Assembly (NCBI GenBank): GCA_020073325.1
Contig: JAIQFJ010000039.1
Span: 1-34,233 of the forward strand
Direction of reading: 5' to 3'
Source: Terriglobia bacterium
GTDB lineage: Bacteria; Acidobacteriota; Terriglobia; Bryobacterales; Bryobacteraceae
Length of the DNA: 34,233 nucleotides
Part shown: positions 1 to 34,233 of the stretch, piece by piece
Layout: the number at the start of each line of letters is the position of its first letter
Position numbering within the stretch: position 1 is the first letter of the stretch
Notes under the pieces: model-generated
What the model was told of the DNA's origin: nothing
Databases searched by the model: none
The model's input: only the letters and a program-made list of their open reading frames with translations
Program-made: the position numbers and the translations under genes

Positions 1-96
1 GAAGAAGATTACCGGATCGCCGTCGAGCGACTGAAACGGAACGAGCCTACGATTCCGCTGGAAGAAGTGAAGCGCAGGCTTGGCCTGGACGATTGA
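1..96 (+). CDS. RelB-type antitoxin, C-terminal fragment (5' end outside window)
   Basis: Frame 1 is open from the window edge and ends with TGA at 94-96, giving 31 residues that finish PLEEVKRRLGLDD. This charged tail, with the pattern 'DYRIAxERL...IPLEEVxxxLGLxD', is typical of short RelB-type/DUF6290 antitoxins. In that family the N-terminus binds DNA and the C-terminal helix wraps around the toxin. The downstream RelE toxin begins inside this frame (17-bp overlap), the usual translationally coupled antitoxin-toxin order. The DNA-binding half lies outside the window, so the exact antitoxin family is inferred from the tail and the partner. Confidence 0.75.
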   Translation, partial: EEDYRIAVERLKRNEPTIPLEEVKRRLGLDD

Positions 97-349
97 CTTC
101 ACTGACAAGGCAGTGACCGAGCTGGAGTGGACCGATCACTCCGTCCGTCGGCGCATCATCTCGTTTCTCGAAGAACGGGTTGCGCCCCTGGACGACCCTC
201 GCCAGATTGGAAAGGCCCTCCGCTACGATCTTGCAAACCTCTGGAGTTACCGTGTCGGAGATTACCCAATCCTGTGCGACATCCGCGAGACCGTCCTCAC
301 GGTTCTCGTCGTCCGCGTCGGCCATCGCAAAGATGTTTACGAGAATTAG
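80..349 (+). CDS. RelE/ParE-family toxin (mRNA interferase type)
   Basis: This is an 89-residue protein, the normal size for RelE toxins. Matching family features are the start MAWTIDFTDKAVTEL, the central stretch FLEERVAPLDDPRQIGKAL, the core LWSYRVGDYPILCDI and the end VVRVGHRKDVYEN. RelE toxins cleave mRNA in the ribosomal A site and are neutralised by the co-encoded RelB. The start is TTG at 80, inside the antitoxin's last codons; no ATG gives a full fold. The stop lies 5 bp from that of the convergent S9 peptidase. Whether it is an active RNase cannot be told from sequence; the family call is strong. Confidence 0.88.
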   Translation: MAWTIDFTDKAVTELEWTDHSVRRRIISFLEERVAPLDDPRQIGKALRYDLANLWSYRVGDYPILCDIRETVLTVLVVRVGHRKDVYEN

Positions 350-354
350 CGACC

Positions 355-2421
355 CTACTTCTTGAGTTTCCGCCCGAAAAACTCATCCCCCGCCTTCATC
401 GCCTTCACCCAGTGCTCCCACAGCAGAAAATCGTGGATCTCGTCCGGGAAAATCAGTTCTTCGAATTCCGTCCCTTGCGCGCGCAGCGCTTCGGCGAGCT
501 TTACCGTCTGGCTGAAATCCACGTTGCGATCGTCGTCGCCATGGATCAGCAGCACCGGGGACTTCCACGTCTTGATTGCCGCCATCGGGGACGATTCGAA
601 CGCCACCCGCATCTGCTCGCGCTGCTTTTCGGGATCGAGATTCGGATTCGCGACGCTGCCTCCGCGCGCGCTCCAGTCGTGCACGCCGTGCAGATCGACG
701 CCCGCGGCGAACAAATCACTCGATCGCGAGAGCGCCATCGCGGTCAGGTACCCACCGTAGGATCCGCCCCACACGCCGATCCGCGCCGGATCGACCTCGG
801 CGCGCGACTTCATGTACAGGCCCGCGCCCATCACGTCGTTATATTCGCTGGCTCCCGTCGCGCCGTAGTTGATCGCTTCACGGAAATTCAGGCCGTAGCC
901 GATGCCGCTGCGATAATTCACGCTCAGAACGACATATCCCTTGCTGGCGAGATATTGATTCATCGCGTAGTCGTTCGAGTAGTAATACATGTAGTGGAAC
1001 CCGAGCAGCATCTGCCGCCGCGATCCGCCGTGGAAGAAAATAATCGCGGGACGCTTTTCGCCGCTGGTCATCCTGGGCACGAAAAGCTGGCCGTGGATCA
1101 TCATTCCGTCGGAGGCGGGGAAAATCACCTGATGCGGAACCACCATGTCGTGGGACGGAAAATCCGCCGGAATGGAATCCGGCGCCAGGTCCTTCGGAGC
1201 GCCGCTGGCAAGCTTCACCACCGCGCGTCCAATCTCATTCGGGCTCGACCGGAAATAGGCGACCGCGCCGTTGCCGGCGTCCTGCGGCTCCCATTCGATT
1301 CCCTGGCCCAGCGATCCGAGCACGGGCGCCGCAGTTCCGCCCGCGACCGCGACACGCCAGATGTGGCGGCGATCGATGTCGTCCTGATTCGATGAGAACA
1401 GGAGATTCTTGCGGTCCTCGGTCAACGACACATGTTCGATCTCGAAGTTGTCGCCGGGCGTGAGCAGCTTGGCCGGACCGCCTTCGGCGGAAACCGCGTA
1501 GAGCCGCAAATATCCCGATTTTTCCCATGCGAACGCGAGCCGGTCGCCATCGGCCCATAGCAACTGATCCTCGGCGACCATCGCGTGATGCACGCTGCCG
1601 GGGCCTTTATCGGCGTGCCACACTTCCCTGCCCTGACCGGTGGCGACATCGGCGATGCGGATGGACCAGGGTGTCAGCGCTTCACGGCGCGGACCGGCGC
1701 CGCCAGCCAAAGTGACGCTCGCCGTGCGGATGAACGCGATGCGGCGGCCGTCGACGCTCCACACGGGGCTCGAATCGCGATCGGTGGAGGGATCGAGATA
1801 TTTCACGGACCTGTCGCCGGGATGATAGACGCCGACGAAGGAATGATCGCCGCGCGCGTTCACAAAAGCGAGTTGGGATCCATCGGGCGACCAGCGCAGG
1901 CTGGACGAGATACCTTTCGTGTGGGCCACTTCCGCCGGCTTATCGCCATTGATGTTCGTCATCCACACCTGCGTCGCGCGCACGAAGGCGACTTTTCCGT
2001 CTTTCGAAACGGCGGGTGAATGGCCCTCGGCTAATTTCTTCGGCGCGCCGCCTTCAAACGGCACGATCCAGATGGATTGATCCGGCATCTGCGCCCAGCT
2101 TCGCGGATTCGGCGCGACCTGACCGATCTGTTCCAGATTGCCGCCGCGGACATAGATGATTGATTTGCCGTCGGCGGTCCACTCGATCATGCCGACATCC
2201 TGGCCGTCGTCTTCCTTATAGGAAGTGAGCCGGTGGCCCTTATAATCGGGCGCCCCTGCGACCCACAGGTTGCGCGCGCCGCGCTCGTTGAGGATCCAGA
2301 CCACTTTTCCGCCACCCGGCGCCGCGTGCATTTCGGAGGCGAAGGGGGCTCCCAAATATTGATCGATCGTGGCAGCGCCACAAAAGACCGACGCAAAAGC
2401 AAGAACAACCAGAATCCGCAT
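355..2421 (-). CDS. Secreted S9-family peptidase (prolyl oligopeptidase / dipeptidyl aminopeptidase type)
   Basis: This 688-residue protein begins with a signal peptide (MRILVVLAFASVFCGAAT). Residues about 25-410 form a WD40/TolB-like beta-propeller with repeated motifs such as 'LRWSPDGSQLAFV' and 'PVWSVDGRRIAFI'. The C-terminal 250 residues are an alpha/beta-hydrolase domain. The likely catalytic triad is Ser554 in VWGGSYGGY, Asp631 in HGDDDRNVDF and His663 in DEIHDF, so it should be active. Such enzymes cleave short peptides, often after proline, in the periplasm or outside the cell. The ATG at 2421 has a TACAAT box 6 nt upstream and no Shine-Dalgarno, suggesting a leaderless transcript. 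It appears monocistronic; its stop nearly touches that of relE. Confidence 0.93.
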   Translation of the reverse strand: MRILVVLAFASVFCGAATIDQYLGAPFASEMHAAPGGGKVVWILNERGARNLWVAGAPDYKGHRLTSYKEDDGQDVGMIEWTADGKSIIYVRGGNLEQIGQVAPNPRSWAQMPDQSIWIVPFEGGAPKKLAEGHSPAVSKDGKVAFVRATQVWMTNINGDKPAEVAHTKGISSSLRWSPDGSQLAFVNARGDHSFVGVYHPGDRSVKYLDPSTDRDSSPVWSVDGRRIAFIRTASVTLAGGAGPRREALTPWSIRIADVATGQGREVWHADKGPGSVHHAMVAEDQLLWADGDRLAFAWEKSGYLRLYAVSAEGGPAKLLTPGDNFEIEHVSLTEDRKNLLFSSNQDDIDRRHIWRVAVAGGTAAPVLGSLGQGIEWEPQDAGNGAVAYFRSSPNEIGRAVVKLASGAPKDLAPDSIPADFPSHDMVVPHQVIFPASDGMMIHGQLFVPRMTSGEKRPAIIFFHGGSRRQMLLGFHYMYYYSNDYAMNQYLASKGYVVLSVNYRSGIGYGLNFREAINYGATGASEYNDVMGAGLYMKSRAEVDPARIGVWGGSYGGYLTAMALSRSSDLFAAGVDLHGVHDWSARGGSVANPNLDPEKQREQMRVAFESSPMAAIKTWKSPVLLIHGDDDRNVDFSQTVKLAEALRAQGTEFEELIFPDEIHDFLLWEHWVKAMKAGDEFFGRKLKK

Positions 2422-2427
2422 GTCGCG

Positions 2428-2433
2428 ATTGTA
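2428..2433 (-). promoter_or_regulatory. Candidate -10 box of the S9 peptidase gene (leaderless type)
   Basis: TACAAT on the minus strand sits exactly 6 nt before the ATG at 2421, which would place +1 on the A of the start codon. No Shine-Dalgarno sequence is present, and no convincing -35 element was found. Confidence 0.5.
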
Positions 2434-2455
2434 TCTCAGCGGCGTGCGGTCTACG

Positions 2456-2785
2456 TCACTGTTTCAGGCTCTTCAGGCCAACGCGCGCGAGTTGCCGATC
2501 AGTCTCATTAAAGAGATCGTCCCACGCTCCACTTAAAACGAGATGTTCGACCGTAAGGTGTGGGTAGTTGCTGAGTCGGCCGGGACCAATTGTCGGTTGG
2601 CCGAGAACGTCACGCACTGCTCGCACTCCGCCCTTGTAATTCTTATAGCGGGGAACGATCGTCTGAAGGAAGCGTGTTGCATAATATCTCCAGCTATAGC
2701 CGGGCGAAATGGGCAGTTCCGTCCAACGTCGGTACAAGACTAACAAGGCGGCTTCCAACGCGCGCTCCCGACCTCGATCTGGCAC
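2456..2785 (-). CDS. Small protein with the 'YATRFLQ...GGVxAxRxxL...HLTVEHLVL' domain, function unknown
   Basis: This 109-residue protein has a GTG start at 2785. The order of motifs, LYRRW, YYATRFLQ, GGVRAVRDVL, then LTVEHLVLSGAWDDLF with a final helix, matches a short helical domain I have seen as a stand-alone protein and as the C-terminal part of restriction- or HNH-related proteins (from memory; unverified). The usual form is more compact: here 10-12 extra residues lie between TIVP and GGV. No signal peptide or membrane segment is present. It lies 34 bp from the start of the S9 peptidase on the same strand, so the two could share a transcript. Function unknown; that it is a real gene rests on this motif conservation. 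Confidence 0.6.
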   Translation of the reverse strand: MPDRGRERALEAALLVLYRRWTELPISPGYSWRYYATRFLQTIVPRYKNYKGGVRAVRDVLGQPTIGPGRLSNYPHLTVEHLVLSGAWDDLFNETDRQLARVGLKSLKQ

Positions 2786-2852
2786 GGCGAGATTCTATCA
2801 GGGTTCCACGCTGCAAAATCGTCGCCAAGACCACCTGAGTCCAGAATCGGAA

Positions 2853-2878
2853 AGCCCCGCCAGTGATGGCGGGGGCTC
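2853..2878. other. GC-rich hairpin before the first PQQ dehydrogenase gene
   Basis: AGCCCCGCCA, a 4-nt loop and TGGCGGGGGCT form a stem with one bulged G. It lies 10 bp upstream of the TATACT box of the dehydrogenase gene. In the minus direction it is followed by TTTCC, but no minus gene ends here. It could insulate the operon from upstream transcription or overlap a regulator site. Confidence 0.5.
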
Positions 2879-2888
2879 GACCCCGTAG

Positions 2889-2894
2889 TATACT
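2889..2894 (+). promoter_or_regulatory. Candidate -10 box of the PQQ dehydrogenase operon
   Basis: TATACT lies 7 nt before the ATG at 2902, a spacing expected if transcription starts at or next to the start codon. No Shine-Dalgarno sequence fits the 7-nt gap. Confidence 0.5.
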
Positions 2895-2901
2895 TCCCCA
2901 A

Positions 2902-4734
2902 ATGCGCACGATCGCCTTTCTGTCGTTGATCGCCTCAGCCGCGTTCGCTGCCGACCCCGACGGGGCCGCTCTCTATAAACAGCACTGCGCGATCTGTCAT
3001 GAGAATTCGGGTGCCACACGCGCGCCTGCTCCGGCGGCGCTCAGGTTGATGTCGCCGGAAAACGTCGTGAAGGCGCTCGAATCAGGCGTCATGAAGGATC
3101 AAGGCGCTGCGCTGAGTGCAGGCGACAAAGAAAACGTTGCCGAATTTCTAACCGGCAAGATGATCGGTGCGCAGCAGGCCGCAACGGTCGGCATGTGCTC
3201 TGACGTGAACGCGTTTTCGCCCACAGGGAAGAACTGGAATGGCTGGGGAGCCGACCTCGCCAACACGCGCTTCCAACCGGCTGAAACTGCCGGACTGACC
3301 GCAGATCAAGTGTCGAAGCTCAAGCTGAAGTGGGTCTTCGCGTTTCCGAATACGTTCCTCGCGAACGGCTCGCCGACCGTCGTCGGAGGACGCATCTTCG
3401 TCGCCAGCGCGAATCGCAAGATTTATTCGCTCGACGCGAAGTCAGGGTGCCAATACTGGGCCTTCGAAGCGGAGGCGGGAGTCCGTACGGCGATCACGGT
3501 CGCCCAGGTGGATCACCGGCAGGTCGCGATGTTCGGCGATCAGCGCGCGACGGCTTACTCGGTCGATGCGTCAACGGGGGAACTGATCTGGAAAATCAAG
3601 GTGGACGATCATCCGCGCTCGAAGATCGTCGGAGCGCCGGCGTATCTCAACGGCAAGCTGTACGTGCCGATCACGGCGGGCGAGGAAACGTCGCCGATCA
3701 ATCCGAAGTACGAATGTTGCACGGGCCGCGGCGCGCTGGCGGCGCTCGATGCGGCCACCGGCAAGACGATCTGGAAGTCGTTCACGGTGACCGAAACTCC
3801 GCATCCGACCGGCGAAACCAAAAGCGGCACGCGAACCTGGGGACCTTCCGGCGCGAGCATCTGGTCGGCGCCGACGATCGACACCGAGCGGAAAATCATC
3901 TACGTCGCGACGGGCGACAATTTTTCGGAGCCTGCAACGAAGACCAGCGACGCGGTGATCGCCTACTCGATGGAGACGGGCAAGATGTTGTGGGCCACGC
4001 AGTTCACCGAAAACGACGCGTACAATTCGGCCTGTCATCTCGCATCGCGCGAGAATTGTCCGCCGACCGACGGGCCAGACTTCGACCTGGGAGCCTCGCC
4101 CATTCTGGTGAAGCTCGCAAACGGGAAGCGCGTGCTGCTGGTGAGCCAGAAATCGGGGGTCGCGCACGGGCTGGATGCGGACAGCGGCAAGGTGATGTGG
4201 GAACATCGCGTGGGACGAGGCGGAACGCTGGGCGGGATTCAGTGGGGGTCGGCATCGGACGGCAAGAATATGTACGTCGCCAATTCCGACATTTCGTGGA
4301 CGAAGGGCGAGAAGGAATTTTCACGCGACGCGCGCGGCAATCTGGAGCGGCGCACGGTGGATCCGAAAACGGGCGGCGGACTTTTTGCGATCGATGCGGC
4401 GACGGGCAAACGCGTGTGGGCGGCGGCTCCCGCGGTGTGCGGCGAACAGCCGATGTGCAGTCCCGCGCAGTCGGCCGCCGTCACGGCGATTCCGGGCGTG
4501 ATTTTTTCGGGCGGAGTCGACGGCCACATGCGAGCCTATTCCTCGCGCGACGGCAAAGTGATCTGGGATTTCGACACCGCGCGTGAATTCGAGACCGTGA
4601 ATGGGTTGAAGGCGAGCGGCGGCGCGATCGACGGTCCTGGTCCGACGGTCGCGGGCGGGATGGTGTATGTCCCCTCGGGCTATGGGATCTGGGGCGGCAA
4701 AGCGGGCAATGTTCTGCTCGCCTTTGGAGAATAA
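2902..4734 (+). CDS. Periplasmic PQQ-dependent dehydrogenase with N-terminal cytochrome c (polyvinyl-alcohol-dehydrogenase-like)
   Basis: This 610-residue protein starts at ATG 2902, which gives a clean signal peptide (MRTIAFLSLIASAAFAAD); an upstream in-frame ATG at 2863 would spoil it. Residues 20-95 are a class I cytochrome c domain with the haem site CAICH (29-33) and a probable axial Met in GVMKDQG. The rest is a quinoprotein beta-propeller with repeated 'ALDAATGKxIW' blades. Cys272-Cys273 in YECCTGRG is the vicinal pair that lies beside PQQ in quinoprotein alcohol dehydrogenases. The domain order resembles PVA dehydrogenase. It should oxidise an alcohol in the periplasm and pass electrons to its own haem. 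First gene of a four-gene operon; the next ATG follows the stop with no gap. The natural substrate is unknown. Confidence 0.9.
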   Translation: MRTIAFLSLIASAAFAADPDGAALYKQHCAICHENSGATRAPAPAALRLMSPENVVKALESGVMKDQGAALSAGDKENVAEFLTGKMIGAQQAATVGMCSDVNAFSPTGKNWNGWGADLANTRFQPAETAGLTADQVSKLKLKWVFAFPNTFLANGSPTVVGGRIFVASANRKIYSLDAKSGCQYWAFEAEAGVRTAITVAQVDHRQVAMFGDQRATAYSVDASTGELIWKIKVDDHPRSKIVGAPAYLNGKLYVPITAGEETSPINPKYECCTGRGALAALDAATGKTIWKSFTVTETPHPTGETKSGTRTWGPSGASIWSAPTIDTERKIIYVATGDNFSEPATKTSDAVIAYSMETGKMLWATQFTENDAYNSACHLASRENCPPTDGPDFDLGASPILVKLANGKRVLLVSQKSGVAHGLDADSGKVMWEHRVGRGGTLGGIQWGSASDGKNMYVANSDISWTKGEKEFSRDARGNLERRTVDPKTGGGLFAIDAATGKRVWAAAPAVCGEQPMCSPAQSAAVTAIPGVIFSGGVDGHMRAYSSRDGKVIWDFDTAREFETVNGLKASGGAIDGPGPTVAGGMVYVPSGYGIWGGKAGNVLLAFGE

Positions 4735-5793
4735 ATGGCGAAGCATTCTTTTGTGTGCTTTTTGGTGTTCGCAGGGGCACTTTTAGGGCAAATTAACGCC
4801 GATTTAGTCGAACAACGGCGCGCCGATCTGGAGAAGCAATCCAAGGACCCGGTCTTCAAGCGCGACGGCGGGACGCAGCCGCAGGACTGGAATTACCAGC
4901 TTCCGGCCGGCGTCGCGACGCATCAAGTCACTTTCTATGCCGGAGGCGGAACGCCGCTCTACGGGAAGATGTTTTTCCCGCGCGATTTTTCGGCGAGCGG
5001 AAAAACTCCGGGGATCGTGGTCGGGCATGGCATCAACGCGCTCTCGATCGGCATTGAAAAATATGCGGCACGATTTGCGGAGCGCGGATTCGTCGCCATG
5101 GCGATCGACTACGAATCGTACGGCTTCAGCGGCAGCGAGGTGTCGCTGCTGGAACGGGACACGACGACCGACCGCAGGCCGGTCTGGGAACTCACCGCGC
5201 GCGTCCAGCTCAAGCGGACCGACCTCAACAACTTTAAGGAGGTCGAAGATTACCGCGCCGCGGTTTCGTTTCTGCAAGGCGAGCCGGGAATCGATCCGAA
5301 CCGCATCGGTATCTGGGGCTCGAGCAACGCGGGCAGCGTGGTGATCGCCGTCGCCGGGCGCGATCCGCGCATCAAGGCCGTGGTCTCGCAGATCGCCGGA
5401 ACCGGAGCCGCGCCTGCTTCCGCGCCCGTCGCGATCTCGAAAAATTTCGAAGACGATATGATCAAGCGCGCGCGCACCGGGCAAGGGGCCGAAGTCGACG
5501 GAGGATTTTCTTTCCGCAGCAAGATCGACATGTTCAGCAACCAGCGCGATCGCGAGGTGCGGCCGGGGTCGACTGTCGACCGGATTCAGGAATCGACGAA
5601 GATTCTTTCGATTCTCGCCGAGAAGGACGAACTGGGGAATCCGATCGCCGGCGCAAACGCGGCAGCGAAGGCGTTTAAAGGGACCTGGCAGGTGGTGATT
5701 CTGCCGTACATGACCCATTTCCAGATGTATTCCGGAGCGGCGTTCGAAATCGATTCGACGCTGGCCGGGGATTGGTTCGCCAAATATTTATGA
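4735..5793 (+). CDS. Exported alpha/beta hydrolase, dienelactone-hydrolase/S9-like
   Basis: This 352-residue protein has a signal peptide (MAKHSFVCFLVFAGALLGQ). The alpha/beta-hydrolase core includes VVGHGIN, which leads into the oxyanion region, and the nucleophile elbow GIWGSSNAGS with Ser197. Asp298 in AEKDELG and His328 in YMTHFQM complete a plausible triad. The start codon directly follows the stop of the PQQ dehydrogenase, so the two are translationally coupled. In PVA-degrading sphingomonads the dehydrogenase gene is followed by a hydrolase that cleaves the resulting beta-diketone, and the same order appears here. The specific substrate is inference; ester, lactone or diketone hydrolysis are all possible. 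Confidence 0.88.
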   Translation: MAKHSFVCFLVFAGALLGQINADLVEQRRADLEKQSKDPVFKRDGGTQPQDWNYQLPAGVATHQVTFYAGGGTPLYGKMFFPRDFSASGKTPGIVVGHGINALSIGIEKYAARFAERGFVAMAIDYESYGFSGSEVSLLERDTTTDRRPVWELTARVQLKRTDLNNFKEVEDYRAAVSFLQGEPGIDPNRIGIWGSSNAGSVVIAVAGRDPRIKAVVSQIAGTGAAPASAPVAISKNFEDDMIKRARTGQGAEVDGGFSFRSKIDMFSNQRDREVRPGSTVDRIQESTKILSILAEKDELGNPIAGANAAAKAFKGTWQVVILPYMTHFQMYSGAAFEIDSTLAGDWFAKYL

Positions 5794-6701
5794 ACGATCC
5801 CACGAAGTCACGTGTCCGGCCGAGCGGTGAGTGGCAAGGAGCGGGTGTTCGGGCAAGGTCAGGACCCGCTCGTTGGCACTCGCGGCTCTGCGTGGTGGCG
5901 TTGGTGTTTTGTGGTCAGGTATTCGGGCAGAGCGCGAAAGATGTCCGCTTCTACAGCGAGAACGTGCAGTGTTACGCGAAGCTGTTTTTGCCCGCGGGAT
6001 TTTCGACGGACACGAAAGCAGCCGCCGTAGTGCTCGCTCCCGGCTGGGGACAAACGGAAGCGACTGTCGAGAAAGACGCGGCGCAGATTGCAGCCAAGGG
6101 GATGGTCGCCATGGCGATCGATTATCGCGGCTGGGGGCGCAGCGGCGGCTATGTCTACCTGGCCGAAGACGTGCGCTATGACGATCGCCTGCGATTTTCG
6201 CAGCACACGGCGAAGGTGCGGATCCGCCGCAAGCGCCTGATCCCGGACGAACAGATCGACGATATTCGCAACGCGATTTCGTATCTTCAAGGCGAGCCGG
6301 GCGTGGATCGCGCGCGGATCGGGGTGTGGGGGAAGGACATGGCGGGCGGACACGCGATGGTGGTGGCGGGAATCGATCCTCGGGTGAAAGCGGTGGTGGC
6401 GGTGGCGGCGAAGATCGAAGGGAAGGATACGCCGCGGCAGTTGGCGAAGGATCCGCTACAGGCGACACGCGTGAAACTCGCGCGGGCCGATGCGGCAGCG
6501 GCGTCGACGATGGCGGCGGACGAAACGAAAATCGCGCTGGCGGAATATCATCCGTACTGGTTTGTGTCGCAGATTCCAGCGACGACCGCGGTGCTGTTTG
6601 CCGGAGGCAGCAGCGATTCCGAAGCCGCGGCGAAGATTCTGAAAGGACCGGTGCAAATGTCGGGAGAGGCAGCCGAATGGTTCGCGAGGTATCTGCAATG
6701 A
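5790..6701 (+). CDS. Alpha/beta-hydrolase paralogue with Asp in place of the nucleophile Ser, probably inactive or altered
   Basis: This 303-residue protein starts by ATGA overlap with the preceding hydrolase. The n-region is unusually long and basic before a hydrophobic stretch (LCVVALVFCGQVFGQ), so the signal peptide is plausible but atypical. The two hydrolases are clear paralogues: both have GFVAMAIDY/GMVAMAIDY, an ISYLQGEPGVD-type segment and a WFAKYL/WFARYL end. At the nucleophile elbow WGSSNAG has become WGKDMAG, with Asp183 at the Ser position. The segment that carries the catalytic His in the paralogue is missing: the sequence runs from ILKGPVQM straight into the last helix. A Ser-His mechanism is therefore impossible. 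An Asp-nucleophile enzyme would still need a His, so a scaffold or pseudoenzyme role is more likely. It is coupled to the next gene. Confidence 0.85.
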   Translation: MNDPTKSRVRPSGEWQGAGVRARSGPARWHSRLCVVALVFCGQVFGQSAKDVRFYSENVQCYAKLFLPAGFSTDTKAAAVVLAPGWGQTEATVEKDAAQIAAKGMVAMAIDYRGWGRSGGYVYLAEDVRYDDRLRFSQHTAKVRIRRKRLIPDEQIDDIRNAISYLQGEPGVDRARIGVWGKDMAGGHAMVVAGIDPRVKAVVAVAAKIEGKDTPRQLAKDPLQATRVKLARADAAAASTMAADETKIALAEYHPYWFVSQIPATTAVLFAGGSSDSEAAAKILKGPVQMSGEAAEWFARYLQ

Positions 6702-8383
6702 GGCGCTGGGCCGTTCCCTTTGGTCGCGGTTCGTTGTTGCTGATCGGGGCTTTGCTGCACGCTCAGGATGGCGCTGCGATCTTTCAGCGCGAATGCGCGG
6801 CGTGCCACAACGGGGCCGCCGATTCGCGCGCGCCGAGCCGCGAGGTTCTGGCGCAGAGGTCGCCCGAAGGAATCCTGCAGGCCCTCAGTGCCGGAACCAT
6901 GCGTCCCCAGGGAGCGCATCTGAGCGGCAACGAACGGCGCGCCGTCGCGGAATTTCTCAGCGGCAAAAAGATCAGCGGCGATGTGACCGGAGCGTCCACG
7001 GGGCGATGCGAAACACAGCGACCGTTCAGCGCAACACCGCCGCTTTGGTCGAACTGGGGAGCCTCGCTTACGAACACGCGATTCCAGCCGGCCGATCAGG
7101 CCGGGCTCACCGCTGCGCAGGTCCCGCATCTCGTCTTGAAATGGGCCCTCGGATTTCCGGACGCGACGTCGGCGTGGTCGCAACCCACCGTCGCAGGCGG
7201 GCGGCTGTTCGTCGGCAGCCACAACGGGACCGTTTTTTCTCTCGACGCGAAGACCGGATGTATTTATTGGACCTATAGCGCGAAGGGCGCGGTGCGCAGT
7301 TCCGTCGTCGTCTCGGGGAACGCAGTCTACTTCGGCGACAATAGCGCGACGGCGTACGCGCTGGATGCCGCGACAGGAAAAGAATTGTGGTCGCGCAAAG
7401 TGGAAGAGCATCCGTATGCGCGCATCTCCGGATCGCCGGCTGTTTACGAGGGCCGCGTGTATGTCGGCGTCGCGTCGTTTGAGGAAACGGTCGGGTCCAA
7501 TCCCAATTACGAATGCTGCACGTTTCGCGGGACGCTCAATGCGCTCGATGCGAAGACGGGGGCCGTCGTCTGGCGGACCTATCTGGTCCCGCAGCCGAAA
7601 CCCGCCGGCAAGAGCGCGACGGGAAAAACCTTGTGGGGACCTTCGGGAGCGGGCATCTGGTCCGCCCCGACCATCGACGTCAAGCGTGGCCTGATTTATG
7701 CGGGAACGGGCAACACATACACGGCACCGCAGCTCGACACCAGCGACGCGATCGTCGCCTTCGATCTGAAGACCGGAAAAATCAAGTGGACCAAACAGGC
7801 GACTCCGAAGGATGTCTTCATCAGCGGGTGCCGCGCGGGCTCGAAGAATCCGATTTGCCCCGAAGAAGTCGGGCCCGATTTCGATTTCGGGCAGCCGCCG
7901 ATTCTCACGAAGCTCGCGGACGGAAAAGACGTGCTGATCGTCGGGCAGAAATCGGGAGTCGGCTACGCGCTCGATCCCGACAAGGAAGGCGCCGTGATGT
8001 GGCAGTATCGCGCGGGCGAAGGCAGCGCGCTGGGCGGCCTGGAGTGGGGCTCGGCGGTCGACGGAGAAAACGCGTATTTTCCGGTGTCGGACATCATCAG
8101 GCCGAAGCCGGGCGGGCTGCATGCGGTGAATCTCGCGACGGGAAAGCGCGTCTGGTATGCCGAGCCTCCGCCGCCGAAATGCGGGACGGGCCGCGGATGC
8201 AACGCCGCGCAAACGGCCGCGATCACGGTGATTCCCGGCGTGATTTTCTCCGGCTCGAACGACGGCGCGATTCGAGCTTACTCAACCAAGGACGGCTCGA
8301 TCCTCTGGGAGTACGACACGAATCGCGAGTTCACCACGCTGAACGGAGTCCCGAGTAAATCCGCCCTCTGGCGTACAATGTGA
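6698..8383 (+). CDS. Second PQQ-dependent dehydrogenase with N-terminal cytochrome c, shortened C-terminus
   Basis: This 561-residue protein starts by ATGA overlap with the pseudo-hydrolase. A signal peptide (LLLIGALLHAQ) is followed by the haem site CAACH (33-37), a likely axial Met in GTMRPQG, and quinoprotein blades. The vicinal Cys273-Cys274 in YECCTFRG indicates PQQ. It aligns throughout with the first dehydrogenase of the operon. After REFTTLNG, however, it ends in 11 unrelated residues, whereas the paralogue continues for 42 more that carry the last strands of the propeller (GMVYVPSGYGIW...VLLAFGE). It is thus 31 residues short exactly where a propeller closes. No frameshifted remainder is visible downstream, since the next promoter and gene follow at once. 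It may be active with an altered closure, or degenerate. Confidence 0.87.
   Translation: MRRWAVPFGRGSLLLIGALLHAQDGAAIFQRECAACHNGAADSRAPSREVLAQRSPEGILQALSAGTMRPQGAHLSGNERRAVAEFLSGKKISGDVTGASTGRCETQRPFSATPPLWSNWGASLTNTRFQPADQAGLTAAQVPHLVLKWALGFPDATSAWSQPTVAGGRLFVGSHNGTVFSLDAKTGCIYWTYSAKGAVRSSVVVSGNAVYFGDNSATAYALDAATGKELWSRKVEEHPYARISGSPAVYEGRVYVGVASFEETVGSNPNYECCTFRGTLNALDAKTGAVVWRTYLVPQPKPAGKSATGKTLWGPSGAGIWSAPTIDVKRGLIYAGTGNTYTAPQLDTSDAIVAFDLKTGKIKWTKQATPKDVFISGCRAGSKNPICPEEVGPDFDFGQPPILTKLADGKDVLIVGQKSGVGYALDPDKEGAVMWQYRAGEGSALGGLEWGSAVDGENAYFPVSDIIRPKPGGLHAVNLATGKRVWYAEPPPPKCGTGRGCNAAQTAAITVIPGVIFSGSNDGAIRAYSTKDGSILWEYDTNREFTTLNGVPSKSALWRTM
8374..8379 (+). promoter_or_regulatory. Candidate -10 box of the small secreted protein/malic enzyme unit
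   Basis: TACAAT lies 7 nt before the ATG at 8387 and inside the last codons of the shortened PQQ dehydrogenase. It is consistent with a leaderless transcript; no Shine-Dalgarno is present. Confidence 0.5.
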
Positions 8384-8386
8384 TCC

Positions 8387-8842
8387 ATGCGCAAATTCAC
8401 TCTGGCGGCCGCTCTTACCCTGGTCGCCTGTCTCGCCTCCGCTCAGGATAAGAACCCGCGATTCGGCCGGTGGAAGCTGAAGTCCGAAGCTCCCGCTCCT
8501 CAGAGCAACGTCATGACCTACGAGCCGTACGGCAAGGACGGCATGAAGATCATCATCGATCAGGTCAACAAGGACGGCGTCAAGTCGCAATGGTGGTACA
8601 CCACGCATTTCGACGGCAAAGACGAAAAACTCACGGGCAATCCGGGAACCGATACGGGCTCGGTGAAGGTCATCTCGCCGACCACGAACGAGATCGTTTA
8701 TAAGAAGGACGGAAAAATTACGCAAGTGCTTTCGAACGTGCTCGCCCCCGATGGCGACACGATCGGCGTGATGTACATTCGCGTCGGACCCGATGGGAAG
8801 ACGCGAGCCATCACCGTCGCGACCTACGAACGGATCAAGTGA
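8387..8842 (+). CDS. Small secreted protein, function unknown
   Basis: This 151-residue protein has a clear signal peptide (MRKFTLAAALTLVACLASAQDK). The mature part is lysine- and aspartate-rich, opens with NPRFGRWKLKSEAP, and appears all-beta: alternating short strands such as VMTYEPYG, KIIIDQVN, QWWYTTHFDG and ITVATYERIK suggest a small barrel or lipocalin-like sandwich. I know similar short exported proteins from Acidobacteria but no assigned role. It overlaps the malic enzyme by GTGA, so the two are co-translated although the products end in different compartments. The start is supported by the signal peptide and the upstream TACAAT box. Confidence 0.8.
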   Translation: MRKFTLAAALTLVACLASAQDKNPRFGRWKLKSEAPAPQSNVMTYEPYGKDGMKIIIDQVNKDGVKSQWWYTTHFDGKDEKLTGNPGTDTGSVKVISPTTNEIVYKKDGKITQVLSNVLAPDGDTIGVMYIRVGPDGKTRAITVATYERIK

Positions 8843-10431
8843 CGCCGCTTCCGGCTGCCCTGCACGGCGCGCGGCTGCTGAGCACGCCCGCCTACAACAA
8901 GGGCACGGCTTTCACGATCGAGGAGCGTTTCCGATTCGGCCTGCACGGCCTGTTGCCTCCTTACGTCGAAACACTGGAGGAGCAGGTGGCGCGGGCGTAC
9001 ACGGCGTACCTCGCCTATGAAAAGCCGCTCAATCGACACATCTATCTGCGCGCGCTGCAGGATAACAACGAGGTTCTGTTCTACCGCCTGCTGCTCGACC
9101 ATATCGAAGAGATGATGCCGGTGGTCTACACGCCCGTGGTCGCCGAGGCGTGCCGGCATTTCAGCCATATCTATCGGCGTCCGCGCGGCCTGTTCATTTC
9201 CTATCCCTTGCGCGACTCGATACCGGAACTACTGCGCAATCGCCCGCATCCTGAGGTCGACGTGATCGTCGTGACCGACGGCGAACGCATTCTGGGCATC
9301 GGCGACCAGGGCGTCGGCGGACTGGCGATTCCCATCGGCAAGTTGTCTTTATATGCTCTAATCGGCGGGATCCATCCGATGCGCACTCTGCCGATCGTGC
9401 TCGACGCGGGATCGAACAATCAGGAGGCGCGGTCCGATCCGACGTATCTCGGCTGGCATCACCAGCGCATCGCCGGACCGGCGTACGACGAGTTCATCGA
9501 TCAGTTCGTCAAAGCGGTGCGGCAGGAGCTTCCGCACGCCTGCCTGCAATGGGAGGATTTCGCCACCACGCACGCGCGCACGATTCTCGATCGCTACCGC
9601 AATGAGCACCTCAGCTTCAACGACGATATTCAGGGCACCGGGGCGGTCGTGCTGGGGGCGGTCCTCAGCGCGGCGAAAGCCGCCCGCTCGCGCATCCGCG
9701 ACCAGAAAATCGTATTCCTGGGCGCGGGCTCGGCCAGCATCGGCGTCGCGGATTATTTGCGGGCGGCGATGCGCGACGACGGTCTCACCGAATCCGAAGC
9801 GCTCGACCGTTTCTGGATCGTCGATAAAGACGGCCTGCTGCACGATCGCCGGACGGATCTGACGGCCGAACAGCGCGTCTACGCGCGAACCAATGCCGCG
9901 AGCATCACGCTGAGCGCGGTGATCCAAAGCATCGACGCGACAGTGCTGATCGGCCTGTCGACGGCGCGCGGCGCGTTTGCGGAATCGATCGTGCGCGAGA
10001 TGGCTCGCAAGACAGCGCGGCCGATTATTCTGCCGCTGTCGAATCCCACCGAGCGCAGTGAAGCGATTCCCACCGATCTTCTGGCGTGGACCAACGGACG
10101 CGCGCTGATCGCCACAGGGTCGCCGTTTGCGGGCATCGCCCAGTGCAACAACGTTTATATTTTTCCCGCGATCGGCCTGGCCTGCGTCGCCGCACGGGCG
10201 CGCCGCGTCACCGACGGCATGTTTCTGGCTGCCGCACGCGCGCTGGCCGACAATTCTCCCGGCGATCCGCTGCTGCCCGCGCTGCACGACCTGCGCAGCG
10301 TCACCACGAAGCTCGCGTTTGAGATCGCGAAGGAGGCGCAGCGATCGGGAGTCGCCGATCCGATGAGCGACGAAGCGTTAACTCAGGCCATCGCGGCGGC
10401 GCAGTGGTTCCCGAATTATCCTGTCTTCTGA
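8839..10431 (+). CDS. maeA: NAD-dependent malic enzyme (malate to pyruvate + CO2)
   Basis: This 530-residue protein has the size of the large malic enzymes of the SfcA/MaeA class. The malic N-terminal domain carries the signature Tyr in VVYTPVVAEAC, the binding stretch VVTDGERILGIGDQGVGGL and the catalytic Lys region GKLSLYALIGGI. A metal-site segment FNDDIQGTG follows, then the Rossmann domain with IVFLGAGSASIGVADYL. The glycine motif followed by the family's 'ILPLSNPTERSEA' supports NAD use, although the cofactor cannot be settled by eye. The start is GTG at 8839, overlapping the stop of the preceding gene; family alignment (TPAYNKGTAFTxEER) shows only a short N-terminal extension. It is a cytoplasmic anaplerotic or gluconeogenic enzyme. 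Confidence 0.95.
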   Translation: MTPLPAALHGARLLSTPAYNKGTAFTIEERFRFGLHGLLPPYVETLEEQVARAYTAYLAYEKPLNRHIYLRALQDNNEVLFYRLLLDHIEEMMPVVYTPVVAEACRHFSHIYRRPRGLFISYPLRDSIPELLRNRPHPEVDVIVVTDGERILGIGDQGVGGLAIPIGKLSLYALIGGIHPMRTLPIVLDAGSNNQEARSDPTYLGWHHQRIAGPAYDEFIDQFVKAVRQELPHACLQWEDFATTHARTILDRYRNEHLSFNDDIQGTGAVVLGAVLSAAKAARSRIRDQKIVFLGAGSASIGVADYLRAAMRDDGLTESEALDRFWIVDKDGLLHDRRTDLTAEQRVYARTNAASITLSAVIQSIDATVLIGLSTARGAFAESIVREMARKTARPIILPLSNPTERSEAIPTDLLAWTNGRALIATGSPFAGIAQCNNVYIFPAIGLACVAARARRVTDGMFLAAARALADNSPGDPLLPALHDLRSVTTKLAFEIAKEAQRSGVADPMSDEALTQAIAAAQWFPNYPVF

Positions 10432-10435
10432 CTGG

Positions 10436-10441
10436 TAAACT
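10436..10441 (+). promoter_or_regulatory. Candidate -10 box before the small membrane protein/LolA unit
   Basis: TAAACT, preceded by TGG (extended -10 character), lies 7 nt before the ATG at 10449 in the 17-bp gap after the malic enzyme. There is no room for, or sign of, a Shine-Dalgarno sequence. Confidence 0.45.
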
Positions 10442-10448
10442 GAAATCG

Positions 10449-10781
10449 ATGCGAGCGATCGGCCGCTTTATCTTCTGGGACTTTCCGCGCGCCAGTTGGC
10501 AGTACGACGTGATGGTCGCGCTGATCCTGGTGTTCATCTTCGCGACGCCACGCGACATTTTTCGCGATCAGCCCAAGCCGCCCAACATCACTATGACGCG
10601 CGCCGGTTTCTGGATCGATTCGCAATTGCTGGCCGGCGTCCCCGAAAACGAATTGCTGCCGAAGGCGACGGACCTGGTCAATCGCCGTTACAAGACGCAC
10701 GCCGCCGTCACCGCCGTCGAGCCGATCTACGACGACTCCGAACAGGAAATCAAAGGCTACATGGCCTTCACCCGCCCGTGA
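10449..10781 (+). CDS. Small inner-membrane protein, function unknown
   Basis: This 110-residue protein starts with a short amphipathic region (MRAIGRFIFWDFPRASWQYD) followed by one hydrophobic segment (VMVALILVFIF, about residues 21-31). The soluble remainder ends VEPIYDDSEQEIKGYMAFTRP. Topology is probably N-in with the C-terminal 75 residues in the periplasm. The start is ATG 10449, although an in-frame upstream start would lie in the malic enzyme. It overlaps the LolA-like gene by GTGA, so its role may be connected with periplasmic lipoprotein or lipid handling. No family recognised with confidence. Confidence 0.75.
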   Translation: MRAIGRFIFWDFPRASWQYDVMVALILVFIFATPRDIFRDQPKPPNITMTRAGFWIDSQLLAGVPENELLPKATDLVNRRYKTHAAVTAVEPIYDDSEQEIKGYMAFTRP

Positions 10782-11446
10782 ACCGATTCGTCTTTTTTCT
10801 AGCAGCCGCCACCGCGTTGCGCGCAGATTCTCTCGAAGAAATTCTGAAGCGGATGGACGCGTCCGCGAAAACGTTTCAGTCGTTCACGGCGAAGCTCAAA
10901 CAGATCGACTATACCGACGTTCTGCACGAATCGAGCGAGAGCAACGGCGAGATTCGCGTGAAGCGCAACAAGAACGGCATGATCGCGCTGGTTTCTTTCA
11001 GCGATCCCGCTCCGAAGACGATGCACTTCGCGGGAAAAACCGCCGAGATCTACTATCCCAAGACCAAGATTGAAGAGATCTACGACGTCGGAAAATATCA
11101 GGGCGCCATCGACCGCTGGATCGCGCTCGGCTTCGGCACTTCGGGCGCCGAACTGCGCCGCGACTACGACATCAGGTACGTCGGTCCTCAGACGGTTGGC
11201 TCAGCCACCGCCACGCTGCTGGAATTGACGCCGAAATCCGACGAGGTGAAGAAGCTGGCGACGCAGGTGGACCTGTGGATCAAGAACGGCGAATCCTACC
11301 CGCTGCAGTTCAAGGCTCTGAAGCCCGGGTCGAAGGATTACCTGATGTTCGTTTACTCCGACGTGAAGATCAACCCGGCGCTTTCAAATTCCGATTTCGA
11401 GCTGAAAGTTCCTGCCGACGTTCGCAAAATCCGCCCGGCGAAATAG
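10778..11446 (+). CDS. LolA-like periplasmic lipoprotein carrier
   Basis: This 222-residue protein begins at GTG 10778, overlapping the previous stop, and has a signal peptide (MNRFVFFLAAATALRADS). The mature start LEEILKRMDASAKTFQSFTAKLKQIDY, long alternating strands, and the late DLWIKNGESYPLQFKA...SDVKINPALSNSDFEL segment correspond to the half-barrel LolA/LolB fold. 'NPALxxxxFxLxVPxxxxxI' is the usual LolA-like ending. LolA carries lipoproteins across the periplasm; many acidobacterial paralogues have unknown cargo, so this need not be the housekeeping copy. It is convergent with the pentapeptide gene, with a single base between the stops. Confidence 0.82.
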   Translation: MNRFVFFLAAATALRADSLEEILKRMDASAKTFQSFTAKLKQIDYTDVLHESSESNGEIRVKRNKNGMIALVSFSDPAPKTMHFAGKTAEIYYPKTKIEEIYDVGKYQGAIDRWIALGFGTSGAELRRDYDIRYVGPQTVGSATATLLELTPKSDEVKKLATQVDLWIKNGESYPLQFKALKPGSKDYLMFVYSDVKINPALSNSDFELKVPADVRKIRPAK

Positions 11447-11447
11447 T

Positions 11448-12362
11448 TCAGCGAACCGGTTTCTCCGCGCCGGAGTTGCGCAGATACGGTCCGCGACGGC
11501 CGCTGGGAAGAATCGTCGCTGTATCGGTGAGGGCCTGGACGAGTTGCTGGGCGGTCAATCCGACTGCTCCCGTCAGATCCGCGCCGCGGAAATCCGCCAT
11601 GGTGAGTTTCGCGCCGCGAAATTGCGCTCCGGCAAACACCGCGCGCCCGAAATCGCCCCCGCGAATGACCGAGTCGCGAAAATCGGTGTCTTTGAGATTT
11701 GCGTAACGGAACTCGCTCTGCACGATTTCGGTGCGCGTGAACTTGGCGCCGGTAAGAATCGCGCCGGTGAAATCGCAATGATCGATCTTCGATCCGGCAA
11801 AGCTCACCGCAGGACCGGAGCATCCGGTAAACCGCACATGCTGCAAACGGGTGTGATAGAAGACTGCGGCATCCAGCGTCGCTTCGCTGAAATCCGCGTC
11901 GTAAAAACGCGATTGGTGAAACGTCACGCCTCCCGCCGACGCGCCCGCGAAGCTCGTATCATTCACCGAAGCGTCCATCATGCGCGCGTTCGCCATGCGG
12001 GCGGACTTAAACGTCGCGCGCGCCGCCGAAACTTCAGAAAGATTGGCCCCCGTGAGCCATGCGCCCGCCAGCGCGGTGCCGGTAAGCGTCGCGCCGCTGA
12101 GATCGGCGTGCGCCAGGTTCGACCTCTGCAGGTCCGCGCGCTCCAGCGTCGCCTCGCTCAGATCTGCCTCGACGAGATTCGCGTCCAGCAGGGTGGTGCC
12201 TGCCAGAATCGCCTTGCGCAGCACGGCGCGTTGCAGATCGGCGTCGTTCAGCGTGACTCCACTGAGGTCGGCCTGCATCCCGGCGGTGTCGTCGTCGAGC
12301 CAGGCGGCGTGCGCCCGGAGGATCGCGGGCAGCGGAATTTCAGGAGGCGCTTTTAGGGTCAT
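11448..12362 (-). CDS. Pentapeptide-repeat protein
   Basis: This 304-residue protein has a short N-terminal helix region (about 1-32, ILRAHAAWLDD). About 48 degenerate A(D/N)LxX pentapeptides follow, for example ADLSG, ANLVE, ADLSE and ADFRG, and it ends with the usual capping sequence GLTAQQLVQALTDTATILP. The fold should be a right-handed quadrilateral beta-helix. No signal peptide or membrane segment is visible. Some members (Qnr, MfpA) mimic DNA and protect gyrase, but most have unknown partners; nothing here points to a specific role. It lies 48 bp after pdxT on the same strand and may be read from the same transcript. Confidence 0.92.
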   Translation of the reverse strand: MTLKAPPEIPLPAILRAHAAWLDDDTAGMQADLSGVTLNDADLQRAVLRKAILAGTTLLDANLVEADLSEATLERADLQRSNLAHADLSGATLTGTALAGAWLTGANLSEVSAARATFKSARMANARMMDASVNDTSFAGASAGGVTFHQSRFYDADFSEATLDAAVFYHTRLQHVRFTGCSGPAVSFAGSKIDHCDFTGAILTGAKFTRTEIVQSEFRYANLKDTDFRDSVIRGGDFGRAVFAGAQFRGAKLTMADFRGADLTGAVGLTAQQLVQALTDTATILPSGRRGPYLRNSGAEKPVR

Positions 12363-12410
12363 GCCTGTGATCCTTATCGGCCGCGCCCGCGACTTCTTCA
12401 GGATGTTCCG

Positions 12411-12977
12411 CTACAGTTTCGCGATGAATTTGCGATGAACCCGATCGTCATCGGTCAACTCGGGGTGGAACGTCGTCACCATGTGACGCCCCTCTTCCAC
12501 CCACACCGGATCTCCCGCATAGGAAGCCAGCACGTTCACCCCTTCGCCGACCTTGCGAATGATCGGCGCGCGAATGAAGACCGCTTCGAATTCGCCGCCG
12601 TCCTTGACCGGGACCTTGGCGATGCGGCTGTCGATCTGTCTGCCGTACGCGTTTCGCTCCACCGAAATATCCATCAGATCGAGGCTCGCCTGCGGGGGAT
12701 TTGTCACCTGATGCGCCAGCAGGATCGCTCCGGCACAAGTCCCGTAAATCGGTTTCGCGGCGCCGAATTCGCGCACCGCGCCGGTCAGTCCTTCGAGGTC
12801 CAGCAGCTTGAGCATCGTGGTGCTCTCGCCGCCCGGGATAATCAGCCCGTCGCATTGGGCGAGTTGATCCTTGGTCCGGACTTCCAGCGCACGGGCGCCC
12901 GCGCGCTCCAGGGCTTTTCGATGTTTTTCGAAATCGCCCTGCAGCGCCAGGACACCAACCGTCTTTTGGCGATTCAT
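12411..12977 (-). CDS. pdxT: Pyridoxal 5'-phosphate synthase, glutaminase subunit PdxT
   Basis: This 188-residue class I glutamine amidotransferase has Cys81 in YGTCAGA, His171 and Glu173 in FHPEL, and the conserved VLALQGDFEKH and PGGESTT motifs. It releases ammonia from glutamine and channels it to PdxS. The start is ATG 12977, overlapping the TAA of pdxS by one base (TAATG). An earlier GTG at 12983 exists, but the overlap and the family N-terminus favour the ATG. It follows pdxS directly in the operon, as in most ribose-5-phosphate-dependent vitamin B6 pathways. Confidence 0.97.
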   Translation of the reverse strand: MNRQKTVGVLALQGDFEKHRKALERAGARALEVRTKDQLAQCDGLIIPGGESTTMLKLLDLEGLTGAVREFGAAKPIYGTCAGAILLAHQVTNPPQASLDLMDISVERNAYGRQIDSRIAKVPVKDGGEFEAVFIRAPIIRKVGEGVNVLASYAGDPVWVEEGRHMVTTFHPELTDDDRVHRKFIAKL

Positions 12978-13861
12978 TACCACCCGCGCGTCTGCAGCAG
13001 CTCTTCCTGCGGCAGCTTGGCGACATCGATGCCGCGCATCGCCTCGCCCAGCTCTTCCGACGCTTCGAGCAGCTTCACCGGATCGTTGTAGTAAGTCGCC
13101 GCCTTCACGATCGCGCGCGCCCGCGTTTCCGGATCTTCGGATTTGAAGATGCCGCTGCCGACGAACACAGCCTGCGCGCCGAGCTGCATCACCAGAGCCG
13201 CGTCAGCCGGAGTCGCGATGCCACCCGCCGAGAAATTCGGGACCGGCAGCTTGCCGTTCGCCGCCACCCATTCGACCAGTTCGAGCGGCGCGCCCAGGTT
13301 CTTCGACTCGTGCACCAGCTCTTCCTTGCCGAGAATCGTCAAGTGCTTCATCTCTTTCACGATCGTACGGATGTGCCGCACGGCCTCGACGATGTTGCCC
13401 GACCCCGCTTCGCCTTTGGTGCGGATCATCGCCGCGCCTTCGGCAATTCGGCGCAGCGCCTCGCCCAGGTTGCGCGCGCCGCACACGAACGGAACTTTGA
13501 AATCGCGCTTGTTGATGTGGTGCTCTTCATCGGCCGGCGTCAGCACTTCGCTCTCATCGATGTAATCGACGCCCAGCGCCTCAAGCACCCGCGCCTCCAT
13601 GAAATGACCGATGCGCGCCTTCGCCATCACCGGAATCGACACCGTCTCTTCGATCTCGCGGATGATGCGGATCGACGCCATGCGCGCCACGCCGCCTTCT
13701 TTGCGGATATCGGACGGCACGCGCTCCAGCGCCATCACCGCGCATGCGCCCGCTTTTTCGGCGATTTTCGCCTGCTCCACGTTGGTGACGTCCATGATGA
13801 CGCCGCCCTTGAGCATCTCCGCCAATCCGGTCTTCAACTTGAAATCTTCGGTGAAATACAT
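12977..13861 (-). CDS. pdxS: Pyridoxal 5'-phosphate synthase, synthase subunit PdxS
   Basis: This 294-residue TIM-barrel protein builds PLP from ribose 5-phosphate, glyceraldehyde 3-phosphate and ammonia. The catalytic lysines fall at the standard numbers Lys81 ([11 protein letters not shown]) and Lys149 ([11 protein letters not shown]), and the phosphate-binding [11 protein letters not shown] and [10 protein letters not shown] segments are intact. The start at 13861 ([12 protein letters not shown]) has an AGAAAGGAC Shine-Dalgarno; the open frame continues upstream into the regulator gene but without family similarity. It sits 16 bp downstream of the MocR-type regulator, so the three pdx genes form one operon. 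Confidence 0.97.
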
Positions 13862-13877
13862 TTTTTGTCCTTTCTGT

Positions 13878-15326
13878 TTAAACGAGCGCGGGAGACGGCT
13901 CCACGCTCCGCGCCTGCTCGATCCTCGTACCCTCACTCCGGAACAGCTTCCCTAACACCTGCAAACCCCACGAAATCTTGTGCGGCTCCAGGCCCGCAAA
14001 ACTCAGCCGCAGCGCGTTCGCATGCGCACGCGAGACCGAAAAATATTTCCCCGGCAGATAACTGACATTTTCGCGAGCCGCGCGGCTCGCCAGATCCGCC
14101 GCATCCATCGGCTCCGGCAATTTTACCCAGACATTCATGCCGCCCTCGGGGCGCGTGAAATCGCTGCCCGGCGGCAATTCGCGCGCGCATCCTTCCAGAC
14201 AAGCCTTGAGGCGCGCCGATCCCGCCGCCAGCATTTTCTGCCGGTGCGCTTCCAGCCGTCCCGATTCGGCGAACCGCAGCAGCACCGCCTGCGAGAGCTG
14301 ATCCGAATGCAGATCGCTCGCTTCTTTCGCTTCCGTCAATCGCGCGATGAAATGTTTCGGCCCGATCACCCAGCCCACGCGCAGCCCCGGAAACGCGACC
14401 TTCGAAAAGCTCCCCAACAGGATCGTGTCGCCCGACGCGTCGAGCTGCTTGATCGACGCGAGGTCGGCGCCCGTGTAGCGAAGCGCGCTGTACAAATCGT
14501 TTTCGACGACGATCACGCCGGCCCGGTGCGCCATCTCCAGAATTTCGCGGCGCGATGCCTCGGGAATCGTCGTGCCTGTCGGATTTTGAAAATTCGGAGT
14601 CAGCACCATCAGCCGCGGCCGCTCCCGTTCGAAAATCCGGGCGAGCGAATCGAGCTCGACTCCCTCGTGCGACATCGGCGCGCCGATCACGCGAGCCCCG
14701 CCGCGCAGAAACGCGTTGCGCAATCCCGGATAAACCGGATCCTCGATCAGCACCGTCTCGCCGCGCGAGGCGAGCACGCGCTGGATCAAGTCGAACGCCT
14801 GCTGCGCGCCGCTGGTGATGAGAATGTCGTCTTCGTGACCGGCAACTCCGCGGCTGCGCAGATCGTCCAGCAGAAATCGCCGCAGCGGACCATAGCCGCT
14901 GGCCGGGCCGAGTTGCAAAATATGCAGCGCTTCCTTCGAGTCGATCACCTCACGGCACGTCGCACGAAATTCGTCGAGCGGAAATTCCATCTCCGAAGGC
15001 CGCGAAGCCGAAAAACTCACCGCCCCGACCGGAGCCACCGGCGGAGCCTCCACCACAGTCGGGGTCCCCCAATCGACGTGGCTTTTCCCTTCGACAAAGC
15101 TGCCGCGCCCGACATATCCCTTGATCAGGCCGTCGGCTTCGAGCAGTTTGTAGGCGGCCTCCACCGAAGCGCGCGCCAAGCCAATCGACGAGGCCAATTC
15201 GCGAGTGGCGGGCAGCCGCTCGCCGCGTACGATACGACCCGTCGAGATCGCCGAAGCGATTTGTTCATAGAGTTGCCGGTACAGCGGTGCGTCGGATTCG
15301 TGATCCAATTCGATTCGCGGGAGCAT
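13878..15326 (-). CDS. pdxR: MocR/PdxR-type transcriptional regulator (GntR winged helix + aminotransferase domain)
   Basis: This is a 482-residue protein. Residues 10-80 are a GntR winged helix ([39 protein letters not shown]). A linker leads to a fold-type I aminotransferase domain with [25 protein letters not shown] and the PLP lysine Lys309 in [10 protein letters not shown]. MocR proteins use PLP as an effector; PdxR members activate or repress pdxST according to PLP level. The position immediately upstream of pdxS on the same strand makes the PdxR assignment likely, although the classical arrangement is divergent. Here autoregulation and pdxST control would act at the single promoter upstream of 15326. 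The start is ATG 15326; no clear Shine-Dalgarno. Confidence 0.88.
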
Positions 15327-15362
15327 GCCAATCTCAGGACAAGCATACCATATTGGCCTGGG

Positions 15363-15608
15363 CTATCGGCCGGAATACTCGGCCCACATCAGGATGTCGC
15401 GATAATCGCGCCTGGCTTTGCGAACCAATTCCGGAATCGCGTCGAAGCGGCCGCGGGCGAGCTTCAAAATGTCGAGTTGGACGCGCTCGATTTCGCGCTC
15501 GTGCGGACGTTCGCCATAGGCGGCGAGAAGAGCGCAGACCGTTGCAACCTGATCCTCCGGAAATTTTTCGCGCACCGCGGCCACGACGGCTGCGGAGACA
15601 GAGGCCAT
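15363..15608 (-). CDS. Small cytoplasmic protein, function unknown
   Basis: This is an 81-residue protein if begun at ATG 15608 (MASVSAAVVAAVREKFPEDQ). A longer form from 15653 would overlap the divergent kinase start and is less likely. It appears all-helical, with conserved-looking blocks LLAAYGERPHEREIERVQLDILKLA and the acidic, aromatic end RRDYRDILMWAEY; the latter resembles short uncharacterised proteins widespread in soil bacteria. No signal or membrane segment is present. Its start lies 29 bp from that of the kinase, so the two promoters overlap back to back. Confidence 0.7.
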   Translation of the reverse strand: MASVSAAVVAAVREKFPEDQVATVCALLAAYGERPHEREIERVQLDILKLARGRFDAIPELVRKARRDYRDILMWAEYSGR

Positions 15609-15637
15609 GTAGACACGATACTCTAGGAATCGGAGAA

Positions 15638-16666
15638 ATGGACCATCCGGCACGCGTCGGGAAGTACCAGGTCGAGAGATTTCTCGGCGGCGGGATGTCG
15701 CACGTCTATCGGGCCACGGACACGGTGCTCGGCCGGACCGTCGCGCTGAAGATTCTGACGGATGCAGGCTCGGCCGATCAGGAAGCCAAGGCGCGGTTTT
15801 TCCAGGAAGCGCGCGTCGCCTCCAACATCAATCACGAAAACATTATCAGCGTTTATGATTTTGGCGAGGATCAGGGCCGCCCGTTCATCGTCATGGAATT
15901 TCTGGAAGGCGAGAGCCTCAGGACGGCGATCAAGGGGGGCCACGTCGGCGATTTTTCGCGGCGGATGCGGATCGCGCTGCAGGTTGGCCGCGCGCTCGAT
16001 TACATCCATTCGAAAAAAATCATTCATCGCGACGTGAAGCCTGAAAACATTCATCTGGACCGCGCCGGAAAAATCAAGATGATGGATTTCGGCATCGCGA
16101 AACCGGAAGGCGTGGCGCTGACGCGCGCGGGATTTACGCTGGGGACGCCGTACTACATGGCTCCGGAGCAGGTGCTCGGTCGCAATGTGTCGACCCAGAC
16201 CGACGTCTATGCGTTTGGGCTGCTGCTGTATGAACTGCTGACATCGCAGCGCGCGATCGAGGGCGATAAGGTCGACCAGATTTTCGAACAGATCCTCTAC
16301 CGCACCGTGGACATGGAGCCGCTCAAGAGCATCCACGTTCCGTCGCAACTGGTCGCGCTGATCGAACGATGCGTGGCCAAGCAGCCGGCGCAGCGTCCGG
16401 CGGGGCTCGGCTCGGTGTGCGACGAGATCGAACGGATTCTGGGATCCACTCCGTACGTATCCGACCTGGCGCCCCGTCCGATCGTCGAAGTGCACGATCG
16501 CACGGTGACCACGCGCGTTCCGGCCGCGAGCGGACTGCCCGGATTTCTGCGCAAACTGCCCGCGACGTTTCAAAGCCAGACGGCGCTGATGCTGCTGGCG
16601 GGTGCAGCGGTGGCGGCGCTGGTCACGGTCGTCTACATCGTGCTGGTTCTGACGCATGTCCTCTGA
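15638..16666 (+). CDS. Membrane-anchored Ser/Thr protein kinase (PknB type) without extracellular sensor
   Basis: This 342-residue protein starts at ATG 15638 with AGGAATCGGAG as Shine-Dalgarno; the frame runs upstream but without kinase features. Residues 8-275 form a complete Hanks-type kinase: glycine loop FLGGGMSHVYRA, Lys38 in VALKIL, catalytic Asp132 in HRDVKPEN, Asp150 of DFG, and APE at the end of the activation loop. After a linker of about 40 residues, one transmembrane helix (TALMLLAGAAVAALVTVVYI) ends the protein with almost no periplasmic tail, so any signal must arrive through a partner. It should be active. It is coupled by an 11-bp overlap to the methyltransferase. Confidence 0.94.
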   Translation: MDHPARVGKYQVERFLGGGMSHVYRATDTVLGRTVALKILTDAGSADQEAKARFFQEARVASNINHENIISVYDFGEDQGRPFIVMEFLEGESLRTAIKGGHVGDFSRRMRIALQVGRALDYIHSKKIIHRDVKPENIHLDRAGKIKMMDFGIAKPEGVALTRAGFTLGTPYYMAPEQVLGRNVSTQTDVYAFGLLLYELLTSQRAIEGDKVDQIFEQILYRTVDMEPLKSIHVPSQLVALIERCVAKQPAQRPAGLGSVCDEIERILGSTPYVSDLAPRPIVEVHDRTVTTRVPAASGLPGFLRKLPATFQSQTALMLLAGAAVAALVTVVYIVLVLTHVL

Positions 16667-17360
16667 CGCGCACGCGATTTGGGACGCCGAACGCTATCAG
16701 GCTCGTCATTCATATGTCTGGCAGTTCGGCGAGGCGGTGATCGATCTGCTTGACCCGCACCCGGGCGAGAGCATTGTCGATCTGGGCTGCGGCTCGGGAC
16801 AATTGACGGCGAAGATCGCCGAGCGCGGCGCGCGAACCATCGGCATCGATCCGTCGGATGAGATGATCGCGCAGGCGCGCGCGAATTTTCCGTCGCTCGA
16901 TTTTCGGATCGCCGACGCGGCATCGTTAACGATCGAGGATCCGGCCGACGCGCTGTTTTCGAACGCGGCCCTGCATTGGGTGAACGATCAGGCAGCGGCG
17001 ATCGCATCGATCTGGCGTGCGCTGAAACCCGGTGGACGATTCGTGGCCGAGTTTGGAGGCAAAGGAAACATTCGCCGGATCATCGAAGCCGCGGGCGGCG
17101 CGAATCCGTGGTTCTTTCCGGGCATCGGCGAATATTCGGCGCTGCTCGAACGCCAGGGATTCGAGGTGCGCTTCGCCACGCTGTTCGACCGCCCCACGCG
17201 CATCGAAGGCGAGCATGGCATGGAAGAGTGGCTCGGCATGTTCGGTTCCGCGCTGATGAGAGATCCGAAGAGCGTCGCCGAAAAATTACGCCCGGAGATG
17301 TATCGCGACGGCGGGTGGGTGCTGGACTATCGGCGAATCCGCATTCTGGCGATCAGGTAG
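16656..17360 (+). CDS. Class I SAM-dependent methyltransferase (trans-aconitate-methyltransferase-like)
   Basis: This 234-residue protein overlaps the kinase gene by 11 bp. The SAM-binding motif I is VDLGCGSGQLT, followed by GIDPSDEMIAQA (motif II acidic residue), and FSNAALHWVND and LKPGGRFVAEFGG as the later motifs. The 'SNAALHWV' stretch is characteristic of the trans-aconitate/BioC-like small-molecule methyltransferases. The N-terminal WDAERYQARHSYVWQFGEAVIDLL also fits that subgroup. The substrate is not deducible. It is soluble and cytoplasmic. Confidence 0.9.
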   Translation: MSSDAHAIWDAERYQARHSYVWQFGEAVIDLLDPHPGESIVDLGCGSGQLTAKIAERGARTIGIDPSDEMIAQARANFPSLDFRIADAASLTIEDPADALFSNAALHWVNDQAAAIASIWRALKPGGRFVAEFGGKGNIRRIIEAAGGANPWFFPGIGEYSALLERQGFEVRFATLFDRPTRIEGEHGMEEWLGMFGSALMRDPKSVAEKLRPEMYRDGGWVLDYRRIRILAIR

Positions 17361-17362
17361 CC

Positions 17363-17794
17363 ATGGCAGGCAAGTGGAAATGGCTCGCCGCGGGAGCCGT
17401 TGCCGTCGCGGCTTGGGTCTTTTCGGTCACAAGCGACTATTTCGACCGCGACAGTATTCCGCACATCGCGATGCGGGACGAGCTGAAACTGGTCGGGTCG
17501 GCGATTTACGAATATCACTCGAAGACCGGGAATTGGCCGGAAAAGCTGGACGATCTGCAGAGCACGTCGCTGCCGTTGAAGAGTCCGACGTGGAGGCAGT
17601 CCGCCTCTCCGATGCGGATCCTGTGGCGTCGCGATTGGAGGCCGGAGCCAAAGGACAACGCGGGGCTCGTACTGATTTACTACGAAGGCGGCCTGTTTTC
17701 GAAGCTCGGACGCATGTGGGTGTGCTGGGGCGATCTGCGGACCGAATATGTCCTCGAATCCGATTTGCGGTCGATCTTGGAAAAGCAGAAGTGA
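17363..17794 (+). CDS. Membrane-anchored protein with pseudopilin-like 'AIYEYHxxxGxWPExLxDL' region, function unknown
   Basis: This 143-residue protein starts at ATG 17363, 2 bp after the methyltransferase stop. One N-terminal transmembrane segment (residues 8-24, LAAGAVAVAAWVFSV) is followed by the soluble part. The stretch LVGSAIYEYHSKTGNWPEKLDDLQ resembles the helix-to-loop region after the anchor in type II secretion pseudopilins, but there is no prepilin cleavage motif, so it is not a true pseudopilin. The C-terminal half is rich in Trp and predicted strands. Its stop directly abuts that of the convergent serine hydrolase gene. Confidence 0.75.
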   Translation: MAGKWKWLAAGAVAVAAWVFSVTSDYFDRDSIPHIAMRDELKLVGSAIYEYHSKTGNWPEKLDDLQSTSLPLKSPTWRQSASPMRILWRRDWRPEPKDNAGLVLIYYEGGLFSKLGRMWVCWGDLRTEYVLESDLRSILEKQK

Positions 17795-19744
17795 CTACTG
17801 CACGACGATCACCGCGCCCTGCGGGGTCGAGACTCCGTTCGAAGTGCACACCAGAGTCGCGTTGCCGGTGACGGTTGCGGGAACCGTCAGATTGAATTGG
17901 AACAATCCCGGACTGATCAAGCCGGCGAATGCCACCGCGGCAGCGCTTCCTCCGATTTGACATTGCGGAACCGGAGACAAGGCGCCCGATTGTGTCGAGG
18001 ATCCGTTCGTGACTCCGGCGGAAGGCAATCCGAAGCCGACTGCATAAGCGACGATCGATTCGCCCGGTTTCGCCGGCGTCGAATATCCGGGACCCAGCAG
18101 GCTGCCGTCCAGGTGGGTCGCGACAACATGAGTTGCGTCAAACCGCAGAAATGCGGGCTCGGCCGCTTGCATGTTCACCGTGAATGGCGCGCTCGAAACG
18201 CCTTGATTGGTGACTACGACCTTAACCGGACCCGTAGCCGAATCGAGCGGCGTCAGGATGTTGATCTGGTCGCTGGCACAAATGGAGCTTGTCACGGCGC
18301 TGCAATAGAAATCGACAAAAGCTGGTTTGCCGTCGACCGTTACGCTGACGTTGCCGATTTGGGTCGGCATCTGTCCCGACGCAAACTCCGGCGCGCTCGA
18401 CCAATCGACACCGGGGGCGGCCGCATTGGACGGCACCAGGTTCGAGCCCTTGATCGCGACCCACGTATTCTGCGCGACCTCCGCCGGACCGTTCGCAGTG
18501 GCAACAGAACTGATCGACGGACCCGCGCCGATCAGAATCGAGGACCCCATCTTCCCCAGATCGACATTGAGCGACCCCGAAGTATCGAGCAGCACGACCA
18601 TGCGCGTCAGCGGACCGGCCATATATCCCACCCACGTGTTGAACGGGCCGTCCGATCCGTCCTTCCAGTGTTCGACTTCGCCGGTCACCAGCGTGGTCGA
18701 TTGCCAGCCGAGTTCCTGGCCGCCTTGCGGATAGCTTTCGTATCTCTTGTGGATCACGGGCAGCGCCGCGGCGAGACTGGCGGCGGCGGGATCGGTGGCG
18801 CCGTAGGCGTTATAAGCGACAAATTTCAGCAAATCGGAAGCGGTCGAAAAGAGTCCGCCGCCGGGATTGCCCACCGGGAGCCAGTCGAGCAGCTGGCAAT
18901 TCGCATTCGTCGCGCGCGTCTTCGGATCGCAATGTTTCGCCGCGCGCGACACCTGCGACGGCGTGAACGATTCCAGCGGAATCGTATCCGGCATCCCCAG
19001 CGGCTGCGTGATCTCCTTAAGATTCGCGGTGTTCCAGTCCGGATAGCCGAGCCACGCCGCGACCGCGTTGCCCATCACTTCGAAACCGAGATTCGAATAT
19101 ACCCAGCCGGCCGGGCCTTTGGTCGGCGGATGCGTCGGACAGGAATAGACCGGATTCGCGACGCCGGTTCCGCAGGTGGGCTGCAGGCCGAGCAACCCCA
19201 TGTAGACGGAATCGCAGCAGCCGCAATCGTGAATCAGTTCCTGCGTCGACGGCGTGCAGGTGATCGGATCGGCGGCATAGTCGTTATAAAGATCGCTCAG
19301 CGAATTGTAGAGATGGCCCTCGTTTTTCGGGAGCCCGGCGTGATGATCGGCCGTCTCGAGCAGCGTAATGTCGTAGCGATTCGCTGATGCCGGAATCGTA
19401 ACGCCGGAAGGCAGCAGCGACAGCACGGGTGTCGCCAGGTCGAGCCCTTTGGTGTTGGCGACGCCGAGCAGCGTCGCGGCAAACAGCTTGGTGAGCGATC
19501 CGATGCCGAAGACGGTTTTTTCGTTTAACGCAACGGTGCCGTCGACGGTCGGCTGGCCGTAGCCTTTGTACACGGTGCCGAACTGGTCCAGGTAGCCGAC
19601 CATGATCGAGCCGTAACCCGCGGGAAGCTCTCCGGGGTTGACGCTCTGGTCGATCAGATTCTTGATGTAGGCGGTGCGGGCGGCGTTTTGTCCGAAAAGC
19701 GCGGTCGGCGAAAAGCCGAAAACTAGAAGAAGGCAAGCGCGCAT
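17795..19744 (-). CDS. Secreted serine hydrolase (beta-lactamase/esterase fold) with C-terminal TIGR03437 domain
   Basis: This 649-residue protein has a signal peptide (MRACLLLVFGFSPTALFGQ). Residues about 25-410 are a class C beta-lactamase/D-Ala-D-Ala-carboxypeptidase-type domain: nucleophile motif SLTK in FGIGSLTKLF, Tyr motif YSN in VYSNLGFEVMG, and HWKDGSDG as the candidate third motif. An insertion near 150-185 contains seven cysteines, including CGCC, probably disulphide-bonded. The last 230 residues are the Solibacter-type TIGR03437 Ig-like module (IKGSNLVPS, ISPGLFQFNLTVP). It may act as an esterase or peptidase rather than a beta-lactamase. It has an exact GAGGAGGAC Shine-Dalgarno and a tandem operator-like repeat upstream. 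Confidence 0.88.
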   Translation of the reverse strand: MRACLLLVFGFSPTALFGQNAARTAYIKNLIDQSVNPGELPAGYGSIMVGYLDQFGTVYKGYGQPTVDGTVALNEKTVFGIGSLTKLFAATLLGVANTKGLDLATPVLSLLPSGVTIPASANRYDITLLETADHHAGLPKNEGHLYNSLSDLYNDYAADPITCTPSTQELIHDCGCCDSVYMGLLGLQPTCGTGVANPVYSCPTHPPTKGPAGWVYSNLGFEVMGNAVAAWLGYPDWNTANLKEITQPLGMPDTIPLESFTPSQVSRAAKHCDPKTRATNANCQLLDWLPVGNPGGGLFSTASDLLKFVAYNAYGATDPAAASLAAALPVIHKRYESYPQGGQELGWQSTTLVTGEVEHWKDGSDGPFNTWVGYMAGPLTRMVVLLDTSGSLNVDLGKMGSSILIGAGPSISSVATANGPAEVAQNTWVAIKGSNLVPSNAAAPGVDWSSAPEFASGQMPTQIGNVSVTVDGKPAFVDFYCSAVTSSICASDQINILTPLDSATGPVKVVVTNQGVSSAPFTVNMQAAEPAFLRFDATHVVATHLDGSLLGPGYSTPAKPGESIVAYAVGFGLPSAGVTNGSSTQSGALSPVPQCQIGGSAAAVAFAGLISPGLFQFNLTVPATVTGNATLVCTSNGVSTPQGAVIVVQ

Positions 19745-19756
19745 TGAGTCCTCCTC

Positions 19757-19786
19757 TCAATCGCTTGAAACTTTCAATCGCTTGAA
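19757..19786. promoter_or_regulatory. Tandem operator-like repeat between the divergent TIGR03437 genes
   Basis: TCAATCGCTTGAA occurs twice, at 19757-19769 and 19774-19786, with a period of 17 bp. Each unit holds the inverted pair TCAA-TCGC-TTGA. They lie just upstream of the Shine-Dalgarno of the serine hydrolase gene and downstream of a TATAAG candidate -10 on the minus strand (19794-19789). That is a position suited to repressor binding or to an mRNA-level signal. The regulator is unknown. Confidence 0.55.
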
Positions 19787-19832
19787 CTCTTATAGCAAAT
19801 CCGGACAGCATATCCTTAAGAAGGGTTAACTC

Positions 19833-21980
19833 ATGGAGCTTCAAAGTTTTCGTCAACATCTGTCGCCGTCATACGTCCAGAGTAGGGTGAGGATCTACAA
19901 AGCTGTTCTTATTCTCTTGGCTCTTGCAGGGATGGCAGGGGCGCAGGCTTGGGATAACTCAGGCAATGGACTGCTGAAAGGCGTTTATTATTTCCGCCAT
20001 ACCCTCTGGTATGTGGCGAGCAGTGACGGATCGCTCGGCGAAGCGATCGTCGCTTACGGTCAGATTACGTTCGACGGTAACGGAAACTATACGACAGCGG
20101 CGGCCTCTTACGACCTCGCCGCCGGGACAGTCACTTCGAACTACAACGTTTCGGGAACGTACAGTATCGCGGCGAGCGGATACGGCTTCCTGGACAGCCC
20201 GCTGAGTTCGACGTTCGGCGGATCGGCAAGCGGGGGGGACATCGTTTACGGGCTGGTTTCGAACGGGATTTTCATCGGAAACAGCACCGAAAATCAGATC
20301 GGATATAACGACCTGATGATCGCGGCGCCGCTGCCCTCGCCCGCGCCGACGCTCTCGTCGCTGAAAGGAAACTACACGCTGGCCGTGCTCGATATGCCGG
20401 CCACGGCCTCGCCTTACGAAGCGCGCGATTTTCAGATCACAATGACCGCCGATGGCGCCGGCAATCTGACCAACGTCATCGCCAGCGGATATGTCGGCGT
20501 GAGCGGAACGGGAGCAGTCCGGAATTCTTTAGGCACGGTGAAATATCTTTCGAGCGGCGGGGCGTTCAACCTGACGTTCGGCGGATCCTTCGACAGCTCC
20601 AATATCGATTCGACCCTGATCACCGGCAACCATTATTTATACGTCTCGCCCGACGGAAATTTCGTTTTCGGCGGATCGCCCACAGGGTGGGACATGATCG
20701 TCGGCATCCGTAACGGATCCGGGGCGCCTACGTTCAGCGGCCTCTACTATCAGGCGGGCATGGATGAGGACGTGACATACCTCTCCCAGGGCTATGGCAA
20801 CACGGACAATTACGTCGGTTCTTTGAAGGCGCTGGGCAACGGGAACATCCTGGGCCATCAGCGGATCGTCAACACGGCGCTGTTCACGCAGACCGCCACC
20901 AATGTCTACGATTCCACTTACGCCGACGGAATCACGATCAACGGGGACGGATCCGCGGATGACAACTTCCAGCATTATTATTTCACCAACAACGGAGCGA
21001 TTCGCATCGGGCTAGGGAAGGCGCCGGTGCTGGGGATCAGTGTGGCGCTGGCCGGTCCGACGTTCACCGCGCCGGGCTCGGGGCCTTACATCGACCCCAC
21101 CAGCATCGGCAACAGCGCGAGTTCGGCGCTGTTCACGACGAGCGTGGCTCCAGGCGAATTGATCACGTTCTACGGCGCGAACCTGGCGTCGGATTCGTTG
21201 CAGGACGCGACGTTCCCGGCGACGCTCGACAATGTGCAGGTCAAGATCAACGGGACCTTCGCGCCGATGCTATCGGTGAACAAGTGCGGACCCTACCCAT
21301 GCGCCACCGTGATGGTCCCGTATGAAGTAGCCGGGAAGGCCGTGGCGCAGATTCAGTTATTCAACAACGGCGCGGCATCGAACATCGTCACGGCCTGGGT
21401 TTCGATTCTCACCGACGGCACGGGCGGGACGGCTCCGGGCGTGTTCACGGTGCCGGCGGGCGGCCTGGGCTACGCCGCGGCGCAGCACACGACGGATTTT
21501 TCTCTGATCACGCCGACCAGTCCCGCGCAGCCGGGGGAAATCATCGCCATGTATCTGACGGGGATCGGTCCGGTGACTCCGGCGGTGGCCAGCGGCGCGC
21601 CGGGTCCCGTACCGGCGGCGACGTCGGTCAATGCTCTGAATGTCGCCATCGGAGGAGTGGGCGCCACCACATCGTTCGTCGGGCTGACGCCGCAGGTTTC
21701 AGGCCTGGCGCAAATCAATCTGACGATTCCGACCGGGATCCCGGCGGGCGATCAGGTGCTGGAAGTGGCGGGTCCGGATTCGGACACGTTTGAGGCGCTG
21801 ATCAGCGTTGGATCGGGCTCAACGTCGACCGTAAACGTGCAGCCGGCGACACGGCGCTCGATCACGCGCACGCGAAAGCACGGCGGGCGGCCGTTGGGCG
21901 GGGCTCCCTCCGGATTCCACAAGATGCCCGCAGCGCGAACCGCGGGCCACGCGCGCGGGGCGGAGAACACGCAGCCGTAG
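19833..21980 (+). CDS. Large secreted protein with C-terminal TIGR03437 domain, function unknown
   Basis: This 715-residue protein starts at ATG 19833 with AAGAAGGG upstream. The export signal (VLILLALAGMAGAQA) follows an unusually long n-region of about 22 residues. Residues 45-410 are Gly/Asn/Ser/Thr-rich beta structure containing repeated 'GQITFDGNGNYT...' and 'FQITMTADGAGNLTN' units, known from surface proteins of Acidobacteria. Residues 430-665 form the TIGR03437 Ig-like module (ITFYGANLASDSL, YLTGIGPVTPAV, INLTIPTGIPAGDQ). It ends with a basic tail of about 50 residues (RRSITRTRKHGGRPLGG...) that is foreign to the family. It is divergent from the neighbouring TIGR03437 serine hydrolase. 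Role in the envelope or outside the cell is inferred. Confidence 0.85.
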   Translation: MELQSFRQHLSPSYVQSRVRIYKAVLILLALAGMAGAQAWDNSGNGLLKGVYYFRHTLWYVASSDGSLGEAIVAYGQITFDGNGNYTTAAASYDLAAGTVTSNYNVSGTYSIAASGYGFLDSPLSSTFGGSASGGDIVYGLVSNGIFIGNSTENQIGYNDLMIAAPLPSPAPTLSSLKGNYTLAVLDMPATASPYEARDFQITMTADGAGNLTNVIASGYVGVSGTGAVRNSLGTVKYLSSGGAFNLTFGGSFDSSNIDSTLITGNHYLYVSPDGNFVFGGSPTGWDMIVGIRNGSGAPTFSGLYYQAGMDEDVTYLSQGYGNTDNYVGSLKALGNGNILGHQRIVNTALFTQTATNVYDSTYADGITINGDGSADDNFQHYYFTNNGAIRIGLGKAPVLGISVALAGPTFTAPGSGPYIDPTSIGNSASSALFTTSVAPGELITFYGANLASDSLQDATFPATLDNVQVKINGTFAPMLSVNKCGPYPCATVMVPYEVAGKAVAQIQLFNNGAASNIVTAWVSILTDGTGGTAPGVFTVPAGGLGYAAAQHTTDFSLITPTSPAQPGEIIAMYLTGIGPVTPAVASGAPGPVPAATSVNALNVAIGGVGATTSFVGLTPQVSGLAQINLTIPTGIPAGDQVLEVAGPDSDTFEALISVGSGSTSTVNVQPATRRSITRTRKHGGRPLGGAPSGFHKMPAARTAGHARGAENTQP

Positions 21981-21982
21981 CG

Positions 21983-22387
21983 CTACTTGCGCTTCAGTTT
22001 CACGACTTGCGGCTTACCGTTGGGGACGATGGGGATGGTTTCGATCTCCAGCGCATCGCCGCTGGCGGTAAACCGCCGCTTCACGACTTCCGAGCCTCGC
22101 GTTTCCATTTCCACCAGCTTGGGACCGTTGAAGTACATCACGATCTTTGCATTGTGCCCGGCGTCCTTCACGGCACATTCCTGGCCGCCGACGGTGCATT
22201 CGATCTGCGAAAGCTGCTGATCGTTATGCGATTGCGTGATCCGCATGGAATCGCCCTTTTGCTGAAGCGTCCAGATGACGCCGTCACCCTCCCAGGCGCC
22301 GGCCAGTTTGGCGCGATCGCCGGGATCGTCCGCGAACAGACCTGTACACGCAGCCGCGCCGAGTAGCGCGAGGAAACGTCCGCTCAT
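21983..22387 (-). CDS. Small secreted protein, function unknown
   Basis: This 134-residue protein has a signal peptide (MSGRFLALLGAAACTGLFADD). The mature part reads as a small beta-barrel: KLAGAWEGDGVIWTLQQ, MRITQSHND, IECTVGGQEC, KIVMYFNGPKLVEMET, VVKRRFTASGDALEIET and VVKLKRK. The 'GxW...' start and the regular strands are lipocalin-like, as in many short acidobacterial exported proteins. Two cysteines in IECTVGGQEC could form a disulphide. The AAAGGAGGA Shine-Dalgarno before ATG 22387 is strong. Function unknown. It converges with the TIGR03437 gene with 2 bp between the stops. Confidence 0.82.
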   Translation of the reverse strand: MSGRFLALLGAAACTGLFADDPGDRAKLAGAWEGDGVIWTLQQKGDSMRITQSHNDQQLSQIECTVGGQECAVKDAGHNAKIVMYFNGPKLVEMETRGSEVVKRRFTASGDALEIETIPIVPNGKPQVVKLKRK

Positions 22388-22403
22388 GGGTCCTCCTTTA
22401 GGC

Positions 22404-22441
22404 GATTCCCATTAAGCCACTGCCGAACGGAGTTGGGAATC
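22404..22441. repeat. Inverted repeat upstream of the small secreted protein gene
   Basis: GATTCCCA (22404-22411) and TGGGAATC (22434-22441) are perfect inverted copies separated by 22 nt. The second arm extends into the odd palindrome TGGGAATCCCA (22434-22444). They lie immediately upstream of the Shine-Dalgarno of the minus gene at 22387, a plausible operator. The 114-bp gap to the phosphatase gene holds nothing else that I recognise. Confidence 0.4.
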
Positions 22442-22501
22442 CCACGGAGACTGTATCCCGCAGAACGCAGCGATTGAACGTCGCGTGCCGGGTGACCCCG
22501 A

Positions 22502-23257
22502 TCAGGACGCCCGCAGCAGGACCGCGGTGATGTTATCCGGTCCGCCGCCGGCTCGCGCGGCCGCGATCAGAGCGTCGCATTTCGCCTCGAGCGAATCTTC
22601 GCTCTGAAGCGCCGATGCGATCTGATTCTCCCCAGCCACACCGTGCAGGCCGTCGCTGCACAGCAGGATCTGTACGCCGCGCGCCGGCTTCAGCAGGTAA
22701 GTATGGACGCGGAGTTGTTCCGAAACGCCGATCGCCATGGTGAGAACATGACGCATCGGATGCGTTTTCAGCGTTTCTTCATCCAGACCGAGCCGCCGGC
22801 CCACTTCGTTCACCCAAGTCTGATCCTCGGTGATCGATTGCAGCCGGCCGTTCTCATAAATATAGACGCGGCTGTCGCCCACGCTTGCCACCAGAAGGTC
22901 GTTGCCCATTTCGAGCGCCGCGACCAGCGTGGTCCCCATGCCTTCCATCTTCGAATCCGTGGACGCCTTATCCATCACACGGCGATTGGCTTGCTCGAAC
23001 GCCTTCACCAGAGTGTCGTTGGCGATCGACTCGCTGGCGGTCACGGCGTCGCGCACGGTTTCGGCCGCAAGGCGCGAGGCGTGCTCGCCCGCCTGGGCTC
23101 CGCCCATTCCGTCGGCGACCAGATACAGCCCCAGGTCAGGCTCGATCAGAAAGTAGTCTTCATTATTGCTGCGAATGCAGCCTGGGTCGGTTGCCCCAAC
23201 GGCCTCTATCATGAGCTTCTCGATTATATCCGTTTCATCAGCGGGCTTTTCTGTCAT
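22502..23257 (-). CDS. PP2C-family Ser/Thr protein phosphatase (PstP/Stp1-like)
   Basis: This 251-residue cytoplasmic phosphatase keeps the metal-binding motifs in order: GCIRSNNEDYFL, LVADGMGGAQAGEHAS, VGDSRVYIYENG, LLCSDGLHG and GGPDNITAVLL. It should remove phosphate from Ser/Thr of kinase substrates using Mn/Mg. The start at ATG 23257 overlaps the TGA of the TPR gene (ATGA). An internal ATG 15 codons later would also leave the domain complete, but the overlap favours the longer form. The open frame upstream of 23257 belongs to no protein. A matching kinase lies about 6 kb away rather than in this operon. Confidence 0.94.
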   Translation of the reverse strand: MTEKPADETDIIEKLMIEAVGATDPGCIRSNNEDYFLIEPDLGLYLVADGMGGAQAGEHASRLAAETVRDAVTASESIANDTLVKAFEQANRRVMDKASTDSKMEGMGTTLVAALEMGNDLLVASVGDSRVYIYENGRLQSITEDQTWVNEVGRRLGLDEETLKTHPMRHVLTMAIGVSEQLRVHTYLLKPARGVQILLCSDGLHGVAGENQIASALQSEDSLEAKCDALIAAARAGGGPDNITAVLLRAS

Positions 23258-24456
23258 TGCGGCTTGGAATCGAGCATCGACTTCAACTGCCAGTACGCCC
23301 GCTCCTGATATTCCGTCTTCAGCCGTTCCAGCGCGGCGAGCCGCGCGTCCACCGTCGCATGAAAAGCCTGCTTCTTGAGCGACCGGCCCAGCAGCAGCGT
23401 CGCCATCTGATCGTCGGGATTGCGATTCAGCACGGCGCGAAACTGATCGGCCGCCGCGGCGAAGTCGCCTTTTTTCCACAGCGCGTAGCCGAGATTGAAG
23501 CGGTAGACGCCGTCGTTGGGATCGCCGTCCGACGCTTTGCGAAAATCGTCGATGGCCTGCGGCAGATTGCGGCGGCTCTCCGACGCGCCCAGATTGTTGT
23601 ACACCTCGCCCAGCGGCACCGTCGCCGCGATCATCTGAAACGCCTTCTGCGCGCCGGCATAATCGCCGGACTGAAAGCGGGCCAGACCTAGCAGGAAGCT
23701 CGCCTCGCGGTAATGAATGTATTCCGCGCCGACTTTTTCGAGCCATTCCGCGGCATCGCGGTATTCCTTCCGCTGATAATGCATCTGGCCGAGCTGGTAA
23801 CAGGGATGATTGAAGCGCGCGTCGAGATGCGCGGCCTGCAGGAAGAATTTTTCTTTCTGCAGCGGATCGCGAGCCAGCAATCCGCGGACGTAGTTTTCTT
23901 CGGCGTCGAGACGAATCGGGGTCTGGATGCTGCGAAATTCCGATTCGGGCGGCGCGAGTTTGGGAGCCAGCAGCGCCAGCGCTCGCCACGCCAGATGCGC
24001 CTGCAGCGTCGCCAGATCCTCCAGCGCTCCGGTTTCGGTGAATTCGGGGCCGAGCCGGAGTTTTCGCCGGTCGACGATCCGCGCGGTGATTTTCAAGGAT
24101 CCGCGCATGCCGGCGCCGGACGCGGCGGCTTCGGCCGTGAACTCGAACGTGCCGGAGATAGCCTGTTCAGCATCGAGCAATTCGCCGATCTTGATGACCG
24201 ATGCTTCCGACAGCGGCGCGCGCTGGCGGAGATTCAGGCTGCGGAATGCGTCGTCGAGATCGCTTCGCTCCAGCGTAAGAATCCCGCGCGAGCCGAGCGA
24301 TTCGCGCACAGTCTCGGCAATGCTTTCGCCGATCCAATCGAGATTCGATTGCGATGCCGCGGACGCTCCGGAGTTCCAGAAAGGCAGGACGGCCACGGTG
24401 TCGGCCAGGGTGGGAATCGCGGCGAGCGCGAGAAGCGGAAAAAATCGCCGCATCAT
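23254..24456 (-). CDS. Exported TPR protein with FlgO/CsgG-like N-terminal domain
   Basis: This 400-residue protein has a signal peptide (MMRRFFPLLALAAIPTLAD). Residues 20-150 (TVAVLPFWNSG, WIGESIAETVRESLGSRGILTLERSDL, KIGELLDAEQAISGTFEF, ITARIVDRRKLRL) match the nucleotide-hydrolase-like alpha/beta domain found in FlgO, CsgG-like and many acidobacterial kinase-associated proteins. Residues 190-380 are about five TPRs (KEYRDAAEWLEKVGAEYIHY, YNNLGASESR). In Acidobacteria this pair of domains is often fused behind a kinase transmembrane helix; here it is a separate gene coupled to a PP2C phosphatase. It is probably periplasmic. ATG 24456 has a TACACT box 8 nt upstream. Confidence 0.86.
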   Translation of the reverse strand: MMRRFFPLLALAAIPTLADTVAVLPFWNSGASAASQSNLDWIGESIAETVRESLGSRGILTLERSDLDDAFRSLNLRQRAPLSEASVIKIGELLDAEQAISGTFEFTAEAAASGAGMRGSLKITARIVDRRKLRLGPEFTETGALEDLATLQAHLAWRALALLAPKLAPPESEFRSIQTPIRLDAEENYVRGLLARDPLQKEKFFLQAAHLDARFNHPCYQLGQMHYQRKEYRDAAEWLEKVGAEYIHYREASFLLGLARFQSGDYAGAQKAFQMIAATVPLGEVYNNLGASESRRNLPQAIDDFRKASDGDPNDGVYRFNLGYALWKKGDFAAAADQFRAVLNRNPDDQMATLLLGRSLKKQAFHATVDARLAALERLKTEYQERAYWQLKSMLDSKPQ

Positions 24457-24464
24457 TCTTTATC

Positions 24465-24470
24465 AGTGTA
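24465..24470 (-). promoter_or_regulatory. Candidate -10 box of the TPR/PP2C operon
   Basis: TACACT on the minus strand lies 8 nt before the first ATG (24456). No Shine-Dalgarno sequence is present in the gap. Confidence 0.4.
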
Positions 24471-24518
24471 AAGGGGCCGGACGCGTGGACGCAAAGCAAA
24501 GCATGCGGCAACACAAGA

Positions 24519-24524
24519 TAAACT
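24519..24524 (+). promoter_or_regulatory. Candidate -10 box of the creatininase-family gene
   Basis: TAAACT lies 7 nt before ATG 24532, the same box and spacing as at 10436-10441. No Shine-Dalgarno is seen, so a leaderless transcript is likely. Confidence 0.45.
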
Positions 24525-24531
24525 CGTCACC

Positions 24532-25302
24532 ATGCTTCGATTTCTGCTGTTCGCGACGTGCGCCGTGGCGGCTGACCGCGGGGTTCTGCTCGAAAATCTT
24601 ACATGGCAGGAAGCCGAAAAGATCCTGCGGCCGGAGACGGTGGTGGTGATTCCGATCGGCGCGGAATCGAAAGAGCACGGGCCTCATCTCAAGCTGAAGA
24701 ACGACTGGCTCCTGGCCGAGTACCTCAAGGCTCGCGTGCTGGAGCGCGCCGACGTGGTGGTGGCGCCGACGGTGAATTATCATTTCTATCCGGCGTTCGT
24801 CGAGTATCCCGGCTCGACCACACTGCGCCTGGAAACCGCGCGCGACCTGATGGTGGACATTTGCCGGTCGCTCGCGCGGTATGGTCCGCGGCGGTTTTAT
24901 GCATTGAACACCGGGGTCTCGACGTTGCGCGCGCTGGCTCCGGCGGCGGAAATTCTGGCCAGGGAAGGGATCGTGCTGCGCTACACCGACCTCAGTAAAG
25001 CGACGCAGCCCGCCGAGAACGAAGTGAAACGGGAAGAAGGCGGCACGCACGCCGAGGAAATCGAAACGTCGATGATGTTGTACATCGCGCCGGAAACGGT
25101 CGACATGCAGAAGGCGGTGAAGGATTACCACACGGGCTCCGGTCCGCTGACACGGGATCCGAAAGGCACGGGAACATTTTCAGCCTCCGGCGTGTGGGGG
25201 GACGCGACGCTCGCAACGCGGGAAAAAGGCGAACGGGTCGTACGCGCGCTGGTCGACAACATCGTGAAAGACATCGAAGGGTTGAGAAAACAGAGGCCGT
25301 GA
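24532..25302 (+). CDS. Exported creatininase-family amidohydrolase
   Basis: This 256-residue protein shows the creatininase metal sites: Glu and His in ESKEHGPHL followed by Asp in KNDWLLAEY, the His-Glu pair in GGTHAEEIETS, and the typical PTVNYHFYPAFVEYPGSTTL substrate loop. Family members hydrolyse cyclic amides or formamides (creatinine, MftE peptide precursors, FAPy compounds). Unlike the usual cytoplasmic members it begins with a short signal peptide (MLRFLLFATCAVAADRG), so it probably works in the periplasm. The substrate is unknown. It is monocistronic; the stop codon lies within a terminator stem shared with the convergent gene. Confidence 0.88.
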   Translation: MLRFLLFATCAVAADRGVLLENLTWQEAEKILRPETVVVIPIGAESKEHGPHLKLKNDWLLAEYLKARVLERADVVVAPTVNYHFYPAFVEYPGSTTLRLETARDLMVDICRSLARYGPRRFYALNTGVSTLRALAPAAEILAREGIVLRYTDLSKATQPAENEVKREEGGTHAEEIETSMMLYIAPETVDMQKAVKDYHTGSGPLTRDPKGTGTFSASGVWGDATLATREKGERVVRALVDNIVKDIEGLRKQRP

Positions 25303-25324
25303 ACCACCACGTATTCACGGCCTC
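25293..25324 (-). terminator. Rho-independent terminator between convergent genes
   Basis: GAGGCCGTGAA (25293-25303) and TTCACGGCCTC (25314-25324) form a perfect 11-bp stem with a 10-nt loop. Read on the minus strand it is followed by TGTTTTCTC, a T-rich tract, so it terminates the minus gene ending at 25338. It has no T-run on the plus side but could still slow transcription coming from the creatininase gene, whose TGA lies in the left arm. Confidence 0.75.
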
Positions 25325-25337
25325 CTGAGAGCCTGAC

Positions 25338-25679
25338 TTAGAAGTTCGTGTTGGTTTCGTTCCCGAACACGAGAGTGGTCTTGGTTCCCGCCACGCGGAT
25401 CTCCTGGATGTGATACTTGCCGTCTTCCATGGAGTACTTCACCACGGTCCGCGGAAATTTCTCGGAACCGTTTTCGACTTTCACGGCTGCCTCCACCGTG
25501 TTCTTGCCGGCCTTGATCATGGCCTTATCCCCGCTTACTTCCACTCGATAATCGCCGGGCTTCAACTCCTGCGTGCCGATCAACGAAGGCTGGAAAAGCG
25601 TCACATTGTAATTCGACGCGGCGCTGGCGACTGCCATCGCGAGCGTCGCAACACACACAGCCAGTTTCGAAAGCGACAT
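25338..25679 (-). CDS. Small secreted beta-rich protein of acidobacterial type
   Basis: This 113-residue protein starts at ATG 25679 (MSLSKLAVCVATLAMAVASAAS), chosen because it gives a normal signal peptide and has GAGGAG upstream; an upstream frame to 25733 lacks support. The mature part YNVTLFQPSLIGTQELKPGDYRVEV, KAMIKAGKNTVEAAVKVE, KYHIQEIRVAGTKTTLVF is a small beta-sandwich. I recognise this as a short exported protein common in Acidobacteria, often in several copies, with no known function. It ends at the terminator hairpin at 25293-25324. Confidence 0.85.
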   Translation of the reverse strand: MSLSKLAVCVATLAMAVASAASNYNVTLFQPSLIGTQELKPGDYRVEVSGDKAMIKAGKNTVEAAVKVENGSEKFPRTVVKYSMEDGKYHIQEIRVAGTKTTLVFGNETNTNF

Positions 25680-25809
25680 GGTCTCTTTAACTCCTCGTTC
25701 CAAAATGTTTGCTGAGGTTGTCCTCGCATTCATATACGCGCGAAAGTCGGGACGGTTCCGTCAGCGGAAGAAAATATAGTTCGCGAAATTTTCCAAACCA
25801 AATTCGCTT

Positions 25810-26727
25810 CTACACGTACCTGCGCGAAAACTCCGTGAATGCTGCGAGGGACTGTTCGATGACGGACGCATCGTGTCCGAATCCGCGCAGCCAGATCATT
25901 TGCGGATCGCGGCGAAACCATGTCCATTGCCGCTTCGCGTATTGCCGCGTTTCGATTTGCGTCGACGCGATCGCTTCTTCAAGCGTCATCGATCCGCGAA
26001 TATGCGCAAGCGCTTGTTTATATCCGAGCGACTCGAACGGTTTTTCGCCGCCCGTGAGTCCTGAAGCAAGCAGCGCGCGCGTTTCTTCGATCAAACCTCG
26101 ACGAAACATTTCACGCGTGCGCGCATCCAAAACTCCGTGGAGGGCTGCGCGATCCGGATCAAGGCCGATTTTGAGCGTCGTATATCCTTTGAGCGGCTCC
26201 GATTCCGATCGCGACGGCAGCGTATCGCGCGTCAGCAATCGAACTTCGAGCGCGCGAATCGTTTTCTGCACATCGCGTGGATGAATGCGCGACGCAGTTG
26301 CCGGATCGAGCCGCGAAAGAAGACGATGCAGGCTGCCGGCGCGGCGCGCTTCCCTCTCCGCGAGCCGCGACCGAAGCGTTTCATCGCGCGGCGGCAATTC
26401 AGGGAGTCCTTCGAGCAGCGCGCGCAAGTAAAAACCCGTGCCTCCCGTGACGATCGGCAACCGGCCGCGGGCCGAAATTCCGGCGATCACGCCGCGGGCA
26501 TCGCGTGCGTAGTCGCCGGCCGAGTAACCCTGGCGCGCGTCGAGAACGTCGATCATGTGATGCGGAATCGAACAGCGCTCGGATTCGGACAATTTCGCCG
26601 TACCGACGTCAAACCCCCTGTAAAGCTGGAGCGAATCGCAATTCACGATCTCTCCGCCGAAGGATTCCGCCAGCCGGAGCGCAAGGCCGCTCTTGCCGGA
26701 TCCGGTCGGTCCGGCGATCACTACCAA
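25810..26727 (-). CDS. miaA: tRNA dimethylallyltransferase MiaA
   Basis: It adds a dimethylallyl group to A37 of tRNAs that read UNN codons. The motifs are intact: P-loop GPTGSGKS, IVNCDSLQLYRGFDVGTAK, the DMAPP/tRNA segment GGTGFYLRALLEG, HPRDVQKTIRALEV and the C-terminal RQYAKRQWTWFRRD. The protein is 305 residues from TTG 26727 (LVVIAGPTGSGKS), a normal length. No ATG exists near the P-loop. A TTG at 26796 would add 23 residues and overlap the divergent TPR gene, and GTG 26721 is a further option, so the exact start is uncertain. No Shine-Dalgarno is evident at any of them. Confidence 0.95.
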   Translation of the reverse strand: MVVIAGPTGSGKSGLALRLAESFGGEIVNCDSLQLYRGFDVGTAKLSESERCSIPHHMIDVLDARQGYSAGDYARDARGVIAGISARGRLPIVTGGTGFYLRALLEGLPELPPRDETLRSRLAEREARRAGSLHRLLSRLDPATASRIHPRDVQKTIRALEVRLLTRDTLPSRSESEPLKGYTTLKIGLDPDRAALHGVLDARTREMFRRGLIEETRALLASGLTGGEKPFESLGYKQALAHIRGSMTLEEAIASTQIETRQYAKRQWTWFRRDPQMIWLRGFGHDASVIEQSLAAFTEFSRRYV

Positions 26728-26744
26728 TGGTTTAGGGGAGCCGA

Positions 26745-26750
26745 TATACT
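26745..26750 (+). promoter_or_regulatory. Candidate -10 box of the large TPR gene
   Basis: TATACT lies 30 nt before ATG 26781, which has its own Shine-Dalgarno (AGAGGAC). TACCAA 17 bp upstream (26722-26727) is a weak -35. Unlike the leaderless candidates this gene should have a short 5' leader. Confidence 0.45.
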
Positions 26751-26780
26751 TAAAGGGTAGCGTGCGAAAGAGGACGCGGA

Positions 26781-28799
26781 ATGTATAAAGCAGCAATAGC
26801 CGTAATCGCTATGGGGGTCGCAGCGTTTGGACAGACGCCGGCGGCGCCGAAGGTTGATAAAGCATCGGCTTACTATCACTACTCCCTGGCCCACATGTAT
26901 GCGGAACTCGCCGGCGCGTACGGCAACCGCAACGATTATTTGAGCAAGGCCATCGATAACTATAAGGAAGCAATCAAAGCCGATCCCAGCGCGGGAGCGG
27001 TGACGGAAGAGCTGGCGGATCTCTACATCCAGTCCGGCCGCCTTCTGGAAGCGCAAAAGGACGCCGAAGAGTCGCTGCGACAGAATCCCAACGACCTGGG
27101 CGCGCGCCGGCTTCTGGCCCGCGTTTTCGTGAGCCGCATCGGCGATCGCAGTCAGAATCGCATCGATGAGGACATGCTCAAGAAGGCGATCGAACAGTAT
27201 CAGAAGATCAGCGAGCTGGATCCGAAAGACACCGAGTCGCTGGTGATGCTGGGCCGCCTGCAGAAAGTCGCGCAGAATTCGGTCGATTCGGAAAAGGCGT
27301 ATAAAAAGGCGCTGACCATCGATCCGGAAAATGAAGACGCACTGACCGGGCTCGCGATGTTGTACGCGGATCGCGGCGATACCTCGGAAGCCGCGGATAT
27401 TTTGAAGAAGCTGTCGGACAAGAATCCCAGCCAGAAGAGTTTTCGAGCGCTCGGCTCGGCGTATGAACAGATGAAGGAGTTCGGGCTCGCCGCGCAGGCA
27501 CTGCGCCGCGCGCTGGAGCTGAATCCTCCCGACGCCGCCGATCTGAAACGTGAAATCGCGCAGGACCTGATGTTCGCCAAGGATTACGACGGCGCCCTGC
27601 GAACCTATCAGGAGCTGGTAGAAGAAGAGCCGAGCGACGCCGGGTCGTTCCTGCGCATGTCGCAGATCTATCGCGAAAAGCACGACTTCGCGAAGGCGCG
27701 CTCGATGTCCGATAAAGCCAAGGCGATTGAGCCGTCTAATATCGAAGTCCGCTTCAACGAAGTGGGAATCCTGGAAGCCGAAGGCAAACCGTCCGAAGCG
27801 ATTCAGCTTTTGAAGGACATTCTGTCGAGCACGGCTCGCAAAAACTACAGCCAGGCCGACAAACAAAACCGCATCGCTCTGCTGGAACGGCTGGCGACGA
27901 TGTATCGCGCCGCGGACCAGACCGATCAGGCAGTGGACACGTTCCACCAGATCGCCGATCTGGATTCCGAACTCGCGCCCGCCATGTCGGCCGAGGTCAT
28001 CGAGACCTATCGCGCGGGCAAGGAATATCAGAAGGCGGAGCAGGAAGCCGAGTCGGCTTTAAAGAAATGGCCGAGCGATCGCGCCGTCCATCTGACGCAC
28101 GCGATGGTCATCGCCGAAATGGGCAAAGTGGACGCGGCCGCGGCGGAAGTCAAGAAACTGCTGAACGGCAAGAACGATCGCGAAACGTATTATTCGCTCG
28201 CCCAGGTCTACGACAAGGGCAAGAAGTTCGACGAAGAAGCCAAGGCCATCGACCAGATGGAAAAGCTGGCGTCGAACAAGGATGAGAAGCAGGCCGCGTG
28301 GTTCGCTCGCGGCGCGATGTTCGAAAAAGCCAAAAAGGAACAGGCCGCCGAAGCGGAGTTCCGCAAGATCCTGGCCGAGAATCCGGATCGTCCCGACGTG
28401 TTGAACTACCTGGGCTACATGTTCGCGGATCGCAATATTCACCTGAACGAAGCGCTGGACATGATCAACAAAGCGGTCGCCTCGGACCCCGGCAATGGCG
28501 CGTATCTCGACAGCCTCGGCTGGGTTTACTACAAGCTGGACCGTCTTCCCGAAGCGGAAGAAAATCTCCGCAAGGCCGTGGAATCGACACCGCGCGATGC
28601 CACGGTGCACGATCACCTGGGCGATGTGCTGATGAAGGCATCCAAGGTTCGCGAAGCCGTCGCGCAGTGGGAAATTTCGGTAAGAGAATGGAACGCGAGT
28701 TCCCCGGCGGATCAGGAGCCGGCCGAAATGGCGAAGGTCAAGTCGAAGCTGGAAACCGCGAAGGTCCGGCTGGCGAAGGAATCGCCCAAGCAGGAATAG
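26781..28799 (+). CDS. Large exported TPR protein
   Basis: This 672-residue protein has a signal peptide (MYKAAIAVIAMGVAAFGQTP). Nearly the whole mature part is tetratricopeptide repeats, at least 12 with readable Trp/Leu/Gly/Tyr-Ala-Pro positions, for example YKEAIKADPSAG, LEAQKDAEESLRQNPND, YKKALTIDPENEDALTGLAMLY, EAEFRKILAENPDRPDVLNYLGYMFADR and AYLDSLGWVYYKLDRLPEAEENL. The last pair resembles the conserved 'LNYLGY...LDSLGWVYY' block found in many secreted TPR proteins. It should act as a scaffold in the periplasm, perhaps at the outer membrane. The start ATG 26781 has AGAGGAC. A small nucleotidyltransferase-module gene follows 2 bp after the stop. Confidence 0.9.
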   Translation: MYKAAIAVIAMGVAAFGQTPAAPKVDKASAYYHYSLAHMYAELAGAYGNRNDYLSKAIDNYKEAIKADPSAGAVTEELADLYIQSGRLLEAQKDAEESLRQNPNDLGARRLLARVFVSRIGDRSQNRIDEDMLKKAIEQYQKISELDPKDTESLVMLGRLQKVAQNSVDSEKAYKKALTIDPENEDALTGLAMLYADRGDTSEAADILKKLSDKNPSQKSFRALGSAYEQMKEFGLAAQALRRALELNPPDAADLKREIAQDLMFAKDYDGALRTYQELVEEEPSDAGSFLRMSQIYREKHDFAKARSMSDKAKAIEPSNIEVRFNEVGILEAEGKPSEAIQLLKDILSSTARKNYSQADKQNRIALLERLATMYRAADQTDQAVDTFHQIADLDSELAPAMSAEVIETYRAGKEYQKAEQEAESALKKWPSDRAVHLTHAMVIAEMGKVDAAAAEVKKLLNGKNDRETYYSLAQVYDKGKKFDEEAKAIDQMEKLASNKDEKQAAWFARGAMFEKAKKEQAAEAEFRKILAENPDRPDVLNYLGYMFADRNIHLNEALDMINKAVASDPGNGAYLDSLGWVYYKLDRLPEAEENLRKAVESTPRDATVHDHLGDVLMKASKVREAVAQWEISVREWNASSPADQEPAEMAKVKSKLETAKVRLAKESPKQE

Positions 28800-28801
28800 G
28801 T

Positions 28802-28990
28802 TTGGAAAAAGTTGTCCGCAAATTCGCGTCGTTTGAAGAAGCCGAGGCGGCAGAACGCGAGTTTTATCGCAGACTCACGCCCCAGCAGCGGATTGCGATT
28901 ATGCTGGATCTGATCTATCCCGAAGGCAGCGATGCGTCTTCCGCGCGAATTGAAAGAATTTGTAGAATTACTCAATTCCCGCAGCGTTGA
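28802..28990 (+). CDS. Small partner protein of a nucleotidyltransferase module (TTG start)
   Basis: This 62-residue protein starts at TTG 28802, 2 bp after the TPR stop, and reads LEKVVRKFASFEEAEAAEREFYRRLTPQQRIAIMLDL. The pattern 'KFxSFEEAExAxxEFYxxLTPxxRxxIxLxLI' followed by 'ERIxRI' marks a family of short acidic-helix proteins normally encoded directly before a DUF6036-like nucleotidyltransferase, in an arrangement resembling toxin-antitoxin or small MNT/HEPN modules. Here the partner begins inside this gene at 28932 but is broken, so this protein may be an orphan. Function unproven. Confidence 0.6.
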   Translation: MEKVVRKFASFEEAEAAEREFYRRLTPQQRIAIMLDLIYPEGSDASSARIERICRITQFPQR

Positions 28991-29240
28991 GTACGTTATC
29001 GCCGGAGGCTGGGCGCTTGGGTACCACGCCAGGCCTCGCTTCACCTACGATCTGGATATCCTGATCCGCACAACGGCCTGAAGACGCTGCCAGAACGATC
29101 GGCGCGATTCACGATTTCGGATTCGCGTCGCTCGGTCTAACGCAACACGACTTTCTGATTCCAGGACAGGTCATCCAACTCGGACAGGCGCCGAATCGAA
29201 TCGACATTCTGACGGCCCTGACAGGACTTGATCAAGACGA
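28932..29240 (+). pseudogene. Broken nucleotidyltransferase (DUF6036-like), frameshifted and truncated
   Basis: ATG 28932 opens a frame LKEFVELLNSRSVEYVIAGGWALGYHARPRFTYDLDILI with the nucleotidyltransferase motif GG(W/Y)A...TxDLDIL. It stops at TGA 29079-29081 after 49 residues. The continuation is found one base out of frame: removing one G near 29074-29075 joins it to PEDAARTIGAIHDFGF, DFLIPGQVIQLGQAPNRIDILTALTGLD, which is the normal middle of this family. The remaining C-terminal third is absent, since at about 29240 the DNA turns into the 3' end of a dehydrogenase gene on the other strand. Both a frameshift and a terminal deletion therefore indicate a dead gene. Confidence 0.75.
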
Positions 29241-29839
29241 ACGCCGAGCGAGGCGAAAACACGCTCCGCCGCGCCATAGGGTCCCGCGGCGAGGACACAT
29301 TCGAGCATCAGCGCCTCCAGCCCTTTGACGAGAATGCTGCGAAACATCTTGATCGCCGCCGCAGCGCCGACCTGCGTGCTGACGACGTCGAGCGACATTC
29401 CGAGCGGCGCAAGAAGCGACGCGAATTCCGCCGCGTCCGGCCCGCCCAGCAAAATCGGCACGCGATGCCCGAGCTTCGCCACAGGAGCCATGATCGCGCC
29501 TTCGACGAAACGCGCTCCCGTGGGTTCGATCAGCGCCGCGATGCGCTGCTTCAACGCGGGCGAGACGGAATTGAGATCGGCGTAGAAATGTCCCGCGCCG
29601 AGGAACGGTACGGTTTGGCGAGCCGCGGTTTCGGCCTGATCCGCGGTGACCGTCGAAGTCAGAATGCCCGCGGAGCGGGCGAGTTCCCGCGAGCCATGAA
29701 CCAGCGTCACTTGCGCTTCGCGCGCAGCATCGCGAATGCGCGCGTCATCTTTGATATCGAAAGAAAATAATTCGACGCCGTGAAAACCTCGCGCGATGGC
29801 CGAGCCCGCTTCGCCGAATCCGATGAACCCGAGCTTCAC
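29171..29839 (-). CDS. NAD(P)-dependent dehydrogenase (6-phosphogluconate/3-hydroxyisobutyrate type, DUF1932), C-terminally truncated
   Basis: This 222-residue protein starts at GTG 29839 overlapping the preceding stop (GTGA). The Rossmann motif is LGFIGFGEAGSAIARGF, followed by ELFSFDIKDD, ADLNSVSPALKQRIAALI, FVEGAIMAPVAKLGHRVPILLGG and a helical second domain with AAIKMFRSILVKGLEALMLECVLAA, which includes the conserved Lys. Intact DUF1932 proteins have about 270-290 residues. Here the family resemblance ends after FASLGVRLDQ, and the last 20 residues are read through the antisense of the broken nucleotidyltransferase. The C-terminal 50-70 residues are thus lost, so activity is doubtful. It is last in a catabolic operon. 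Confidence 0.8.
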   Translation of the reverse strand: MKLGFIGFGEAGSAIARGFHGVELFSFDIKDDARIRDAAREAQVTLVHGSRELARSAGILTSTVTADQAETAARQTVPFLGAGHFYADLNSVSPALKQRIAALIEPTGARFVEGAIMAPVAKLGHRVPILLGGPDAAEFASLLAPLGMSLDVVSTQVGAAAAIKMFRSILVKGLEALMLECVLAAGPYGAAERVFASLGVRLDQVLSGPSECRFDSAPVRVG

Positions 29840-30552
29840 GACAGATCCGAGGCCACCTGCGGATAGGCGCGTTCGTACGCCTCGGCGTACTTGATTTCTT
29901 TGTTTCCGGAATTTCTCACGGCCTGGACGCCGCGCCGCCGTGCGAGATCGGCGTAATAATCCCACATGTGTTTTTGCGTGCGAATCGCTTCAATCGCTTT
30001 CATTTTTGCGTCGAAAACCGAAGTAATATCGAGCAGCACCTGCGGATTGAACCGGCACTGCTCGGGCTGATGCGGCTCGAAATAGAAAACCGGCGGCGCG
30101 CCGAGCTGCCGGCCGGGCGCGGGATAACCGGCGGCTTGCGCGTAGACGCGACTGCGCATCGTGAGTTCGTGAGCCGCGGGATGATCGGGATTATAAGGAT
30201 CGTGAGGCGAATGCGCCAGCACGGTTTCCGGCTGCAGCTCGCGAAACTCGGCGACCAGGCGCGGGATGGTCGATTCGCCCGGCTCGATCGGATAATCGCC
30301 GCAATCGAAAAACGCGATCTCGGCGCCAAGCGCCGCCGCAGCTTCCTCGGCTTCTTCGCGACGGATCTGCTTGACGCGCTCGACCGTCATCGCGGGCTGT
30401 TTCCATATCTCCTGGCTCTCGCCGCGCTCGCCATAGGACAGGCAGACGATGCGCACACGATCGCCGCACCGGGTGCGAAGCGCGATCGCGCCCGCCGCGC
30501 GCCACACAAAATCCGCCGCATGGGCGCTGACTACCAGAACAGATCCACTCAT
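29836..30552 (-). CDS. GalB-like PIG-L/LmbE-family zinc hydrolase or hydratase (4-oxalomesaconate hydratase-like)
   Basis: This 238-residue cytoplasmic protein has a LmbE fold with the metal ligands His11 and Asp14 in VSAHAADFVWR and His124 in DPYNPDHPAAH. The usual PIG-L motif is HPDDE; the HAADF form, together with VCLSYGERGES and FYFEPHQPEQC, is what I associate with GalB, the 4-oxalomesaconate (4-carboxy-2-hydroxymuconate) hydratase of the gallate pathway. The recollection of family detail is from memory. Neighbours (ACS-type transporter upstream, NAD-dependent dehydrogenase downstream) suit uptake and breakdown of an aromatic acid or sugar acid. An N-deacetylase function is the alternative. 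The start ATG 30552 lies 6 bp after the transporter stop. Confidence 0.78.
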   Translation of the reverse strand: MSGSVLVVSAHAADFVWRAAGAIALRTRCGDRVRIVCLSYGERGESQEIWKQPAMTVERVKQIRREEAEEAAAALGAEIAFFDCGDYPIEPGESTIPRLVAEFRELQPETVLAHSPHDPYNPDHPAAHELTMRSRVYAQAAGYPAPGRQLGAPPVFYFEPHQPEQCRFNPQVLLDITSVFDAKMKAIEAIRTQKHMWDYYADLARRRGVQAVRNSGNKEIKYAEAYERAYPQVASDLS

Positions 30553-30558
30553 TTGTGT

Positions 30559-31857
30559 TTAATGCGACCGGCGCGGCCGGAGGAACAAAATCAGAATTCC
30601 CGCGAGCACCGCCGACCCCAAAAGGTAGGCTACCGCAGACGCGTAGGTCCCCGTTTTGTTGCTGAGGAAGCCGACCACGTAGGGGCCCACGAATCCGCCG
30701 ATGATGCCGATAAAGTTCATGGTGGCGATCACGGCCGCCGCCGCGGTCCCGGAGAAAAAGCTGTTGGGAAGCGACCAGAACGCCGGAAGGCGTCCGTTGA
30801 TTCCGATCGCGGCGACGGTGAACGCGGCCAGTCCCAGCGGCACGCTGTCGGTAGCGCGAGCCAGCCCGAGCCCCAGCGCTCCCACAAAGAATGGAATCGC
30901 GACATGCCAGCGGCGCTCGTCGGTGCGGTCCGAATTCCAGCCCATCAGCAGCATGAACGGCCACGACACGGCCCACGGAATCGCGCTCAGCAGCGTCACC
31001 GCGACGGGACTGAGTCCCGACATTTTCTGCACCATCTGCGGCAGCCATAGCGTGAAGCCGTACTGAATGTTGTAGCCGCAAAACGACACGATCGCGAGCA
31101 GAATGGTTTCGCGATGGCGGACCGCTTCCCACACGCTGTATTTTCGTTCCGCGTTTTTCTGGGCGTGCTCGCGATCCAGTTCGCCGATGATCCAATCGCG
31201 CTCCCGCGGCTCGAGCCACTCGGCCTGCGCGGGTTTCTCGGTGAGATAGAGCATCGTTGCGATCCCTAGCACCACCGCGGGCAGACCTTCGATGATCAGC
31301 AGCCAATGCCATCCCGTCAGTCCGAACCAGTGAATGTTGAGCAGCGCCGCGGAGATCGGCGCGCCGATGATCTGCGCGATCGGCATCGCCGTCATGAACA
31401 GCGCGACCGCCTTGGCGCGGCCCTTCGCGGGATACCAGAAACTCAGATAGACAAGGAGTCCGGGAAAGAACGGCGCCTCGGCCGCGCCGAGCATGAAGCG
31501 CGCGATGTAAAATTCGTGCGCGTTCGAGATAAACCCGCTCAGCGTCGCGACGATGCCCCAGGCGATCACCAGGCCGGCGATGATCCGGCGCGCGCTCCAC
31601 AGCGCGACCAGCATGGTGCCCGGAATATCGAAAATGCAATAGCCCAGAAAGAAAATGCCGGAGCCGAATCCGAAAGTCGTATTGGAGAAATGCAGCTCCT
31701 TCGTCATCTGAAGGCCCGCGTAGCTGATGTTGACGCGGTCGATCTGATTCAGAACGAACAGCACCATCAGCAGCGGAATCAGCCGCCGGGTAATCTTTTT
31801 TCGCGTCGTTTCCGCGAGGGAAAGCGGCGCGGCGGCCGGCATGGAAGCCTGTGCCAT
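30559..31857 (-). CDS. MFS transporter, anion:cation symporter (ACS) family
   Basis: This 432-residue protein has about 12 transmembrane segments. The N-terminus KKITRRLIPLLMVLFVLNQIDRVNISYAGLQM carries the ACS signature NxIDRxN, and RFMLGAAEAPFFPGLLVYLSFWYP and GWHWLLIIEGLPAVVLGI are typical of GalT/GudP/phthalate-permease relatives. Such transporters take up organic or aromatic acids with protons. It is in an operon with the VOC protein (8 bp upstream) and the GalB-like gene (6 bp downstream). The substrate is likely a carboxylate related to the downstream enzymes; this is inference. Confidence 0.92.
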   Translation of the reverse strand: MAQASMPAAAPLSLAETTRKKITRRLIPLLMVLFVLNQIDRVNISYAGLQMTKELHFSNTTFGFGSGIFFLGYCIFDIPGTMLVALWSARRIIAGLVIAWGIVATLSGFISNAHEFYIARFMLGAAEAPFFPGLLVYLSFWYPAKGRAKAVALFMTAMPIAQIIGAPISAALLNIHWFGLTGWHWLLIIEGLPAVVLGIATMLYLTEKPAQAEWLEPRERDWIIGELDREHAQKNAERKYSVWEAVRHRETILLAIVSFCGYNIQYGFTLWLPQMVQKMSGLSPVAVTLLSAIPWAVSWPFMLLMGWNSDRTDERRWHVAIPFFVGALGLGLARATDSVPLGLAAFTVAAIGINGRLPAFWSLPNSFFSGTAAAAVIATMNFIGIIGGFVGPYVVGFLSNKTGTYASAVAYLLGSAVLAGILILFLRPRRSH

Positions 31858-31865
31858 CGCGACGT

Positions 31866-32348
31866 CTACAGCTTGCCCATCTCTTTACCGCTGATCTGCA
31901 GATCGAAGCCGTCGGGATCCTTCACGTGGAAACTGTTCTCGGTGTCCGGACGCGGTTCGAGGCCGCGACGGCGCAACTCGGCCTCGACCGCGTTCTTGTC
32001 CCACGTCTCAATCGTATAGGCGATGTGATCGACGCGCGGCGTCGGTCCGCCGTTGCGGGCGTTGCGCGCGAGCAGGTGCGAATTTTCGTTGCCGAAGTAC
32101 AGGTAGCATTGCTTGCCGTCGTCTTTTTCCGGCCGCATGCCGAGCAATCCGACGTAGAAATCGCGCGTGCGCCGGTAGTCGGCCACCTGATAGGAAATGT
32201 GATTCACCGTCACGGCTTTGAATCCGCCTTCGGCCGCGGCGGCGGGAGCAGATCCCGCGGCTGCCGCCATCAGTCCGGTCACGAGCTGCCGGCGATTCAT
32301 CCGGCCATGCTCGAACTCGCCCACCAGTTTTTCGAAAAGACGCTGCAT
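31866..32348 (-). CDS. Tat-exported VOC-superfamily protein (glyoxalase/dioxygenase fold)
   Basis: This 160-residue protein has a 15-residue leader (MQRLFEKLVGEFEHG) followed by RMNRRQLVTGLMAAAAGSAPAAAAEG, a twin-arginine type signal of the 'xNRRQL' form. The mature part has two beta-alpha-beta3 modules: VNHISYQVADYRRTRDFYVGLLGM...YLYFG and VDHIAYTI...FHVKDPDGFDLQIS. His residues stand at the usual metal positions in both modules, but the final Glu of metal-binding VOC proteins appears as Gln in DLQI, so metal catalysis is uncertain. It has the AGGAGAACGCC Shine-Dalgarno at 32348. Its export rules out a cytoplasmic ring-cleavage role. First cytoplasm-proximal gene after the receptor. Confidence 0.82.
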   Translation of the reverse strand: MQRLFEKLVGEFEHGRMNRRQLVTGLMAAAAGSAPAAAAEGGFKAVTVNHISYQVADYRRTRDFYVGLLGMRPEKDDGKQCYLYFGNENSHLLARNARNGGPTPRVDHIAYTIETWDKNAVEAELRRRGLEPRPDTENSFHVKDPDGFDLQISGKEMGKL

Positions 32349-32363
32349 GGCGTTCTCCTATCT

Positions 32364-34233
32364 TTAGAACACGATCTTCAGCGCGACCTGGATCGTGCGG
32401 TTCGATCCGCCGGTTTGCACGTTCGGCGCGATCGTCGACGTGATGGTTCCGAACGAAGGACCGCCATCGGCAGTCACGTTCGGCACGCCGAAGTTAGGAT
32501 GATTCAGGAAATCGAAAAATTCGCCGCGGAGCTGCAACATGACGCGTTCCCTGATGGGGATCGCGCGCACCAGCGAAAGATCGAAGTTCACCAGTCCCGG
32601 ACCCTGAATCACGTTGCGGCCCTCGGTTCCGAATCGATACAACGCACCGGCGGCTCCGTTGGCGGCGGGAACCTGGAAGCACGACGTATTGAACCACTGC
32701 TTCACGGTGTGCGGAGCGCCCGAGTTCGGATCGCAAGTCAGATTCGGACGATCCGTGCCGCCGCCGACGTTGGTGTAGTTTCCCGACAGCGTCGCCGTCA
32801 GCGGAATTCCGGTCTGCCACTGGAACAGCGGCGAGAGCTGCCATCCTCCGATGATCTGCGAAGCGATGCCGTCCTTCACAAACTGGCGGCCCTTGCCGAA
32901 GGGAAGCTCCCAGACCGCGCTGATCACGAGGCGATGGCGAATATCGAAGCTCGACGAGCCGCGCGCGGTGCTGAAATCGAACTGATTGGTCGGCGCGCCC
33001 AGATCGTCGATCGAGTGCGCCCACACATAGGAGAACGTGTACGACAACCCATAGGCGTAGCGTTTATTCAGCTTCACCTGCATCGATTCGAAGTTCGAAT
33101 TGAACGCCCACTCGGTATAGGAAATCGTCCCGAACTGCGGATAAGGACGCCGCGCGTTCACCTGCGCCGGCGTGCCCGCCCCCGGAGGAGCCTGGTTGAT
33201 GTTCTGCGTCCCCTGCAGATGCGACGATGAAGTCCCGACGTAGCTGACGTCGAGCACCGTGTCGTTGAAGACCTGGCGCTGCACTCCGAGGGTCCACTCA
33301 TACACGCGCGGGTTGCGATAATTCGCGTCCACGCCGACCGGCGAGTTCGACGTCACCGCGCCCGAGCTCGGGAACGGATTCGAGAGCGACAGAGGAGCCG
33401 CGATGCTCGATGTGTAGGTATTGTTGATCGTGTACGGCACCGCGCCGGGGAACGAGCTGAAATTATTCAGCACCGTCTGATTGTTATAGAACGTTCCCGC
33501 GCCGCCGCGCACCACCGTCTTGCCGTCGCCGAGCGGCTGCCACGCGAACCCCACGCGAGGCGCGAAGTCGTGCCAGTCCGTATTCCATAGGCTCCTCGTC
33601 TTCAGGACTTCATAAGGAATCGTGACGTTGAACGGAAACGGCGCCGGATCCGCCTGCACCACCGGCCTGCCCGTCGCCGGATCGAATCCCGCGAGATTGT
33701 GCGCGTACGTGATCACCGGCATGTTCACTTCCCATCGCAGCCCGAGGTTCACCGTCAGCCGGGAGCTGACTTTGAAATCGTCCTGAACATACACGGACGG
33801 CGCCGCCGACCGCACATAGAGCTGATAGCGATACGGGTTGTTCCCGCTCGACGCCGGCAGCCCCAGCAGCAGATCCGCCATGCCGTAGCCCGTCGTCGGA
33901 CCCGCGCTGGTGTTGGTGAAGCTCAGCGTTCCGGCCTGGCTTCCCAGATTGATGTTGTTCGCCGCGAAGTGCACCACCTCGCCGCCGAATCGCAGCGTGT
34001 GCTTGCCGTGCGTCCAGGAAAGCGAATCGGTGAACTGCCAGTGCGGGATGTGATAATACGCGACGTTGCCGCTGCCGAAATTCGTGAATCCGGTGAGCGT
34101 GGTGTTGGGATAGCCGCCCGTAGGCACGCGCGTCGCACTCTGGCTGGGATAAATCAGCGGCTGGATTCCGTACTGGCCCCAGAAATTGGTGAACGCCGTG
34201 GTGGGATAATTTTCCACGGCGACATAGTTCAGC
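32364..34233 (-). CDS. Oar-like TonB-dependent outer-membrane receptor, C-terminal part (5' end outside window)
   Basis: The frame is open to the window edge, giving about 622 residues. It is barrel sequence: paired strands with aromatic belts (SLSWTHGKHTLRFGGEVVHF, YVQDDFKVSSRLTVNLGLRWE, EWTLGVQRQVFNDTVLDVSYVG, LSYTFSYVWAHSID, HRLVISAVWELPFGKG) and the final strand RTIQVALKIVF with terminal Phe, the BAM recognition signal. Acidobacteria encode many such receptors with an N-terminal carboxypeptidase-regulatory-like domain and plug, both outside this window. The ligand is unknown; the downstream VOC, transporter and catabolic genes on the same strand hint at a shared substrate. Confidence 0.92.
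   Translation of the reverse strand, partial: LNYVAVENYPTTAFTNFWGQYGIQPLIYPSQSATRVPTGGYPNTTLTGFTNFGSGNVAYYHIPHWQFTDSLSWTHGKHTLRFGGEVVHFAANNINLGSQAGTLSFTNTSAGPTTGYGMADLLLGLPASSGNNPYRYQLYVRSAAPSVYVQDDFKVSSRLTVNLGLRWEVNMPVITYAHNLAGFDPATGRPVVQADPAPFPFNVTIPYEVLKTRSLWNTDWHDFAPRVGFAWQPLGDGKTVVRGGAGTFYNNQTVLNNFSSFPGAVPYTINNTYTSSIAAPLSLSNPFPSSGAVTSNSPVGVDANYRNPRVYEWTLGVQRQVFNDTVLDVSYVGTSSSHLQGTQNINQAPPGAGTPAQVNARRPYPQFGTISYTEWAFNSNFESMQVKLNKRYAYGLSYTFSYVWAHSIDDLGAPTNQFDFSTARGSSSFDIRHRLVISAVWELPFGKGRQFVKDGIASQIIGGWQLSPLFQWQTGIPLTATLSGNYTNVGGGTDRPNLTCDPNSGAPHTVKQWFNTSCFQVPAANGAAGALYRFGTEGRNVIQGPGLVNFDLSLVRAIPIRERVMLQLRGEFFDFLNHPNFGVPNVTADGGPSFGTITSTIAPNVQTGGSNRTIQVALKIVF

Follow-up and report, generated by a model that had tools for sequence, protein, structure and literature searches.

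Our analyses of a 34,233 nucleotide stretch of contig JAIQFJ010000039.1 from a Terriglobia bacterium (hereafter the window) have identified a four-gene operon which probably encodes a periplasmic unit for the oxidation and subsequent hydrolysis of a natural secondary alcohol or hydroxy-ester. The operon comprises two quinohemoproteins (QP1 and QP2) related to polyvinyl alcohol (PVA) dehydrogenase (PVADH) and two alpha/beta-hydrolase fold proteins (HYD1 and HYD2). In the mechanism that we propose, QP1, and also QP2 provided that it still folds, would be exported, as signal-like N-termini, judged by eye, suggest, and would use a quinone cofactor to oxidize a secondary alcohol group in some natural compound. 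The electrons would reach the respiratory chain through the haem c that the quinoprotein itself carries at its N-terminus. HYD1 would then cleave the oxidized product, an ester or lactone being a likelier target than a C-C bond. HYD2 would be a catalytically dead twin kept together with HYD1, where it probably serves as a subunit for structure or substrate binding. The initial annotation had proposed an oxidation and cleavage resembling PVA degradation; the PVADH-type dehydrogenases and their recurrent pairing with the hydrolases agree with this proposal, whereas the lack of similarity of HYD1 to oxidized-PVA hydrolase (OPH), the dead-looking HYD2 and the truncated QP2 do not.

Organization of the operon

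Four frames on the same strand occupy positions 2902–8383 of the window (Table 1), and their coordinates confirm the earlier description of a four-gene operon with 0-bp or ATGA junctions: the TAA stop codon of QP1 abuts the ATG of HYD1 (4734/4735), and ATGA overlaps join HYD1 to HYD2 at 5790 and HYD2 to QP2 at 6698. Homology and recurring neighbors indicate that this arrangement is beyond chance. Upstream of QP1 are a divergent S9 peptidase and a 109 aa frame without a Pfam match, while a Pfam scan of the neighbors past QP2 finds a small gene without a match and then a malic enzyme. The small gene probably lies outside the four-gene unit, because it is absent from the other hydrolase loci examined; its membership of the unit also finds no support in the surroundings of its relatives in two genomes (G160 and G162), which match none of the four genes. 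Unlike the PVA degradation operon, the scanned neighbors include no separate cytochrome c gene or MFS gene. Between positions 2300 and 10600, no promoter-like sites were seen (1.6 expected), and 11 terminator-like sites were found against 7.5 expected, some of them within genes.

Table 1. Coordinates and characteristics of the operon genes and of the gene that follows them.
Feature	Position	Strand	Length	Characteristics
QP1	2902..4734	+	610 aa	N-terminal cytochrome c and PQQ-type beta-propeller; PVADH family; signal-like N-terminus
HYD1	4735..5793	+	352 aa	Alpha/beta hydrolase; complete Ser197-Asp298-His328 triad
HYD2	5790..6701	+		Alpha/beta-hydrolase fold, paralogue of HYD1; Asp in place of nucleophilic Ser, catalytic His lacking; apparent conserved pseudohydrolase partner
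QP2	6698..8383	+		Second PVADH-family quinohemoprotein, of a subclade other than that of QP1; about 32 C-terminal residues missing relative to orthologues
Small protein	8387..8842	+		Signal-like N-terminus; no Pfam match; starts 3 nt past QP2

QP1 and QP2 are members of the PVADH family

The Pfam domains Cytochrome_CBB3, PQQ and PQQ_2 score above their cut-offs in both QP1 and QP2. Both proteins are homologous over their full length to the PVADH of Sphingopyxis 113P3 (39% identity in 631 aligned columns, E 4e-144, for QP1; 42% over 561 for QP2), a plasmid-encoded enzyme whose gene lies beside oph; the product of the adjacent gene was recognized here by its match (E 3.5e-189) to the oxidized-PVA hydrolase structure 3WLA. 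All three share the order of cytochrome c followed by propeller, and in all 19 aligned members of the family, the 113P3 enzyme included, the CxxCH motif (residues 29–33 of QP1), Met64, CC272-273, Arg276, Trp321, Lys417, Asp463 and Asn567 are invariant; position 243 is Thr in 17 of the 19, Val in QP1 and Ser in QP2. Candidates for the metal ligands and the base of QP1 are Glu262, Asp339 and Asp350. The type II quinohemoprotein alcohol dehydrogenases (1KV9, 1KB0, and 1YIQ) likewise combine a PQQ propeller with a cytochrome c domain, but carry the cytochrome at the C-terminus and are only 21–25% identical, and the CC pair of 1KV9 sits elsewhere in the propeller.

In a phylogenetic tree that draws on 14 of the 29 loci L084–L112 and 10 of 15 other quinoprotein frames (the latter list drawn without L083, which is the window itself), the 33 PVADH-type rows form a single clade (support 100/100) apart from the 10 other quinoprotein rows. 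Sequence similarity, domain order, motifs and the tree support the assignment of QP1 and QP2 to the PVADH type. The fold of QP1 alone is no proof of PQQ use, because designed and BamB propellers in the PDB match its model with Z scores equal to or above those of quinoproteins. The model for acido-empty-quinoprotein group A (TIGR04528) gives 92.0 and 94.4 bits for the two proteins, under the NCBI cut-off of 650.

QP1 and QP2 fall in different PVADH subclades, and their placement as sister copies is rejected (AU test, p 7e-8). QP1 aligns with the family to its very end and is complete at its C-terminus, whereas QP2 stops 10 residues past the NGV motif, after which its three nearest complete orthologues continue for 42–43; the missing end is not visible by eye in any of the three forward frames over 8251–8850. 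The rest of the QP2 frame is undamaged and retains CxxCH and CC; the protein may be non-functional. Either a deletion or an assembly error may account for the missing end. The different subclades, the truncation of QP2 and the loss of Ser from HYD2 contradict the "doubled and symmetrical" architecture that had been ascribed to the operon.

A predicted serine hydrolase and its apparently dead twin

HYD1 scores above the Pfam cut-offs for AXE1, DLH, Peptidase_S9 and BAAT_C. The Ser and His of its triad are present in all 23 aligned rows, with D or E in the acid column, and on this basis HYD1 is predicted to be an active serine alpha/beta hydrolase. The nearest solved folds are alpha/beta hydrolases, including PET46, the thioesterase DcsB, and cinnamoyl/feruloyl esterases; the closest in both sequence and fold are PA2218 (2HDW) and Chloroflexus alpha/beta-hydrolase 202 (7QJM), which are about 20% identical to HYD1 and whose titles name no function. 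OPH (PDB 3WL5-3WLA) resembles HYD1 in being encoded next to a PVADH but shows no significant similarity to it (best BLASTP E 2.4), and no OPH chain is found among the PDB sequence matches of HYD1 by phmmer at E 0.01, while an OPH query itself finds four OPH sequences. OPH chains are also absent among the 50 Foldseek matches listed for the HYD1 model, which excludes nothing. Identification of HYD1 and HYD2 as oxidized-PVA hydrolases, as first suggested, thus finds no support in the BLASTP or phmmer comparisons.

HYD2 scores above the cut-offs for Hydrolase_4, PETase, DLH, AXE1 and BAAT_C, and its similarity to HYD1 (41% over HYD1 residues 61–223, E 7.5e-33) bears out that the two are paralogous. 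In the catalytic-residue alignment, which covers neither loci L135–L137 nor the piece of HYD2 cut short by the contig end in L124, and in which L116 stops just past HYD1, the nucleophilic Ser is missing in 12/12 HYD2 rows, its column holding Asp in three (the window, L114 and L117) and Gly in the other nine. The catalytic His is missing in 10 of these rows, the window copy having no residue in this column; L114 retains both acid and His. The HYD2 rows form a single clade in the tree (100/99), with dN/dS of about 0.14–0.28 in five pairs, four of which compare fused proteins with one another. The pairing of HYD1 with HYD2 is old, and at 8 of 13 loci the two are fused. In L134 the typed hydrolase is followed by a 91 aa fragment of a second one. 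Judged from its sequence and constraint, HYD2 appears to be catalytically dead yet retained.

Coupling of dehydrogenase and hydrolase in other genomes

At one locus, L120 of a Terriglobia metagenome-assembled genome (MAG), cytochrome c, PVADH, HYD1 and HYD2 are present in this order within a single 1191 aa frame, whose PVADH part is 63% identical to QP2 and whose hydrolase parts are 58 and 43% identical to HYD1 and HYD2, respectively. Such a predicted fusion speaks directly for a coupling of oxidation to hydrolysis, and a fully fused frame occurs in this one MAG among 25 named loci (four of which, viz. L119, L126, L129 and L131, are sources of the query alignment itself). A PVADH-type gene and this hydrolase family occur on the same strand in 6 of the 25 (L117, L119, L120, L123, L128 and L131), with a DUF6351 gene lying between the two in L117. 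Similarly, the pairing is seen in 6 of 13 family loci picked by hydrolase hits, two of these coinciding with L119 and L131. In the other four (L072, L077, L079 and L080) the hydrolase belongs to a more distant clade (26–31% identical to HYD1); in L072 and L077 (genomes G032 and G093) a MerR/TPR gene, the hydrolase, the PVADH and a CarboxypepD_reg/outer-membrane barrel gene follow one another. In L130, the hydrolase is immediately preceded on its strand by two quinoproteins of other types; each has a cytochrome c domain, one of which scores slightly under the cut-off.

PVADH-type matches at E 1e-60 are found in 59 of 150 family genomes, with up to at least nine per genome, and the hydrolase family lies within about 1.5 kb in only 3 of the 30 best PVADH loci, the window included (5 of 30 with weak matches), so that the coupling is a minority arrangement. 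Conserved co-occurrence in other genomes therefore holds in part: the pairing recurs, once as a fusion, but the hydrolases are present in only 1 of 23 genus genomes, that of the window, and near few PVADH genes. At 9 of 13 other HYD1-type-clade loci the available stretch contains no PVADH-type gene, several being cut by contig ends. HYD1-type loci without a visible PVADH-type gene are L113–L116, L118, L121, L122, L124 and L132.

Supply of the quinone cofactor

No PQQ-synthesis family scores above its cut-off in the window's own genome, which suggests that the cofactor of QP1 and QP2 would come from outside or would not be PQQ. PqqC is above cut-off in 8 of the 150 family genomes, the window's genome not among them, and PqqB in 7, all within these 8. 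Among the 59 family genomes with PVADH-type genes, 54 have no pqqC above cut-off, and the presence of the two is not associated (5/59 vs. 3/91; Fisher p 0.26, uncorrected for relatedness). Escherichia coli PqqU gives partial matches only in the window's genome (best E 2.7e-9, query residues 23–250); a 2025 paper (PMC12124388) found this importer, within the Acidobacteria, only in the class Vicinamibacteria.

Alternative explanations

A true PVA-type route, in which QP1 and QP2 would turn a 1,3-diol polymer into beta-diketones and HYD1 and HYD2 would split C-C bonds as OPH does, agrees with the PVADH family of the dehydrogenases and with the adjacency of hydrolase and dehydrogenase genes, which Sphingopyxis 113P3 also shows. 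We consider this route very unlikely: HYD1 has no significant similarity to OPH; HYD2 has no nucleophile; and PVADH-type genes are so common in the family that natural substrates are suggested. The operon further differs from the 113P3 arrangement in having two dehydrogenases, one of them truncated. The beta-diketone C-C cleavage of the earlier proposal has no positive evidence in its favor. In a lactol/lactone route, the substrate of the quinohemoprotein would be a cyclic hemiacetal or a sugar-like alcohol, its oxidation would yield a lactone, and HYD1 would act as the lactonase. Periplasmic pairs of quinoprotein and lactonase exist, and the UilS lactonase model picks up both HYD1 and HYD2; these matches, however, reach 71.8 and 59 bits against a cut-off of 400, their best stretch lying around the nucleophile elbow, and PVADH acts on secondary alcohols, which leaves the lactone route unlikely. 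For PVADH, one paper (PMC9602593) mentions 1,3-diol units.

Two further readings concern the second half of the operon. It is possible, though doubtful, that this half is decaying, HYD2 having become a pseudo-hydrolase and QP2 a truncated propeller, so that function would be left to QP1 and HYD1 alone; the shortened QP2 and the Ser and His missing from the window HYD2 fit such decay, but the loss of Ser spans the whole 12-row HYD2 clade, which is still constrained, and QP2 keeps its frame and motifs. Haloalkane dehalogenases and epoxide hydrolases use an aspartate nucleophile, and HYD2 might be an enzyme changed in the same way, given the Asp in three rows and the acid and His kept in L114; with Gly in the other nine and His lost from most rows, the window copy included, we regard this as highly improbable. 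The reading that we prefer remains the oxidation-then-hydrolysis unit with HYD2 as a non-catalytic partner.

Evolutionary significance

In our tree the sphingomonad PVADH nests inside the acidobacterial radiation. Since the AU test does not reject the alternative placement (p-AU 0.057), a possible origin of this enzyme within that radiation is only a lead. A literature search found no paper on PVADH with Acidobacteria, nor on polyvinylalcohol dehydrogenase with Bryobacter. As a tentative and rather speculative wider picture, modular oxidizing hydrolases, at the extreme a single polypeptide of cytochrome c, quinoprotein dehydrogenase, serine hydrolase and conserved dead hydrolase, may serve soil Acidobacteriota that are mostly unable to make PQQ, the sphingomonad PVADH being an offshoot of this large natural family, recruited with an unrelated hydrolase. 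The prevalence of PVADH-type genes in the family genomes connects enzymes known for plastic degradation with an extensive reservoir in nature, and the cofactor source of quinoprotein-rich bacteria in which PQQ synthesis is not detected becomes testable. HYD1 and HYD2 provide a clear case of an apparently dead hydrolase retained beside a twin of predicted activity, and fused proteins of the L120 type make the chemistry directly assayable.

Organization of the operon

The initial annotation proposed a doubled and symmetrical operon of quinoproteins (QP) and alpha/beta hydrolases (HYD) resembling that for polyvinyl alcohol (PVA) degradation. The four-gene layout is confirmed by the reading frames and Pfam domains, with a 0-bp junction between QP1 and HYD1 and ATGA overlaps at the HYD1/HYD2 and HYD2/QP2 junctions, and a signal-like stretch, read by eye, is located near the N-terminus of all four proteins. 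The window corresponds to contig C284, part of a 6.54 Mb genome in 600 contigs (93% complete, 4.5% contamination) and its background is likely acidobacterial. Other frames of the window encode a 304-aa pentapeptide-repeat protein, a 649-aa protein, located in the second half, that carries a beta-lactamase-fold domain and a 715-aa product without any Pfam match.

Coordinates of the operon genes and other features
Feature	Position	Strand	Content
QP1	window 2902-4734	+	Cytochrome_CBB3, PQQ propeller (Pfam)
HYD1	window 4735-5793	+	alpha/beta-hydrolase families (Pfam)
HYD2	window 5790-6701	+	alpha/beta-hydrolase families (Pfam)
QP2	window 6698-8383	+	Cytochrome_CBB3, PQQ propeller (Pfam)
Pentapeptide-repeat protein	window 11451-12362	-	
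Beta-lactamase-fold protein	window 17798-19744	-	PF00144
715-aa frame	window 19833-21980	+	
L068	C474:5810-7651		QP1-type PVADH
L117 tannase-like gene	3767-5899		DUF6351
L120 fused frame	4249-7824		cytochrome c, PVADH, active-type hydrolase, dead hydrolase
L130 quinoprotein-hydrolase set	573-5848		two other-type quinoproteins, HYD1-like hydrolase

Relationship of the quinoproteins to PVA dehydrogenase

A tblastn search of plasmids with QP2 pointed to Sphingopyxis sp. 113P3, in which the gene just before the QP2 match encodes a protein matching the oxidized-PVA hydrolase (OPH) structure 3WLA (E 3.5e-189). Because of this adjoining gene we take the 113P3 quinoprotein, recorded as a PQQ-binding-like beta-propeller protein and named here by position, to be an authentic PVA dehydrogenase (PVADH). 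Identity to this protein is 39% for QP1 (631 columns, which take in the haem domain) and 42% for QP2 (561 columns). The haem motif, Met64, the CC pair, Arg276, Trp321, Lys417, Asp463 and Asn567 are invariant in all 19 aligned members. Variation is seen at Glu262 (Val in EbN1 and THN1), Asp350 (Asn in L128) and position 339 (D, N or E); at position 243 QP1 has Val and QP2 has Ser, against Thr in the remaining 17. The PQQ, metal and base roles of these residues are presumed from alignment to 1KV9 and from the general features of that family.

When 45 frames were scored with a profile built from the 19 members, some of which are among the high scorers, 30 reached at least 731.9 bits, all with CxxCH and the CC pair, and the other 15 at most 157; judged by sequence, the PVADH type is sharply set apart from other quinoproteins, and its clade has a support of 100/100. 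Within this clade QP1 clusters with a copy on contig C474 and hydrolase-adjoining copies from two family genomes (G093 and G032), and QP2 with L077b, L119, L120, L123 and a G113 copy. The proposed symmetry does not extend to descent, as QP1 and QP2 are rejected as sister copies (AU p 7e-8). QP2 ends 10 residues past NGV; its relatives L119, L123 and L077b extend 42-43 residues past this motif. PVADH is listed among PQQ enzymes bearing a c-type cytochrome in a review (PMC6472588).

The C474 copy (L068) is a second QP1-type PVADH of the same genome (64-66% to QP1). Upstream on the same strand lies a 1089-aa protein with Ig-like domains, and no hydrolase of the HYD1/HYD2 family was found on this contig.

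The hydrolases HYD1 and HYD2

HYD1 has no significant similarity to OPH, and the suggested assignment of the hydrolases to that enzyme was not borne out. Among solved proteins, 7QJM and PA2218 are closest to HYD1 in both sequence and fold, followed in the fold list by PET46, DcsB, YcjY, lipases and cinnamoyl/feruloyl esterases (model pLDDT 81). A genome-collection scan with five HYD1-type proteins yielded 25 loci, 4 of which are the places of query origin. HYD1 is followed by HYD2 in 13 loci, window counted, as one fused frame in eight (L113, L115, L117, L118, L119, L120, L122 and L123) and as separate genes in five (the window, L114, L121, L132 and L124, the last cut by a contig end).

The Ser and His are kept in all 23 HYD1 rows, with D or E as the acid, whereas in the 12 HYD2 rows the Ser column is always changed (Asp in 3, Gly in 9) and its His column holds His in L114 and L121 only. 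HYD2 forms a single clade (100/99), and its dN/dS in five pairs is about 0.14, 0.19, 0.16, 0.28 and 0.27, compared with 0.07, 0.12, 0.14, 0.26 and 0.19 for HYD1; these values are rough, as dS is near 1, the pairs overlap and four of the five are between fused proteins. Given the Ser loss, the single clade and these ratios, the best reading of HYD2 is an ancient pseudohydrolase that has been retained, not a second active enzyme, unless the forms with Asp in the Ser column are not dead and act differently.

Association of dehydrogenase and hydrolase genes

A PVADH-type gene lies on the same strand as a HYD1-family hydrolase in 6 of the 25 named loci. PVADH precedes the hydrolase in L119, L123 and L131 and follows it in L128; in L117 it is followed, after a gap, by a tannase-like gene that overlaps the fused HYD1-HYD2 gene, and in L120 (Terriglobia MAG Centralia_MAG_166) all domains form a single 1191-aa frame. 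In L130 two other-type quinoproteins, one with a C-terminal cytochrome c and one with an N-terminal cytochrome c just under the cut-off, are directly upstream of the hydrolase on the same strand, the nearer at about 60 bp; its name Steroidobacter, like Cyanobacteria, Alphaproteobacteria and Hydrogenedentota for other loci, is a MAG label.

PVADH also adjoins the hydrolase in 6 of 13 family loci picked by hydrolase matches. Two of these 6 coincide with L119 and L131; in the other four the hydrolase belongs to a distant clade (26-31% to HYD1). The G032 and G093 pairs, ordered hydrolase-PVADH, are preceded by a MerR/TPR gene and followed by a CarboxypepD_reg/outer-membrane barrel gene. Speaking against coupling, no PVADH-type gene was present in the stretch examined in 9 of the 13 loci, other than the window, that have the HYD1-type clade. 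When PVADH loci are taken as the starting point, the association is also rare (3 of the 30 best loci, window included; 5 with weak matches). Within the genus, hydrolases at E 1e-10 occur in the window's genome only (1 of 23), yet each of the four congeners in the family sample has 4 to 9 PVADH-type matches (at most nine scored), which suggests that the hydrolases were gained by transfer or lost repeatedly.

Proposed pathway and supply of PQQ

Given the fused L120 frame and the recurring gene neighbourhoods, these sequences are most economically read as encoding enzymes that act in sequence on one substrate: a quinohemoprotein would oxidise it and HYD1, with HYD2 as its partner, would hydrolyse the product. 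For the hydrolytic step we favour an ester or lactone bond, in view of the folds nearest to HYD1 and of the tannase-like gene in L117. In the PVA pathway, as described in PMC12243470 and PMC9602593, oxidation by PVADH is likewise followed by hydrolysis by OPH; the proposed likeness stands in outline, but the test as a PVA operon failed, HYD1 showing no significant similarity to OPH.

PVADH-type genes (taken as those matching QP2 at E 1e-60, with no more than nine candidates scored in each genome) are present in 59 of 150 family genomes, while PqqC and PqqB exceed the cut-off in 8 and 7 of the 150. PqqC accompanies PVADH in 5 of the 59, all 5 being among the 50 with a completeness of at least 90%; because these are incomplete assemblies, little weight attaches to any single absence. 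The window's genome has 75 matched PQQ_2 stretches (several per protein) and none of PqqB, PqqC and PqqE over the cut-off; in the PqqE search the control genomes did not exceed it either. A 2025 paper (PMC12124388) reports PqqU importers within Acidobacteria for Vicinamibacteria only, and proposes that in these phyla members lacking PqqU might synthesise PQQ or depend on diffusion. The simplest answer would be that PQQ for these proteins is scavenged by diffusion.
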